Source: an uncultured Lachnospiraceae bacterium
GTDB taxonomy: Bacteria > Bacillota > Clostridia > Lachnospirales > Lachnospiraceae
NCBI GenBank assembly: GCA_947650155.1
Contig: CANSUS010000011.1
Coordinates: 1-64,000, forward strand
Reading direction: 5' to 3'
Length of the DNA: 64,000 nucleotides
A model generated the notes under the pieces. The model worked only from the letters and a program-made list of their open reading frames with translations. It was not told where the DNA came from and did no database searches. This document shows, one piece after another, positions 1 through 64,000 of the stretch (position 1 is its first letter; each line of letters starts with the position of its first letter). The translations under genes and the position numbers were made by a program.

Positions 1-62
1 ATATCCAGCGGGAACTGGGCAACTTAAGCAGCCGGGCGATGCAGGAAGCTTATAAGTCATAA
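1..62 (+). CDS. Tape-measure protein, extreme 3' end (partial)
   Basis: The last 20 codons of a gene that begins outside the window are visible and end at a TAA at 60-62. The reading frame matches, apart from the stop codon and one silent change, the last codons of the tape-measure ORF that ends at 10654. It is therefore the C-terminus of a second tail tape-measure gene lying upstream. Tape-measure proteins set tail length in siphophages and are the scaffold for tube polymerisation (family knowledge). Nothing can be said of the rest of this copy from the window. Confidence 0.8.
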   Translation, partial: IQRELGNLSSRAMQEAYKS

Positions 63-63
63 C

Positions 64-173
64 AAAACCTGCACGGTCTGCCCCCTCTTTTTTGCTCCAA
101 ATACAGCAAATACAAGGCCTTTCGCATTGATCCCCAACAATCTAATATGAAAGGCAGGAGACAGGTTTGACTG
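64..173 (+). repeat. Intergenic repeat element, copy A
   Basis: First of three copies of a ~110-bp non-coding element (also 234-343 and 1225-1332). Conserved parts are TGCACGG near the 5' end, a hairpin with the loop TACAAGGC, the block CAACAATCTAAT and a terminal CAGGTTTGACTG. In copies A and B the 5' AAACCTG is complementary to the terminal CAGGTTT, closing the element. Copy A sits just after a tape-measure stop codon and is followed by a strong terminator. It could be a structured RNA leader/trailer or simply duplicated intergenic DNA; no known family is recognised. Confidence 0.7.
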
Positions 174-181
174 CTCTGCAC

Positions 182-217
182 AGGACAGATAAAGCATCAC
201 GCTTTCCCTGTCCTTTT
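182..217 (+). terminator. Rho-independent terminator after upstream tape-measure unit
   Basis: Stem AGGACAG (182-188) pairs with CTGTCCT (208-214), with an inner AAAGC/GCTTT stem around loop ATCAC, followed by TTTT. It would end transcription from the upstream tape-measure gene before the tail-tube genes. Confidence 0.75.
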
Positions 218-233
218 ATAATGGATTTTTTCT

Positions 234-343
234 AAAACCTGCACGGTTTCCCCGCCGAATTTATCCCCAAATGCCGCAAATACAAGGCCTTTGGCACCTG
301 CCTCCAACAGTCTAATGTGAAAGGCAGGAGACAGGTTTGACTG
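234..343 (+). repeat. Intergenic repeat element, copy B
   Basis: Second copy of the ~110-bp element, upstream of the first tail-tube gene. The terminal CAGGTTT can pair either with AAACCTG at the 5' end of the element or with AAACCTG just downstream (344-351), giving two mutually exclusive hairpins, a layout seen in attenuators and riboswitches. An extra stem CCTGCCT/AGGCAGG is possible in this copy only. No long T-run follows, so a transcription switch is not shown. Confidence 0.7.
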
Positions 344-441
344 AAAACCTGTCCTTTGCTGTGTATACCAAAGCGCGCAGAAAGGTACTGCATCAGACAA
401 AACAACTAAATACTACTATTTTATCAAAGGAGGACCAGAAA

Positions 442-1215
442 ATGGTTGATGTTAACAAATTAAGTATTACACAGATCGATCAGATCACATGTTTTAACAA
501 TGCAAATGAATTAGAGTTTATCATGGATGAAATCCAGGAAGGCTCCATAAGCAACACACAGGAAAAAACAGATATTACAGGTAAAGGCGGACGCAAGATC
601 GGTTCTTTAAAGAAGAATAAAGCCGTTACCGTAAGCGCAACAAACGGACTGCTTGTCGGCGGCGCTCTTGCCGCACAAACCGGTTCCGAAGTGGAACACG
701 GCAGTTTCAAAGTACGTGTCACTGACATTTTAGTTGTCAATAACAATGCCTCTGCTACTACGCAGGAAGCAGTCGGTACAGCCGGTGTGGAAATCGGAGT
801 TCTTTACCTGAAAAATGCAAACGGTTCTTTAGGAAATAAACTGATTCAGGTTGCTTCCAATCCCCAGGCTGGAGAATTTACTTATGATCCTGCCACAAAA
901 GCACTCGCTTTTTCTGCCGGAGAACTGGCTGACGGCACGGAAGTGGCAGCTTTCTATGATGTGGAAGTAGAAGCCGCAAAAATCTCCAATGATTCCGAAA
1001 CCTACAGCAAAACTCTCAAAATGTATATTGATGTAACTGCACGCGACAACTGCGACAGCCTCTATCACGGACAGTTCATTATTCAGAGAGCAGATTTCAG
1101 CGGCGAATTTGACTTAACCATCGGCGCCGACCCGACAGTTCATGCCATCCAGGCTGAATCCCTTGCCGGAGGATGCACCGGTTCTACAAACCTTTGGGAT
1201 TTTATTGTGTATTAA
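442..1215 (+). CDS. Tail-tube-like phage structural protein, copy 1
   Basis: Predicted 257-residue protein. The start at 442 is chosen because AAAGGAGGACC lies just upstream and the protein then matches copy 2 from its first residue; an in-frame ATG at 337 lies in the repeat element and is not credible. The protein is soluble, without signal peptide, and has a repetitive beta-rich middle. Its place before holin and tape-measure genes fits the major tail (tube) protein of a siphovirus-like tail, which polymerises around the tape measure. The assignment to tail tube rests on gene order and is not proven by motif. It differs from copy 2 mainly at residues ~95-170, possibly a surface-exposed variable segment. 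Confidence 0.6.
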   Translation: MVDVNKLSITQIDQITCFNNANELEFIMDEIQEGSISNTQEKTDITGKGGRKIGSLKKNKAVTVSATNGLLVGGALAAQTGSEVEHGSFKVRVTDILVVNNNASATTQEAVGTAGVEIGVLYLKNANGSLGNKLIQVASNPQAGEFTYDPATKALAFSAGELADGTEVAAFYDVEVEAAKISNDSETYSKTLKMYIDVTARDNCDSLYHGQFIIQRADFSGEFDLTIGADPTVHAIQAESLAGGCTGSTNLWDFIVY

Positions 1216-1224
1216 TCCTGATGA

Positions 1225-1332
1225 AAAAATTGCACGGTTCGGATAACTGCTTTATCCTCAAATACCGTAACTACAAGGCTTTTGCCACTTACTGTCAACA
1301 ATCTAATGTGAAGGAGGATACAGGTTTGACTG
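1225..1332 (+). repeat. Intergenic repeat element, copy C
   Basis: Third, more diverged copy, between the two tube genes. The TACAAGGC loop and the CAACAATCTAAT block are kept. The 5' AAACCTG is lost, but the terminal ACAGGTTTG now pairs with CAAACCTGT at 1343-1351, followed by GATTTTT, which resembles a weak terminator. Confidence 0.65.
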
Positions 1333-1441
1333 CAGTCTGCTTTCAAACCTGTTGATTTTTCTATATACCAAAGCGCGCTGAAAGGTACTGCATCAAAAAG
1401 AACAACTAAATACTACTATTTTATCAAAGGAGGACCAGAAA

Positions 1442-2215
1442 ATGGTTGATGTTAACAAATTAAGTATTACACAGATCGATCAGATCACATGTTTTAACAA
1501 TGCAAATGAATTAGAGTTTATCATGGATGAAATCCAGGAAGGCTCCATAAGCAACACACAGGAAAAAACAGATATTACAGGTAAAGGCGGACGCAAGATC
1601 GGTTCTTTAAAGAAGAATAAAGCCGTTACCGTAAGCGCAACAAACGGACTGCTTGTCGGCGGCGCTCTTGCTGCACAGACCGGTTCCGAAGTGGAACGCG
1701 GCAGTTTCAAAGTACGTGTCACTGACATCTTAACAGTGAATAACGATACTTCTTCCACTACCCAGAAAGCGGTCGGCACAGTCGGAGCTGAAATTGGCGT
1801 AGTCTATTTGAAAAATGCAAACGGTTCTTTGGGCAGTAAACTGACTCAGGCCGCTTCCACCCCCAAAACTGGAGAATTTACTTATGACCCTGCCACAAAA
1901 ACACTGACTTTCCCTGCCGGAGAACTGGCTGACGGAACAGAAGTGGCAGCTTTCTATGATGTGGAAGTAGAAGCCGCAAAAATCTCCAATGATTCCGAAA
2001 CCTACAGCAAAACTCTCAAAATGTATATTGATGTAACTGCACGCGACAACTGCGACAGCCTCTATCACGGACAGTTCATTATTCAGAGAGCAGATTTCAG
2101 CGGCGAATTTGACTTAACCATCGGCGCCGACCCGACAGTTCATGCCATCCAGGCTGAATCCCTTGCCGGAGGATGCACCGGTTCTACAAACCTTTGGGAT
2201 TTTATTGTGTACTGA
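1442..2215 (+). CDS. Tail-tube-like phage structural protein, copy 2
   Basis: Predicted 257 residues, same length as copy 1, with the same AAAGGAGGACC ribosome site. The first ~95 and last ~85 residues are almost identical to copy 1, and the middle carries about twenty substitutions without any gap. Two tube genes in a row are unusual for a single phage; the second may form a distinct tail segment, a decoration domain variant or simply a dosage duplicate. It is followed within 90 bp by a small zinc-ribbon gene in the same direction. Confidence 0.6.
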   Translation: MVDVNKLSITQIDQITCFNNANELEFIMDEIQEGSISNTQEKTDITGKGGRKIGSLKKNKAVTVSATNGLLVGGALAAQTGSEVERGSFKVRVTDILTVNNDTSSTTQKAVGTVGAEIGVVYLKNANGSLGSKLTQAASTPKTGEFTYDPATKTLTFPAGELADGTEVAAFYDVEVEAAKISNDSETYSKTLKMYIDVTARDNCDSLYHGQFIIQRADFSGEFDLTIGADPTVHAIQAESLAGGCTGSTNLWDFIVY

Positions 2216-2305
2216 TCCCGATTTCCCTGTAAACTACTACTCTCTGATACAGTGCGGACAGAACATAAGTTTTGCCCGCACTACTTTTAAAAAGGATGAT
2301 AAATA

Positions 2306-2476
2306 ATGGCACAAAAAGTACAAAAACCATGTAAAGTGTGCGGCAGAATGTATACCCCATGCGCTGACTGTGAAAAAGACAAAAATGCCTTCCACTGGAG
2401 GACTGTAGCCTGTTCCCCCGCATGCGGCATGGAATATTTTAAAATGGTAGAAGCCGCACGGAAAGGAGACAAATGA
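2306..2476 (+). CDS. Small zinc-ribbon protein (56 aa)
   Basis: A 56-residue ORF starting at ATG 2306 after AAAGGATG. It contains C-x2-C at residues 9-12, C-x2-C at 19-22 and C-x3-C at 36-40, consistent with binding one or two zinc ions. Its stop codon overlaps the next start (ATGA), so translation is coupled to the holin gene. No function is recognised; small Cys-rich proteins are frequent in phage tail and lysis modules. The cysteine spacing and coupling make it a real gene with good confidence. Confidence 0.75.
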   Translation: MAQKVQKPCKVCGRMYTPCADCEKDKNAFHWRTVACSPACGMEYFKMVEAARKGDK

Positions 2477-2883
2477 ATTTTTCAGAAGTATTGAATTATT
2501 GTTTATATATTATTTTAACTGTTATTTTACCCGTCATCTCCACTTATGCTGTAAATCTGATCAAATCCAAAATAAAAGAAAGCGAATTTATTTCAGAAAC
2601 CGCAAAAAATGAAGCGGCAAGCCTTCTGATCAAAGATGCTCTCTCTGACGTCATGGACGCCGTATTATATGTCAATCAGGTCTACACGGAATCGTTAAAG
2701 ACAAGTGGAAAATTTGACGAAAAGGCCCAGTCTGAGGCTTTTAACCGGGCTTATGTAGAAGCCATAAATATGATTTCCGAAGAAAGCAAAAAAGGGATCG
2801 AGGCATTATACGGCTCATTTGACAAATGGCTGAAGCAGAAAATTGAAGCTTCTGTAAACGCCGCCAAAAAGAAAATGGATTGA
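2473..2883 (+). CDS. LLH-family phage holin-like protein
   Basis: 136 residues: a short N-terminus, one hydrophobic segment at about residues 8-28, then a long charged amphipathic helix region rich in Lys, Glu and Ala ending in KKKMD. One N-terminal membrane helix with a cytoplasmic helical tail is typical of the Holin_LLH family from Gram-positive phages. Holins permeabilise the membrane to release endolysin, but no endolysin lies in the window, so it may instead be a tail-release or membrane-anchoring factor. The start overlaps the zinc-ribbon stop by four bases, with GGAGAC as ribosome site. Family assignment is by topology and length. Confidence 0.6.
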   Translation: MNFSEVLNYCLYIILTVILPVISTYAVNLIKSKIKESEFISETAKNEAASLLIKDALSDVMDAVLYVNQVYTESLKTSGKFDEKAQSEAFNRAYVEAINMISEESKKGIEALYGSFDKWLKQKIEASVNAAKKKMD

Positions 2884-3047
2884 TATAGTATGCATACAAT
2901 ATTTCGTTTTTAGATTTTTTTCTTAAAGTCCGTTTTTTAGGACAGTAAAAATGATATTCTTTTTTCAGATTATAAAGTTTATAAAAAAGATCAGCAAATA
3001 CACCCTTTGACGTGGATTTGCCGTACAAACAGAAACGGGGGATTCCT

Positions 3048-3236
3048 ATGGACATAAGAAGAAAAGAATATGAACTGCAGCCTTTTGTAAAATACGTCGT
3101 TTTAAAAATCGGCTTATTTGAATGTGAAATCATCGATGAAGCAAATTTTGCACTGGAAGATAAAACTGCGATCATGAAGTTTAAAAGACAATATGTTTAT
3201 AAAGATGACTGTTTCGTAGTCAAAGTAGACATGTAA
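3048..3236 (+). CDS. Unrecognised 62-residue protein of the tail module
   Basis: The ATG at 3048 follows ACGGGGGA, making it a better start than the in-frame GTG-type start further upstream. The 62-residue product is soluble, with alternating hydrophobic residues suggesting a small beta-sheet fold, and ends in a run compatible with a beta strand. It lies between the holin gene and a terminator, so it is the last gene of the tube/holin unit. No family is recognised; a tail-assembly chaperone would normally occupy this position, but the sequence gives no support for that. Confidence 0.6.
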   Translation: MDIRRKEYELQPFVKYVVLKIGLFECEIIDEANFALEDKTAIMKFKRQYVYKDDCFVVKVDM

Positions 3237-3273
3237 CGGTACCGGATTATTTTTCTGTCAATTACTTTTTTAC

Positions 3274-3301
3274 AAGAGTGGCTGCTCTGGCCACTCTTTT
3301 T
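3274..3301 (+). terminator. Rho-independent terminator before tape-measure gene
   Basis: Perfect 9-bp stem AAGAGTGGC (3274-3282) / GCCACTCTT (3290-3298) with a 7-nt loop and a following TTTT. It separates the tube/holin genes from the tape-measure gene, implying a separate promoter or read-through control there. Confidence 0.85.
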
Positions 3302-3361
3302 ACTTATAAATACAACATAAATCCATCAACAAAAAATTCAAAATAATAGGAGGAAGAAAAA

Positions 3362-4528
3362 TTGAATATCAAAGAACTTTTCACCATTGACTCTGCCGTG
3401 GATCACATTACTGCTAAAGCAGAACAGGCTGCTGCCGAACTAAAGGAAATGGACGCTCTGTTAAACGAGATTCAGAAAGCAGACCGCTCCCTCTCCCGCT
3501 CCGACTTGGACCGCATTGCCCAGAACGCTTTTGACCTTGCCGCCAAATACGGCAGGAACGTTACCGACTATCTCCACACTGTCCTTGAAGCCTCCCGTGC
3601 CGGTTACAAAAATGCGGAGGAAATCGCTGCCCTCTCCTTAACCCTCCAGAGCGCCTGCGACATCAGCGAAGAACTGGCTGGCCAGTATCTCATGGCAGCT
3701 GACAATGCCTTTCAGCTAAACGGTTCCGTGGAAGAACTCTCCCGGACTCTGGACGGCGCCTGCACCCTCTCTGACCGCCATGCCGTCAGCATGACAGAAC
3801 TGGCGGAAGGCCTCTCTGCTGTCAGCTCTCAGGCTGCCGCCTCAGGGCTTGACATAAAGGAAACCACTTCCGCCCTTGCCGCCCTTCTCTCCGTTACCGG
3901 ACAAAGCGGTGCAGAAACCGGAAACGCCTTCGGAAATATCCTGATGTATTTACAGCAGATAACGGGGGAAGTAGACGGGAAGGAAATCCCTGCCGAAGCG
4001 CTGGAGCGGTTCCGAAATGCCTGCACAGGCTTAGGCGTTTCCCTTCAGGAAATGAAAAACGGCGCCATGCAGTTAAAGGAACCTATGCAGGTCCTGAGAG
4101 AACTGTCAGAAGCCTATGTTTCCCTTGCTGAAACTGATGCAGGACGGACAGGACTTCTGGATGTCTTTGGGACAGATTCTTCTCAGGCGGAAGCACTGGA
4201 CGGACTGTTAAAGAATTTCGGACTGTATGAAGAAATGCTGCAGGATTACGCTGGCGGCACAGGAACCCTTGCTGCCGAAGCCGCAAAAGCAGCCGACACA
4301 TGGGAAGGTTCATTGAACCGACTGTCAGCCATATGGAACGAAACCGTCGGGAACCTTTTGGATTCCGAAGCCGTGGCAGCCGCTGTAAACAGCCTTGGGG
4401 ATCTGCTGTCCGTCATCAGCAGCATCACAGACAAAGCAGGGGTTTTAGGAACCCTTGGATTAGGAGCCGGACTTTACTCCGGCCTTACGAACACCGGTAA
4501 ACGCCGTATGAGTGTACGGATTTCATAA
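3362..4528 (+). CDS. Tail tape-measure protein, N-terminal part (interrupted)
   Basis: 388 residues from a TTG start at 3362 preceded by AGGAGG. The helical, Ala/Glu/Leu-rich sequence and the conserved segment around residues 50-330 resemble the TP901-type tape-measure domain, which in intact phages is part of a protein of 800 residues or more. The ORF stops at 4528, exactly where a group I intron core begins, and is followed by AT-rich foreign DNA, so the natural continuation is missing. Base composition is GC-rich like the far C-terminal part of the ORF ending at 10654 and unlike the AT-rich stretch between them. It is probably the 5' exon of an intron-split gene, or a truncated remnant. 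Confidence 0.75.
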   Translation: MNIKELFTIDSAVDHITAKAEQAAAELKEMDALLNEIQKADRSLSRSDLDRIAQNAFDLAAKYGRNVTDYLHTVLEASRAGYKNAEEIAALSLTLQSACDISEELAGQYLMAADNAFQLNGSVEELSRTLDGACTLSDRHAVSMTELAEGLSAVSSQAAASGLDIKETTSALAALLSVTGQSGAETGNAFGNILMYLQQITGEVDGKEIPAEALERFRNACTGLGVSLQEMKNGAMQLKEPMQVLRELSEAYVSLAETDAGRTGLLDVFGTDSSQAEALDGLLKNFGLYEEMLQDYAGGTGTLAAEAAKAADTWEGSLNRLSAIWNETVGNLLDSEAVAAAVNSLGDLLSVISSITDKAGVLGTLGLGAGLYSGLTNTGKRRMSVRIS

Positions 4529-4529
4529 C

Positions 4530-5105
4530 CTGTTTTTTGTTTTGAATATGCCCTTTTTGCCTGAGAGTCCCTTTAGCGGACTGCAAAGGCAGGAATGTGC
4601 GGGACCAGTCACCCCGCGGTGTTCTTTAAAACGAACCGTAATTGGGGACTGCTGTTCCCCAGTGCTGGGAAGCTTATTTATAGTGAATAAATAGTACCGT
4701 ATGGCTACAACGCGGCCGGAAACGGCGGACGTGACACGCACTCCGAAAGGATGCCAGTAATGGCAGAAAAACATGCGGCAGGCCGCAGGCGGAAACGCTA
4801 AACGGCAGGTCCCTTAAAAAGGACTAAACCACCAATCAGCAGCGGACTCTCTTATCGGAAAACTTTACGGATAAGGGAAGTGTTCACAGAGTATAAACGG
4901 TTCTGAGCCGAAAGACTTGTAAGAGGTACTCGAAACCAGGAAGGAAAACCTGCCCCTGACCGGGTAAAACCAAAAGAGTGATGCTGCTCTCCCCTTTCTT
5001 ACAGCAGCCGGATAGATATCCGGGAAGGAATGGGAACATGCAGGGAGTTCTCCTGGCCTTAAGTGGATGAAACGGAGAGAAAATGAAATGAGAATGCAAG
5101 AATTA
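4530..5105 (+). ncRNA. Group I intron (catalytic core)
   Basis: The elements of a group I core occur in the right order. P3 5' strand GAACCGT (4633-4639) is perfectly complementary to ACGGTTC (4897-4903). P4 is formed by TGCTG (within 4650-4667) and the Q-like AATCAGCAGC (4834-4843). A P6 hairpin with CTTATC/GATAAG follows at about 4848-4878. The R-like TTCACAGAGTATAAACGG (4883-4900) and S-like AAGAGGTACTC (4921-4931) form P7 by GAGTA/TACTC, with a bulged A before an outer C-G pair. Several hairpins downstream would be P9-type. Boundaries are approximate: splice sites were not determined. No homing endonuclease ORF lies inside. It interrupts a tape-measure gene; the downstream exon appears lost to an AT-rich insertion, so productive splicing is doubtful here. 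Confidence 0.82.
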
Positions 5106-5591
5106 TTACAAACAAACTGTATCACTTTAATTTAGTAACCGAAATGGATTAATTTTCAATATTAAGAAGTAGATTGTAATTTATCCTAGATTATTCACAG
5201 AAGTGCCTGAAAAATTATATGAAAGCCGCATAGTTACTGTATTTTAGCTATATATTGCTTTTCATTTGTCAGGTGAATGAAAAAAAGCATCTATCTGTGG
5301 TAAAATTAAAATGTCGAATCTTAAATAATACCCTCAAAGGAGCCCTTTATGAATATTTTTAAACAACTTATCACTTGAAAGCAATAGATAAAATAAATTT
5401 TGCCAATGGTATCTACCTTCCGATGCAGACTTACTTCTTATTTAAGAATTACCTGCAAACTTGGTTTTGTGAAACTTTTAAAGTTCTGTTTTTAAAACCA
5501 ATGACACAGCACTCCGATATCACAAGGATGATGAGAACCTTTGGCTGACTATCTACCAGACTCTCGGTGCTTGGATTGTGTAAAATCCTTC
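5106..5591. other. AT-rich gene-free segment
   Basis: About 490 bp, strongly AT-rich, immediately after the intron core. All frames carry stops; the longest fragments are short and none has a good ribosome site. It marks the left edge of an AT-rich import that runs to about 9.08 kb. No RNA structure or repeat was recognised. Confidence 0.6.
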
Positions 5592-6141
5592 CTACTGTTC
5601 TTCTATCTGAAAGCGTACTTCAATATTTCTTGAAATATTATCGTCAGCCATAATCAGTGTACCGTTTTTGCCATACCTAGTATAATAATCTGTTCCTAAT
5701 TTATTCGATTTTAATTCAGTTTCATCGGGTTCACCATTTAATTTGGCAAGTTCTTCATATATATCTTTTAGCATCCAATGCGAAGTGTCTATGTCAAAGA
5801 TACATATGCCTAATTTATTATCATAAAATACGTACTCTTTTATGCCATCAGAGCAAAAAAAGTAACATTTGTATAAATTACAATTGTCATTTTTTCATTA
5901 TGTAAACTAATATCGTTTTTAGTAGTATATTCTTTGGAAAGTTCCAGTTCAAAAAGTTCCTCCAAAGTAATTGCTGTTGAAATATTATTAAGCATCAAAG
6001 TTCTTGTAGTTTTGCTATTTTCGATTCCGATTTTTAATTTCTGCTCTTTGGTATAATTTATTGTAACAATAATAATTACTGGAATCAAACTTACTGAAAA
6101 AATATGATTAAAAATAATTTAGATCTTTTATCTAATTTCAT
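5592..6141 (-). pseudogene. Frameshifted membrane-anchored protein of the AT-rich island
   Basis: Three overlapping reading frames on the minus strand can be joined into one protein of about 180 residues. It starts at ATG 6141 (MKLDKRSK), shifts frame at a T6 run near 6097 to give a hydrophobic N-terminal segment containing IPVIIIVTINY, then shifts again near a T7 run at about 5862 to continue as CYFFCSDGIKEYVFYD and on to the stop at 5592. Continuity of sense across both shifts shows a formerly single gene: an N-terminal membrane helix and a soluble domain outside or at the membrane. Both breaks are beside homopolymers, so assembly error is as likely as true decay. No family is recognised. 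It lies just downstream of a zinc-ribbon membrane protein in the same direction, probably as an operon. Confidence 0.55.
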
Positions 6142-6151
6142 AAGTTACGTA

Positions 6152-6412
6152 TTAACCAATCATAATAAAGAAATTTACTACAAAAGTTATTATTGCCAAA
6201 ACTGCAAACAAGATCAAAATATTTTTTATAGTGTGAATGTCCCTATACATTCTATCTTCCTTTGAAACATACTTACTATTCTCTTGTTTTTGATTGTTTA
6301 GATAGTATTTATATTTTTCTTCGCTATATTGAATCAACTCACCTTTACATTTAGGACATTTTGTTAATGTATCGTCATTACAAAGCTGTTTACATTTTAA
6401 GCAAATTTTCAT
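6152..6412 (-). CDS. Zinc-ribbon membrane protein (86 aa)
   Basis: The start is set at ATG 6412, preceded by TAGGAGA, instead of a longer in-frame start at 6475 without a ribosome site. The N-terminus has two CxxC knuckles (CLKCKQLC and KCPKCKG), followed by a polar linker and a C-terminal hydrophobic helix (about residues 64-84). This zinc-ribbon plus tail-anchored layout is common in small Firmicutes membrane proteins without defined function. It is oriented against the tail genes and is AT-rich like its surroundings, so it looks like an imported accessory gene within the tape-measure locus. Confidence 0.65.
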   Translation of the reverse strand: MKICLKCKQLCNDDTLTKCPKCKGELIQYSEEKYKYYLNNQKQENSKYVSKEDRMYRDIHTIKNILILFAVLAIITFVVNFFIMIG

Positions 6413-6493
6413 GATATGTTTTTCTCCTATAAATAAAATTGTACTCTTCACAAGTACAAAAGCACAACTCCGCATTACGCATTATAACATAGT

Positions 6494-9400
6494 ATGATAT
6501 TCAAAACAACAAATGGTGGAGAAAGAATTATATCATTTTTCAATGAGGCTAAAATTGAAAGTGAAAATTTTGCAAAACAGCTTGAAAAGGATAAGATATT
6601 TTTAACAGAATATTTTAATGCTACTGGTGATGTTGCAAAACAACAAAACATTTTAAATAAATCTACTAATGAAGCAAGTAAAAGCGCAATAGAATATGCA
6701 GTAAGCACAAAGGGTGCTGCTGGGTCTGTTTCTAATTTTGAACAACAGCAAATAAAGGCAAATGCTTCTGTACAAAAATCTAAAAAATATTATGATTTGT
6801 CAACTGTTAGTGCAAGTGCATACAAATTAGCAATTAAAGGTATTACTATAGTTGCAAATTTGGCTACTTCTGCTCTACTCAGCGGTGTTGTATATGCGTT
6901 CAGTAAATTATTTTCTGCACAAAACAAAGCAATAGAAAAAGCAAAGGAACTGACTTCTACTTATAAGTCAAATAATACATCTCTTGAAGATTATAAAGAA
7001 CAAATCAATACGTTAGTTACAGAATTGAATACAAGTAATATATCGTATGAAGATTCAAAGACTAAACGTAAAGAATTAATGTCTATTCAAGATGAATTAT
7101 TTAAAAAGTATGGTACAGAAGAAAATGTTATAAAGTCAATTACAGCCGCTATAAACGGAGAAATTGATGCTTTAGATACACTTTCTCAAAAATCATATTA
7201 TGAATGGCTAGCTTCGGTTGATAGTTTGACTGGTGGGCAAAAATTTGGTAACGGATTCTTTAAATTATTCACAGGTATATCAGATCAATATAAGAGCGTA
7301 TTAGATTCTGCTGTTGATTATATGGAAGATAAAACACAATTTTTTTATATAAAAACGACAGGTAATGAAGAATTAGACCATTTAATTCAAAAGAAATTTG
7401 GTCTTTATAAGAATGCTTTTAATGAATTTGTTATTAAAGATGTAGTTCCAGAAGAAGCATATGAATTGTTAGGTCAAATTCGTACTGCTTATAGAGACAA
7501 TGCAAGTGAATATTTGGGGACTGAAACAGATAATATTTTAGCAGCCGTGGATGATAGTATTCAATCTGCAATGACCACGATTGATACTGAATTAGGTAAA
7601 CATCAAGAAACTTATCATACATATCTTGAGGGCATGATTAAATATGATTCAGAATATTCTGATGAATATGCGGATTTATTATCTAAACGTGCGTTACTAG
7701 AAGAAGCGGAACTAAGTACAAATGATGAAGGAAAACAGCAACGAATTTTAGAGGCGAAGAAAGCATTTTATGATAGTTTAAATAATGCTATCACTTCTGC
7801 TAAAAATAATGACAATGTAAAAAGATATTTTGAGAATTTATATCCTGATTTATATTCAGAAATTTCCTCTTGGAATTTTGAATATAGTATTTCTACAAAT
7901 ACAGACGGAATTACTGATACTGCCAAAGAAATCGGTGAAAAGTACACTGCTACTGCCCTACTTAACATGGTAAATACAGAAGGTGTTCAAGAAGGAGAAG
8001 AATCTTTCAATTCTCTAATTGATAAAGCCATTGAGTATGGTGTTTGTACGAATAAGTCAGCAGAAGAAGTTCAAAAACTTATTGACCTTTTGGTTGAATT
8101 GGGAATTGTACAAGATAATGTTAAAGGTGACACTTATAACATTGAACCCCCCATTTCATTGGGAATTTTACAGACTGTAGACCAGTTAAACACACGCCTT
8201 AAACCCGCATTCGATTCACTCAAATCAGCATATCAGAACATCTTCACGGATGATGAATTTGCATTAAACAGCATTGATATTCTGTCTACTTGTGACTCAA
8301 TTAAATCAAAATTAGATGAATTAAACAAAATAGAAGGTATCACAGTAGACTACACTGCATTTGAAGATTTTGTTACAGTATTAAGAAATACAGAATCAAC
8401 AGAACAGGACGTAGAGACTGCATTTGATTCCCTTGCCACTTCCGTCACCCAGGCAGCATTGTCAGGCGCAGAAGATTTTGAGACGATGAAAGCCGCACTG
8501 GAAGATCTAGGTGTTGCCAACAGCGAAATGGCTGCATTCAATGCATTAATAAAAAATACAAAAGCATTAAAAGAGGCTGGACTTGATTTGGCAGATGCAG
8601 AGGATGAAGATATACAAGCATTTACTGATGCTATTGTTTCTACTGAAAATTACGATAAGGCACTCAATCTTTTAAGGATACAGAAAATATTATGTGCAGA
8701 AAATCCGTTAAGCACTACTGATGACATACAAAATTTATATATGCTTGCACAGGCATCAGGCATCGCAGCAAATGCAATACAAACATTAATGACATTAAAT
8801 ACGGCTTATACAAAAGCATCGGCAGAAGGAAATACTTTAGCAACTGCCGCTGTAAAAGGTCAAATGGAACTTGTCAAAAAACAAGTCATGGATCAGTTTG
8901 CAAATCTTGGCAGTAACGTTGACTTTAGCAATATAGGCGGTGGTACAAAATCAGCAGGTGATGCCTATGCAGACGCATTTGAAGAAGAATTAAAAGCACT
9001 TGAAGATTTACGAAATAACGGACTTATTTCAGAGAAAGAATACTTAGATCGTTTAAGGATATTATACGAACGTCATTTCAAAAACAAGCTCGGATACGAA
9101 AAAGAATACGCCAAATACCAGAGGCAGTACCTGGACGGCTATAAGTCCCTCTACGAATCCATCTTCTCCCACGCCGCCGGACTCATCGACGATAAAATAG
9201 ACGGCATGCAGGAGGAAAGGGACGCCGCCGTCGCTTCCCTGGAAGCACAGAAAAAAGCGGCGGAGGATTCCTACAACGCACAGATCAAACTGCTGGAAGA
9301 CAAAAAAGACGCCATACAGGAAGAAATCGACAAGATCAGGGAGGCCAACGAAGACCGGAAAGAAGCCATCACTTTACAGGAAAAAGAGCGCAACCTTGCC

Positions 9401-10654
9401 CGGGCGGAAAACCAGAAAACCATTTTACAGTATACAGAAGGCAGGGGGTTCTTCTACACCGCGGATGCGGAGGCCGTACAGACCGCCAGAAAAGAACTGG
9501 ATGACGCCAGAACGGAAGCCCAAATCCGCGTGCTGGAAAAACAGCAGGACGCACTGGATAAGCAGATTGACACTATTAAAGACCTGTTAGAAGCTTCCAA
9601 CGCTTACTGGGACGCACAGATCGGACAGACTAATCACTACTATGACGCCCTGATCAAAGGCATGGAAGGATACCGGGACCGCTTCAGCAGCTTGTCCGGC
9701 TTACAGGAACATGCCCGGATGATTGCCCTCTTACAGGAACTGGGCTATACGGAGGCGGATCTGCTGGATCAGAACTCCGGTGCGCTGGAACGCCTGATGC
9801 ATTCCTATCTCGGTATCTTAAAGGACATGAGCGGCAACGACTCTGGCATCCTCGGGGGACTTTCCGGGCTGACCGGCATAGACATGAACACCGTCCCCGG
9901 CTTTTTGGAGCAGATGGAACAGCAGGTACACGGCATCACGGATGCCTTTGACGGGAAAGAGGAAGGAACCGGCATGACCGGTGCCATCCAGAAAGCGATC
10001 AACAAGATCGGCGCTGCCGGATCGGAAGAAGAAGATCCGGAAAGCCTGCTGTCCGCCCTAAGCGCACAGACAGACGCCGCACTGGATGAGGAAACGGGCA
10101 TCCCGGCACAGACCGCCGCATGGGAAAACATGAACGGACCGCTGGATCATTCTCTGGACACCGTTTCCGCCTTAAAATCCACTTTAGAGGAGATGGACGG
10201 GAAAGTATACAGCGTGGCATTAAATATCACGGGAGCCGGGGCGGCGCTGGGCATAGCAGGGGCCGGGACAACGCTGGGGAAACAGCTTGTGAGCCAGTAT
10301 AAAACGGACGGCAAAGCATCCAAATCCGATACATCCGGGGACAAGAACATCCCCATACCGCTCCAGAAGGGCGACCCCTTTTATGACATCATGGAAAAAG
10401 CTAAAAATCTGGTGCCTGAACTGTCCTATGACGCGTCGGCTGACTATGTGAAAAATCTGGTCAGCCACAGCACGGAAACCATACGATCCCATATCAACTA
10501 TATCAATAACAACACAAACCGGGCAGTCACACAGAATATTAGAAGTGTCAACCTGTCCTGCCCTAATGTAACGAACTCTTCCGGTGTGGAATATATCCAG
10601 CGGGAACTGGGCAACTTAAGCAGCCGGGCGATGCAGGAAGCTTATAAATCATAG
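6494..10654 (+). CDS. Tail tape-measure protein, chimeric C-terminal part (1,386 aa)
   Basis: A very long helical ORF. Residues ~105-135 contain a hydrophobic segment with small residues (VANLATSALLSGVVYAFSK), residues ~870-1040 form a long charged coiled coil (many EE, KK, EEID repeats), and the C-terminus ends in the same sequence as the tape-measure end at the left edge of the window. Size, coiled coil and hydrophobic patches are typical of tape-measure proteins. The ATG at 6494 has no ribosome site and an in-frame stop lies only 6 bases upstream, so the ORF is probably 5'-truncated. Composition changes sharply at about 9.08 kb: AT-rich before, GC-rich after, marking a recombination joint inside the gene. 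Together with 3362-4528 it would equal one rearranged gene. Confidence 0.8.
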   Translation: MIFKTTNGGERIISFFNEAKIESENFAKQLEKDKIFLTEYFNATGDVAKQQNILNKSTNEASKSAIEYAVSTKGAAGSVSNFEQQQIKANASVQKSKKYYDLSTVSASAYKLAIKGITIVANLATSALLSGVVYAFSKLFSAQNKAIEKAKELTSTYKSNNTSLEDYKEQINTLVTELNTSNISYEDSKTKRKELMSIQDELFKKYGTEENVIKSITAAINGEIDALDTLSQKSYYEWLASVDSLTGGQKFGNGFFKLFTGISDQYKSVLDSAVDYMEDKTQFFYIKTTGNEELDHLIQKKFGLYKNAFNEFVIKDVVPEEAYELLGQIRTAYRDNASEYLGTETDNILAAVDDSIQSAMTTIDTELGKHQETYHTYLEGMIKYDSEYSDEYADLLSKRALLEEAELSTNDEGKQQRILEAKKAFYDSLNNAITSAKNNDNVKRYFENLYPDLYSEISSWNFEYSISTNTDGITDTAKEIGEKYTATALLNMVNTEGVQEGEESFNSLIDKAIEYGVCTNKSAEEVQKLIDLLVELGIVQDNVKGDTYNIEPPISLGILQTVDQLNTRLKPAFDSLKSAYQNIFTDDEFALNSIDILSTCDSIKSKLDELNKIEGITVDYTAFEDFVTVLRNTESTEQDVETAFDSLATSVTQAALSGAEDFETMKAALEDLGVANSEMAAFNALIKNTKALKEAGLDLADAEDEDIQAFTDAIVSTENYDKALNLLRIQKILCAENPLSTTDDIQNLYMLAQASGIAANAIQTLMTLNTAYTKASAEGNTLATAAVKGQMELVKKQVMDQFANLGSNVDFSNIGGGTKSAGDAYADAFEEELKALEDLRNNGLISEKEYLDRLRILYERHFKNKLGYEKEYAKYQRQYLDGYKSLYESIFSHAAGLIDDKIDGMQEERDAAVASLEAQKKAAEDSYNAQIKLLEDKKDAIQEEIDKIREANEDRKEAITLQEKERNLARAENQKTILQYTEGRGFFYTADAEAVQTARKELDDARTEAQIRVLEKQQDALDKQIDTIKDLLEASNAYWDAQIGQTNHYYDALIKGMEGYRDRFSSLSGLQEHARMIALLQELGYTEADLLDQNSGALERLMHSYLGILKDMSGNDSGILGGLSGLTGIDMNTVPGFLEQMEQQVHGITDAFDGKEEGTGMTGAIQKAINKIGAAGSEEEDPESLLSALSAQTDAALDEETGIPAQTAAWENMNGPLDHSLDTVSALKSTLEEMDGKVYSVALNITGAGAALGIAGAGTTLGKQLVSQYKTDGKASKSDTSGDKNIPIPLQKGDPFYDIMEKAKNLVPELSYDASADYVKNLVSHSTETIRSHINYINNNTNRAVTQNIRSVNLSCPNVTNSSGVEYIQRELGNLSSRAMQEAYKS

Positions 10655-10661
10655 CAACACA

Positions 10662-10693
10662 GGCAGCCGCTATCTTAAAAAAGAGCGGCTGCC
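10662..10693 (+). other. Intercistronic hairpin after tape-measure ORF
   Basis: Perfect 10-bp stem GGCAGCCGCT (10662-10671) / AGCGGCTGCC (10684-10693) with a 12-nt A-rich loop. No T-run follows, so it is more likely an mRNA-stabilising or processing stem than a terminator. Confidence 0.7.
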
Positions 10694-10714
10694 ATCAGAA
10701 AGGAGGAACTTCCA

Positions 10715-10978
10715 TTGGATGTTGCAACAGAAATTTTAAATTCCATCCAAATATTAATGGAACGTAAGATCACAAATCAGACTGCAGACAGAACCTTTGC
10801 TTCTGTCATTAAAGAAGTACACACAGACAACACATATACGATTCTGGCGCAGGACGGAAGCGAGCGGAAACTCTACTCCAGCCTCCCTTCCCTCCCCCTT
10901 AACGCCGGAACAAAAGTATGGGTAAAGCTTCCGTCAGGAAGCTTAGACAACATGCACATATGCGGCATAAGACAATAG
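10715..10978 (+). CDS. Small OB-like tail protein (87 aa)
   Basis: TTG start at 10715 after AAGGAGGAACTTCC. After an N-terminal helix the sequence has about five short beta-strand-like segments (FASVIKEV, TYTILAQDG, KLYSSL, GTKVWVKLP, MHICGI) in the order expected for a small OB-fold, a type often found near tail hubs and spikes. The gene lies between the tape measure and distal-tail genes with 11 bp to the next start. No named family is recognised; a hub-binding or spike-like role is inference from position. Confidence 0.6.
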   Translation: MDVATEILNSIQILMERKITNQTADRTFASVIKEVHTDNTYTILAQDGSERKLYSSLPSLPLNAGTKVWVKLPSGSLDNMHICGIRQ

Positions 10979-10989
10979 GAGGTGATATT

Positions 10990-12213
10990 TTGTCAGTACC
11001 CATTATCAAAAAAATCATTCCGTTTGACGCGGATCAAGATTCTGTCATTTTTATTTCCTGGAAGGGAAATCGTGCCTATGCCAACCGAATTATCATTAAA
11101 GACGGCCACACGCTCGAAACCGTATTTGACGATACGGTTTCTTCTTTTTCCCTTACCCACACCATTCCGGCGCATACACTGATAAACGGAAACGAATATC
11201 TGATTCAGGCACAGATCTATGACAGAGAGAACAATGCTTCTCCCCTCTGTGCCGGAATCAATTTCTATACGCTTAAGACTCCGGATTTTCACTTTTACAA
11301 TCTTCCGGATAACCATGTGCTGACGAATGCATCTTTTGATACATCCATGTACTATTTCTCTCCCGATTGGGAGAGCATCGACAATTACCGATTCTATTTA
11401 TATGATTCAGCCAAAAAGGAGCTGATGTGCAGCGAAATTCTTTATGACGATATGTATTTAAATTATACCTATCGCGGTCTGGAAAGCGACCGTATTTATT
11501 ATCTGCGCTGCATAGGAACTACAATTCATGGAATGGAACTGGATACGGGCTACGTTGAAGTCACGGTAAAATACGAAACTCCGGATACCTATTCCCGGAT
11601 TTATGCGGTAAATGATCCAAAGCAGGGCTGTATTTCCGTCTCTACCAATTTAATCATTCTGCAATACAACGGAGACGAAGAATTTGAATACCAAAACAGC
11701 CTGATTCATCTGATCGATAAAACGCTCTATTATGAGGAAGGCTTTCTTGTAGAAGGCGACTTTACTCTGATAATCAGAGGAATGCATTTATGGCAGAATG
11801 CAGAAATTTTTAAAATGAGTAACGGTATGGACGGGCTGTGCATCAGTTCCAGAATATACACGGACGGAACTCTTCGGTTTAAACTGACTGTGCCAAACGG
11901 CACAGGACATTACATTTTATATTCGGAACCACAGAAATTTTCCAATGAAGATATGATCACTGTCTGCTTAAGAAGAATCAACCATATCTATCAACTTGCA
12001 TGTTTTACCAAACTGAACTTTTCGCCTGCAGGCGATATGTGGTATGGGTTTAACAAACCAACAAGGGATGTCCATAAATACGATGCCTGGTTTTATGAAG
12101 ACAGCATAATACACAAAATTAAAAAAGAAGAAATCACAATTCATACAGAACACGAACCGCCGGTAAGCGCTGAAAAATACGACCTGTGGTTTGGAAAATG
12201 GAAGGAGGAATAA
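10990..12213 (+). CDS. Distal tail / adhesin-like structural protein (407 aa)
   Basis: The TTG at 10990 is chosen because ATAGGAGGTGATATT precedes it directly; the longer frame from 10918 runs through the previous gene. Residues ~1-210 are beta-rich and resemble two or three fibronectin-like repeats; residues ~250-360 contain a stretch (ending ITVCLRRINHIYQLACF) reminiscent of a LamG/concanavalin-type jelly roll. Such proteins decorate or form the tail tip. There is no signal peptide, as expected for a virion protein. Domain calls are by eye and tentative. Confidence 0.55.
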   Translation: MSVPIIKKIIPFDADQDSVIFISWKGNRAYANRIIIKDGHTLETVFDDTVSSFSLTHTIPAHTLINGNEYLIQAQIYDRENNASPLCAGINFYTLKTPDFHFYNLPDNHVLTNASFDTSMYYFSPDWESIDNYRFYLYDSAKKELMCSEILYDDMYLNYTYRGLESDRIYYLRCIGTTIHGMELDTGYVEVTVKYETPDTYSRIYAVNDPKQGCISVSTNLIILQYNGDEEFEYQNSLIHLIDKTLYYEEGFLVEGDFTLIIRGMHLWQNAEIFKMSNGMDGLCISSRIYTDGTLRFKLTVPNGTGHYILYSEPQKFSNEDMITVCLRRINHIYQLACFTKLNFSPAGDMWYGFNKPTRDVHKYDAWFYEDSIIHKIKKEEITIHTEHEPPVSAEKYDLWFGKWKEE

Positions 12214-12220
12214 GAAAATT

Positions 12221-13147
12221 ATGTTTCTATGCGGAAGTAATTTTTGCGGTGGGAGTCTGGCATGTGCGCTGACTCCCACCGCCGTCAAAAACTGTAATTA
12301 CATAGAGCTGAAAAACGGGATCTATGACGATCTGTATCTTACAAAGGCAACAGACTTTGCATTCAGTCACGAAATTACGCAAGGCTGGACATTTGATACG
12401 ATTCTTTGGGCAAAATTTAACGGAAACACCCATGCGGGAAATGTGGACTGGAGTGTCGACACCGTATCTCATCTTTTACTGAAAAGAAGAACGGACGACC
12501 AATTCAAGTGGAATACTCTGGTTGTAAAAGAAATTGCCTCTATCAGCGATTTTGCCATCTATTATAATGATTATACAAATGCAGCCGGTGCGGCTTATGA
12601 ATATGCCATTGTTCCGGTACTTTATGGTACGGAAGGAATTTACTCTGCCTGTATGGCGGAATCCAACTTTGACAATCTGTTTATTATCGAAAACAATCTT
12701 GTTTACAGCACCGACATCACGGACGGATTCTGTGATACGACAAGAAATATTCCTTCTTCTACCGTGGAATTATTAAACGGCAAATATCCGATATTCATCA
12801 GAAATTCGATTGCCAATTATGACAGCGGTTCCTGCAGGGGATCTTTTGTTCCCTTCGAGGAAGATGAATGTACTATGGATTTAAGCACCGACGGAGATTA
12901 CAGAAGGATAACCTACCAGAAAAATACAATGGATATCCTTGCAGATGGAGTCCCAAAAATCTTAAAACTGCCGGATGGAAGAATCTGGCTGATTCAGACA
13001 ACGCCGAATCCGACCGATACTGCCGAAGATTCCTACAATAACAGATATATTACCTTTTCATGGGTAGAGATCGGGGACATAAACTCGGAGGAGGATCTAT
13101 ACTATCTCGGTCTGTCCGAGGTTACGGAAGAGTGGTGGAATAAATAA
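12221..13147 (+). CDS. Tail-tip structural protein (308 aa)
   Basis: ATG at 12221 behind GGAGGAATAAGAAAATT; a start ten residues upstream lies within the previous gene. The protein is beta-rich with repeated ...YAIVPV, YEYAIVPVLYG and TFSWVEIGDI segments. Its middle (residues ~110-150) looks like a fibronectin fold and the last 100 residues hold the surface-like motif WLIQTTPNPTD. Distal-tail proteins of Lachnospiraceae siphophages have this general look, but no family is certain. The stop overlaps the next start (TAATG), indicating translational coupling with the hub gene. Confidence 0.55.
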   Translation: MFLCGSNFCGGSLACALTPTAVKNCNYIELKNGIYDDLYLTKATDFAFSHEITQGWTFDTILWAKFNGNTHAGNVDWSVDTVSHLLLKRRTDDQFKWNTLVVKEIASISDFAIYYNDYTNAAGAAYEYAIVPVLYGTEGIYSACMAESNFDNLFIIENNLVYSTDITDGFCDTTRNIPSSTVELLNGKYPIFIRNSIANYDSGSCRGSFVPFEEDECTMDLSTDGDYRRITYQKNTMDILADGVPKILKLPDGRIWLIQTTPNPTDTAEDSYNNRYITFSWVEIGDINSEEDLYYLGLSEVTEEWWNK

Positions 13148-14937
13148 TGTATGAAATAACAAATGAAGATTTAACTCTTGTACTACAGCAGTCCGCTTCT
13201 ATACAGACGCCCAGACTGGTACTGGAAGTACTGGATTCCAATCAAAAAGTAATCGGAGTCATTACCACACTGTTAAACGGCAGCATGAGCATCAGCTCAG
13301 AGTCAGATATCCGTAGAAACGGTAATTTTACGATTGTACCGACTTTAAAGGAAAAAATCAGGCTGCATCCCGACAATCTGATCTGGATGAATAAAGATCT
13401 TAGACTGAAACTCGGATTATACAACATCCGTGAAAAGAAATACAAGTATTACACACTGGCCTATTTTGTCTATGAAAGTACTTCTTTTTCCTACGACGCC
13501 GCAACGAGTCAGATTTCCCTTCGCTGTTCCGATTTCATCCGCAAACTGGATGGAACCAAAAACGGACAGTTGGGGGCGCTCCTTATCAACTTTGACGCTT
13601 ATGAAAAAGATACGGACGGAAACCCATTACTGGATGAAAACGGCAATATTTTAAAATATAACACAATCCGGGAAGCGGTAGTTACCGTTTTAGAAAAGTT
13701 AGGGCAGATCTCTCATTATAGAGTTGAAGATATTGGCGAATACAAAGGAATGCCGGATTACAATGAAAATTATGAACAATACCGGGCCGAACATGAAACT
13801 TGGAACGCTCTGCCATATGACGAAAAGTTTTCCTGTGGCTGCAGTGTTCTTTCTATTTTAACGACTTTTCGGGATCTCTATCCTAATTATGAAATGTTTT
13901 TTGATCCCTCTGACGGAAACAGATTTATCTGTCAAATGATACCGTTTTGTTATGAAGATGATATCACACTCGACAACGCATTTTTACAAAAAGTACTGAT
14001 TTCTGAAGATACCACCGTAGACATGTCCACCGTCAGAAACATCTGTGAAGTCTGGGGCAAAACCATTGACACCAAATTTTATACAGAAGACTGTACCTGT
14101 TCCAATAATGTCTATTCCTGCACTGTATCCGGTTTTGACACAAAATACTATAACAACGATACCATTTCCGTCAAAATCCCAGCAGTAAATCAGGATTCAC
14201 CCAAATTGGATGTAAATCACCTTGGTGCAATTGACATTTATGCAGAAAATACGGATTTACCCCTTACTGCTAATGTCTTAACTCCTGCCGTCTATTCTTT
14301 TAAAATGAAAAAAGTGAAAAAAGATGATGCATACATTTTCCGCGCATACCTGTTAGGACAGTGGCAGGCGCATGCCATAGATATTCTTTCCGACGGTGCT
14401 GCCTCCAAGACAGAAACCTATACGACATCGGATGGTAAAACCGTTGCAAAGTATTCCAAAGAATATTTTCAAGACAAATATAATTGTGAGAATATCCATA
14501 TCACGACCATCAGGAACTCTCCTTTTACGGTACAAAGTCTTGGCGAAATACTGGATGTAAAAACAGGCGGAGAATATGAAAAAATCTCATCAGATTCTCT
14601 GGCATTAGACCGCGCCGTTTACGAAAACTGGAAAAATTGCAGACTGACAGACCAAATCACGATTACCACTGTCCTGCTGCCGTTTTTGGACGTAAACAAA
14701 AAGGTTTCTTACAAGCCTGCAAATTCTGATGAGGAACGTCAGTATATTATAAAATCGATCAACCATGATTTTACAGGTTATGCCACAACCATTTCCATGT
14801 ACCGCTTCTACCCGTCTTATCGTTCTTTATTAAAAGACGCAGGCACACACACCGCTTTATCCGGGTATTCTCATGAATTACTCGGTAATTATACAAATGA
14901 GGAATTAATCACTCTATTGAGTAAGGAGGATTTATAA
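13147..14937 (+). CDS. Tail hub protein, DUF5048 / siphovirus Gp37-like (596 aa)
   Basis: 596 residues. The N-terminal ~120 residues (PRLVLEVLDSNQKVIG... SISSESDIRRNGNFTIVP) fit the DUF5048/Gp37-like fold of siphovirus tail hubs, which adopt a gp27-like ring closing the tube. A middle domain follows, and the C-terminus ends in YSHELLGNYTNEELITLL, the Tyr-Thr-His-Glu type repeat that also ends the gene at 18179 and that in such phages helps attach fibres. It is translationally coupled to the gene before and followed two bases later by the first fibre gene. Family assignment is by recognition of this segment only. Confidence 0.65.
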   Translation: MYEITNEDLTLVLQQSASIQTPRLVLEVLDSNQKVIGVITTLLNGSMSISSESDIRRNGNFTIVPTLKEKIRLHPDNLIWMNKDLRLKLGLYNIREKKYKYYTLAYFVYESTSFSYDAATSQISLRCSDFIRKLDGTKNGQLGALLINFDAYEKDTDGNPLLDENGNILKYNTIREAVVTVLEKLGQISHYRVEDIGEYKGMPDYNENYEQYRAEHETWNALPYDEKFSCGCSVLSILTTFRDLYPNYEMFFDPSDGNRFICQMIPFCYEDDITLDNAFLQKVLISEDTTVDMSTVRNICEVWGKTIDTKFYTEDCTCSNNVYSCTVSGFDTKYYNNDTISVKIPAVNQDSPKLDVNHLGAIDIYAENTDLPLTANVLTPAVYSFKMKKVKKDDAYIFRAYLLGQWQAHAIDILSDGAASKTETYTTSDGKTVAKYSKEYFQDKYNCENIHITTIRNSPFTVQSLGEILDVKTGGEYEKISSDSLALDRAVYENWKNCRLTDQITITTVLLPFLDVNKKVSYKPANSDEERQYIIKSINHDFTGYATTISMYRFYPSYRSLLKDAGTHTALSGYSHELLGNYTNEELITLLSKEDL

Positions 14938-14938
14938 C

Positions 14939-15367
14939 ATGAACTATACAACTTATCACAAACTGCAAAAACCGTTGGGCACGGAAAAATATAATATTGA
15001 GGTCCAAAATGCAAATGCTGATATAATTGATTCGGCATTGAACCGGTTAACGCAAAAGGCTACATCAGAGGCAGACGGGTTACTGTCGAAAGAAGATAAA
15101 GTACGATATGATGATGCAAAACTTCATGCCGAATCTGTACACGCACCAAGTGATGCTGAACGAAATACAATTGTAAAAATCAAGCAGAATGACATTGTTC
15201 TTGATCCTGACAATTCCCGCACTATAAACCTCCACATACCTACTAAAGTAAGCGAGCTTCTCAATGATTCTAACTATATTACCAGTACAGAAAATACTGG
15301 TGGAATATTTTATTCAGATTCCGAACCTACTACACTTATTGATGATCTGACATGGATAGGTGACTAA
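14939..15367 (+). CDS. Tail fibre paralogue 1 (142 aa)
   Basis: Starts two bases after the hub stop with AAGGAGGATT as ribosome site. The first ~37 residues, with TYHKLQKPL and NADIIDSALNRL, form a module shared with the products at 16944 and 18614. The rest holds ADGLLSKEDKVRYD and PTKVSELLNDSNYIT, segments typical of Gram-positive phage fibre shafts. The tip is unique and ends in WIGD. The shared start probably docks to the hub or baseplate, with the tip exposed to a receptor (inference). Confidence 0.65.
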   Translation: MNYTTYHKLQKPLGTEKYNIEVQNANADIIDSALNRLTQKATSEADGLLSKEDKVRYDDAKLHAESVHAPSDAERNTIVKIKQNDIVLDPDNSRTINLHIPTKVSELLNDSNYITSTENTGGIFYSDSEPTTLIDDLTWIGD

Positions 15368-15421
15368 ATAAAATGAAAACAATAACCACATAAATATACA
15401 ACATATGGAAAGGACATTATT

Positions 15422-16162
15422 ATGAGTAAAATTATATTTTTAAATTCTCCCCAAATATATAACGGAGAATTTTCCCAAATAGGCAGTCATCAGGTCCGAT
15501 TAGTTTTCGAGTCAGAGCTGCCTTCTGCTGCTGCCCTTTTATCTGGTTTCTACTTAATTAATGAACATAATGGTTTCATTCAAACCAAACGTGAAGATTA
15601 CAGATATATTTATAGGATGTATGAGGAATATCCATCCACAATTGAATTATGTAACGATAATATTAGTTATGAAGAAATAAAATCAGAACTTCTCACCGAC
15701 TCAATATCCAAAACAGCTGCTTATGAAGAAATTCTTGAAGATAAGATTAAGGAACTTTCTTCCTCATGCAAATCGGTTATTGAAGCCGGTCTGAGTATTC
15801 ATGGATTACATTATTCCTTTTCCTTAGAAGATCAGATAAACCTAAAAGAAATCTTTGATATTGTCAAAGCTACCGGTTCATCATTCATATACCATGCAGA
15901 TGGAGAAAAAAGCAGCGAATATTCTGCAAAAGAATTAATTGAAATTTATTGCGAGCTTATATTACATAAATACCGCCAGGTAATATACTTTAATTTGTCT
16001 CGCGAATATTTGAAGTCTTTAGATAAAACAGACGAAAATAAAGAACTTATTTCTTCTTATCATTATGGCATCCCATTAACTGATTCTTATCTTAAAATTT
16101 ATGATACCCTGAGCACATTAGCCGAAACTTACAATGAATCTTTCTTTAACATAAGTAATTAA
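15422..16162 (+). CDS. DUF4376-like phage tail protein (246 aa)
   Basis: 246 residues, no signal or membrane segment. The C-terminal half (residues ~120-210) carries a layout I associate with DUF4376-like proteins of Clostridia phages: SFSLEDQINLKEIF, then FIYHADGEKSSEYSAKELIEIY, then YRQVIYFNLSREYLKSL. The N-terminal half is helical with charged repeats. Proteins of this type are found next to tail fibres and may be assembly chaperones; that role is not shown. It begins 54 bp after fibre paralogue 1, following GGAAAGGAC. Confidence 0.5.
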   Translation: MSKIIFLNSPQIYNGEFSQIGSHQVRLVFESELPSAAALLSGFYLINEHNGFIQTKREDYRYIYRMYEEYPSTIELCNDNISYEEIKSELLTDSISKTAAYEEILEDKIKELSSSCKSVIEAGLSIHGLHYSFSLEDQINLKEIFDIVKATGSSFIYHADGEKSSEYSAKELIEIYCELILHKYRQVIYFNLSREYLKSLDKTDENKELISSYHYGIPLTDSYLKIYDTLSTLAETYNESFFNISN

Positions 16163-16199
16163 TATTTTAAATAGTATTCCGATAGAGGAGGAAAATAAA

Positions 16200-16823
16200 A
16201 TGGAAGTAAACGAATTGGTTATAACCGGTAAAAAATTTAGAAAACTGACGGATACAGTTCATAAACAATGGCAACGAATATCATTTTGGCATAAAGCAAG
16301 TGATTGTGAATTTGATGATGGAAAAACAGCTGAAACCAAAGTCGGCGCTATCAATGGAATTACATCCGATTTTACCTGTGAAAACGAGTCTATTGCTGCA
16401 AGTATGGTTGCCGTATCTCAGCTTTTTCAATCTGCCAGTGAGGGAAAAAAATTATTGGCCGCTACTCTCACTGGCTTAGGTGTCAATACTGCGGCAGACG
16501 CTACATTTTCTCAGATTAAAACAAATATATCTACACTAAATACAAATCGATATAACGCTGGATACAATGCTGGCTATAACGCTGGAAGAATACAAGGACA
16601 GAATGATGTAAAAAATAATCCTGCCGCTTATGGTATTAGTGTCGGTACACCCAATGGAACTGTCGTAGGTATTACTGTACAAATGTTTGCGAACGGAGAA
16701 GTCGGTCGTGGTACAACTGCCGGCTGGCGATTTACTTTACAAAATGGCGCCCTTGTTGGTGCCCAAGAAAATTCTGTTTCTATTACAGCCGGGGGTGTCG
16801 GCGTAATATGCAGACCAATATAA
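16200..16823 (+). CDS. Tail fibre/tip protein with Tyr-Asn-Ala-Gly repeats (207 aa)
   Basis: Starts after AGAGGAGGAAAATAAA. An N-terminal adaptor holds FWHKASDCEFDDGKTAETKVG, shared with the protein at 19492, and then GAINGITSDFT...NESIAASMVAV, close to segments in the products at 16944 and 18614. The middle contains three YNAG repeats (RYNAGYNAGYNAGRIQGQ), a motif usual in phage fibres of Clostridia, and the last ~70 residues form a small beta-rich Gly/Thr tip. This is probably a receptor-contacting tip combining an adaptor common to several neighbours. Confidence 0.65.
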   Translation: MEVNELVITGKKFRKLTDTVHKQWQRISFWHKASDCEFDDGKTAETKVGAINGITSDFTCENESIAASMVAVSQLFQSASEGKKLLAATLTGLGVNTAADATFSQIKTNISTLNTNRYNAGYNAGYNAGRIQGQNDVKNNPAAYGISVGTPNGTVVGITVQMFANGEVGRGTTAGWRFTLQNGALVGAQENSVSITAGGVGVICRPI

Positions 16824-16943
16824 CTTAATACGATAGTATTCAAATATGTGTAAATGGTATGCTTGTACAAATTTAAAATTATAGTATAGCAGTTAAGTAA
16901 GCAGCCAACACAGCATATATGAATTATATCAGGAGGACAAAAA

Positions 16944-17705
16944 ATGAATTACACGGCATATCATAAACTTCAAAAGCCGCTAAATACAGAAAAATATAAT
17001 ATAGACATCCATAACACAAACGCCGATATCATTGATTCTGCATTAAATCTCTTAAGACAAAATGATATTTCTCAGAATAATGCACTCAATAGTGAAATCG
17101 AACGGGCAATTAAACGGGAAAATGAGATTGATCATAAAATTTCTTCTTTCGACCCGGATACGGATTGGAAAGAATCTATTCAAACTCCCGTTTTTGATGA
17201 CAGTATCAGCACATTTTCCACTCTTTCTGCTGCAAACACTGCTGCTGAAACTGCAAGCAACGATATTCAAAGTAACAAAAATCTATTTGCAACTCTGTCA
17301 AACATTAAAAAAAGCTTCTCTGCTATGATACAAAGTTTAAAATTTTTAGCCTCTAATGTCGGTGCTATTCACGGTATTACGAGTGATATAAGTGAAAACA
17401 GCGAAAATATTGCTGCTTCTATTAAAGCTGTACATCAGCTAAACTGCAATTTAGGAAATATTGAATTTAATGGTGTCGAGCAAAAGCTAAAAATATGTGC
17501 AAATACTGTACTAAAAACTGTTAATTCCGACGGAACAGTTTATATTGACTTACCAACTACATTTTCAGTTCCACCGCATCCGATCGTCAATGTGCTTGGA
17601 ATTACTGCCTCGAATACCGGAACAAATAAGAATCAATTATCCGTATATTTACCTACTATTCCGAATCAGGCAGTTTATATAAAATACATTGTGATCGGTT
17701 ATTAA
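16944..17705 (+). CDS. Tail fibre paralogue 2 (253 aa)
   Basis: Begins with the shared module NYTAYHKLQKPLNTEKYNID, followed by a helical stretch (ERAIKRENEIDHKISSF) also present in paralogue 3 and the segment NVGAIHGITSDISENSENIAASIKAVHQLN. The last ~85 residues are a unique tip predicted as beta-rich (IDLPTTFSVPPHPIVNV...). The ribosome site is AGGAGGAC. Length is almost equal to paralogue 3, differing chiefly in the tip, which fits recombination of tip cassettes onto a constant stem. Confidence 0.65.
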   Translation: MNYTAYHKLQKPLNTEKYNIDIHNTNADIIDSALNLLRQNDISQNNALNSEIERAIKRENEIDHKISSFDPDTDWKESIQTPVFDDSISTFSTLSAANTAAETASNDIQSNKNLFATLSNIKKSFSAMIQSLKFLASNVGAIHGITSDISENSENIAASIKAVHQLNCNLGNIEFNGVEQKLKICANTVLKTVNSDGTVYIDLPTTFSVPPHPIVNVLGITASNTGTNKNQLSVYLPTIPNQAVYIKYIVIGY

Positions 17706-17853
17706 TTTTTCCATTTTCGGTTTTGAATAATCGATAAATGTAGGCGGATATACAAATAACACTATGCAGCTGCTGTATATAGTAACGCTATATCAACAAT
17801 CAGATTGAAACAGCTAAAAAATAAGAAACTACAAAATACGAAAGGAGTCCATT

Positions 17854-18189
17854 ATGCCATTTGAAACTGAATACAGTAACTTTCCAACAAAAAAAATCAA
17901 ACGACACAACTTCAAAAATGTAGACGACGCCATCGCCCCTGTGATAAACGAAATCAACACTCTCCGTTCACAGGGTCTTTTTGATCAGGCGGATCAACTT
18001 ATAAAAAACAATTCCGATATTCTGTCCGCATATATTGCAGATGCCGTCACTTTCAGGACTTGGGAAGAAGAAATCTATAACACGCAAATATATGCCAAAC
18101 AGAAACAACAATTCGTATATTTTGACAGAGAAGAGCCTGACGCTCTCTACAGCGACGTATGGATAGGCGGTGATTGGCATGTTATGTAA
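17854..18189 (+). CDS. Small phage tail-associated protein (111 aa)
   Basis: Starts at 17854 after AAAGGAGTCC. Predicted helices cover residues ~20-80 (DAIAPVINEINTLRSQGLFDQADQLIKNNSD...), followed by a C-terminal YSDVWIGGDWHVM. Proteins with this helical core and DVWIG ending are frequent in fibre operons of Clostridia siphophages and may act as connectors or chaperones. The gene overlaps the next one by 11 bases. No function is established. Confidence 0.55.
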   Translation: MPFETEYSNFPTKKIKRHNFKNVDDAIAPVINEINTLRSQGLFDQADQLIKNNSDILSAYIADAVTFRTWEEEIYNTQIYAKQKQQFVYFDREEPDALYSDVWIGGDWHVM

Positions 18190-18613
18190 TGAAACCAGTT
18201 CCTATCCTGATAAGATTGACGAAATGACCTTTTTTCAGGATGTCAGTTTAAATACAATTGAATATAGAAACGAGTATGAACGGCTGCTTTTCAGCGGAAA
18301 ATATTCCGAAGCGGCCCAGTATATCAACAGGCAAAACGGCATATACGGCTATTTTGCCTGTTTTTTTAATATGCTTGAAAACCGCATTTATGCATTACAG
18401 GACTATCTCCAAAGATCCGCCAGTACGCACGAATTTCTATCCAGATATTCACATGAAGGTCTCGGCCAATATACCCATGAAGAATTAACAAAAATTTCAG
18501 GCGGTAAGACAAAATTCAATCCCATTATCCACCAAGAAGGGGTACCAGGATTTGCCATTTCCGGTATCAGCATTTGGACCGGTGGAAGCTACACAGATCA
18601 CAAGGAGGGTTAA
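18179..18613 (+). CDS. Small tail-associated protein with YTHEEL repeat (144 aa)
   Basis: The start is set at ATG 18179, after GGCGGTGATTGGC, inside the end of the preceding gene; a GTG three codons upstream would give an almost identical product. The N-terminal ~95 residues are helical (EYERLLFSGKYSEAAQYINRQNGIYGYF). Then comes FLSRYSHEGLGQYTHEELTK, the same repeat that ends the hub protein at 14937. The repeat suggests that both proteins bind a common partner in the tail tip. The stop codon abuts the next start. Confidence 0.6.
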   Translation: MLCNETSSYPDKIDEMTFFQDVSLNTIEYRNEYERLLFSGKYSEAAQYINRQNGIYGYFACFFNMLENRIYALQDYLQRSASTHEFLSRYSHEGLGQYTHEELTKISGGKTKFNPIIHQEGVPGFAISGISIWTGGSYTDHKEG

Positions 18614-19363
18614 ATGAATTTTACAACTTATCATAATCTTCAAAAACCGCTGGATACAGAAAAATATAATATTGGCATACACAATACAAACGCCGATATC
18701 ATCGATTCTGTACTGAACCGGTTAGAACAAAAAAATAATTCTCAGGATAGCGTAATCAATAATGAAATAAAACGTGCCATTGAAAGAGAAAATGAAATTG
18801 ATAATAAACTATCTGCTTTTCCAAAAGCGTCTGCTGATCTTGACGGTTTCATGTCAGCTGAAGATAAAAGAACACTGGATGCCGTTGCACAAAGTTTGAA
18901 ACTGTTAACAGCCAATGTCGGTTCCATTCATGGTATTACGAGTGATATAAGTGAAACCAATGAGAATATTGCCGCTTCTGTTCAGACAGTTAATCAGCTA
19001 AATCATAATCTTATTTCTACAAAAACGATAATCATAGACACAAATACCATAAACAGTATAGCTGCCGGACAATATTTTAGCTCTGGCGGCGTTTGGGTAA
19101 CATACAACAAATATTTTTTTCAAATCAGCATTCGTCTGTATTTTTCAATGCCGCTTGGCGTTAACCATACATATGCGTTTGGTGTCCCTGTATCTACCCC
19201 CTGGACTGGCGGCTATCACGAAAAAATAACCGTTTCAGGCAGTGGAAAACGAATCATTTTAGTACTTAATAATCAAAATGTCTTTTCCATTCTTTCCGGT
19301 GAAACCATTCCCACAGGTGACCATATTCGGGAAGATTTTTTCTGCTTCAGAAAGCAGATATAA
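18614..19363 (+). CDS. Tail fibre paralogue 3 (249 aa)
   Basis: Begins immediately after the preceding stop with the shared module NFTTYHNLQKPLDTEKYNIG. The helical stem (EIKRAIERENEIDNKLSAF) and the segment NVGSIHGITSDISETNENIAAS follow paralogue 2. It also carries ADLDGFMSAEDKRTLDAV, the same kind of fibre-shaft segment as paralogue 1. The C-terminal ~110 residues form another unique beta-rich tip. The ribosome site is AAGGAGGG. The three paralogues make a short array of stems with alternative tips. Confidence 0.65.
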   Translation: MNFTTYHNLQKPLDTEKYNIGIHNTNADIIDSVLNRLEQKNNSQDSVINNEIKRAIERENEIDNKLSAFPKASADLDGFMSAEDKRTLDAVAQSLKLLTANVGSIHGITSDISETNENIAASVQTVNQLNHNLISTKTIIIDTNTINSIAAGQYFSSGGVWVTYNKYFFQISIRLYFSMPLGVNHTYAFGVPVSTPWTGGYHEKITVSGSGKRIILVLNNQNVFSILSGETIPTGDHIREDFFCFRKQI

Positions 19364-19491
19364 GGATTGTTTGTAAAATAAGAAGGATTGACAGGGCAAT
19401 TACTATGCCAAAATATAAAACGCTATCTTATGAGGACTATCAGCTTACCTACAATTAAATATAGAAAACCAATTACAAGGAGGACTAAAAA

Positions 19492-19797
19492 ATGAAAGCA
19501 ATAAACGAAACAATTCAAAAAGGAAACGCATACAGAACCTGCATCGACGACAGTGATGCGGCAAATTTACAATGGGCGAGACAGTCTTTTTGGACTGCCG
19601 CAAGCGATGTGGAATTTGAGGACGGCAAAACCGTCGAACAAAAATTGGGGTCTTTGAAAGGTCTTGCAGGCTCCGGCGATAATACAGATGGTTATATTGT
19701 AGATACCAATTATTTAAACCAGCAATTATCCGGCTGTGTTAAAGTCGCGTCTTTTGACAGCAGCACTGCAACGCTGAATCTGACTTCGGTACAATAA
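19492..19797 (+). CDS. Small adaptor-like tail protein (101 aa)
   Basis: 101 residues behind CAAGGAGGAC. Residues ~30-55 hold QSFWTAASDVEFEDGKTVEQ, matching the adaptor in the product at 16200 (FWHKASDCEFDDGKTAETK). The short C-terminal part lacks the receptor-like tip of that paralogue, so this may be a minimal connector or a tip-less relative. It lies 15 bp before the last tail gene. Confidence 0.6.
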   Translation: MKAINETIQKGNAYRTCIDDSDAANLQWARQSFWTAASDVEFEDGKTVEQKLGSLKGLAGSGDNTDGYIVDTNYLNQQLSGCVKVASFDSSTATLNLTSVQ

Positions 19798-19812
19798 GAG
19801 GAGGGATAAACT

Positions 19813-20322
19813 ATGGCTGCACTGCCTAAAATAATTTACAATGGAATCCGGGTCCAAAATTTATGTTATAACGGACAGGAAATTTTTAACTTAACAGTCG
19901 ACGGACAGGTCCGATACCATAAGCACAGAGGAAACAGCAGTACATATGGCGGATGCTATACGGTTGAAAAAACAAAAACCGAGTCCATAGACGAAACGCA
20001 TCACTGGCGGGTAACCGGGCGCGGCGAAACCGTTAACTGGTCCGGCGAAATTGTGCAGGGTGAGGGAGAAACTCATTATATCATGACAACTTATCCGGTA
20101 GAAGATGAACACGGACACCAGGCTGAAATCACCTGGTGTTCCCATGCTGACGGTGCAAGAGAAACTATGAAGCACGAATGGAATTTTGTAAACGGCGAAG
20201 AATATGGTAATGCCGGCGGAAAGCTTACAGAAGAACCTCTCGGTTTCACTTTTACCACCGCAAAAACAACAGTTGTAACTACAACCTATTACGACCTTGG
20301 GTGCGGATTCAGCGAAAGCTGA
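19813..20322 (+). CDS. Terminal tail-tip protein of the locus (169 aa)
   Basis: Starts after AGAGGAGGGATAAACT. The first ~35 residues resemble a small attachment strand motif (IIYNGIRVQNLCYNGQEIFNLTVDGQV) often found at the start of phage tip proteins; the rest is beta-rich with many His, Thr and Trp residues, including ITWCSHADG and repeated Thr at the end. The His/Glu clusters could bind metal, but no enzyme motif is visible. It is the last tail gene before host DNA. A receptor-binding or decoration role is inferred from position. Confidence 0.5.
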   Translation: MAALPKIIYNGIRVQNLCYNGQEIFNLTVDGQVRYHKHRGNSSTYGGCYTVEKTKTESIDETHHWRVTGRGETVNWSGEIVQGEGETHYIMTTYPVEDEHGHQAEITWCSHADGARETMKHEWNFVNGEEYGNAGGKLTEEPLGFTFTTAKTTVVTTTYYDLGCGFSES

Positions 20323-20334
20323 TACGCACAGACA

Positions 20335-20363
20335 CCGGCGTTCCTTATGCGGACGCCGGCTTT
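20335..20363. terminator. Convergent-gene hairpin at the right edge of the tail locus
   Basis: Stem CCGGCGT (20335-20341) / ACGCCGG (20353-20359), loop of 11, followed by CTTTC. It lies between the convergent last tail gene and the rRNA methyltransferase gene and can serve both, although the T-run is weak. Confidence 0.6.
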
Positions 20364-20377
20364 CAAAAGTAACGGAA

Positions 20378-21760
20378 TCAGGACTCCATCCGCTTTCTCA
20401 ACCCTTTCGGATAATGATTCTTCATCATTCCTCCGGCAAGTTTTCCCCAGCCAAGGCTGTACCCCTCTACCGTGATGAGATACCATCCCTTTTCACCGTC
20501 TGCCGGAAAAGTCTGCCCTTCCACAAATTGCAGCGCTCTCTCATCTTGTGCAAAAAGTGCAAGTTGATTCACTGCCTGTACAGGATGACAGGCAAGCGCA
20601 AGCGCATGAGCCGGTTCAAAACGATTCTTTTTTATCGTACCCAAATGCAGTCCCGGACGAAGCACCTTTAAACGTTTCAAAGACGGCGTTCCTTTCGGCG
20701 CTGCATAAAGCTGTTCACCAAATCGTAAATAGATCCCTTCGGGTATTTCTTTTAAATTCTGATCCGCAAACTCTGTAAATTCTTTATATTCCGCTGGTGG
20801 AATCCCCTTTTGTTCCCCGTTTTTACAATATCCTTTATAGACGCCCGTACCCTCTCCTTCTTTTTCAAGCACTGCGGCAAAATGTCCTTCTCCCCGTACT
20901 TTATGCGGGAACAGGCGGAGTGTTTTTTCTATTCCTTCTGCCGGGTCTGGAACCCACTCTTTTCTGCCGCTTTCCATACCCTCATACATCGTTGTTTCCA
21001 CAATATGAAACGAAGGATTTCTTTTGATAAACCGGCTGACGCTGCCTTCATTTTCTTCCGGTGCAAAAGTACAGGTAGAATATACGATCCGGCCTCCGGG
21101 ACGCAGCATTTTAGCCGCGCAGTCTAAAATCTCATCCTGCCTTTCTGCGCAAAGCGCCACATTTTCCAGACTCCACTGCATAGAAGCTTCTTCCTTTTTA
21201 CGAAACATCCCTTCTCCCGAGCAGGGCGCATCCACCATAATTTTATCAAAATATTCCACAAAAATATCCGCCAGAGTTCCCGGCGATTCATTGGTAACAA
21301 TCGCATTTCTGATTCCCATTCTTTCCATATTTTCAGAAAGAATTTTCGCTCTCTCAGGGTGGATCTCATTACAAATAAGAAGCCCTTCTCCTTTCATTGC
21401 CGCCGCAATCTGCGTACTTTTCCCTCCCGGAGCTGCACACAAATCCAAAATCTTCTCTCCGGGCGCCGCCTGTAAGCAGGCTGCCGGTATCATAGCGCTT
21501 GCTTCCTGGATATAATAGACTCCTGCCTCATGAAAAAGATGCCTGCCCGGCCTGTCCTGCTCTCCATAATAAAATCCGTTCTTTTCCCATAAAACAGGCT
21601 GCAAAGTAAACGGACAGACTGCCTGAAAATGTTCCGCGCTGTCCTTTAGCGTATTGATCCTGAGAGACCGGTTTTCTTTCCCTTCATAGCTTTTCAAAAA
21701 ATCCGCATATTCTTCCTTTAGCAGCATTTGCATTCTATCTGTAAATTCTTCCGGAAACAT
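20378..21760 (-). CDS. rsmF: RsmF-type rRNA (cytosine-C5) methyltransferase
   Basis: 460 residues, the usual size. An N-terminal RNA-binding segment precedes the SAM site DLCAAPGGKS (106-115). The two catalytic cysteines of the NOL1/NOP2/Sun family are present in DAPCSGEG (C180) and YSTCTF (C230). The C-terminal ~130 residues form the PUA-like RNA-binding extension of RsmF/YebU-type enzymes (ending VEGYSLGWGKLAGG). These enzymes methylate cytosine in 16S rRNA; the exact site is not readable from sequence. It is the last gene of a minus-strand run with the GTPase gene 20 bp upstream, a functional link to the ribosome. Confidence 0.88.
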   Translation of the reverse strand: MFPEEFTDRMQMLLKEEYADFLKSYEGKENRSLRINTLKDSAEHFQAVCPFTLQPVLWEKNGFYYGEQDRPGRHLFHEAGVYYIQEASAMIPAACLQAAPGEKILDLCAAPGGKSTQIAAAMKGEGLLICNEIHPERAKILSENMERMGIRNAIVTNESPGTLADIFVEYFDKIMVDAPCSGEGMFRKKEEASMQWSLENVALCAERQDEILDCAAKMLRPGGRIVYSTCTFAPEENEGSVSRFIKRNPSFHIVETTMYEGMESGRKEWVPDPAEGIEKTLRLFPHKVRGEGHFAAVLEKEGEGTGVYKGYCKNGEQKGIPPAEYKEFTEFADQNLKEIPEGIYLRFGEQLYAAPKGTPSLKRLKVLRPGLHLGTIKKNRFEPAHALALACHPVQAVNQLALFAQDERALQFVEGQTFPADGEKGWYLITVEGYSLGWGKLAGGMMKNHYPKGLRKRMES

Positions 21761-21780
21761 CCTAATCCTCCATTCCTGCC

Positions 21781-24498
21781 TCAGCGGTCTTCGCCGGTTT
21801 CTCCAAGCGTTTTTTTAATCAGTTTTTCTATCTGCCCGGTCTTATCTACCGTCGGTTTCTCCAAATATTCCTCCCGCAAAGTCTGCCTTGTATACGCTAC
21901 CTCTGCCTGGAATTCTCTTGCAGAAAGCAGGCGGCAGCCCTGCCCCCTGATAATGATCTGTTCCAACCCGTCGGAAGTCGCCACCGTAATATTATATTTC
22001 CGCCCATTGTCATGCGCAAATTTTTCAATGTACTGATCTGCGGTCTGTGCTTCCTTCGTATAAACTACATGAATATTGTGATAATCGGAACTCTCTGCAT
22101 CCCGTCCTTTTACTTTGTAGGCGTCAAATACTACGATCAGTTCGCAGCCCTTTACTCCCTGATAATCACATAAAATATCTAAAAGCCTGCCTCTTGCACT
22201 GTCAATATTTCTCTCAGAAAGTTCTCTTAATTCTTCCCATGCAAAGATAATATTGTAGCCGTCCACCAGCAAGTATTCTGCCTTACTCTGTACCAGACTT
22301 ATCTTCCTTTTCTTTTCTCCCGCTCCTTCGGCTGTATCCTCCGCCTTTGTTCTTTTCCACGGCGTTTTTGACCTGACCCCGGACTTATCCTTGCTGTTTG
22401 CATAAAAGGTCTGTTCTAAAATCCGATCTATTTCATCTGTCCCTATACTTTCCCACCTGCGTGCTTCCTCCCTCTCCTGTCCTGACAAGCGTTTTTCTTC
22501 CATGTATTGCAGATCATTTTCCCTGGTCAGATCCGCTTTTTCTATCACAACCCCTTGACTGTCTGTCAAAAGCCCGCTCTCCACATGCATGTATTCCCGT
22601 ACCTTGTCCCACTCCACCACAAATCCGGCGCCATGTGCGCAAAAAACCGATCCGGTAGGATTTTCCAGATCCTTTTCCGAATCATAGCCGGTCTGCTCTA
22701 TGACTTCTTTTGCATTATGACAGGGAGCATAGCCTTTAAAAAAAGTAAATACTCTGCCCTGTCCTTTTGTATATGCATTCACCTCTTTTGGATAGTCCTG
22801 CATGCAAACCACAGGGGCAGTTCCCGTTAAAACTGCCGTTTCGCCCTCTATACCGACAAGTTCAAATTCCGTGCACCTTTTTTCCATGTCGGCCATAGCC
22901 CTTCCCGTCATTTCCTCCGGCACCTCCAGCCGAACTTCATAAAAAGGCTCTAACAATACGCTTTGTGCCTGTTTCAATCCCTGCCTCAGCGCCCGGTAAG
23001 TCGCCTGCCTGAAATCTCCGCCCTCTGTATGCTTTTTATGGGCACGTCCTGCAGCCAGCGTAATTTTCATATCCGTAATTGCAGAACCGGTCAATACTCC
23101 TTTATGCTCCTTCTCCGCCAGATGTGTCAGTATCAGCCGCTGCCAGTTTCTGTCCAGTTCATCCTCACTGCAGGATGTGTCAAACTCCAGACCGCTGCCC
23201 GTTTTTGCCGGTTCTAACAGAAGATGTACTTCCGCATAGTGCTTCAGCGGCTCAAAATGTCCAACCCCTTCCACTGCATTTTGAATCGTTTCTTTATACA
23301 GGATATGACCGGCGCCGAACTCCACTTCCGTTTGAAATCTCTTTGCAATCAGACTCTTTAAGATCTCAATCTGAACCTCTCCCATAATCTGTGCCTGAAT
23401 TTCCTGTAAACTTTCGTTCCACACGATATGAAGCTGCGGTTCCTCTTCTTCCAGCTGACGCAGTTTTGCAAGCATGACTGTCGCGTCGCAGCCTTCCGGG
23501 AGCAGAATCTGATAAGTCATTACCGGTTCCAGTACAGGAAACGCCGAAGCTTTTTCTATTCCCATTCCCTGTCCCGGATAAGTCTTTATCAACCCTGTAG
23601 CAGCGCAGATACTTCCGGCTTCTGCTTCGCTTACTGTCTCATATTTTTCACCGGAATAGATGCGCAGCTGGTTTACCTTTTCTTCCGTTTCCAGAAACGC
23701 TCTTACTTTCAGGCTTCCGCCGGTGATCTTCATAAAAGTCAGCCGGTTTCCCTGATCGTCCCTTGTAATCTTAAATACCTTCGCCCCAAATTCCTCAGGA
23801 TACGAAAATGTTTTTGTATACTTTTTCATTCCCTGAAGGAAATCTTCCACTCCTGTTACCTTAAGGGCCGAACCAAAAAAACAGGGGAAAATCTTTCGCT
23901 CCCAAATAAGTTCCCGTATCATCTCCTCAGTCAGTTTCCCGGTTTCCAGAAACTGTTCCAGGGCAGATTCTTTCGTCATTGCCGCCTGTTCATAAAAATT
24001 TTCCTCATTTTCGCCGGAAACGGCTTCTCTCGAAAAATCCATGCAATTTTCACTCAGACGCTTTTGCAGTTCCTGTAATATATCGTCTTGATCAGTTCCA
24101 TCCCTGTCCATCTTATTGACAAACAAAAAGACCGGTATCCGATATCTTTTCAAGAGGCTCCACAAAGTAAGCGTATGCCCCTGTACGCCGGCCGTTTTGT
24201 CTATCACAAGTATCGCATAATCAAGCACCTGCAGCGTCCGTTCCATCTCTGCCGAAAAGTCCACATGCCCGGGCGTATCCAAAAGCGCAATGGATAGATC
24301 TTCAAACTGCATTTGAGCCTGCTTGGAAAAGATTGTGATCCCACGCGCTCTTTCCAGTTCATAAGTGTCAAGAAAAGCATCTCCCTTATCCACTCTTCCA
24401 AGCTTTCTGATACTGCCGCTTACATAAAGCATTGCCTCTGATAAAGTTGTTTTTCCTGCATCCACATGGGCCAGAATACCGATCGTTAATTTTTTCAT
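21781..24498 (-). CDS. Ribosomal-protection-type GTPase fused to a Rae1/YacP-like NYN nuclease
   Basis: 905 residues; Tet(M)-type proteins have about 640. The N-terminal part has all translational GTPase motifs: AHVDAGKTT, RGIT, DTPGHVDF, NKMD and GSAL, then EF-G-like domains II to V, as in TetM/TetP proteins that enter the A site. After a linker (about 690-735) comes a NYN domain of ~165 residues with VDGYN, VFDAY, TADQYIE and TSDG, the acidic residues expected of YacP/Rae1, a ribosome-associated endoribonuclease of Firmicutes. The fusion suggests a GTPase that delivers an A-site mRNA nuclease, or a standing ribosome-rescue factor, more than plain tetracycline resistance. It sits between a GGDEF gene and an rRNA methyltransferase gene, probably in one operon. 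Confidence 0.85.
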   Translation of the reverse strand: MKKLTIGILAHVDAGKTTLSEAMLYVSGSIRKLGRVDKGDAFLDTYELERARGITIFSKQAQMQFEDLSIALLDTPGHVDFSAEMERTLQVLDYAILVIDKTAGVQGHTLTLWSLLKRYRIPVFLFVNKMDRDGTDQDDILQELQKRLSENCMDFSREAVSGENEENFYEQAAMTKESALEQFLETGKLTEEMIRELIWERKIFPCFFGSALKVTGVEDFLQGMKKYTKTFSYPEEFGAKVFKITRDDQGNRLTFMKITGGSLKVRAFLETEEKVNQLRIYSGEKYETVSEAEAGSICAATGLIKTYPGQGMGIEKASAFPVLEPVMTYQILLPEGCDATVMLAKLRQLEEEEPQLHIVWNESLQEIQAQIMGEVQIEILKSLIAKRFQTEVEFGAGHILYKETIQNAVEGVGHFEPLKHYAEVHLLLEPAKTGSGLEFDTSCSEDELDRNWQRLILTHLAEKEHKGVLTGSAITDMKITLAAGRAHKKHTEGGDFRQATYRALRQGLKQAQSVLLEPFYEVRLEVPEEMTGRAMADMEKRCTEFELVGIEGETAVLTGTAPVVCMQDYPKEVNAYTKGQGRVFTFFKGYAPCHNAKEVIEQTGYDSEKDLENPTGSVFCAHGAGFVVEWDKVREYMHVESGLLTDSQGVVIEKADLTRENDLQYMEEKRLSGQEREEARRWESIGTDEIDRILEQTFYANSKDKSGVRSKTPWKRTKAEDTAEGAGEKKRKISLVQSKAEYLLVDGYNIIFAWEELRELSERNIDSARGRLLDILCDYQGVKGCELIVVFDAYKVKGRDAESSDYHNIHVVYTKEAQTADQYIEKFAHDNGRKYNITVATSDGLEQIIIRGQGCRLLSAREFQAEVAYTRQTLREEYLEKPTVDKTGQIEKLIKKTLGETGEDR

Positions 24499-24531
24499 AC
24501 TGCTTTTCTGCCTTCATCCCAATCCGATTTC

Positions 24532-26835
24532 TTATTTTGCCACATCTTTTTTTCTGAGTTTCTTTACTTCATACAGCTTTTCATCGGCCTGCATCAGCGC
24601 TTCTTTTAATGTGATGCCGTCCTTTGACCGTAAAAAACATGCGCCCGCCGAAACGGTAACATTGTATGGCTTATCGCTTGTCTCATTATAAGTCTCAAAT
24701 TTATGATACAATGTGGACAGAAAAGTATTTTCCGCTTCCGTCTCTGAGTCCGTATTCTTCTCATCATATTCCATAATGCATGCAAACTCGTCTCCTCCGA
24801 TCCGCCCTGCAACTCCATTATTCCCAACTAACTCTTTTAAAAACTGTCCGATCAGAATAAGAGAATGATCTCCCTCTTTATGCCCGTATCTGTCATTAAT
24901 AATCTTCAGATTATTCATATCAACATAAACCGCCATAATCATTTTCCCGTTCTCACGGCTCTTTTTCACTCTTTCTTCTGCCTCCCCATAAAATCCTCTG
25001 CGATTCAATATTCCTGTCATCACATCTGACTTGGAAATCGTATCCAGCTCAATATTATGCTCTTTCAAAGCCGCAAGATTTTCTTCTAACTGCTGCTGAA
25101 TCTTTTCGTTTGCCCGAAGCAGGCTGATCATCTTTATCGCGGAGCTTACCTGATTAATCAAAAATTCTCCATTCGTATGTATTTCCTCTGTCATGTCACA
25201 ACATAGTATTCCATATATCGATTCTTTAAAGAACAACGGGAGCAGAACACATTCAAAACGTTCCTCCTTGTAGATGTCAGAAAAAATATCTGCAATCGTT
25301 CTTTTCTGCTTACTTACAGGGATCGTTTCTACCTGATTATTTTGCAGCGCCGCCTTCATGTACAACTCCTTTGGCGTATCAAACCCTTCCATAAACAAAT
25401 GAAAAATCGGTTTTTGCAGAATATAAATTCCGGCATTTTTTATATTCAGCCAGTCCAGTCTTTCCAAAAGCGTACCGTAGCTTTGATCCCTGCCCTTTTC
25501 AAATTGCAGCATCTCCTGTACAAAAAGCTTAATGGAATAATTCTCTGCTTCTTTTGAAGCGTCTATTCTCCCCAGCTGCCCGTCCATTGCACGTATAATC
25601 TTTCTGTAAATACTGGAAAAAACATTTCTCAGTTCAAATTTTTCAAAATCTCCCGGCTGCACATTTCTCAGGCTTTTATACAACTGCTCCAAGGTAAAAA
25701 GCAGATTATCCACATCTGCATATTCCACTCCGCCAAGCTTTAAAAATTCTTCCACGCAGAGCATGACCGCTTTATCTTCTCCGCAGTACTCTCCGGTAAA
25801 CCGTCTTGTAATCGTATCCATAAGATTACGATAGCTGACTTTCAATTTTGCCATCCGCTCTTCCATTACGTCATGACAATAACGATAAAAAATTTCTTCA
25901 AAGCTGTTGTTCCACTCTTTTATATTATAAATAATCCCGTTTTCTTCTGTCTTTCCCTCTGCGACGGAATCTCTTTTTACAAACCTTGTCGGGATCACCC
26001 GGCTTTCCACTTTTTCTCCCTTTGCCATGCAAACCGCCATTTTTAAGGACTCTTCACCCAATTTTGTCGAATCTGCCCGCACAGAAGCCAGCGTAGGGGT
26101 TGTCTTTGTTGCTGCCAGCGTATCGTCATAACCAAAAACAGAAATATCTTTCCCAGCCTGCAGGCCTCTTCTTTTCAATTCTTCATATAAGCCCAGAGCC
26201 GTATCGTCGTTTACGCAGAATATCGCTTCCAAATCCGGATTTTCATCTAAGAGTTTCCGGCAAACTGTCTCACTCCTTTTTGTAAAATCCCCCTGCACAT
26301 ACATTTTTTCCGTAAATGGAATCCCATGCTCCGACAAAACTTTTATGAAAGTCTGTTTTCTTTCACAGGCATCGGAATTTTCCAGACTTCCGCCGACCAT
26401 CCCAAAACGCCTGCAGCCGCAGTTCTTAATCAGGTATTCCATCCCTTCCCTGATTCCCAAATAATTATCAAATCCTACGTCTGTATATCCTTCTATTTTG
26501 GATGCAATGAGCACACAGGGAATATCCTTAAACTGTTTCAGCATATCTTCCATACCTTTTTTTGAGGTAAAGCAGCCTATACTTCCCGCAGATATGATAA
26601 GTGCATCTACATTTTCTTTCCTGGCATAAGAAAAAACGGTACTATATTGATACTCATACATCAATTCCCTGTTATCAGACAGATCCCGTTCCCAATACTT
26701 TCCTGGAAATACAACAACATTTACGTCAGCCGTCCTTGCCTCCTGCATCACTCCACGGCACACATATCTGGTGATATCGTCCATAATTCCGCCCACTAAG
26801 ACTCCTATCGTAAATCGTTTTTTATTCTTTGCCAT
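24532..26835 (-). CDS. Sugar-binding-protein-like / GGDEF fusion (767 aa)
   Basis: Residues ~6-285 match the LacI/ribose-binding (Peripla_BP_3) fold: FTIGVLVGG at the start, ALIISAG, FCVNDDTALGLYEEL and DISVFGYDD. There is no N-terminal helix-turn-helix, signal peptide or membrane helix, so it should be a cytoplasmic ligand sensor. A helical and GAF-like middle (~300-590) leads to a GGDEF domain with GRIGGDEF (about 678-684). It therefore appears able to make cyclic di-GMP in response to a small molecule. It is the first gene of the run ending in rsmF; the gap to the GTPase gene is 33 bp. Confidence 0.85.
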   Translation of the reverse strand: MAKNKKRFTIGVLVGGIMDDITRYVCRGVMQEARTADVNVVVFPGKYWERDLSDNRELMYEYQYSTVFSYARKENVDALIISAGSIGCFTSKKGMEDMLKQFKDIPCVLIASKIEGYTDVGFDNYLGIREGMEYLIKNCGCRRFGMVGGSLENSDACERKQTFIKVLSEHGIPFTEKMYVQGDFTKRSETVCRKLLDENPDLEAIFCVNDDTALGLYEELKRRGLQAGKDISVFGYDDTLAATKTTPTLASVRADSTKLGEESLKMAVCMAKGEKVESRVIPTRFVKRDSVAEGKTEENGIIYNIKEWNNSFEEIFYRYCHDVMEERMAKLKVSYRNLMDTITRRFTGEYCGEDKAVMLCVEEFLKLGGVEYADVDNLLFTLEQLYKSLRNVQPGDFEKFELRNVFSSIYRKIIRAMDGQLGRIDASKEAENYSIKLFVQEMLQFEKGRDQSYGTLLERLDWLNIKNAGIYILQKPIFHLFMEGFDTPKELYMKAALQNNQVETIPVSKQKRTIADIFSDIYKEERFECVLLPLFFKESIYGILCCDMTEEIHTNGEFLINQVSSAIKMISLLRANEKIQQQLEENLAALKEHNIELDTISKSDVMTGILNRRGFYGEAEERVKKSRENGKMIMAVYVDMNNLKIINDRYGHKEGDHSLILIGQFLKELVGNNGVAGRIGGDEFACIMEYDEKNTDSETEAENTFLSTLYHKFETYNETSDKPYNVTVSAGACFLRSKDGITLKEALMQADEKLYEVKKLRKKDVAK

Positions 26836-26908
26836 GCATATCTACCTGCTTTCCGACTTTGCTTATTATCTATCATTCTATCACAGATTCAAAGCTACTT
26901 CTATAATA

Positions 26909-26957
26909 AAAAAGGCAATTTGTGTATTGACTTTTTTACACAAATCTGCCCTTTTTA
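26909..26957. terminator. Bidirectional terminator
   Basis: Arms ATTTGTGTA (26918-26926) / TACACAAAT (37-45 of the same block) extended by GGCA/TGCC with one bulge, flanked by A-run and T-run, so it works in both directions. It ends the autolysin gene (minus strand). Confidence 0.85.
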
Positions 26958-26964
26958 TCACTAT

Positions 26965-31191
<4,227 letters not shown>

Positions 31192-31228
31192 CAAAAAAGA
31201 AGGCTGGATCTATTATCCAAACCTTCTT
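31192..31228 (-). terminator. Terminator of the HD-GYP gene
   Basis: On the minus strand GAAGG..TGGAT pairs with ATCCA..CCTTC around a 5-nt loop, followed by six T residues. Confidence 0.8.
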
Positions 31229-31274
31229 CACATCTGTGTACTTTGCAGACTCAGAAATTCTCTTCACACTTCCA

Positions 31275-32402
31275 CTATAATATAATCACATTTGCGCATC
31301 CCATATCCGTTGCAAGTTCATAAACCCTGCCGGTAGTAAGTCCGACTACTTTTGGGCGGAGCACATACTGAGGACTGTTCTCAATCACTCTTGCTTTCTC
31401 ACCTGTACTAAGATCCACATCACTGCCAACAGGATATAAAATCACACTTTCCAAAAAACTCTTCATTACATTGATATCCAGTTCATCTGTCATTGCCATA
31501 ATCATTTCTACGGCGTCTCTTGGCGAAAAAGCTTTTTTATAGGGACGTTCTGTTACAAGCGCATCATAAATATCCGCAACGGAGATGATCTTCGCATACA
31601 GGTCGATCTGCTCTTCTTTCACACCTAATGGATATCCCCGTCCATTATTCTTTTCATGATGCTGTAATACTCCAAGTTTTATAGAATTGGACAGATTATC
31701 CTTTACCTTTAAAATATCATATCCAAGCAGCGAATGCCTTTTCATCAGTGTAAATTCTTCATCCGTCAGCTTTCCTGCCTTATTTAATACTTCATTGGGA
31801 ATTTTGGATTTTCCGATATCATGAAGCAGTCCTGATATCCCTATCTCGTATACGCGTTCATTTGCAAGTCCATACTGCCTCGCAACAATCATCGCCATTG
31901 TTGCCACATCCACACTGTGTTTAAATGTATATTCATCACTGACCTTTAACGCGCTGATATCAACTGCAATCGCATCATTATCAGAAATCGCTCTCATCAA
32001 ATCATCTGTAATACTCTTGGTCGCATCCGTAAAATTCTCCGAATCTGTATCACTGTACAAATACTGTACGCCCTCTGCCACTCTCTTTTTTACACTTTCC
32101 TGAAGTTTCACCTTTGCCCGGTCTTCTACTTTGAGCTGCTCGATCTTTTTCTGTACAGCAGGCGCTACCACAGGTTCTGTAGTATCCGGCTTCTTTTCTT
32201 TTACTTCATCCTCTTCGCCTTCTCTGATATAGATACCGGGTACGCCCATTTTTTTCAAAGAAGCAATCAGATATTCATCCATTAGAGTACCACGGGCAAT
32301 CAATATTCTGCCTGCCCTGTCCATAATAGACTGATCTATAATCATATCCGGTTGTACGATTCTCGTTGCAACGTATTTTCTCTTGATCAAATGCTTATCC
32401 AC
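31275..32402 (-). CDS. HD-GYP cyclic di-GMP phosphodiesterase (375 aa)
   Basis: A DUF3391-like N-terminal domain (1-70, including IDQSIMDRAGRILIARGTLM) leads to an HD-GYP domain. The metal and catalytic residues are present: H162, HD at 194-195 in LLHDIGKSKIPNEV, HHE at 248-250 and GYP at 256-258. HD-GYP proteins hydrolyse cyclic di-GMP to GMP. No membrane helix is present. It lies 19 bp after the GGDEF gene in the same direction, so the cyclase and phosphodiesterase are probably co-expressed as an opposing pair. Confidence 0.9.
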   Translation of the reverse strand: MDKHLIKRKYVATRIVQPDMIIDQSIMDRAGRILIARGTLMDEYLIASLKKMGVPGIYIREGEEDEVKEKKPDTTEPVVAPAVQKKIEQLKVEDRAKVKLQESVKKRVAEGVQYLYSDTDSENFTDATKSITDDLMRAISDNDAIAVDISALKVSDEYTFKHSVDVATMAMIVARQYGLANERVYEIGISGLLHDIGKSKIPNEVLNKAGKLTDEEFTLMKRHSLLGYDILKVKDNLSNSIKLGVLQHHEKNNGRGYPLGVKEEQIDLYAKIISVADIYDALVTERPYKKAFSPRDAVEMIMAMTDELDINVMKSFLESVILYPVGSDVDLSTGEKARVIENSPQYVLRPKVVGLTTGRVYELATDMGCANVIIL

Positions 32403-32421
32403 CTTTGGTTTTTGTATTTTA

Positions 32422-34212
32422 TCATACTACAATTTCCGCCATCAGCCTGCCTACTATTTTAATCAATCCCAGATCTGTAGTTCCAAGCTTTGGCGCACGG
32501 TTAAAGAAATCAAATGCAGCTACTGACAGCGGTCTGCCGTCAGAAATAACTGCACACTGAATGAATCTGCCAATTTCCTGTCGTATATACAGCTGATAGG
32601 CTAAAGGAGATTTATTTTCGAGGCGGATGATCTGGCTCTCCTCATATACGCCTTCTGCACTAAAAAATTCCTGATAGGATTTTTCATACATACAGCTTAA
32701 ATTCTGTATAGGATTTACATAATTTCCTACCGACTCAATACGTTTCAGATCCGATCCGCTGTAAAGCGCAACTCCATCTATGCCAAAATAATTTTGCATT
32801 TGCTCCATAACAGGCTTCAACGCCTGCCTTCCTTCCTGATAGAGCTGCAGCACAAATTCAGATACGGCAGTATGCTTCTTTTCATCACTGATCGTAACCA
32901 TAAGCCCGATCCCCTTATCTGACGTATTTTCATTTACAATGACCCCATGCTTCTTTTCATCATAAATAATATATCTGTTTTTTCCTTTTGCCTTTGCTAT
33001 GTAAAGACTCTTGTCCGCCTTTTGAAATAACTCGTCAAACTTAAGACCATCCTCCGGATATTTCACAATACCGATTGAAGTAGTAAGCGTCAGGTTCTCC
33101 ACCTCTTGAAATGCCCACTGAATCCTTCTGTTCATGACTCCAAGGATCTGTCTGAGCGCTTTTTCCGATTCAATTCCTTCAAATACGATCATAAATTCAT
33201 CGCCGCCGAATCTTCCAACCGCTCCCCTGAAATCCAGAACACTCTTCATAATCTCAGATACTTTGGATAATACCTCATCCCCGAAAAGATGCCCAAAATT
33301 ATCGTTGATACGTTTAAAATCATCTATATCTATAATCGCAAGATAAAGCCCCCTCGTACGATTCTGTATTTTCTCGACTGCATATTCATTAATGGCACGT
33401 TTGTTTAGCAGTCCCGTACCAGGGTCATAAGCGCTCTCTGATAAATAATATGTTTTTGCAGCCTGCTTTTCTCCCGTTATAAAAATCAACCCTACTACTT
33501 TATGACGCTTGTCTTCCTTAAACATAGTACAACAGCTGCACTTGTAAATTCCCTCTGCTTTGTTTCCGTCAAAAATCACAGCGTTCATGTCCGCTTTAAA
33601 ATGATCCCTGCCACTCTTTACCGCTTCATAAAATTTTTGGAATTCCGCTTTTTCTTCTGGAGTGATCTCTGTGCTTTTCTGTACATTGAGATAGGTTTCC
33701 TCCAAGGTAGAATAGTATAACAGAGAATATTTAATATTACAATATTCATAGATCTGAAGTGCATCAGAGTCATAATCGTATTCCAGAAACATTCCCGGGA
33801 ACAAGGTCATAAACTCCCTGTATTTGTGAAGAAAATCTTCATTTCTTACGAACCTTTCCTTCATTGACATGATCTCACAAAATTCCATGTCAAAAGAGCG
33901 AAAATTGTGAAACACCTTTCCATTATGCTTAAGCACTGCATAAAGGCATCTATATTCATCATTATAGCATCTTAATCGGACAATCAGACACTGCGGCTGT
34001 TCGTCAAGCTTTTTCACTGCCTCAAAAAAAGCTTCCGTATCTTCCGGATGAAGCAGTTCCGGTATGGAATAGCACGCATTATTTCCCATCAGCTGGTAAA
34101 ACTTTTCATCGCCGCTTGCAAGGTAATACCCCTCTTTCACCGCTGCTTTGCCATAATACATCTGAAATTCGCCGTCACTGTTTCCATATGCCGTAATATT
34201 CGATAAACTCAT
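32422..34212 (-). CDS. PAS/GGDEF diguanylate cyclase (596 aa)
   Basis: A PAS-like domain (about 20-120) and a second sensory segment (~140-245) are followed by a GGDEF domain with DPGTGLLNKR (~264) and GRFGGDEF (~333-340). The ~170 residues after the cyclase domain resemble a GAF-like module. No signal peptide or membrane helix. The site is intact, so it should synthesise cyclic di-GMP from GTP in the cytosol. It is divergent from the hemerythrin gene with a 227-bp gap that would hold both promoters. Confidence 0.88.
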   Translation of the reverse strand: MSLSNITAYGNSDGEFQMYYGKAAVKEGYYLASGDEKFYQLMGNNACYSIPELLHPEDTEAFFEAVKKLDEQPQCLIVRLRCYNDEYRCLYAVLKHNGKVFHNFRSFDMEFCEIMSMKERFVRNEDFLHKYREFMTLFPGMFLEYDYDSDALQIYEYCNIKYSLLYYSTLEETYLNVQKSTEITPEEKAEFQKFYEAVKSGRDHFKADMNAVIFDGNKAEGIYKCSCCTMFKEDKRHKVVGLIFITGEKQAAKTYYLSESAYDPGTGLLNKRAINEYAVEKIQNRTRGLYLAIIDIDDFKRINDNFGHLFGDEVLSKVSEIMKSVLDFRGAVGRFGGDEFMIVFEGIESEKALRQILGVMNRRIQWAFQEVENLTLTTSIGIVKYPEDGLKFDELFQKADKSLYIAKAKGKNRYIIYDEKKHGVIVNENTSDKGIGLMVTISDEKKHTAVSEFVLQLYQEGRQALKPVMEQMQNYFGIDGVALYSGSDLKRIESVGNYVNPIQNLSCMYEKSYQEFFSAEGVYEESQIIRLENKSPLAYQLYIRQEIGRFIQCAVISDGRPLSVAAFDFFNRAPKLGTTDLGLIKIVGRLMAEIVV

Positions 34213-34439
34213 CTTCCGTTTTCACCATTTCCCTTATCGTCCACAATACTGCTCTTCTATGCTTATCATAGCGTTTCTTTACAACTTATGCAAGTACATC
34301 ACATAAGAAATAACGTAAAATATTATTTGTCCTTTTCAGATACCATACATTGTTAAGTTTTCAAAAATATGTTAAACTCTTTACATGCAACAGAATTATT
34401 CATCAATATACTCAAATAAAATCAGGAGAGGAATCGTGT

Positions 34440-35336
34440 ATGTTAAGTAAAATCAAATGGAATGACAGGTATAACACCAACGTCGGCGTCATCGACGAGG
34501 CACATCAGAAACTATTTTCAATTGTAGGCAAACTGATCGCTCTCAACGAGGATGAAACCAAACAGCAGCAGGCCTGCAGAGAAGGGATCAAATATTTCAA
34601 AAATTATACTTTCAAGCACTTTTCGGAGGAAGAAGCCTATATGCAGGCCATCGACTACAGCGGCTATGAAATGCATAAAACCCTTCATGACAACATGCGG
34701 GACAAAACCCTCCCTGCACTTGAAAGAGAAATGGAAGAACAGGGCTACTCCAAAGAATCTGTCAGCCACTTTCTTGGAATCTGTGTCGGCTGGTTAAACG
34801 GGCATATCATTATCGAGGATCAGGCAATTACAGGACGTACCATCAATAAATGGGTGTACCAGCCTTCGGAGGACAAGCTGCTTTCTTTAGAAAAAGCCGC
34901 CATTCAGGTACTCGAAAGTTTCTTTAAAGTTCAGGCCGACCTGATCAGCAAGCACTACAGCGGCGAGCATTTTTCTTCAGAAAATGTAATTTGTTACCGC
35001 ATTAATTATCATAACCATACAGGGGAAAGACTGCAGGTCTGCCTGGCCTATGAAGAACGCCTTGCTCTCCATCTCGTAAGCGGAGTGGTAAACAAGCAGA
35101 TCTCCAAAATGGACCAGAACGTATCCCAGGCGGTCAAAATGCTTTCACAGCAGTTCATGACCTGTATCAGCAAATATTTTGCGCCAAAGTATCCCTATCA
35201 GCTCGATAAAAGCGAAGTGTTAACTTTCGACCAGTTTATCAGAACCTTTGACAGAGAATATCCCCCGTACAGTTTGTTGTTCAGTACAGGCGATAAAGGC
35301 TATATGGCTCTTTGCATCAAAGATTTTCCAAAATGA
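34440..35336 (+). CDS. Bacteriohemerythrin with C-terminal extension (298 aa)
   Basis: The start is set at 34440 after AGGAGAGGAATCGTG. The first ~135 residues hold the di-iron ligands in canonical order: IDEAHQ, FKHFSEEEAYM, MHKTLHD and WLNGHIIIEDQ. Hemerythrins bind or sense oxygen. The remaining ~160 residues form an extra domain beginning near YQPSEDKLLS, with no recognised family; it may pass the oxygen signal to a partner. The gene stands divergent to a GGDEF/HD-GYP pair, which makes an oxygen input to cyclic di-GMP plausible but unproven. A terminator follows. Confidence 0.85.
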   Translation: MLSKIKWNDRYNTNVGVIDEAHQKLFSIVGKLIALNEDETKQQQACREGIKYFKNYTFKHFSEEEAYMQAIDYSGYEMHKTLHDNMRDKTLPALEREMEEQGYSKESVSHFLGICVGWLNGHIIIEDQAITGRTINKWVYQPSEDKLLSLEKAAIQVLESFFKVQADLISKHYSGEHFSSENVICYRINYHNHTGERLQVCLAYEERLALHLVSGVVNKQISKMDQNVSQAVKMLSQQFMTCISKYFAPKYPYQLDKSEVLTFDQFIRTFDREYPPYSLLFSTGDKGYMALCIKDFPK

Positions 35337-35343
35337 TTACATA

Positions 35344-35372
35344 AGCCGGCATTATAAAATGCCGGCTCTTCT
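35344..35372 (+). terminator. Terminator after bacteriohemerythrin
   Basis: Perfect 10-bp stem AGCCGGCATT (35344-35353) / AATGCCGGCT (35358-35367), ATAA loop, then CTTCTTATT. Confidence 0.85.
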
Positions 35373-35414
35373 TATTAAATGCGCTTCTAAATATTCTTCT
35401 TTTAAAAACATTTC

Positions 35415-37133
35415 TCATGAACTCTTCTGCGCTTTTTCTTTCTTCATCAGCTTTTTATGTTCATACATACGGTCGTCTGCCGTCTGATATACTTTTTCGA
35501 TGTCTGCGCCGTCTTCCCTTCCCGATGAAAAGCCACAGGCAATGGACAGATCCAAACCGCTTATCTGCTGATTCTTTTTGTTAATATTTAATTGAAACTG
35601 TTTCATATAAGCCGCCGCTTTTTTCTCGTCCGCCGTATCTATAATGGCGATAAATTCATCTCCGCCCATCCGCGCTGCAATCCCGTGACTTCCAAAAGTT
35701 TCTGCAATGACTTCCGCGGCGCTTTTTATCAAAATATCGCCCTGCGCATGCCCATAAGTATCATTTACCGTCTTCAGATTATTCAGATCAAAACATACTA
35801 CTGTATAATCACAGGTTCCCTCTTCCCTGATCTTATTCATATACTCCATACAGTAACGACGGTTGTGAAGCTGTGTCAGTTCATCCGTATAGGCGCTCTT
35901 GATTAACGAATTTCTTTCCGCTTCCAGCATCATCTTTTGGGTTATCTCAAAATAAAAAGAAAGCAGCAGAATAAAAATAAGTGTCATGACGCCAATAGAA
36001 GAAACTCCCTTAATATTCATAAAAGTACTGTCACCATAATATCTTTCACTGCCATAACCGATAAGATCATAAGCAGCGCAGCAGATAATCATCAGTATTC
36101 CTGCCAGATAAAGCCTGTCCACTGCCCTGCTGATCCTGAAATTTATCATAACCACAATAAAAAAATAGATCAGCCAGGAAACAATCATACCAACCGTGTA
36201 AGGCAGCATCGCCGCCAGATGAACAATATCAAAGGAATGAAGCGCCATCATCACTGCAAGAGAAAAAATATGATACCCTAAAAATATCCAATACAATTTT
36301 TTAAAAATCTTTTGCTTTAGTTTCTTTACATCATCATACATATAGATGACAAGCGGCACCGGCGCCAGATAAAAAGATATATATTCTAAAAGCGACACCG
36401 CATAAATGGGAATCGCATATACAGAAATAACCCGGTAATAGCACAATGTCCACAACCCCATGCAGATAGAAAAGACAGAAACACACAACAGCCTGATATA
36501 TTTTGAGGAGTAGACCACTGCGATCGACGTCATAATGCAGACTGCGATCCCAAAAATAACAAGAAAACTTCCAAAAAATAACGGCAGCCTGTTTTCTGTC
36601 ATAAGCACCCGATAGGCATTCTCCCACGGATAAATCCGAATAGAATCAAATTTTGTAAAAACTTTGTCTTCCGATACACTCAGGCGGATGATTAACGTTT
36701 TTCCCTGATATTCCTCCGGGAAATTGATAAACTGAAAGCCGCTGCCAACCGTTTTATTGTCTTTTATTCTGTCATAACCATATTCCCAGACCGCTTCTCC
36801 GTCAACAAATACCGTTACCGCACAATGTCTGATCGACAGCCGGAGCGCTCCCTCTATGATCTCCCAGCTTTCAGGCAGCACTCTTTCCATAACGATCCGA
36901 TCGCCTTTCCTTACAGCCGGAAATCGAAATTCTTCTAAAGACACTCCGGTATAAGCATTGTCATTGATACGGATATCCCATGCATCGTCTAAGGAAACAT
37001 ATTCCTTTGTTATGATTTCATAATCTTTTACGAGCATTTGATCAACTTTAGGCAGCCAAAAGGCAGTGCTTAATAGTGCGTATACAATCCATACTGCTTT
37101 TAACAGATTTTTAACCGTAAGCTTTTTCTTCAT
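35415..37133 (-). CDS. 7TMR-DISM membrane diguanylate cyclase (572 aa)
   Basis: ATG at 37133 with GGGGGAAGGAAAAG upstream is preferred over a far upstream in-frame start. After a first membrane helix (~12-32) there is an extracellular beta-sandwich domain (~45-185), as in 7TMR-DISM extracellular type 2 regions, then seven membrane helices (~195-400). A GGDEF domain follows with ARMGGDEF near residue 490. The arrangement senses an external ligand, often a carbohydrate, and makes cyclic di-GMP inside. It is divergent from nagB, with the promoter and operator of nagB between. Confidence 0.85.
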   Translation of the reverse strand: MKKKLTVKNLLKAVWIVYALLSTAFWLPKVDQMLVKDYEIITKEYVSLDDAWDIRINDNAYTGVSLEEFRFPAVRKGDRIVMERVLPESWEIIEGALRLSIRHCAVTVFVDGEAVWEYGYDRIKDNKTVGSGFQFINFPEEYQGKTLIIRLSVSEDKVFTKFDSIRIYPWENAYRVLMTENRLPLFFGSFLVIFGIAVCIMTSIAVVYSSKYIRLLCVSVFSICMGLWTLCYYRVISVYAIPIYAVSLLEYISFYLAPVPLVIYMYDDVKKLKQKIFKKLYWIFLGYHIFSLAVMMALHSFDIVHLAAMLPYTVGMIVSWLIYFFIVVMINFRISRAVDRLYLAGILMIICCAAYDLIGYGSERYYGDSTFMNIKGVSSIGVMTLIFILLLSFYFEITQKMMLEAERNSLIKSAYTDELTQLHNRRYCMEYMNKIREEGTCDYTVVCFDLNNLKTVNDTYGHAQGDILIKSAAEVIAETFGSHGIAARMGGDEFIAIIDTADEKKAAAYMKQFQLNINKKNQQISGLDLSIACGFSSGREDGADIEKVYQTADDRMYEHKKLMKKEKAQKSS

Positions 37134-37273
37134 AAGCGCTTTTCCTTCCCCCGTTACTGCCCTGCCTGTTTTCATTATATTGGCATCCCTCTTAAATTGC
37201 AAGCACTTCCACCATGCAAAACAGCACAATCTTGTTACTTTTTTTCTGATATTGTCCATCCCCTCAAAGTGCC

Positions 37274-37322
37274 TTGCACGGCCTTTTTCCGGTTGTTATA
37301 CTAAACTTGAAGCAACCGGAAA
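37274..37322 (+). promoter_or_regulatory. nagB promoter with 10-bp inverted-repeat operator
   Basis: A -35 TTGCAC (37274-37279) and -10 TATACT (37297-37302) are separated by 17 bp. A perfect inverted repeat TTTCCGGTTG (37286-37295) / CAACCGGAAA (37313-37322), centre-to-centre 27 bp, brackets the -10 box and start site, as expected for a repressor operator. The cognate regulator is not in the immediate neighbourhood. Confidence 0.75.
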
Positions 37323-37407
37323 CACTGGAAAAAAAGAAGCACAGCATCGTAACAATAAAACCACAAACTAGACATGCGCAAAAAGCCGCGCAGAAATGGA
37401 GTGAATG

Positions 37408-38136
37408 ATGAAGATCATAAAAACAGAAAATTATGACCACATGAGCCGTATTGCGGCTAATTACATTGCAGCACAGATCACCTTAAAGCCAGACAGCGTC
37501 CTCGGACTCGCTACAGGCTCTTCCCCGATTGGTATTTACAAAGAACTGATTCGCAGATATCAGGCGAAAGATCTGGATTTTTCAAACGTTACCAGTATCA
37601 ATCTGGATGAATACAGGGGGCTTTCACCAGAAAATGAACAAAGTTACCGCTATTTTATGGATACAAACCTTTTTTCACATATTAACATTCAAAAAAACCG
37701 TACTTTTATTCCAAACGGTCTTGAACCGGATCCTCAAAAAGCCTGCGCCGACTATGATCAGATTCTGGAAGACTGCGGCGGCATTGACTTGCAGCTTTTA
37801 GGACTCGGCAATAACGGTCATATCGGTTTTAACGAACCTGCCGATTATTATGAAAAGGGGACTCATTGTGTAAACTTAACGCAAAGCACCATTGACGCCA
37901 ACTCCCGTTTCTTTGACTCTATGGATCAGGTTCCCAGACAAGCATATACTATGGGCATTCAATCCATCATGAAGGCCCGAAAGATTTTACTCATTATAAG
38001 CGGCGGCAAAAAAGCCGAAATTGTAAAAGAAGCTTTCTTTGGACCGATTACCCCAAAAGTTCCCGCTTCCGTACTTCAGCTTCATAATGATGTAACTATT
38101 GTTGCAGACAGTGACGCGCTGTCGCTTTTATCATAA
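37408..38136 (+). CDS. nagB: Glucosamine-6-phosphate deaminase
   Basis: 242 residues from ATG 37408; a second ATG one codon earlier is equally in frame but closer to GGAG. The signatures include LGLATGSSPIGIYKEL, SINLDEYRGL, LGLGNNGHIGFNEP and MGIQSIMKARKILLI. NagB converts glucosamine-6-P to fructose-6-P and ammonia. It is followed by nagA 75 bp downstream, and the two form the end of the chitobiose pathway whose upper genes lie just beyond on the minus strand. Confidence 0.95.
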   Translation: MKIIKTENYDHMSRIAANYIAAQITLKPDSVLGLATGSSPIGIYKELIRRYQAKDLDFSNVTSINLDEYRGLSPENEQSYRYFMDTNLFSHINIQKNRTFIPNGLEPDPQKACADYDQILEDCGGIDLQLLGLGNNGHIGFNEPADYYEKGTHCVNLTQSTIDANSRFFDSMDQVPRQAYTMGIQSIMKARKILLIISGGKKAEIVKEAFFGPITPKVPASVLQLHNDVTIVADSDALSLLS

Positions 38137-38211
38137 CCTGAAACTCTACAGAAGTAGAATAAATTCGTACCTGTGTCCAATCCGCGGGGCGAAAAAGAAT
38201 GGAGGATTATT

Positions 38212-39375
38212 ATGCTTATACAAAACGGACTGGTCTTCACCCAGGATGAACAATTTTTACCCCTTACCATACGGACGGACGGTGAGTGGATCACAACGGT
38301 ATCCGAAAGCATCCCTGTCCCCGCTGAAGAAAAAAGCGAATCTGTCATTGACGCTTCCGGCTGTTACGTGATCCCGGGACTTACGGATATCCACTTTCAT
38401 GGCTGCGACGGTTACGACTTTTGTGACAACAGCCTGGAAGCATATGAAAAAATAGCTTCCTTCTGTCTGCGGCATGGGGTAACGTCTATTTGTCCCGCTA
38501 CAATGACTTTGCAAATGGAGATTTTAAATGATATTTGTAAGACAGCGGCTGTTTTCCATTCCCTGCAGGCGGAAAAAAATAACTTTCAAAACTGTGCAGA
38601 ACTGATTGGCATCCATATGGAAGGCCCCTTTATCAGCCAGGCTAAAAAAGGCGCACAGAACGCCGCCTATATCTGTCCCCCTGATGATGACAGTATAGAA
38701 CGTTTCCTGTCTCTTTCCAAAGGACTGGTAAAGCTCATTTCCCTTGCGCCGGAACTTCCGAATGCTCTGTCCGTCATAAAAAAATATAAAGAGAAAACCG
38801 CCTTTTCGATTGCCCATACGGAAGCAGACTATGCCACTGCAAAAGAGGCTATGGCAGCAGGCGCGCTTCATGTTACCCATCTGTATAATGCCATGCCGCC
38901 CTTCCATCACAGAGACAGCGGCGTAATCGGCGCTGCTGCAGATACCGAAAACTGTTATGTGGAGCTGATCTGTGACGGACTGCATGTTTCCCCGCCTGCA
39001 GTCCGCGCTGCATTCCGGCTGTTTCCTGACAGAGTCATCCTGATCAGCGACAGCATGCGCGCCGCCGGCAGGCCGGATGGCGCCTACACGTTGGGCGGGC
39101 AGGAAGTAAATGTACATGGAAACAAAGCAGTACTTGCTGACGGAACGATCGCAGGCAGCGTAACGCCACTCCATCAATGTATGCTGACCGCCGTTTCTAT
39201 GGGGATTCCACTTGAAAAAGCCATTGCAGCGGCTACCATCCATCCCTGCCGCTCGATCGGCGCGGACAGTTTATATGGCAGTATTTCTCCCGGGAAAAAG
39301 GCGCATATGCTTCTTCTTAACAAGGAAACGCTGCAAATAGAACAAATCATAAAAGGAGAGGAAGTACTAAAATAG
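38212..39375 (+). CDS. nagA: N-acetylglucosamine-6-phosphate deacetylase
   Basis: 387 residues from ATG 38212 behind GGAGGATT; the longer frame from 38173 lacks a ribosome site. Amidohydrolase features: DIHFHGCDGYDF (metal ligands), HMEGPF, IAHTEA, THLYNAMPPFHHRD and LISDSM with the catalytic Asp. NagA removes the acetyl group from GlcNAc-6-P to give glucosamine-6-P for NagB. A hairpin overlapping its stop codon likely terminates the operon before the convergent regulator gene. Confidence 0.95.
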   Translation: MLIQNGLVFTQDEQFLPLTIRTDGEWITTVSESIPVPAEEKSESVIDASGCYVIPGLTDIHFHGCDGYDFCDNSLEAYEKIASFCLRHGVTSICPATMTLQMEILNDICKTAAVFHSLQAEKNNFQNCAELIGIHMEGPFISQAKKGAQNAAYICPPDDDSIERFLSLSKGLVKLISLAPELPNALSVIKKYKEKTAFSIAHTEADYATAKEAMAAGALHVTHLYNAMPPFHHRDSGVIGAAADTENCYVELICDGLHVSPPAVRAAFRLFPDRVILISDSMRAAGRPDGAYTLGGQEVNVHGNKAVLADGTIAGSVTPLHQCMLTAVSMGIPLEKAIAAATIHPCRSIGADSLYGSISPGKKAHMLLLNKETLQIEQIIKGEEVLK

Positions 39376-39391
39376 TGCTTCCTCTCTCCTT
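39351..39391 (+). terminator. nagA terminator overlapping the stop codon
   Basis: GGAGAG.GAAG.TAC pairs with GTG.CTTC.CTCTCC with a 2-nt bulge, followed by a pyrimidine-rich TTCTGTTCC. The stem includes the end of nagA. The weak T-run makes this moderate. Confidence 0.5.
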
Positions 39392-39439
39392 CTGTTCCAA
39401 TCATGAAAAGATTCTTCCTGTTATGAATACGCTTCCCTG

Positions 39440-40216
39440 CTATTTCATATGATTTCTATATTCATTTGCCGAAAATCCCGTCTGCTTCTTAAATACCCTT
39501 GAAAAATGTGCAATATCCAAAAAGCCTACTTTTTCCGCAATATCCCCGATCCGCAGGGAAGGCTCTTTTAGCAGTTCCTTCGCTTTTTCTATTCTGACAT
39601 AGTTCAGAATATCGGAAAAGCTCTTCTCCACATGCCGGTTTAAGATCTTGCTTAAATGCCACTGGCTCACATAGACCTGCTCTGCCACATCCGAAAGTTT
39701 CAGCTTGTTCATATAGTTTTCTTCAATGTATTTTACCGCATTCTGCGCAATAAAGCTTCCGGCGGCAATTTCCTCCGGTCCTTCCTCCGTTTCTTTCTCT
39801 TCCCCTGTTTTTTCTGCCATTCCTTCTTTCTGTTCCTTCTTTTGGGAAAGCTTCTCTGTCATAACCTGAATGGCTTCCTCCAGTTCATCCATTTTGGAAG
39901 GCTTTAATAAAAATCTGGTCACTCCCAGCCTGATTGCCTCTCTTGCATATTCAAAATCACGAAATCCTGTCAGAATCGTGATCTGCATATCGGGATATTC
40001 GGATTTCAATGCGGCGATCATGGAAAGCCCATCCATCCCCGGCATTCTGATATCCGTAAACAGAATATCAGGGCATTCCCTTCTTATAACTTCTATTCCG
40101 TCCTGCCCATTCTCCGCCGCTGCCGCCACCCGGCAGCCCCATTTTTCCCATTTAATTCCCCGTGAAAGCCCTTCGGCAATCACGGGTTCATCATCAATAA
40201 TTACTACTTTGTACAT
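39440..40216 (-). CDS. YesN-like response regulator, AraC family (258 aa)
   Basis: A receiver domain (1-120; DD at 8-9, phospho-acceptor D55 in LFTDIRMPG, Lys in LKPSKMDE) is followed by a Glu-rich linker and a C-terminal pair of AraC-type helix-turn-helices (~160-258, with YVSQWHLSKIL and FSRVFKKQTG). It pairs with the YesM-like kinase at 43538 and probably activates the minus-strand chitobiose operon. It is the last gene of that operon, 3 bp after a permease. Confidence 0.9.
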   Translation of the reverse strand: MYKVVIIDDEPVIAEGLSRGIKWEKWGCRVAAAAENGQDGIEVIRRECPDILFTDIRMPGMDGLSMIAALKSEYPDMQITILTGFRDFEYAREAIRLGVTRFLLKPSKMDELEEAIQVMTEKLSQKKEQKEGMAEKTGEEKETEEGPEEIAAGSFIAQNAVKYIEENYMNKLKLSDVAEQVYVSQWHLSKILNRHVEKSFSDILNYVRIEKAKELLKEPSLRIGDIAEKVGFLDIAHFSRVFKKQTGFSANEYRNHMK

Positions 40217-40219
40217 GTA

Positions 40220-41083
40220 CTATCCTTTCACTGCTCCTGCCGTCATACCCTTTATAATATATTTCTGTAAAAATACATACACGATCAAAACGGGGATTAC
40301 CACCAGCGAAACTGCAGCCGCCATCAAGCCATAATCCGTTCCCTCATTGGACGAGAGCTCATTCAAAAGTCTTGTAATCGCCCTTGTCTCCGGTCTTCTT
40401 AAGAAAAACATCTGGGTAAACAAATCATTGTAACTCCAAAGAAACGAAAAGATCGCCACCGTTGCAAAAGACGGTTTGGTAAGCGGCACAATTACTTTAA
40501 AGAAGATCTGTACCGGACCGCAGCCTTCCAGAAAAGCGGATTCTTCCAACTCGATCGGCAGTCCCCTGATATATCCTGTCAGTACAATAATTGCAAAGGA
40601 AAGATTGCCCGCTACCTGGGGTAATATGATAGACAGCATAGAAAGCCACCAGTTTTTCGTACCTGCAATGCCCCATGAAGTTTCCATCGCATATACCGGA
40701 ATAATCGTTGCAAACACCGGAAACATCATACCTGCCACTACCAGCGCATAAAGCGTATCCCGTAATTTAAAATGATACCTTACCAGTGCGAAAGATGCAA
40801 GACCCGCCAATAAAATTACGATAGCGCACACCATTCCCGAAATAAAAATACTGTTTTTATATGCGGAAAAAATATCCAGATTCTCAAACGCCTTTCGGTA
40901 ATTTGCCAGGGTAAACAGTTCTCCGAGAGGGAGGGAAAAAGAATCCTCTAATATTTTATTTTTCGCTTTAAAAGAATTCTGCACTACCCATACAATCGGA
41001 TAAACGGTAGTTAACGCCCACAATATCAGACAAAGATATACGGCTGATGCAGAAAGTGAAAATTTATGTTTTTTCATATACAC
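40220..41083 (-). CDS. ABC sugar transporter permease (MalG-type)
   Basis: 287 residues with six predicted membrane helices. The EAA loop sits around residues 185-205 (ELEESAFLEGCGPVQIFFKVIVPL). It is the second permease of a carbohydrate CUT1-type importer whose binding protein and first permease lie upstream. The ATPase is not in this window; CUT1 systems of Firmicutes often share one MsmK/UgpC-like ATPase encoded elsewhere. Confidence 0.9.
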   Translation of the reverse strand: MYMKKHKFSLSASAVYLCLILWALTTVYPIVWVVQNSFKAKNKILEDSFSLPLGELFTLANYRKAFENLDIFSAYKNSIFISGMVCAIVILLAGLASFALVRYHFKLRDTLYALVVAGMMFPVFATIIPVYAMETSWGIAGTKNWWLSMLSIILPQVAGNLSFAIIVLTGYIRGLPIELEESAFLEGCGPVQIFFKVIVPLTKPSFATVAIFSFLWSYNDLFTQMFFLRRPETRAITRLLNELSSNEGTDYGLMAAAVSLVVIPVLIVYVFLQKYIIKGMTAGAVKG

Positions 41084-41092
41084 TGCCTCCCA

Positions 41093-41980
41093 TCAATAAT
41101 CTTTTTCTTTGAAAATGGTATTTACTGCTTTTGACAAAATTACACCCAGTATTACGATCATAACTGCAATGGCCGCGCCATAATCTATATCCTTCACAAT
41201 CATCGTCTGATAGTACATATAAGTTCCTGTTAAAAATGTGGATTTTAACGGCATTCCTTTCGGAAACATCGTCCAGGGAAGGTCAAATACCTTCAGCGCC
41301 CCGGTCACTGCCAGTACCACACAGGTACATAGCACATTATGTAAGAGTGGAACCGTCAAATACCGGATTCGTTTTAGCTTCGTAGCGCCGTCAATGGCTG
41401 CCGCTTCATATAATTCCTCTGAAATATTATTAAGCCCTGTAACGATAATGACAAAATAAAATCCTACATACTGCCACATAACCGGAAGCATCATCGTAAA
41501 CAACGCCAGTTTTTCCTCCTTCCAGTCTGTCAGGCCCTCTTTTCCAAGTGCGGACAAGATCTGATTTAACATTCCTTTGTCATATAAAAAAATCAGGTTA
41601 AATAATAATCCCAGTGCGGTTGCCGATACTACGATCGGAAAAAAATACATGGTGCGGAATATTTTGGCGCCGCGTCTGATGTTGTCTACCATAAGCGCTA
41701 ACACAAGCGCAATTCCGACCTGACCTACAATTGTGACCAATGTCATGATGACGGTATTTTTTAACGAAGTCCAGATATTTTTATCCTGCACCAATTTCAC
41801 ATAATTGGAGTACCACGGATCGTTCCATACTTCGCCCGATATTCCAAGTTCCTTCACCTGCATAAAGCTGTCAAATATATTTTTAAAAAACGGATAATAT
41901 AAATAAACAATCATAAAGGCAAATGCCGGAAGTAAAAACAGTAATAATGGTTTTTTGTTTTTATATATGTTTGCTCCCAT
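41093..41980 (-). CDS. ABC sugar transporter permease (MalF-type)
   Basis: Start set at ATG 41980 behind AGAGGGTGTACAT; a longer frame runs into the SBP gene. 295 residues, six membrane helices, EAA loop in YEAAAIDGATKLKRIRYLTVPLL. It forms the membrane channel of a CUT1-type importer together with the next gene, 9 bp away. Its neighbours point to N,N'-diacetylchitobiose or a related beta-disaccharide as substrate. Confidence 0.9.
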   Translation of the reverse strand: MGANIYKNKKPLLLFLLPAFAFMIVYLYYPFFKNIFDSFMQVKELGISGEVWNDPWYSNYVKLVQDKNIWTSLKNTVIMTLVTIVGQVGIALVLALMVDNIRRGAKIFRTMYFFPIVVSATALGLLFNLIFLYDKGMLNQILSALGKEGLTDWKEEKLALFTMMLPVMWQYVGFYFVIIVTGLNNISEELYEAAAIDGATKLKRIRYLTVPLLHNVLCTCVVLAVTGALKVFDLPWTMFPKGMPLKSTFLTGTYMYYQTMIVKDIDYGAAIAVMIVILGVILSKAVNTIFKEKDY

Positions 41981-42001
41981 ATGTACACCCTCTTTTTCAG
42001 G

Positions 42002-42028
42002 AATGCCGGAGGCGTCGCCTCCGGCATT
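42002..42028 (-). other. Intercistronic stem-loop between binding-protein and permease genes
   Basis: Perfect 12-bp stem AATGCCGGAGGC (42002-42013) / GCCTCCGGCATT (42017-42028), 3-nt loop. On the minus strand no T-run follows, so it is more likely to stabilise the upstream SBP mRNA and keep binding protein in excess of permeases, as for malE-malF. Confidence 0.75.
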
Positions 42029-42044
42029 TTCATTTTTACAGTTC

Positions 42045-43430
42045 TTATTGTGCGCTCCAGTAAATATCCAAACCTTCCTGTACTGCATCCGCTGCATTTA
42101 CAGCGCCTGTCACGATTTCCGGCATACCGTCAAAGGTAGGCACCCTTGCTTCGCCCTGGAAAAGATCCTGTACTACGCCTGTAATGGAAGTACATCCCGC
42201 CATCATTTCCAAAGATTTGATCTGCAGTTCGTTAAATGCCGATTCGTCCACTTCCGGTACATTATTTAACGCGCTTGATCCATGCTGTGCAAAAACAGGC
42301 ACTGCTTCGTTAGAAGTCATAAAAGATACAAAGTCAACTGCTGCCGCTCTTTTTGCCGGATCGTCCCATGCTTTTTTGGTAATATAATATCCTGATGTCA
42401 AACCGCCTAACAAATCCGTCGCTTTTCTTGCCTCTTTAGCAGGTACATAAGTTACGTCAAACTTTGCCAGTTTTTCCGTATCCAGCGTTGTAATGTCATC
42501 AGGATCTGACTGACATGCTGACACGATACCATTTACTTTCCAGGAACCGTCTAATAAGAACGCTGCTTTCCCTTCTGTAAACATTGCAAACGTCTCGTCA
42601 TCTGTTGCGGAAAGGGTATTTTCCGGAAAATATCCGGCTTCATAAAGCTCTTTAATATCTTCCATTCCTTCCACCCATTCCTGACCGATCTCGTCTGTAA
42701 CACTTTCAGGAATAGTCAAATGATTTTCAGGCGACGTATGATTAAAAATGGCAAATTCCCACCAATAATGAGGTATGTGTCCAAGTGCAGCCGCAATCGG
42801 CGTGTAGCCTGCATCTTTAATTTTCTGACAGTCCGCTAAAAACTGTTCCCATGTATAATCCGCACCCGGCATTGCAACCCCTGCCGCCTCTAAGATTTCT
42901 GTATTTACGAATAATGCCTCCCAGATTCCGTTAACCGGCACTGCATAGGCTTTTTGATCTACCAAAGATACCGGGATACGCCCGTCGTCCATATTGGATG
43001 CATAATCGGGATATTCCGCTCTGATCTCTTCAATGGAGATCACCTTTCCCGCCTCTATAAAACTGTTTGCATCTGCGCCGTTAAAGAAGAAAAGCACATC
43101 CGGCTCGGAACCGGTCTCGAAATCCGTTACCACCCTTGTTTTGAAAGTATCGCTGGAGGTTGACGACATATCGATTACTTTATTTCCCGTTGTCTTTTCC
43201 CATTCCTGATACCATTGTTTGTAATTTTGCGCATTTCCGTCATTTCCGGCAAATGTCGTTACTACTTCCAGTTCCACGCCGCCTGTTTCCTCTTCCGCTC
43301 CCTTGTCCGCTTCTTTCTCTCCTTCTGTCTTTGTACTGCTCCCGCCCGTATTTTGTTCTTTGTTTCCACACGCTGCAAGTGAAAATACCATAGTGCATGC
43401 CAGAATCATTGCTATTATTTTCTTTTTCAT
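42045..43430 (-). CDS. Sugar-binding lipoprotein of ABC importer
   Basis: Start at ATG 43430 behind AGGGAGGT gives a 461-residue pre-lipoprotein with signal sequence and lipobox LAAC (Cys21). A Thr/Glu linker is followed by an SBP_bac_1 fold with SEPDVLFFFNGAD, VPVNGIWEALFVN and LLDGSWKVNG. It captures oligosaccharide outside the membrane for the two downstream permeases. Operon position suggests chitobiose; specificity is inference. Confidence 0.9.
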   Translation of the reverse strand: MKKKIIAMILACTMVFSLAACGNKEQNTGGSSTKTEGEKEADKGAEEETGGVELEVVTTFAGNDGNAQNYKQWYQEWEKTTGNKVIDMSSTSSDTFKTRVVTDFETGSEPDVLFFFNGADANSFIEAGKVISIEEIRAEYPDYASNMDDGRIPVSLVDQKAYAVPVNGIWEALFVNTEILEAAGVAMPGADYTWEQFLADCQKIKDAGYTPIAAALGHIPHYWWEFAIFNHTSPENHLTIPESVTDEIGQEWVEGMEDIKELYEAGYFPENTLSATDDETFAMFTEGKAAFLLDGSWKVNGIVSACQSDPDDITTLDTEKLAKFDVTYVPAKEARKATDLLGGLTSGYYITKKAWDDPAKRAAAVDFVSFMTSNEAVPVFAQHGSSALNNVPEVDESAFNELQIKSLEMMAGCTSITGVVQDLFQGEARVPTFDGMPEIVTGAVNAADAVQEGLDIYWSAQ

Positions 43431-43537
43431 AAGAATACCTCCCTGTCTCTTCCTGTTTGTGTTTTTCCGATGTATGTTTTCCATCTGTCTATATCTTACA
43501 AAACTTGAGAAAAAATAGTAATTGTCAGACTTGCCAT

Positions 43538-45310
43538 TTATTGACTGGAATTGTTCTCTTGTGACAATTTCACAATAAGCGTGCTGACCGTCCGGTTTTC
43601 TTCGTCACTTTCAATAGTAAGTCCGCACTCTTCCCCATAAATAATCTTTAATCTCCTGTTCACATTACGGATTCCCAGACTGACATGGGGTTCGTCCGTT
43701 TTGTCCTCACTGTCCCCCAACAGCCTTTGTATTTTCTCCCTGTCTTCCTGCGTTAATACACCGTCATTGCTGACTTTAATATAAAGCTTTCCCCTGTCGC
43801 TGTATATTTTTATGCTCACACTGCCCCGTTTGTTTTCTTCTACTCCATGTTCCACCGCGTTTTCTACAATGGGCTGAATAATCAGCATGGGAACCGGTAC
43901 TTCCAAAAGAGACTCGTCAATTTGTCGGTCAACCTGAAATCTTGCCCCGAATCGGTTTGCAATAATATATAAATAGGCATCCACATAAGACAATTCCTCC
44001 GAAAGCGCAACAAAACGGCGCTGTTTTCTGTTCATCGTCGCATTCAGCATCGTAGCCAGCGCCTCGATCATACCGCTCACTTTATCATTACCGTTCATCC
44101 TCGCTTCCCAGTTGATAATCTCTAAAGTATTATTTAAAAAATGCGGATTAATCTGTGACTGCAGCGCCTTAATATTGGCATCCTTTAACGCCAGTTCCTC
44201 TTTATAAATGGTTTCAAACTGATATTTCAGCTCCGCCGACATGGTGTTGAACGCTCTTCCCAAATAAGCAAACTCATCACTGCTTTCCAGCGCTTCGACC
44301 TGATGTCCATAATTTCCAAGCGCAATCTGCCTTGCCCCTTCAATCAGTACGGAAATCGGGCCAGTCACACTGACATGGGTAAACCGAAAGACTACTCCGA
44401 TCAAAAGCAGCATAAAAAACAGGGCCAGAATAAATACGGTCTCCAGCAGTACGGTTTCATCAATCAGACTTCTGGAATCCAATTCCACCACAAAAGCAAG
44501 TTTCTGATTCTCAAATCGAATCGTCCTATATACAAACGCTTCTTTGTGATCATTGTAGTAAACGCTGCTTCCCATCAGTTTTTCTATCCGGTTTTTGTCA
44601 AACTTTTCCTCTATTCCGTTTCCAATCAGCGTTTCTCCATCAATATAAATTTCATATCCTGTCACTCCCCAGATACTTTCCAGACTGCCAAATATATCCT
44701 GTGTCTTCAATTCCATTACGATCATGGCATACGGCGTAAAAGAACTGTCTACCAGATTTCTGACAAGATAAAGGTGCTGATTCTCCTCCAGCAGCAGGAT
44801 TCCCGTGTCCAGATCTTTTCCCACTTCCAATACCTTCTTCATGATATGATCCTTAAAATATTCTTTCCTTTCATACCCCTGATTTCCAGTATTATTATCC
44901 TGATAAGTATTGAAAGTATAATAAATTTCTTCCGGTTCCTCTAAAAAGAACAACATCGTTCCCAAAATACGAGTATCATATTTATACTGCTGTGATAAAA
45001 AATCGTCGATTGCTTTTTTATACTGTACGCTCTTTCCATCGTTATTCTTCATATTCCTGTAAACAGTTCTGATCGTAGGATTGTAAGAGGCATTTTTAGA
45101 AGCCACCACCATCTCGCGAAGCTGCATATCACAGATCTCCACCGCTTTATCAGAAGAAACCTGTATGGTTCTTTCTATCTGACTGCTTACCATAGAAGAC
45201 ACAAGAAAAATCATGCCCAGCGTAAGCGCTAACAGCGGAAGCAGCCATCCAAATAAAAGCATGCGTACCATCTTCCATTTTAAAGTTCTGATTTTCCCAT
45301 GTTTCTTCAT
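43538..45310 (-). CDS. YesM-like sensor histidine kinase (590 aa)
   Basis: TM1 at ~12-35, an extracellular sensor domain (~36-280, dCache-like), TM2 at ~283-305, HAMP, then a His_kinase domain with QSQINPHFLNNTLEIINW and an HATPase with PIVENAVEHGVE and LGIRNVNRRL. It should phosphorylate the YesN-like regulator at 39440 after sensing the sugar, alone or with the binding protein. It is placed between the mutase and binding-protein genes of the same operon. Confidence 0.9.
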   Translation of the reverse strand: MKKHGKIRTLKWKMVRMLLFGWLLPLLALTLGMIFLVSSMVSSQIERTIQVSSDKAVEICDMQLREMVVASKNASYNPTIRTVYRNMKNNDGKSVQYKKAIDDFLSQQYKYDTRILGTMLFFLEEPEEIYYTFNTYQDNNTGNQGYERKEYFKDHIMKKVLEVGKDLDTGILLLEENQHLYLVRNLVDSSFTPYAMIVMELKTQDIFGSLESIWGVTGYEIYIDGETLIGNGIEEKFDKNRIEKLMGSSVYYNDHKEAFVYRTIRFENQKLAFVVELDSRSLIDETVLLETVFILALFFMLLLIGVVFRFTHVSVTGPISVLIEGARQIALGNYGHQVEALESSDEFAYLGRAFNTMSAELKYQFETIYKEELALKDANIKALQSQINPHFLNNTLEIINWEARMNGNDKVSGMIEALATMLNATMNRKQRRFVALSEELSYVDAYLYIIANRFGARFQVDRQIDESLLEVPVPMLIIQPIVENAVEHGVEENKRGSVSIKIYSDRGKLYIKVSNDGVLTQEDREKIQRLLGDSEDKTDEPHVSLGIRNVNRRLKIIYGEECGLTIESDEENRTVSTLIVKLSQENNSSQ

Positions 45311-45337
45311 GCCTCTCTGCTCCTTTCTTCACAAACA

Positions 45338-45378
45338 ACAAACGGCTTTATGGCTTATCATACCATAAAACCGTTTGT
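45338..45378 (-). other. Intercistronic stem-loop upstream of kinase gene
   Basis: ACAAACGG.TTTATGG (45338-45353) pairs with CCATAAA.CCGTTTGT (45363-45378) with one mismatch and a 9-nt loop. No strong T-run on the minus strand; it separates the enzyme genes from the sensor/transport genes and may lower downstream expression. Confidence 0.7.
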
Positions 45379-45386
45379 ACGGGCAT

Positions 45387-46838
45387 CTATTTTAAGCCCA
45401 AAAATTCTTCATATATTGTACTGACTGTTTCCGCCTCTTCTTTTTCTGGCATCTCACAGAAAATTCTTAAAAGGGGTTCTGTGCCCGAAAACCTTGCAAC
45501 CACCCAGCCTCCGTTCTTAAAATACACCTTGCAGCCATCCATATAGGAAATATGGTCCACTTCAAAGGGAAGCTCCGGCACTTGTTTCTCTTCCATCAGA
45601 ATTTTGTGCATTTTTGCTTTTTTCTCATGGCTGAATTTATAGTCCCTTTCTTCCATGTGGATTGCGCCGCACTCCTCCTCGATCATTTTGTAAATTTCAG
45701 ACAGTCTCTTTCCTGTCACCGCTATCATTTCCACTAAAAGGGCTGCAGCATACACGCCGTCTTTTCCGTTAATATGCCCTCTGACCGTAAGTCCTCCCGA
45801 AGATTCACCGCCGATAACAGCATCTGTTTCCGTCATCTTAGCCGAAATGTATTTAAACCCTACCGGAACTTCATAACATGTTTCTCCAAAGCTTTCCGCC
45901 ACCTTGTCCAGCATATGGGTGGTGGAGAGATTTCTTACTACAGCGCCGTGCCATCCTTTATATTTCACCAGATAATAGTACAGCAGCACCAGAATATCGT
46001 TGGGATGTAAAAATCTCCCTGTATCGTCGATCACCCCGATCCGGTCCGCATCTCCATCCGTCGCCAGACCAATATCGCACTTTTCATCAATGACAAAGGT
46101 CTGCAGTCTTCTGAGCGTTGCTGCGGAAGGCGAAGGCAGTTTCCCTCCAAATAACGTATCGTGCCTGTCATGGATCATGGATACCTCGCATCTTGCCGTC
46201 AGCAGAATCGTCTTTAAGGAGATTTCGCTCACCCCGTACATAGGATCTAACGCCACCTTTAATCCCGCTTTTCTAACCGCCTCCATGTCCACTGCCTCAA
46301 TGATATTATCCAGATATTCATTTAAGGGATAAATTTCCTGAATCAGTCCTTTCTCCAGACCTTTTTCATATTCCATGCATTCTATACTGTCCGTCCCCTC
46401 TTTTTCTCCGCCGTCTGTTTTCTTTCTCTCTTCCTCAATTTCCCGGATATACTGTTCGATTTCCCCTGTCTGAGTTTCATCCGCATCACGGCCTCCCTTC
46501 GTAAAGACCTTGATCCCGTTATAAATGGCCGGATTGTGGCTTGCCGTTACCATCATGCCATAAGGCAGGTCATGCTTCATTGTGTAAAACATGATAAGGG
46601 GGGTGGGTGATGATTTATTGACAAGAAGAGCGGTGATTCCTTCTGCCGCAAATACTTCTGCGGCCCACTGCATTGCTTCTTTTGCCAGAAAACGTCTGTC
46701 ATAGCCAATTACAATTTTCTCTTCCACTCCCTCTGCTTTCATTTTTCTGCACATCGCCTTTGCCAGAAGCTGAATATTGGCTTTTGTAAATTCATCCCCT
46801 ATTATTGCTCTCCAGCCGCCTGTTCCGAATTTGATCAT
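45387..46838 (-). CDS. Phosphohexomutase, probable phosphoacetylglucosamine mutase role
   Basis: 483 residues, alpha-D-phosphohexomutase family: GTGGWRAIIG at the start, catalytic Ser100 in TASHNP, metal loop DGDADRIG (~261), sugar loop GGESSGG, phosphate loop RFSGTEPLLR. The start overlaps the phosphorylase stop by four bases, so both are translated together. That pairing suggests it converts GlcNAc-1-P from the phosphorylase into GlcNAc-6-P for NagA. Glucose-1-P or mannose-1-P activity cannot be excluded from sequence. Confidence 0.88.
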   Translation of the reverse strand: MIKFGTGGWRAIIGDEFTKANIQLLAKAMCRKMKAEGVEEKIVIGYDRRFLAKEAMQWAAEVFAAEGITALLVNKSSPTPLIMFYTMKHDLPYGMMVTASHNPAIYNGIKVFTKGGRDADETQTGEIEQYIREIEEERKKTDGGEKEGTDSIECMEYEKGLEKGLIQEIYPLNEYLDNIIEAVDMEAVRKAGLKVALDPMYGVSEISLKTILLTARCEVSMIHDRHDTLFGGKLPSPSAATLRRLQTFVIDEKCDIGLATDGDADRIGVIDDTGRFLHPNDILVLLYYYLVKYKGWHGAVVRNLSTTHMLDKVAESFGETCYEVPVGFKYISAKMTETDAVIGGESSGGLTVRGHINGKDGVYAAALLVEMIAVTGKRLSEIYKMIEEECGAIHMEERDYKFSHEKKAKMHKILMEEKQVPELPFEVDHISYMDGCKVYFKNGGWVVARFSGTEPLLRIFCEMPEKEEAETVSTIYEEFLGLK

Positions 46839-49243
46839 ACCTCTTCCTCCCTCTTTCCCATAATGATTATCACTTTATGTACGCTGCCGCGTTCCTGCTG
46901 CCTTATTCTGTCTGTTTCTTTTCCGTCAAGCAGTATCTTTTTTACTCCCTTCATGACGCCGTCCGGATTTTCCACCCAGATTTCAAAGGAAGCGCCTCTC
47001 CATTTTCTTGTAACCTCAAAACCGTTCCATTCCGCCGGAATACAGGGATCGATTTCCAGAAAATCCATCTGCGGCCTGATACCCAAAATATACCTGGTAG
47101 CGCTGAAATAAGACCAGCCGCCGGAACCTGTCATAAACGGATGCCTCGCCCTGCCATAGCCGGTGTGATCCCGTCCCATGATAAACTGACAGTAAGAATA
47201 AGGTTCTGCTTCACGAATTTCTATCTTGTCGTTTTGATAATAAGGACAGAGCGCATTATAAAATTTCATTGCCCTGTCTCCTCTTCCCAGCTTACACTCC
47301 GCCGCCCATGCCCACGGATTGGGATGGGAAAAGACTGCTCCATTTTCTTTCAGTCCCGGATATACCCTTGTTACAAAGCCAATATCGTCATCCGGTACGG
47401 TATAGGAAGGTGCATTTAATAAAAGCCCGTAGGGTGTGTATAAATATTCATCCACACTGTCCATAGCCTGTACCGCTTTGTCTTCTTTTGCCGCGCCGGA
47501 TAATACCGCCCAGACATTGGACTCTAAATGTACTTTACCCTCTTTGTCGTTCCGGGTTCCTATTTTCCGTCCGTTTTTGGTAATTCCTCTTATGTACCAC
47601 CTGCCGTCCCACAACATTTTGTCGCAGACCGCTTTTACATGTTCCGCACATTCCCTGTACTTTGCGGCGTCTTCTTCCCTTCCCAGATAAACTGCCATTT
47701 CTATGAAATTTTCCAATGCCCAGTAATGGAGGAAAGATACCATAGCGCTTTCACCGCCGCCCAGATTCAGACAGTCGTTCCAGTCCGCTCTCAGTCCCTT
47801 GCAGATACCGCTTGCTCCTACCTGTCTTGCCGAAAAGTCAAGAATGGTTTTCAAATGTTCATATACGGTATCTTCGCCTTTGTCGGCATAGGTGATTTTT
47901 TCGTTTAGAAACTCCGTTTCTCCGGTCTCTTTTACATATTCCGTTACTGCACTGACGAGCCAGAGCGCGTCATCGGAGCAGGCGTCCTCTATACCGTGGA
48001 TTCTGCTGTCCTTATCCGGTTGGGGTATAACTGTCGGCGATTGAAAAGGCTTGCTCTCATTCGTTTCCTCGAACCACTCCGGGGAGAACAAATGCAGTCC
48101 ATATCCTTCCGAAACCAGACCTTTCAATAACTGCACAATCCTTTTTCTGCACATTTCAGGATTGGAATGGGGAATGGTCATGGCATCCTGCGCCGTATCT
48201 CTGTAGCCCAGTCCCGTCCTTCCCCCTACTTCTATAAAAGAAGCAAACCGGGAAAACATCACGTTGATCTCCGACTGATACAGCGTCCATGTATTAATCA
48301 TCGTGTTCATTCCTTCATTTGGCGTACGGATCTGCAATTGATCGAATTTCTCCTGCCAAAAGTCTTTCAGCTGGATATAGGCTTCGTCTGCCGCCTTATG
48401 ATCACGGTATTTCTCCCGCATCCGTTTTCCGGCCTCTCTGTCTCCTTCTCCCAACAAAAAGAGAATACGCCGTTTTTCTCCCGGCTTAAGAATGATATTT
48501 TTCTGTAAGGAAGCGCAATGATTGTTGCCAAGCTCTGACGAACCAAAACACTGTCCTGCCTCCACTGCCGCCGGATTATCCTCTGTACGATACAGTCCGA
48601 TAAAAGTGTCTCTCAGACAGTCGTACCCGTCCGGCTCAAAATCCGCTGTGAAATACTGATAACCGAATTCTTCATAAAACAGATCATGTTCAATAATGCC
48701 GTCCTCATAAGAAGAACCCGCGCAATACATACTCATTTGAAAATTCTGGTTATCAATCATGATATGATGAAAAGAAAATTCCGCGTAGCTGAATACACTT
48801 AAATCCCTGATCTGACCGCTCCGGTTTTCCAGGGTTACGTCCCAAAGCTCCACTGCATCCCCGATTGGAACCGACAGTTTCTGGCTTGCTTTTATTCCAC
48901 TGTATTCACACTCATATACGGTATAAGACATCCCATGCCTGCAGATATATTTTGCCTGGTCAAGCGGCTTTCCCACCGGCTGCCAGGATATACTGAAATA
49001 ATCCCCCGATTCATTGTCCCGGATATACACATAATGTCCCGGTCTGTCTGCGGGGATACTGTTTGCACGGAATCTTGTGACTCTGTGATACTCGGGTGTT
49101 TTGTAAAACATATAGCCGCCCGCCGTATGATTTACCACAACACAAGTATCCTCTACTCCAAGATAATTTGTCCATGAGGTCGGCAGATCCACTTTCTCGA
49201 TCACATATTCCCTCTGCTCATTATCAAAATATCCATAACGCAT
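46835..49243 (-). CDS. chbP: N,N'-diacetylchitobiose phosphorylase (GH94)
   Basis: Start set at ATG 49243 after CAGGGAGGTG; a GTG three codons earlier would overlap the ribosome site. 802 residues, matching the Vibrio enzyme in length and, as remembered, along the sequence: MRYGYFDN, WTNYLG, TAGGYMFY, SWQPVGKPL, RTGLGYRDTAQDA, FSHPNPWAWA. The general-acid Asp lies in LRADWNDCLN (about residue 490). GH94 members with this pattern cleave diacetylchitobiose with phosphate to GlcNAc-1-P and GlcNAc. Cellobiose phosphorylases differ in these segments. It is the first gene of the operon; nagA/nagB next door supply the downstream steps. Confidence 0.88.
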   Translation of the reverse strand: MRYGYFDNEQREYVIEKVDLPTSWTNYLGVEDTCVVVNHTAGGYMFYKTPEYHRVTRFRANSIPADRPGHYVYIRDNESGDYFSISWQPVGKPLDQAKYICRHGMSYTVYECEYSGIKASQKLSVPIGDAVELWDVTLENRSGQIRDLSVFSYAEFSFHHIMIDNQNFQMSMYCAGSSYEDGIIEHDLFYEEFGYQYFTADFEPDGYDCLRDTFIGLYRTEDNPAAVEAGQCFGSSELGNNHCASLQKNIILKPGEKRRILFLLGEGDREAGKRMREKYRDHKAADEAYIQLKDFWQEKFDQLQIRTPNEGMNTMINTWTLYQSEINVMFSRFASFIEVGGRTGLGYRDTAQDAMTIPHSNPEMCRKRIVQLLKGLVSEGYGLHLFSPEWFEETNESKPFQSPTVIPQPDKDSRIHGIEDACSDDALWLVSAVTEYVKETGETEFLNEKITYADKGEDTVYEHLKTILDFSARQVGASGICKGLRADWNDCLNLGGGESAMVSFLHYWALENFIEMAVYLGREEDAAKYRECAEHVKAVCDKMLWDGRWYIRGITKNGRKIGTRNDKEGKVHLESNVWAVLSGAAKEDKAVQAMDSVDEYLYTPYGLLLNAPSYTVPDDDIGFVTRVYPGLKENGAVFSHPNPWAWAAECKLGRGDRAMKFYNALCPYYQNDKIEIREAEPYSYCQFIMGRDHTGYGRARHPFMTGSGGWSYFSATRYILGIRPQMDFLEIDPCIPAEWNGFEVTRKWRGASFEIWVENPDGVMKGVKKILLDGKETDRIRQQERGSVHKVIIIMGKREEEV

Positions 49244-49289
49244 CCCAAACACCTCCCTGTTGCTTTTATGCCTTTCTTTTTATGTTTCT

Positions 49290-49295
49290 ATTATA
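49290..49295 (-). promoter_or_regulatory. Probable -10 box of the chitobiose operon
   Basis: On the minus strand GCTTATAATAG gives a perfect TATAAT about 45 bp before the start codon. No good -35 lies 17 bp upstream, as is common where an AraC-type activator is needed. Confidence 0.55.
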
Positions 49296-49363
49296 AGCAG
49301 CAGGGTATTTGGTTTGTATTGTTATCTATGTCATCTTTTGCCTTATTTTGTTAGCTTAAAATA

Positions 49364-52216
49364 TCAGGATTTTTCTTGCGCCTTTCCGAGCCACTTTATC
49401 AGTACACGCTGTATCACTTCCGGCTCAAGGGGCTTTGTAATATGCTCGCTCATACCGGCATCCATTGCCGCCTTCACGTCTTCTGCAAAGGCATTCGCAG
49501 TCATGGCGACAATTGGAATTTCTCCCGCATCCGGCCTGTTCAGACTCCGAATCGCTCTTGTTGCCTCATAACCGTTCATAAGGGGCATCATTACATCCAT
49601 AAAAATAATATCATAAGTGCCGTAAGCCGTTTCTTTGAATTTCTCTACCCCTTCCTGACCGTTTTCGGCAATCGTTACTTCCAGTCCGCATTCTTCTAAT
49701 ATATAATGTGCAATCTCCTGATTCAGTTCATTATCTTCCACAAGCAGCGCCCGTTTTCCTGCAATCTCCACCTTCTCTTTTTTTTCTTTTTCCTGATTTT
49801 GTTTTACAGGTGAAGCTGCAATTTCCAAAGGTAATATAACGGTAAATACGCTTCCCTTGTTCAACTCGCTTTCTATCCGGATCGTACCGCCCATTTTATC
49901 CACCAGACTTTTGGTGATGGTCATGCCCAGACCGCTTCCTTTATAAGTCGTCCTGGCGCCGCCTTCTTCCTGGGTAAAAGGTTCAAAAATATGTTTTAAA
50001 TATTCTTTTCCCATACCAATACCGGTATCGGAAATCTCAAAACAAATTCTTGCTGTTCCGTTTTCTTCCGAATCCTGAAAACATTTGAAGTGAATGCTTC
50101 CCATTGGTTTATTATATTTCACGGCGTTGCCCGCTATATTAATCAGGATCTGCTTAATATGCAGAGGGCTTCCCACAAAATATTCATGCGGCAGCAGTCC
50201 CGGTTCGGTATAATCCATCGTCAGTTCTACTTTTCGTTCTGCTGCCTGTCCCCCTACGATCACAGCACAATTATGCAGAAGCTCACTTAAGTTGAAAACC
50301 TCTCTGCCGAATTCCACATTCCCGCTCTCTAATTTACTGATATCCAGAACATCATTGATCAGCGACAGCAGATGCTCCGCAGAAGTCTTGATTTTTGACC
50401 GGCAGTCCTCCTGCTTCTCCAAATCCTCCGGGTGATTCTGCGCAATATTTAACATCCCCATAATCCCGTTTATGGGGGTGCGGATGTCATGGGACATATG
50501 AGACAGAAATTCCGTCTTTGCCTGATTGGCCCGCTCCGCCTCCTGTATGGCGCTCTCCAGCTCTCCATTCTTTTTTTCAAGCAATGCATAAGATTTCCTG
50601 CGTATATGCGACAAAGAGAATCCAAATATCAGAAGAAAAGCCAAAATCACACAGGAAATAATAATCACGTCTTTACTCTGGTGCAGATAATCCCATAACT
50701 CATAATCATCATAGGGAAGATTCATATATTGATTAATGATATCCTCTTTTTCATCCTCAGATACCATTCTTAATGCTTTTTCCATCACCCCAAACAGCGC
50801 CGGATCTGCATTTTCGGCTGCCGCCAGTGTAGTTCCCGTCTGGAATCTGTAATGGTCCCATTCAATCATATTAGAAAACCGCTCATTTTTGGACAGATAA
50901 TTATACTCTATTGTATTTAATAGCGTAATATCTGCCCTGCCGCTTTCCAACTCTTTCAGACAGTCTTTTGCACTGTCACAATATATGATCTTTCCTGCCA
51001 TTTCCATACTGTCTGCCCAATAGGCACGCCCGTTTGTCAGCACCAAAGTGGCTTCGCCATAAGAAAGGGCATAATCATTTCTGGATACAATTACGGCATT
51101 GTATGACATAAACTCATTTGTGAGCCTGATCTTCTCATCCTGCGCAAGTTTCGTGTTATTTGCGCCCACATAAAAATCTATCTTTCCTGCAAGAAGGAGA
51201 TCTTTCCAATATTCGTTTCTCTCAAGCGGACAGAACTCTATGTTAATGCCGCTCCTTTCAGAAACCTTCTTTAATATCTGGATATAAATACCGTCACATT
51301 CCCCATTTCCATTCACAAAGGCCAAAGGTCTCGTATCTTTATAAAATCCAATTTTAACCGCTTCTCCGCTTTGAATGAACTGCAGCTCTCCGGCGGCAAA
51401 GTTCTCACGATACTCTCCAAAATACTGCGCCATAAGTTCCTGATCCAATGCCGGATTATCCATCTTCATTCTCTCAATACCCAGATTCAGTTCCCCTAAC
51501 AGAGCGTCATTTCCATTCCATGTGATATAATAGAAAGGAGCGAAAGAAAATTTTCCTACCAAAGGCTGTTCTTTACCGACTTCCGTTAAAGTATGCACCG
51601 CCACGTCAATTTCTTTTGAATGAAGCGCCTGCTGCAGTTTTTGTGTGGAATCATATACCCGGATATCCGGTTCTTCCACTCCATGCAGCAACAGATATTG
51701 CAGAAATTCTTCTCTGCGGACATAGCTTTCCACCATGCCAAATTTCATGTCTTTCATTTGCTCAAAATCTTCAAATGCAAGATCACTGCCTTCCTCCACA
51801 AACAGACAGCCGTATGTATATCCGCTCGGCAAAGATGCATAGTCAAAAACTTCAGCACGCTCCTCCGAATACTGTGCGGAACCTACCAGATCCACTTCTT
51901 TTTCTGAAAGCTTTTCGAGCGCATCATCCCAGCTTTCACACACTACAAATTCTATCTTCCACCCTGTATATCTGCAAAGTTCTTCCAAATAGGCCGCATC
52001 CATGCCGCCATAACCGTTTTCCTCCGAATAGGAATGAAATCCATCCATTGGAAAAAATGCTACTTTGACTGTACGGGAATTTTCAGCATGCACCATCATG
52101 GGAAACAATGTGATACAAAGTGCCGCAGCCTGCAGTAAAATAAGGCTGCTTCGTATCAGCGCTTTCAAATATGTAACTGCCGTCTTCACAGGTTCTTTTT
52201 TCAACATGCTCTTCAT
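49364..52216 (-). CDS. BvgS-like hybrid histidine kinase with two SBP_bac_3 domains (950 aa)
   Basis: A signal-like N-terminus (to about residue 45, ending HAE) is followed by two amino-acid-binding-type domains (SBP_bac_3, ~48-275 and ~285-510), one membrane helix (~522-542), a HisKA domain with FLSHMSHDIRTPINGIMG (about 575), HATPase_c with NIAGNAVKY and GSGLGMT, and a C-terminal receiver with IFMDVMMPLMNG. It should bind an external amino acid or similar ligand and phosphorylate its own receiver. No output regulator lies beside it, so signal transfer to a distant protein is likely. The ribosome site is weak. Confidence 0.85.
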   Translation of the reverse strand: MKSMLKKEPVKTAVTYLKALIRSSLILLQAAALCITLFPMMVHAENSRTVKVAFFPMDGFHSYSEENGYGGMDAAYLEELCRYTGWKIEFVVCESWDDALEKLSEKEVDLVGSAQYSEERAEVFDYASLPSGYTYGCLFVEEGSDLAFEDFEQMKDMKFGMVESYVRREEFLQYLLLHGVEEPDIRVYDSTQKLQQALHSKEIDVAVHTLTEVGKEQPLVGKFSFAPFYYITWNGNDALLGELNLGIERMKMDNPALDQELMAQYFGEYRENFAAGELQFIQSGEAVKIGFYKDTRPLAFVNGNGECDGIYIQILKKVSERSGINIEFCPLERNEYWKDLLLAGKIDFYVGANNTKLAQDEKIRLTNEFMSYNAVIVSRNDYALSYGEATLVLTNGRAYWADSMEMAGKIIYCDSAKDCLKELESGRADITLLNTIEYNYLSKNERFSNMIEWDHYRFQTGTTLAAAENADPALFGVMEKALRMVSEDEKEDIINQYMNLPYDDYELWDYLHQSKDVIIISCVILAFLLIFGFSLSHIRRKSYALLEKKNGELESAIQEAERANQAKTEFLSHMSHDIRTPINGIMGMLNIAQNHPEDLEKQEDCRSKIKTSAEHLLSLINDVLDISKLESGNVEFGREVFNLSELLHNCAVIVGGQAAERKVELTMDYTEPGLLPHEYFVGSPLHIKQILINIAGNAVKYNKPMGSIHFKCFQDSEENGTARICFEISDTGIGMGKEYLKHIFEPFTQEEGGARTTYKGSGLGMTITKSLVDKMGGTIRIESELNKGSVFTVILPLEIAASPVKQNQEKEKKEKVEIAGKRALLVEDNELNQEIAHYILEECGLEVTIAENGQEGVEKFKETAYGTYDIIFMDVMMPLMNGYEATRAIRSLNRPDAGEIPIVAMTANAFAEDVKAAMDAGMSEHITKPLEPEVIQRVLIKWLGKAQEKS

Positions 52217-52347
52217 TGGATATCACGGTCACCCTTCTATACTAATCTTCATTCTATCGAAAGAAAAAACATTTACTGCTATTATACTATGTTAAATTTA
52301 GGTTGTAAATCTTTGCGTTTTTTACGGAATATACCAACGTATAACAA

Positions 52348-52377
52348 AACCGGCGACATATTTTACAGTCACCGGTT
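52348..52377 (-). terminator. Terminator overlapping a stop codon
   Basis: AACCGG(T/C)GAC-type 10-bp stem (52348-52357 / 52368-52377, one G-U pair) with a 10-nt loop; minus-strand T-run TTTTGTT. The stem contains the stop codon of the gene ending at 52369. Confidence 0.75.
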
Positions 52378-54297
52378 AAAATCACCATATTCTTTGTAAT
52401 AGCCTTTTGTATCTTTCTTCACTTCATAAAGAGCCTCGTCCGCATGACTTAAAAGTTCGGATAGATCAGTTTGGGCATCACTGGTCCATGCAAAACCGGC
52501 GGAAGCGCTTATCATTTTTGATTGTGTATCGGAAAGTATAATTTCACTCTGTTCCAGTTTTTCATAAAAAAGATCCAGATACCGGAGAATTTCAGATTTA
52601 TCCTCGCAGTCAAAAATGAACATGCAGAATTCATCCCCAGAACGTCTTGCCGTCAGGACGCGCTCCTTCGGCATTGCCTGCAGAACGCCGGAAAAACCCT
52701 GAAGATACTTATCGCCGGCGTCATGACCAAACGTATCGTTAATCAGTTTAAAATAATCCAAGTCCAGCATAACAGCGGCACATATTTTTCCCTTCGGCAG
52801 CTTTTGCAAGTACTTTTCCGCAAGCTGTTTAAAATATCCCATTTTGTATAACCCGGTAAGGGGGTCGTGGGTATTTTCATAATGCATCTGTTTCTTTTCC
52901 AAAACATCTTTTGTCACATCTGTTATAATGCCTAAATACCCTTCCGCCGACTCCGACATATGAATGCGGATATATTTTTTGTCATGCAGCTTAAAAATGT
53001 CCTGCTCTCCCTCTATAGGGTTCTCCACAATCTTTCTGATGTACCAGTCAAAAAGATCTGAATTTTTATAAAGTTCGGCAGCTTTTGACGCAGGTAACTC
53101 TAATAAATCACTAAGACCTGAGGTGGTAAAAACATGATTAATGCCCCGCTCGTACTCAAAAACTGCCAGAGGAATCCCACTGATTTCTATAATCGCGGAA
53201 ATACGGTCGGAAAGATTGAGAATGCTCTTTACCATTGTATTGATGCCGGTACTCAGTTTCTCAAATTCACGGTTTCCGCCTACTGCCACTATAGTATCCA
53301 GATTTCCTTTCGTGATAGCAGTCAGATTTTCAATAATATCATGAATACCGTTGATTACTTTCCGTTTTACAAGATAATTTAAAAGAAGAATCACTGCCGC
53401 TTCAATAAACAGCAGATAGAACAGGGCCGCTAATACATTTTTCCATAGTTTCTGAAGCATATTGCTTTGTGGAAGCGCTGCACACAGCAGTACGTCATCA
53501 TACTGTCTGCTTACAACATACATGGTCACTCCGTCCCTGCCTTTTTGCCAGCCGCCTTCCTTACATTCCAAAAGCTCTGACAACTGATAACATTCCGCTT
53601 CAAAAGCACTTTCCACGCCGTCGGAATGTCCCAGTACCGTTCCGCCAGCCATATCAAGCACAAATAATTCCTCTCCAATGTCCGTGGGAAATCTGGAAAA
53701 AATGTAATCATATGTATTTCTTGACATCGCATCCAGATATCTGGTCGGTTTAAATCCTACCTGTACGATTCCCTTCTGTCCCTTTCTTGCAACGCCCACA
53801 TATTTCATGATCTTTCCTTCCGCTGCATTAGGCTGTTCCTCCTGAATCAGATAAGCGTCTTCCCCCTCACTCTCCAGAAGCGCTAAAAAGGCTCTTGTCT
53901 GCTCGTGTTCCTTCATATCAAACCCAACATACTGAGGAACGGAAGCCGACACAATTATTCCGTTTTCATCTATCACATGCAGTTCATCCACATTAAGAAG
54001 GTCCGCCAGATACTGCATCTGTTCCACATCTATGGAAATCTCTTTCTGTGTATCCATAACATAGGCTGCCGCCTTGGCCCTTGTAAGATAGTCTTCATCC
54101 AGACTTTCACTGAGCTGCTGCAGTTCCATCCGGTTATTTTCCAAAGTATGTATCATCTGTTCTGTTTTCGCATAAAAAGTATCGTACTGCTGTTGTTCGA
54201 GCATATTCATGTTAAATAAAAAATGAACGAAAAGAATAAGCAGGATCGCTGAAGTTACGATAAAAAAAGTATATCTTATAAAGGTTTTCTGCATCAT
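52369..54297 (-). CDS. dCache/HAMP membrane diguanylate cyclase (642 aa)
   Basis: TM1 at ~8-30, an extracellular dCache domain (~35-275), TM2 at ~283-303, then HAMP, a PAS-like segment (~360-460), and a GGDEF domain whose site reads RRSGDEF (about 551-557). Ser at the first position is a known tolerated variant, so activity is probable but not certain. DPLTGLYKMG begins the domain. It stands alone between kinase genes and probably senses an external small molecule. Confidence 0.85.
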   Translation of the reverse strand: MMQKTFIRYTFFIVTSAILLILFVHFLFNMNMLEQQQYDTFYAKTEQMIHTLENNRMELQQLSESLDEDYLTRAKAAAYVMDTQKEISIDVEQMQYLADLLNVDELHVIDENGIIVSASVPQYVGFDMKEHEQTRAFLALLESEGEDAYLIQEEQPNAAEGKIMKYVGVARKGQKGIVQVGFKPTRYLDAMSRNTYDYIFSRFPTDIGEELFVLDMAGGTVLGHSDGVESAFEAECYQLSELLECKEGGWQKGRDGVTMYVVSRQYDDVLLCAALPQSNMLQKLWKNVLAALFYLLFIEAAVILLLNYLVKRKVINGIHDIIENLTAITKGNLDTIVAVGGNREFEKLSTGINTMVKSILNLSDRISAIIEISGIPLAVFEYERGINHVFTTSGLSDLLELPASKAAELYKNSDLFDWYIRKIVENPIEGEQDIFKLHDKKYIRIHMSESAEGYLGIITDVTKDVLEKKQMHYENTHDPLTGLYKMGYFKQLAEKYLQKLPKGKICAAVMLDLDYFKLINDTFGHDAGDKYLQGFSGVLQAMPKERVLTARRSGDEFCMFIFDCEDKSEILRYLDLFYEKLEQSEIILSDTQSKMISASAGFAWTSDAQTDLSELLSHADEALYEVKKDTKGYYKEYGDFNR

Positions 54298-54381
54298 ACA
54301 TTACCTGTATCCCAACATAATATACTGTTTATTATACTGCCATCTTTCGCCCCGATGACTCCCGTTTTTTCGCAAAACAGC

Positions 54382-55674
54382 CTAAAATTTCGCAAAGACA
54401 ATAATAGAAAACACTCCTTTTTCGCAAAAACAGCCTAAATTTCCTCCTATTTTATCCGAAAAAGCGGAAACACTCTGCATTCCCAGACCATGATCCCTTC
54501 CGTTTTTACTTTTGGGAAGTCCTGTACGCGGGTCAAATATGACCTCTTTTTCACATGCATTTTTTATTTGAATCAAAAGATGCTCCCCTGTACAATGCAG
54601 TTTTGCATCCACGGATCTCTTTTCTTTCTCTTTGAATTCTTTTACGCCAATCAATGCATTTTCAAGCAGATTCGCAAGAACTGCTGCCAGTTCAAATTCA
54701 TTCACCGGAAGCTCCTTTTGTATCTCCGCATCTAAATGAACTGTAATCTCAAGGGAACGGGCCTTTTCCATGATCTCATACAAAACGGACTGCATCAGAA
54801 GATTCTCACAATATCTGACCACTTTATTCTCATCTGTCACACCATTTATGTACTCTGTTATTTTCTTAATCTCAGCATATTCTCCCTGCATAAGAAGTGA
54901 ATCAATCATGCTGGAATAGTGCCGCATATCATGCCGTAATATTTTGAGGTTTTTTTCCGATTGTTCTACCAGAGAATACTGCCCTTCCAATCCTTTAATA
55001 TAGGCCTCAAACAATACGTTTTTCCAATAGATTCCCGTCCTGTTCGATTCGCTCTCCACATACCGGAACACGACAACATAAGATACAAACATCGTAATCA
55101 CAAAAATAATAACGCCGAGACTGATATCGGGATACTCATACAATGTATGAGGAAAAAATGCAAGAAAAGAAAAACCGCAGTAAAAAAAGACCGGGATCAG
55201 ACAAAGCTCCCACCATTCTTTCATAGCCTCCTTTTCATAGCATTGCAGCCATATCTCCCTGATCCTGAAATGCAAAAATAATAAAATACTCAGATGAACT
55301 ACTGCTCCTCCGATAAGGGAAAAAAGCGCATTGCCTGTAGAAACATAAAAAACCGCCGACACAACGCTTCCGGCTATCACATAATTAGACGCTGTAAGCC
55401 CCATGAACAACACCTTACTGTCTCTCGTTTTGGAAATAAAAATTCCCGTAAACTGGGTCACAAAAATCTGGAAAATGGTTACAAAAAGATAACATACCTC
55501 ACTGTCGGGAAACACATTCAGCTTCAGACAGTCCGTTATGCTCAATGCAAAAAAAGAAGAAAAACAGATTCCCACTGTCTTTCTTTTTGTATAACGATGT
55601 GTAACAAATAAATAGATAAACAACATTAAAAACAAATGGCTTATCATATAGGAAATATTTCTGAAATAGTCCAT
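54382..55674 (-). CDS. AgrC-like (GHKL) sensor histidine kinase (430 aa)
   Basis: Five or six membrane helices fill residues 1-200. The kinase part has the His in ILRHDMRHYSSMID, the N-box NLLENALIGV and GLGMQSV in place of the G-boxes of HPK10-type GHKL kinases. Such kinases usually read secreted peptides. It lies directly upstream of the LytTR regulator gene in the other order (regulator transcribed first), 9 bp apart. No AgrB/AgrD or peptide precursor is visible nearby. Confidence 0.85.
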   Translation of the reverse strand: MDYFRNISYMISHLFLMLFIYLFVTHRYTKRKTVGICFSSFFALSITDCLKLNVFPDSEVCYLFVTIFQIFVTQFTGIFISKTRDSKVLFMGLTASNYVIAGSVVSAVFYVSTGNALFSLIGGAVVHLSILLFLHFRIREIWLQCYEKEAMKEWWELCLIPVFFYCGFSFLAFFPHTLYEYPDISLGVIIFVITMFVSYVVVFRYVESESNRTGIYWKNVLFEAYIKGLEGQYSLVEQSEKNLKILRHDMRHYSSMIDSLLMQGEYAEIKKITEYINGVTDENKVVRYCENLLMQSVLYEIMEKARSLEITVHLDAEIQKELPVNEFELAAVLANLLENALIGVKEFKEKEKRSVDAKLHCTGEHLLIQIKNACEKEVIFDPRTGLPKSKNGRDHGLGMQSVSAFSDKIGGNLGCFCEKGVFSIIVFAKF

Positions 55675-55683
55675 ACAAGTCCC

Positions 55684-56418
55684 CTATCTGTACTGTTCGG
55701 AAACAAATAAAAGATATTCCTTCTTCACGCCCGCGCTTCTCGCTTTACTGACAGGCACACTTTTACCGCTTTCCATTATGATGTTATTTTGTGTCAGCTT
55801 TTTCACATACTTCATATTGACCACAAAGGACTTATGAACCTGAAGAAAATTTTTATCCCGCAGGAGTTCTTCTAATTCCAGGTCGAAAGACTGCCTGATA
55901 AAAATACTTTTCACGTCTTCTCCGTCTGTCATATGGATATCCAGAATTCTGGATGCATTTTCAATATATTCTATTCGGGAATAGGGTACGGATACGAAAC
56001 CATCTTTTGTTTTTACAAGATAAACAGGTCCTTTTTTCACTTCTGTACAGGACAGGGCATAGTCCATTGCTTCAAAAAATTCTTCCTCCCTGACCGGCTT
56101 CAGTAAATACCTCGCTGCATGGACACGGTAAGCCTCCAGTGCAAAATCATCTGAAGAGGTAATATAGATAATCACGCTTTTATTTGCGGATCTTCCAAGC
56201 AGGCTGCCGATATCAATTCCTGTTTTCTCAGACATAATCATATCCAATATATAAATATCCGCCAGTTCCTTATGGCATATCTTTTCATACAGCCTCGACG
56301 GATCAGAAAATTTTTCCGTTTCCATGTTTATCTCGGTATAAAGCTGTAAATATTTTTGCAAAAATTTTTCTATCTTTATAAGATCTTCAATACTATCATC
56401 ACAAATCACTATTTTCAT
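55684..56418 (-). CDS. LytTR response regulator (AgrA-like, 244 aa)
   Basis: The start is placed at ATG 56418 (MKIVICDD), the usual receiver beginning; upstream in-frame starts are possible and no clear ribosome site settles it. The receiver holds DD near residue 8 and the phospho-acceptor in IYILDMIMSE. The C-terminal LytTR DNA-binding domain has YIENASRILDIHM and LQVHKSFVVNMKYVKKL. It is transcribed ahead of the AgrC-like kinase gene as a two-gene unit. The target genes are not evident. Confidence 0.85.
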   Translation of the reverse strand: MKIVICDDSIEDLIKIEKFLQKYLQLYTEINMETEKFSDPSRLYEKICHKELADIYILDMIMSEKTGIDIGSLLGRSANKSVIIYITSSDDFALEAYRVHAARYLLKPVREEEFFEAMDYALSCTEVKKGPVYLVKTKDGFVSVPYSRIEYIENASRILDIHMTDGEDVKSIFIRQSFDLELEELLRDKNFLQVHKSFVVNMKYVKKLTQNNIIMESGKSVPVSKARSAGVKKEYLLFVSEQYR

Positions 56419-56465
56419 GGGTTCAAGCATAGCATAAGACTTCGCGGATGTCAAAATATTTCACA

Positions 56466-57812
56466 TTATGTCTTTTTACAGTCTGTCTGTGCCGGACCGT
56501 CAATCAAACGCCCGTTTCTGTCAAAGCGGGAACCATGACAGGGACAGTCGAATGTCTGCGTCTGCGGGTTCCATTCCAGTCTGCATCCCATGTGCGGACA
56601 ATTTGGCGCCGTTTTGCCGTTTCCTGATGGCACCAGATGTTTTGCCAGACCTTTTACGGTATATGCCCCATGCGAAAACAGTTCCTTCACTGCACCTGCA
56701 GTGATGCGTCTGCCGGGAGAAAAAATATCTGCTTCGGGACAATCTTTTCCGGTAATCAACGCGCTCAAAATATGGGCGCTTACCATTGCACTGGTCATTC
56801 CCCATTTCCCAAATCCGGCTGCCACATACCACTCCGGCTTTCTTGCTGAAAACCGCCCAATATAGGGTACACCGTCCAACGTAATACAATCCTGAGCAGA
56901 AAAATGTGCGGTCTCATGGCATTCCGGATAAAATGTCTGCGCTTTTTTGCGAAGTCTGTCATACTGTCCGCCCTGTTTATCGGTTCCTGTCCGATGATTT
57001 CCTCCTCCAATTAAAAGCACCTTCCCATAAGGCCGAAAAGACAATCCATTTTTGTCGATTCCCCGGTACATTCCTTCCATCGTTCCAGCGCCTTCTACTG
57101 CCACCACATAGCTCCGCTCCTGATACATCCGCGCAAAATAATACCCTGGTATATTCATAAACGGAAAATGTGACGCAAATATAATATGCTTTGCCGTAAC
57201 CATACCTCTGGCAGTTTTTACCTGCATCCCGTCCACTCTGAGCACTTTAGTCTTTTCATATACCGTTATTTCTTCCGCCAGGCCCGAAAGAAACTTAAGA
57301 GGCTGAAACCTTGCCTGACCCCCAAACCTTACCGTCCCTGCCACCGGAAAAGGAAGTTCACTTGTCCTTTCAAAAGAAGCCGCTATGCCAAGCGTCTCTG
57401 CCGCCTCCGCTTCCCGTCTTAAACGCGTCTCTTCTTTTTCAGAATACAGATATGCCGGGCATCTGACAAAGTCGCATGCAATCTTTTTTTCCAGAATCAG
57501 ATTTTCATATTCTGAAACAGCGTTTTCATTTGCCTGTGCATAATGCTGTGCCATCCGCTTTCCGAAAGTCTGAATCAGATTATCATAAATCAGTCCATGC
57601 TGCGATGTGATCTTTGCCGTTGTATTTTTCGTCTGTCCGCTTCCAATCCTGTCCGCTTCCAAAACAATCGTATCTATTCCCGCCTGCTTTAAGTAATATG
57701 CCGTCAATATTCCTGCGATCCCTGCCCCAATCACCACTGCCTGTACATCCCTGTCCCCCGGAAGAGACTCTCTCTTTCGGATTTTTGTTTCTGCCGTCCA
57801 AATCGACTCCAT
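56466..57812 (-). CDS. FAD-dependent oxidoreductase with C-terminal Rieske domain (448 aa)
   Basis: Start set at ATG 57812 with GGAGG five bases upstream; an ATG four codons earlier has none. N-terminal dinucleotide motif VVIGAGIAGILTAYYL and the DAO/GlpO fold cover ~20-360. The C-terminus holds a Rieske [2Fe-2S] site: CPHMGC and CPCHGSRFD. Proteins of this fusion type act as amine or dehydrogenase-like oxidoreductases with an internal electron relay; substrate unknown. It is monocistronic between the LytTR gene and the carboxypeptidase gene. Confidence 0.88.
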   Translation of the reverse strand: MESIWTAETKIRKRESLPGDRDVQAVVIGAGIAGILTAYYLKQAGIDTIVLEADRIGSGQTKNTTAKITSQHGLIYDNLIQTFGKRMAQHYAQANENAVSEYENLILEKKIACDFVRCPAYLYSEKEETRLRREAEAAETLGIAASFERTSELPFPVAGTVRFGGQARFQPLKFLSGLAEEITVYEKTKVLRVDGMQVKTARGMVTAKHIIFASHFPFMNIPGYYFARMYQERSYVVAVEGAGTMEGMYRGIDKNGLSFRPYGKVLLIGGGNHRTGTDKQGGQYDRLRKKAQTFYPECHETAHFSAQDCITLDGVPYIGRFSARKPEWYVAAGFGKWGMTSAMVSAHILSALITGKDCPEADIFSPGRRITAGAVKELFSHGAYTVKGLAKHLVPSGNGKTAPNCPHMGCRLEWNPQTQTFDCPCHGSRFDRNGRLIDGPAQTDCKKT

Positions 57813-57907
57813 TGTAACCTCCATTCCTTTGAGCAGTCAGAAGTACTTCTCACACTGATATTGGAGATAGTATGTGTCAAATAGCAGTGATTATGCAGTT
57901 TTCGGTA

Positions 57908-59347
57908 TCAGCGTTTATTTGTATTTCGGATGATATACTCAACTGCCGCTTCAGCATGTACAGGCAAAGACTTTGAAGTTCCGTTTTCCGATCCTTCCAC
58001 ACCCTCGTAAAAAGTATGCAGGGCATATCTGGAAAGCAGTCCCGATACCCTTCCCCTTTCTATGGAATCCTCCGTCCCCAAAACAACAACGACCAGATCA
58101 TGCGCTCCGGCGCCATCCCCTACAGTCAGAGAAGTAACCAGACATGCGCCGGCTTTATTGGTAGTCCCTGTTTTTAAGCCTGTAACCCCTTCCAGATTAT
58201 ACAAAAGCGGATTGCTGTTGCGCACTTCAAAGTCAATCGACTGCAAAACCGCTTCTTTTTGAGAAGTGATGTCCGTAATCTGAGGATAAACCTTCAAAAG
58301 ATAGGATGTCAGCCGGAACATATCCTCTGCGCTCATACGATTCTGACGTTTGGAAGGGATCGCCTCTTCCGTATAGGAAGGCAGACCATTGCTATTGAAA
58401 AAAACGGCCTGAGAAAGTCCAAGTTCCCGTGCTTTTTCATTCATCATTTGAACAAAAGCTTCTTCCGATCCGGCAATCCTCTCAGCCAGGCACAGCGCAC
58501 ACTCATTACTGGATGGTAAAAGAAGACCAAGCAGCAGATCCTGTACCGTAATCTGCCCTCCTGCCTCTAAAGGAATTACCCCGTCATTGGAAACCGCCAG
58601 CAGTTCAACGGCATCGGATATTGTCACGGATTCTTCCAGGCTGATTTGTCCTGCCGCAATGGCATCCATCGTCAAAAGACAGGTCATCAGTTTGGAAGTA
58701 CTGGCTATAGGATAGGAAACATCTGACTGATATTGGTAATAGATTTCTCCGGTAGTGGCATCCCCTGCCAGCACACTGTTGACTCCGTAAAAATATCCCG
58801 TCTGTTCCAGCATGGAAGGAGAAACGCTAAAAGGTTCCTGTGTATGGATTTGCAGAGTGCCTGTGTCAGAAACAGAGATGTTCATATCCATGAGCATGGC
58901 CAGATCTGCAGCCATCATAAAACAATCATAATCGTCGGAAGGCAGCTTCATAAGCATAGTATAATAAAGTACCTTCTGCCCGTTTACTTCAAATTCATTT
59001 CTTCTCAGAGAAACATCCGGATTTTCCTCTTCTTCCCAGAGAATGTTTTCTGTCCCCACAGGCGTATAAACGCCTCCCGGAGTCAGAAAAACAGAATTTT
59101 TTGTGATTTCCAGAGAAAATGATTTGTCCGTATCTTTCAAAACCATAGCTATGTCCCTCAAAGAAAGATAAGAATTGTGGGCATAGTCATAATCCAACAT
59201 TTTAACGGTGCCTGCGGCGCCGGCATCCGCCTGTACCTGACAGGTTCCGGGAATTCCAAATCCCGCAGACACCTTGATTGGCAAAACGAAACATATGAGA
59301 AGGACAGACAACATAATAGGAACGATTTTCTGTAAAATTGCTTTCAT
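57908..59347 (-). CDS. Secreted D-alanyl-D-alanine carboxypeptidase with N-terminal beta domain
   Basis: 479 residues. Signal peptide ~1-28; residues ~40-170 form a copper amine oxidase N-like beta domain (YLSLRDIAMVLKD). The peptidase S11 domain has STSK (216-219), SSN (279-281) and KTG (392-394), the three active-site motifs of DacA/DacF enzymes that trim pentapeptide stems. The extra N-terminal domain is an unusual addition to this family. Its start overlaps the stop of the neighbouring membrane-protein gene by four bases, so both are co-translated. Confidence 0.9.
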   Translation of the reverse strand: MKAILQKIVPIMLSVLLICFVLPIKVSAGFGIPGTCQVQADAGAAGTVKMLDYDYAHNSYLSLRDIAMVLKDTDKSFSLEITKNSVFLTPGGVYTPVGTENILWEEEENPDVSLRRNEFEVNGQKVLYYTMLMKLPSDDYDCFMMAADLAMLMDMNISVSDTGTLQIHTQEPFSVSPSMLEQTGYFYGVNSVLAGDATTGEIYYQYQSDVSYPIASTSKLMTCLLTMDAIAAGQISLEESVTISDAVELLAVSNDGVIPLEAGGQITVQDLLLGLLLPSSNECALCLAERIAGSEEAFVQMMNEKARELGLSQAVFFNSNGLPSYTEEAIPSKRQNRMSAEDMFRLTSYLLKVYPQITDITSQKEAVLQSIDFEVRNSNPLLYNLEGVTGLKTGTTNKAGACLVTSLTVGDGAGAHDLVVVVLGTEDSIERGRVSGLLSRYALHTFYEGVEGSENGTSKSLPVHAEAAVEYIIRNTNKR

Positions 59348-60102
59348 TGTACCTCCTGCTTCTCCGACTCCAAATGGTAATTGGCGGGGGAGGATGTCAA
59401 AGTATATATTAAGGGATAATGATTGAAAGAAAGACCGGAAGATACAGAATCGGCTTCTCCTAATAAAATAAGGCTGGCATCCTTTCTGATATAGTTTTCC
59501 TCCTTTATATCAGCCGCTGCAAACTGTCTGATGAGAATGCCGTCGGCATTCTCATAAACGCCGCTGCCATCAAATTGTGCCTGCAGTTCTTCCAAAGGAG
59601 GAAGCAGAACCGGTCCACAGGTCATCAGATAGGAAACGGATGACATTCCGAAAGTCTCAAGCACAAGAGCCTCCACTGCTTCCTGATCTGTATCGCCCGC
59701 ATACCCCGCCATACGAAGCCGTTCTCCCAAAAGTTCCCGAAAACTCGCGGCAAATGCTTCATAGGCGGCCTGATTGCAGGCATCATAACTTTCCGGGAGG
59801 ATCTGACATTGAAAAGTTCCCCTGCCACGTTCTGTCTGCTCCATCATCATATAAACCCGAATGTTTAAATCCTGCATACAGGACTCCATATCTTCCAGCG
59901 AAACAGATACGGCTTCTATGTCCTGCAGCCAGTCAAGAGCAGTGACTGCCGCCTGCTTTGACATATCCAGTTTTGCCGTCCACTCGCCGGAAAGATCATT
60001 GTCACCTGCTGCAAAAAAGTGCACATATACTAATAGCGCCGTGGAAATTCCTAATATGAGAAATGAAAAGATAACTATAGCGTTTTTAATGATTTTTTTC
60101 AT
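59344..60102 (-). CDS. Signal-anchored extracellular protein (252 aa), function unknown
   Basis: Start set at ATG 60102 after AAGGATTATCTCT. One N-terminal membrane helix (~6-28) is followed by a ~220-residue extracytoplasmic domain with several acidic helices and a strand-rich end (SSPANYHLESEK). No family is recognised. It is translated just before and overlapping the carboxypeptidase gene, which suggests a partner role in wall metabolism, as anchor or regulator of that enzyme. A longer frame to 60159 has no ribosome site. Confidence 0.7.
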   Translation of the reverse strand: MKKIIKNAIVIFSFLILGISTALLVYVHFFAAGDNDLSGEWTAKLDMSKQAAVTALDWLQDIEAVSVSLEDMESCMQDLNIRVYMMMEQTERGRGTFQCQILPESYDACNQAAYEAFAASFRELLGERLRMAGYAGDTDQEAVEALVLETFGMSSVSYLMTCGPVLLPPLEELQAQFDGSGVYENADGILIRQFAAADIKEENYIRKDASLILLGEADSVSSGLSFNHYPLIYTLTSSPANYHLESEKQEVQ

Positions 60103-60251
60103 AGAGATAATCCTTAATCCTTTTGTCCATATTATGCCACGGTATGAACAATTTAGCAAGTGTTCCGGCGGGACGACAACTGTTCCTGCAATAACTATAT
60201 GATCTCCGATCCCCCTGTTTCCAGCAACCCCTTAATTTATATACTTACCAT

Positions 60252-61142
60252 CTATACACGAAATGATGCGGAAGGAAGCGTTACTTTTATGGACAAGCAG
60301 TTCCTGTCAATTTCTGCGCTGATACTTCCTCCCATAGCTTCTATAAATTGTCTGCATAGATAAAGTCCAATACCGCTTCCTTTACTTCTTGATTTATCCT
60401 GTGTATAAAATCTGTCAAATATCCGGGCAGCATTAACATAAGTGTTTATCGGATTAGACACGATTATGGTTACCCGCCCGTTTTCCTGAAAAATACGAAA
60501 GAATATATCTTTGCTTGTATATTTTATACCGTTTGAAATCAAATTCTGGATTACCCTGTTCAACAGGGCAGCGTCTGCGGAAACGATAACCGGCTGATCT
60601 GAATCTTCAAAATGCGGCGTTATGCTTTTACCTTCAAAAACAGGATAATTGGCAAGTATCTGCTCGCAAATCATTCCTGCCACGTCTACATTTTCCAGCT
60701 TTGGAACACAGCCCTGCGATTCAAGTACAGACAGCTCAAAAAAATCATTAATTAATGAATTGCAATAATGCGCCCGCTCCAGACATATCTTTATGAGTTC
60801 TTTTGTTTTTTCATCGTTACATTCTCTTTGGGCCAGCTGCAAATATCCAATGACTGCCGTTAACGGCGTTTTCATATCGTGGGATATATCCGCTATGGAA
60901 GATTTTAATGCCGCAGATGATGCATTGCTTTTGATAATTGTCTGACGTATTTTTTCAAGCAGCCTATTCATTTCTAATGCGACTGCCTCCACATCGCTGT
61001 CTATAAACGCAACCGTCACAAGAGAATTTGTTTCCTCCCTCAGCTGTGCGGAAACAGCCTTTAACTGTTTCTTCAACCCGTAATATTTTCCCGCCCAAAA
61101 AACGACAGCGGCAAAAAGTATTAAGATAATCAAATATTCCAC
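60252..61142 (-). CDS. Short sensor histidine kinase of an ABC/peptide-resistance module (296 aa)
   Basis: One membrane helix (~4-20), then a HAMP-like/coil region, HisKA with IADISHDMKTPLTAVIGY and HATPase_c with NLISNGIKYT and GSGIGLYLCRQF. It lacks an extracellular sensor, as in intramembrane-sensing kinases that detect the state of their ABC exporter. It is the last gene of a minus-strand unit: response regulator, ABC ATPase, permease, kinase. The gap to the permease is 15 bp. Confidence 0.85.
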   Translation of the reverse strand: MEYLIILILFAAVVFWAGKYYGLKKQLKAVSAQLREETNSLVTVAFIDSDVEAVALEMNRLLEKIRQTIIKSNASSAALKSSIADISHDMKTPLTAVIGYLQLAQRECNDEKTKELIKICLERAHYCNSLINDFFELSVLESQGCVPKLENVDVAGMICEQILANYPVFEGKSITPHFEDSDQPVIVSADAALLNRVIQNLISNGIKYTSKDIFFRIFQENGRVTIIVSNPINTYVNAARIFDRFYTQDKSRSKGSGIGLYLCRQFIEAMGGSISAEIDRNCLSIKVTLPSASFRV

Positions 61143-61157
61143 CGCTGTATCATCTCC

Positions 61158-61802
61158 TTATTTTATTTCGGCTTTTCTGAAAACAAAGTGTGCTGCCGTC
61201 AGTGAAATAACGATCACCGCTGCTGCAAACACCGCCGATAGTGCAAGTGTTCTGTTGTCGTTCGTTTGTGCAAGACTAAAACAAGTCAGCCTGAAAATGC
61301 TTTTGCTGAAGAAGTTTCTAAGAATATTGCAGGACACAAAGCTGAAAACAACCGTTACTGCTATTCCCGTCGTCACTTTTCTGAAGGCAAAAACAATAAA
61401 CATAACGATACAGATATTGGCACATATCTGCAGCATGACTACCAGCAGCCAGACAAAATCTGTAACAGAAAATATACTGCTGTCAAACCTGTATTTAATA
61501 GAAAATCCGAGAACAGTTGCGAAGACATAGGTCAAATGAAGCAGTACTGCCATGATAACGGTTGTAATAGTTCTTGCAATGAGTACTGAAAAACGACTGT
61601 ATCCAATTTTTATTTCATTATGTATCGTTCGGTTTAGAAAATCATTTCCTGCAAACCAGGCTGCAACAAGTGAAACGATAAACATAAAAGAGGTATCGCA
61701 AATCGATAAAGAAAACACCGCTGCCGTATCCAGCTTTTCCGGAAGTTTAAGAAATCCGAGGAAAAATCCTGCTGCTGCAAGAACTGCCGCCGCAAGATAC
61801 AT
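61158..61802 (-). CDS. ABC-2-type permease, 5' end possibly frameshifted (214 aa)
   Basis: The usable ATG at 61802 has no ribosome site. Upstream in the same frame lie codons for EEYKAKRFII, the cytoplasmic start usual for this family. A well-placed ATG at 61851 behind GGGAGGTGACAG reads MHKSVNS and stops in another frame. One indel near 61840 would join that start to the rest, giving ~230 residues with six membrane helices. The protein is the exporter subunit for the ABC ATPase just upstream. It may be a true mutation, an assembly error, or start internally at reduced efficiency. Confidence 0.7.
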   Translation of the reverse strand: MYLAAAVLAAAGFFLGFLKLPEKLDTAAVFSLSICDTSFMFIVSLVAAWFAGNDFLNRTIHNEIKIGYSRFSVLIARTITTVIMAVLLHLTYVFATVLGFSIKYRFDSSIFSVTDFVWLLVVMLQICANICIVMFIVFAFRKVTTGIAVTVVFSFVSCNILRNFFSKSIFRLTCFSLAQTNDNRTLALSAVFAAAVIVISLTAAHFVFRKAEIK

Positions 61803-61846
61803 GATAATAAATCTTTTCGCTTTATATTCTTCAACTATTAACTGAT

Positions 61847-62770
61847 TTATGCATTGCTGTCACCTCCCGTGATACCAAGAAAGTATTCTTCAAGGCTTTG
61901 CTCCGTAACTGAAAATTCCTTAGTGACAATATGATTTTCCATAAGAAGCTTTGCTATGCTCTCCACCCTGTCAGTATACGAGAACAGGTGCAGGGTTTCA
62001 TCATCAATGACTGAATACTGCGCATCATGAACCCCCTTTTCGATGACGGTGATACATTTCGGCAGCTCGGATGTCTTTATCTTTATGTACTGTCGGCATT
62101 TTTCATCAAGTTCATCCTGGGTGAGCGACTCGATTATCTTCCCCTTGTGAATCATAAAATAATCAGTGGCCAACAGATAAAGCTCATTCAGGATATGACT
62201 TGACAGAAACAGCGTTACATCATTTTCCTCATTCAGCCTTTTGAGCAAACTGCGCAGTTTTGATATGTTTTTAGGATCAAGACCATTTATCGGCTCATCC
62301 AGTATAAGCAGTCTCGGTCTTCCTACAAGGGCCATTGCTATGCTGAGTCTCTGTTTCATGCCCATTGAGAACTTTCTTACCTTCTGATCCTTAAACTCGG
62401 TCAGCTCCACCATTCCGAGCAGCTCATCGCATATTTCCTTGTCGGGATTACCGATCAGGATACGCTGTAATTCCAAATTACGGTAAGCGGAGTATTCCGG
62501 ATAAAGGGCAGGCGCTTCAATGGTGCTGCCGATCTGCCTGCGCATTTTCAGAATGTCACGCGGTCTGTTCTTCCCATACAGCGAAAAGTCACCGCTTGTC
62601 GGATAAGACAGCCCCGCCAGCACTCTCATCAGTGTGGTCTTGCCCGCGCCGTTCTCCCCAATAAATCCATAAATATGCCCTGTTTTCAAAGTAATGGAAA
62701 TATCGTCCAGAGCTTTGAAATGACGATAGGACTTCACAATATTTCTTGTCTGCAAAATTTCATTTTCCAT
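61847..62770 (-). CDS. ABC transporter ATPase, BcrA/LanF-like (307 aa)
   Basis: Start set at ATG 62770; GGAGG lies 14 bases upstream. Walker A GENGAGKTT, signature FSMGMKQRL, Walker B LLILDEP and H-loop SSHIL are all present, and the ~80-residue C-terminal extension ends in LEEYFLGITGGDSN, typical of antimicrobial-peptide exporters. It works with the following permease. Preceded by a candidate regulator box at 62836-62851. Confidence 0.88.
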   Translation of the reverse strand: MENEILQTRNIVKSYRHFKALDDISITLKTGHIYGFIGENGAGKTTLMRVLAGLSYPTSGDFSLYGKNRPRDILKMRRQIGSTIEAPALYPEYSAYRNLELQRILIGNPDKEICDELLGMVELTEFKDQKVRKFSMGMKQRLSIAMALVGRPRLLILDEPINGLDPKNISKLRSLLKRLNEENDVTLFLSSHILNELYLLATDYFMIHKGKIIESLTQDELDEKCRQYIKIKTSELPKCITVIEKGVHDAQYSVIDDETLHLFSYTDRVESIAKLLMENHIVTKEFSVTEQSLEEYFLGITGGDSNA

Positions 62771-62835
62771 TTTTAATCTTATCACCTCCAAAAACAATCA
62801 TACAGGGCAATATTAAGAGGATTCTTCACAAAACT

Positions 62836-62851
62836 TAAAGAAAATCTAAAG
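62836..62851 (-). promoter_or_regulatory. 11-bp-period direct repeat (OmpR-type box) upstream of ABC genes
   Basis: On the minus strand CTTTA-N6-CTTTA, with copies at 62847-62851 and 62836-62840. It matches CTTTA-N6-CTTCA upstream of the divergent ABC ATPase gene (63675-63690), each in the direction of its own gene. One helical turn between halves is the usual layout for OmpR-family dimers. Confidence 0.6.
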
Positions 62852-62861
62852 TTTATGCCTT

Positions 62862-63530
62862 TTACCTGATCAGCCGGTACCCCATGCCGTATACCGTTTC
62901 AATATATTTTTGATTCGTGTGCTTTGCTATTTTCCGGCGAAGATTGCTTATGTGTACATTCATTGTATTATCTTCCTGTAAATAGTCCTCTCCCATCACA
63001 GTCTCGTACAGGGTACGCTTTGAAAATATTCTGTCCGGATTTTTCATCAACAGCTCCAATATGACATATTCCGTCGCAGTACAGGCAAGTTCCATATCAT
63101 TTATAAAGACACGTTTGGAATCCGGCTTTATGATAAGCTCATGGAAAACAATTTCGTTATTGTCCTGATATGCAGTCCTGCGGAGCACCGCCTGAATCCG
63201 CAAAAGGACTTCATCAATATCAAATGGTTTTGTTATATAATCGTCTGCCCCAAGCCGAAGCAGTTTTATCCTGTCATGTATTTCGCCTTTAGCCGACAGT
63301 ATGATAATCGGGGTTGTACGGGCTTTGCGAAGCTCTCTAATGATTTCCTCACCAGCTTTTCCCGGCAGCATCAAATCTAACAATATAAGGTTATAATCTT
63401 CATGTAAGCCCATCGCAAGCCCGTCTGTACCATTATAGGCACTATCAGCAATGTATCCTGTTTTTTCAATTATGTTTCGTAAAAGCCCGTTAATCGTCAT
63501 ATCATCTTCAATAATTAAAATTCCGCTCAT
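62862..63530 (-). CDS. OmpR-family response regulator (222 aa)
   Basis: Start at ATG 63530 with AGGTG nine bases before it. The receiver has IIEDD near the start, acceptor Asp in LILLDLMLPG and Lys in ITKPFD; the winged-helix has MNVHISNLRRKI and YIETVYGMGYRLI. It is the first gene of the exporter unit and the partner of the kinase at 60252. The repeats before both ABC genes are its probable targets (inference). Confidence 0.9.
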   Translation of the reverse strand: MSGILIIEDDMTINGLLRNIIEKTGYIADSAYNGTDGLAMGLHEDYNLILLDLMLPGKAGEEIIRELRKARTTPIIILSAKGEIHDRIKLLRLGADDYITKPFDIDEVLLRIQAVLRRTAYQDNNEIVFHELIIKPDSKRVFINDMELACTATEYVILELLMKNPDRIFSKRTLYETVMGEDYLQEDNTMNVHISNLRRKIAKHTNQKYIETVYGMGYRLIR

Positions 63531-63674
63531 TTTACAGCACCTGCCATACGATTTTTTCAAACATAGTCAATTCCGCCGGCTAACCGGCTGACATTATTAT
63601 AATGCGACTGACAAGATAAAACAACAATCCGGTTTTCTATTGGAATCCGCCGTTCCCAAAATAAGAACCAAAAT

Positions 63675-63690
63675 CTTTATGAAATCTTCA
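63675..63690 (+). promoter_or_regulatory. 11-bp-period direct repeat upstream of second ABC gene
   Basis: CTTTA (63675-63679) N6 CTTCA (63686-63690), about 55 bp before the start codon, same arrangement as the box at 62836-62851. Confidence 0.55.
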
Positions 63691-63744
63691 AAAATAGCAG
63701 TTATCCTTTTCTCATAGTCAAAAGAAAGGAAGGACAGTACAAAT

Positions 63745-64000
63745 ATGGCAATGATTTTAAAAACAACAAACCTCTGCAAATCTTTCAGCGGGCAGACGGC
63801 TGTAAACAACATATCGCTGAACATTGAAAAAAATTCCGTCTATGGACTATTGGGACCGAACGGAGCCGGAAAATCCACAACGCTTAAAATGATTACAGGC
63901 ATTTTAAAGCCGACTTCCGGAAGCATTGAATTTAACGGTCACACATGGAAGCGCAGCGACTTAAACCATATCGGGGCATTGATTGAAATGCCGCCGCTTT
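63745..64000 (+). CDS. Lantibiotic-immunity-type ABC ATPase (LanF-like), partial
   Basis: Begins at ATG 63745 behind AAGGAAGGAC and runs off the window. The visible 85 residues hold NLCKSFSGQTAVNNISL, Walker A GLLGPNGAGKSTTLKM and HIGALIEMPPL, a combination typical of NisF/SpaF-type immunity ATPases that expel lantibiotics from the membrane. It is divergent from the regulator gene and carries the same direct-repeat box. The permeases would lie beyond the window. Confidence 0.8.
   Translation, partial: MAMILKTTNLCKSFSGQTAVNNISLNIEKNSVYGLLGPNGAGKSTTLKMITGILKPTSGSIEFNGHTWKRSDLNHIGALIEMPPL

Follow-up and report, generated by a model that had tools for sequence, protein, structure and literature searches.

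What does a cell gain from a gene that joins a translational GTPase to an endoribonuclease on one chain, and does such a protein couple access to the ribosomal A site with cleavage of the mRNA there? Positions 21781 to 24498 of the window (the whole 64,000-nucleotide stretch analyzed here, from an uncultured Lachnospiraceae bacterium) raise this question. Atkinson 2015 (BMC Genomics 16:78, PMC4342817) described, in ten Clostridiales species, Tet proteins that carry a NYN domain like that of YacP and suggested that the RNase activity is a novel resistance mechanism. The protein studied here has that architecture: one chain in which a Tet-like GTPase is followed by a YacP NYN domain. As far as its main text goes, that paper holds no analysis of the active site, operon, origin, or copy number (PMC4342817), and it predates the A-site role of Rae1, now characterized as a ribosomal A-site mRNA endoribonuclease (PMC6613710; PMC12320835) whose loss suppresses the efp defect of B. 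subtilis (PMC6613710). A literature search found no paper joining the fusion with Rae1; a 2018 paper on Rae1 distribution may mention it. Beyond the 2015 study, we place the GTPase body in a separate clade apart from the ribosome-protection proteins (RPPs), find that the nuclease is usually the sole Rae1, and find that the fusion is core in a large family. The architecture itself is already published; what is new, to our knowledge, is the reassignment of the GTPase, the finding that the fusion replaces the free enzyme, and its spread.

The fusion is carried by a single maintained reading frame

Analysis of open reading frames in the interval 21781-24498 yielded one uninterrupted frame of 905 amino acids on the minus strand; the plus strand contains many stops, and the antisense frames there show no sign of being genes. 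A first-pass annotation made from the sequence had given these coordinates, which are borne out, but no strand. It had also proposed a GTPase-NYN fusion, and the fusion is real: Pfam domains lie at both ends of the one frame (GTP_EFTU at residues 4-228, then EF-G domains II, III, and IV and EFG_C to residue 597, and NYN_YacP at residues 743-896, 1.8e-50). The "TetM-like" portion of ~690 residues in that annotation is better divided into a GTPase body of ~640 residues and a disordered linker of ~95 residues:

21781..24498, minus strand: fused gene, EF-G/Tet-like translational GTPase plus linker plus Rae1/YacP NYN endoribonuclease, 905 amino acids (single open reading frame; Pfam; AlphaFold mean pLDDT 79; orthologues in most genomes of the family)
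22288..22569, minus strand: linker, residues 644-737, predicted to be disordered except for a helix at 687-701 (pLDDT ~28-45; variable in length and sequence)
22396..22440, minus strand: conserved linker helix, residues 687-701, motif E689..I693..T697 (conservation; helix in the model)

The same annotation had named a gene-model merge with an internal stop in related strains as what would speak against the fusion. No such stop was found. The frame is open across the family: G031, a genome of the same genus, and 119 of 150 family genomes carry it unbroken, which rules out a merge or frameshift artifact. A motif search located the gene in 75 of 80 named loci, and all 75 carry it as a single frame of more than 800 amino acids. 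For three close pairs, dN/dS was ~0.04-0.05 in the body, 0.01-0.04 in the NYN domain, and 0.04-0.12 in the linker; the body and the NYN domain are both maintained under strong purifying selection.

The AlphaFold model (33 orthologues; pTM 0.62) is confident for the body to about residue 640 and for the NYN domain from residue 740 to about 880. The linker between them is disordered, and the model does not fix where the NYN domain sits with respect to the body. Within the linker, E689, I693, and T697 are kept in at least 90% of 33 fused proteins. This E...I...T helix, set in an otherwise disordered and fast-changing segment, is a possible docking motif.

The C-terminal domain is Rae1 with a predicted intact active site

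The nuclease occupies the C-terminal end of the chain:

21811..22272, minus strand: Rae1/YacP NYN endoribonuclease domain, residues 743-896 (PF05991, 1.8e-50; 5mq8, 1.9e-26; fold; residue mapping)

The domain scores 171.7 bits against the NYN_YacP model PF05991 (gathering threshold, 24.6) and matches the sequence of B. subtilis Rae1 (5mq8) at 1.9e-26. The matches listed by a fold search with the whole model were all to the body; the NYN domain was then folded and searched alone. It aligned with Rae1 (5mq9) at Z 20.6 and an rmsd of 1.8 Å over 135 residues with 40% identity, and the best family after Rae1 reached only Z 9.2. The acidic residues D7, D53, E76, D81, E85, and D104 of Rae1 correspond to D746, D792, E816, D821, E825, and D843, all of which are present, and the columns of D746, D792, and D821 are invariant across 61 fused and free sequences. 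Work by Leroy in 2017 reportedly found D7 and D81 to be required for Rae1 activity in B. subtilis. The first-pass annotation had likened the domain to Rae1 and held that missing catalytic acidic residues would count against the likeness; with all six retained and a fold match of Z 20.6, the likeness stands. By sequence and model alike, the NYN domain is Rae1 with a predicted intact active site.

The resemblance to B. subtilis Rae1/YacP (5mq8, 5mq9) thus lies in the fold and the conserved acidic residues. The B. subtilis enzyme is a free protein of 170 amino acids, encoded between rlmB (yacO) and sigH, and works without any such GTPase partner, whereas the present domain is the C-terminal part of a 905-amino-acid GTPase encoded outside that operon and is more acidic than its free relatives. 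The net charge of the NYN core is −5.8 in fused and −2.7 in free proteins, and that of the tail is −1.4 and +2.4, respectively. The more acidic fused domain tentatively suggests a relaxed need for ribosome or rRNA binding of its own; the charge difference could also stem from genome composition.

The GTPase body belongs to a clade outside the tetracycline-resistance proteins

The body comprises the following features:

23815..24498, minus strand: G domain, residues 1-228, motifs G1 AHVDAGKTT, DTPGH, and NKMD (Pfam GTP_EFTU, 4.5e-52)
22963..23307, minus strand: domain IV, residues 398-512 (Pfam EFG_IV, 4.1e-18)
23008..23049, minus strand: domain IV loop III, residues 484-497, GRAHKKHTEGGDFR, aligned to GLYYSPVSTPADFR of TetM/TetO (alignment with 4v6v/3j9y)
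22708..22959, minus strand: EFG_C (domain V), residues 514-597 (Pfam EFG_C, 7e-17)
22585..22650, minus strand: family-specific C-terminal extension of the GTPase body, residues 617-638, SVFCxxGAGFxVxWDxVxxYMH (sequence comparison)

With GTP_EFTU, EFG_III, EFG_IV, and EFG_C all present and the G motifs intact (with little or no variation among 21 relatives), the body is a GTPase of the EF2/EF-G type. It shares domains G, II, III, IV, and V with EF-G, and EF-G structures head its fold list (Z up to 40). It differs from EF-G in falling below every EF-G equivalog cut-off (310 bits against 659 for TIGR00484), and an EF-G-like gene exists separately in the same genome. Likeness to Tet(M)/Tet(O) extends to the domain layout, the fold (TetM 3j9y, Z 31.9 over 610 residues), and the best-scoring NCBIfam model, the Tet ribosome-protection model NF012153, yet the score there is 423.6 bits against an equivalog cut-off of 775. 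The C-terminal extension also differs from that of Tet(M)/Tet(O), and the linker and nuclease are additions. In a body tree containing four RPPs and one EF-G and rooted on the EF-G-like protein of the same genome, the RPP clade (97*) lies outside the clade of the fused-GTPase family (99*). Several relatives carry separate tet(M/W)-type genes of 643-644 amino acids as well.

The tip of domain IV gives a further distinction. In Tet-type RPPs, domain IV binds the A site and GTP hydrolysis serves dissociation (PMC8161019; PMC7456112), and Pro509 of TetM overlaps the drug (PMC7456112). Loop III of the present protein keeps the length of the RPP loop but reads KHTEGGDFR in place of the YYSPVSTPADFR of Tet(M)/Tet(O), so that the residues aligned with the TetM drug-site residues Ser508, Pro509, and Val510 differ. 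H490, T491, G493, G494, D495, and F496 are invariant in 33 fused relatives; the motif is shared, in closely similar form, by unfused orthologues of the GTPase and is absent from RPPs. The side chains of the TetM loop are not an absolute requirement, since the S508A/P509A/V510A protein can remain active (PMC4750697), and the loop therefore makes a resistance role unlikely and nothing stronger. The ribosome-protection label given to the body in the first-pass annotation is not supported by the score, the clade, or the replaced drug-site loop. On this comparison, the GTPase is unlikely to be a TETRACYCLINE protein and appears to form a sister clade to the RPPs.

The fused gene is a core gene that has replaced free yacP

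We examined 150 genomes, nearly one per genus, from the GTDB family of the window. A NYN_YacP domain was found in 135 and in none of the remaining 15. In 119 of the 135, it sits in a single frame of ~850 amino acids or more; 9 have a standalone protein, and 7 have broken (contig ends or frame breaks) or unusual forms. Rae1 and the GTPase body occur together in 130 of the 150 family genomes, Rae1 only in 5, the body only in 0, and neither in 15, a co-occurrence that is largely trivial because mostly one gene is counted twice. The fusion is a core gene in Lachnospiraceae-like genomes, present in most genera. Sequence comparison agrees with Lachnospiraceae as the family: the nearest named records, at 70% identity, are entered as "Lachnospiraceae bacterium," and the tree of named loci fits.

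A second Rae1 is absent from almost all genomes with the fusion. Standalone yacP genes typically lie in the order cysS-mrnC-rlmB-yacP-sigH (identities assigned by homology to the B. subtilis order), with an rlmB homologue near 23 of 26 such loci. In contrast, none of 20 fused genomes checked has a NYN gene beside rlmB, and in 13 of the 20 sigH follows rlmB directly. The genome under study conforms: 84 bp separate the end of rlmB from sigH, with no yacP between, and it lacks a free-standing Rae1 of ~170 amino acids in an mrnC-rlmB-yacP-sigH operon. The absence of yacP beside rlmB in all 20 indicates that the free gene was lost where the fusion is present, one genus excepted. In that genus (g206, of another family; L069/L099/L079 in G199, G316, and G342), fused and standalone Rae1 occur together, a double state as expected shortly after transfer of the fused gene. 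At two loci (L081 and L095, in G059 and G338), a standalone Rae1 lies away from its customary operon, and rlmB, at another site, has no yacP adjoining it; these are relocated free genes, perhaps an intermediate.

The genes flanking the fusion in the window are as follows:

20378..21760, minus strand: rsmF, 16S rRNA m5C methyltransferase family, downstream, 20 bp past the stop of the fused gene (Pfam)
24532..26835, minus strand: LacI-type ligand-binding domain plus GGDEF, upstream by 33 bp, not a conserved neighbor (Pfam)

No conserved neighbors of the fused genes were found. The adjoining rRNA methylase noted in the first-pass annotation is present, as RsmF, and is probably cotranscribed with the fused gene here; it lies outside the system, and no meaning of its proximity is supported, since the neighborhood is not conserved. 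A conserved operon with an rRNA methylase is ruled out, the rsmF cluster (c15) occurring in 3 of 61 loci. Elsewhere in the window, a phage tail-like module on the plus strand (~3362-20322; minor tail/tape measure match at 3362-4528, DUF5048 at 13147-14937) ends beside the 3′ end of rsmF, and positions 26965-30897 on the minus strand encode a surface-type protein of 1,310 amino acids with SH3_3, Big_2, and long Gly-Asn-Thr-rich collagen-like repeats.

The GTPase also exists unfused, and the fusion fits a single origin

Orthologues of the GTPase without the nuclease are ~650 amino acids long, score 616-725 bits (at most 440 for RPPs), and stop at about the extension of residues 617-638, most of them carrying its motif SVFCxxGAGFxVxWDxVxxYMH too. 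Within the family, one is present in 5 of the 9 genomes with standalone Rae1. In the body tree, the fused bodies all group in a single clade (98*) that branches from within the unfused ones, a topology that fits a single origin of the fusion followed by spread, with little re-splitting. The NYN tree also sets fused and solo domains apart, but several of its fused branches are very long and its support is weak, and we therefore relied on the body tree. The only unfused member of the fused clade (L176, G042:C93) has a body of 711 amino acids and a NYN protein of 190 amino acids in adjacent overlapping frames, and so is a secondary break or a (sequencing) frameshift. In a tree of the named loci, Desulfosporosinus, Clostridium carboxidivorans and relatives, Acetivibrio, and Cellulosilyticum fall inside Lachnospiraceae on starred branches; in this quick tree, the placement is best read, with caution, as horizontal spread.

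Outside the order, 3 of 7 distant genomes have the unfused GTPase without any Rae1; these orthologues score 535-730 bits (G771, G821, and G796). Rae1 is present in 4 of the 7 distant genomes with the unfused GTPase and in 9 of 19 controls (Fisher p = 1). Since the GTPase occurs without Rae1 and does not predict it, it has some function independent of the nuclease. An obligate partnership of GTPase and Rae1 everywhere is ruled out by these genomes.

A variant of 690 amino acids (L308, G135:C43, minus strand, ~1361-3430) has the G domain, domains II and III, the linker motif, and the Rae1 domain, with domains IV and V not recognizable. No second variant lacking domain IV was found among 60 relatives searched. 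If real, this one genome would hint at a nuclease that does not depend on domain IV.

A candidate ribosome-docked A-site endonuclease

The reading that we prefer is that the cell's only Rae1 is tethered to a ribosome-binding GTPase and forms a ribosome-docked A-site mRNA endonuclease, to which we assign a probability of about 0.5. A single protein probably both docks on the ribosome and cuts mRNA, and coupling of A-site access to cleavage is plausible. In favor are the intact nuclease and GTPase motifs, purifying selection on both domains, the usual lack of a second Rae1, the absence of yacP beside rlmB, and the unfused GTPase found in 5 of 9 family genomes with standalone Rae1. Counting against it are the distant genomes with the GTPase and no Rae1, the action of B. 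subtilis Rae1 without this GTPase, and a model that leaves the placement of the NYN domain undefined. The body in its GTP form would bind paused ribosomes at the site used by EF-G and TetM, and the domain IV loop KHTEGGDFR would probe or clear the A site and decoding center. The NYN domain, on its flexible linker of ~95 residues, could then reach the exposed A-site codon and cut the mRNA, and GTP hydrolysis would release the body. Since the A site is the presumed target of domain IV and of the NYN domain alike, the two would be expected to act in turn, docking and clearing before cutting. The GTPase would thereby supply the ribosome targeting that free Rae1 must provide for itself. The full form of this proposal is a GTP-driven A-site endonuclease that docks on stalled ribosomes, checks or clears the A site with its loop, and delivers the tethered nuclease, a one-chain quality-control or mRNA-decay factor that would be the sole Rae1 activity of most Lachnospiraceae; we put this forward tentatively, at a little under even odds. 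We know of no described counterpart to such a factor. In the Hbs1-Dom34 and eRF3-eRF1 pairs, a translational GTPase carries an A-site factor to the ribosome. The analogy is one of working principle only, as those pairs use an EF1-type GTPase and separate partners, and the factor delivered is not a Rae1 nuclease.

The same protein could be bifunctional without mechanistic coupling, with the GTPase doing its own job on the ribosome and Rae1 carried along, local concentration being sufficient. The unfused GTPase found without Rae1, the long disordered linker that imposes no fixed geometry, and the presence of free Rae1 together with free GTPase in 5 of 9 standalone-Rae1 family genomes all speak for this, but the body tree fits a fusion that arose once, was widely retained, and seldom split again, the linker holds a conserved helix, and free Rae1 was lost wherever checked save in one genus. 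We regard the absence of coupling as unlikely, while giving it real weight.

Two other roles seem improbable. The NYN domain might trim RNA during ribosome assembly, with the GTPase as an assembly checkpoint: the original proposal for NYN domains placed them in the maturation of rRNA and tRNA (Anantharaman and Aravind 2006, cited in PMC4342817), standalone yacP adjoins mrnC and rlmB, both 23S factors, and rsmF adjoins the fused gene here. Against such a role in rRNA/tRNA maturation, for which we see only a small chance, the only characterized member, Rae1, cuts A-site mRNA (PMC6613710; PMC12320835), the fused gene no longer sits in the mrnC-rlmB operon, and the proximity of rsmF is not conserved. 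Resistance to tetracycline or another A-site antibiotic, RNase activity included, as proposed in Atkinson 2015, is at the low end of what we would entertain. A score of 424 bits against a cut-off of 775, a body outside the RPP clade, replacement of the drug-site loop III residues by a different invariant motif, a core rather than sporadic accessory distribution across most genera of the family, and true tet(M/W)-type genes alongside in several relatives outweigh the facts that Tet(O) and Tet(M) are the nearest named families and that S508A/P509A/V510A TetM can stay active (PMC4750697).

Implications

A natural fusion of this kind bears on how Rae1 picks and enters stalled ribosomes, and it points to a GTPase partner. 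With both parts on a single polypeptide, point mutations could separate A-site access from cutting. An uncharacterized subfamily of translational GTPases is defined by the unfused orthologue, and in surveys of the gut resistome the fused gene should not count as tetracycline resistance. For the family itself, Rae1 has not vanished from these gut bacteria; it has moved into another gene.
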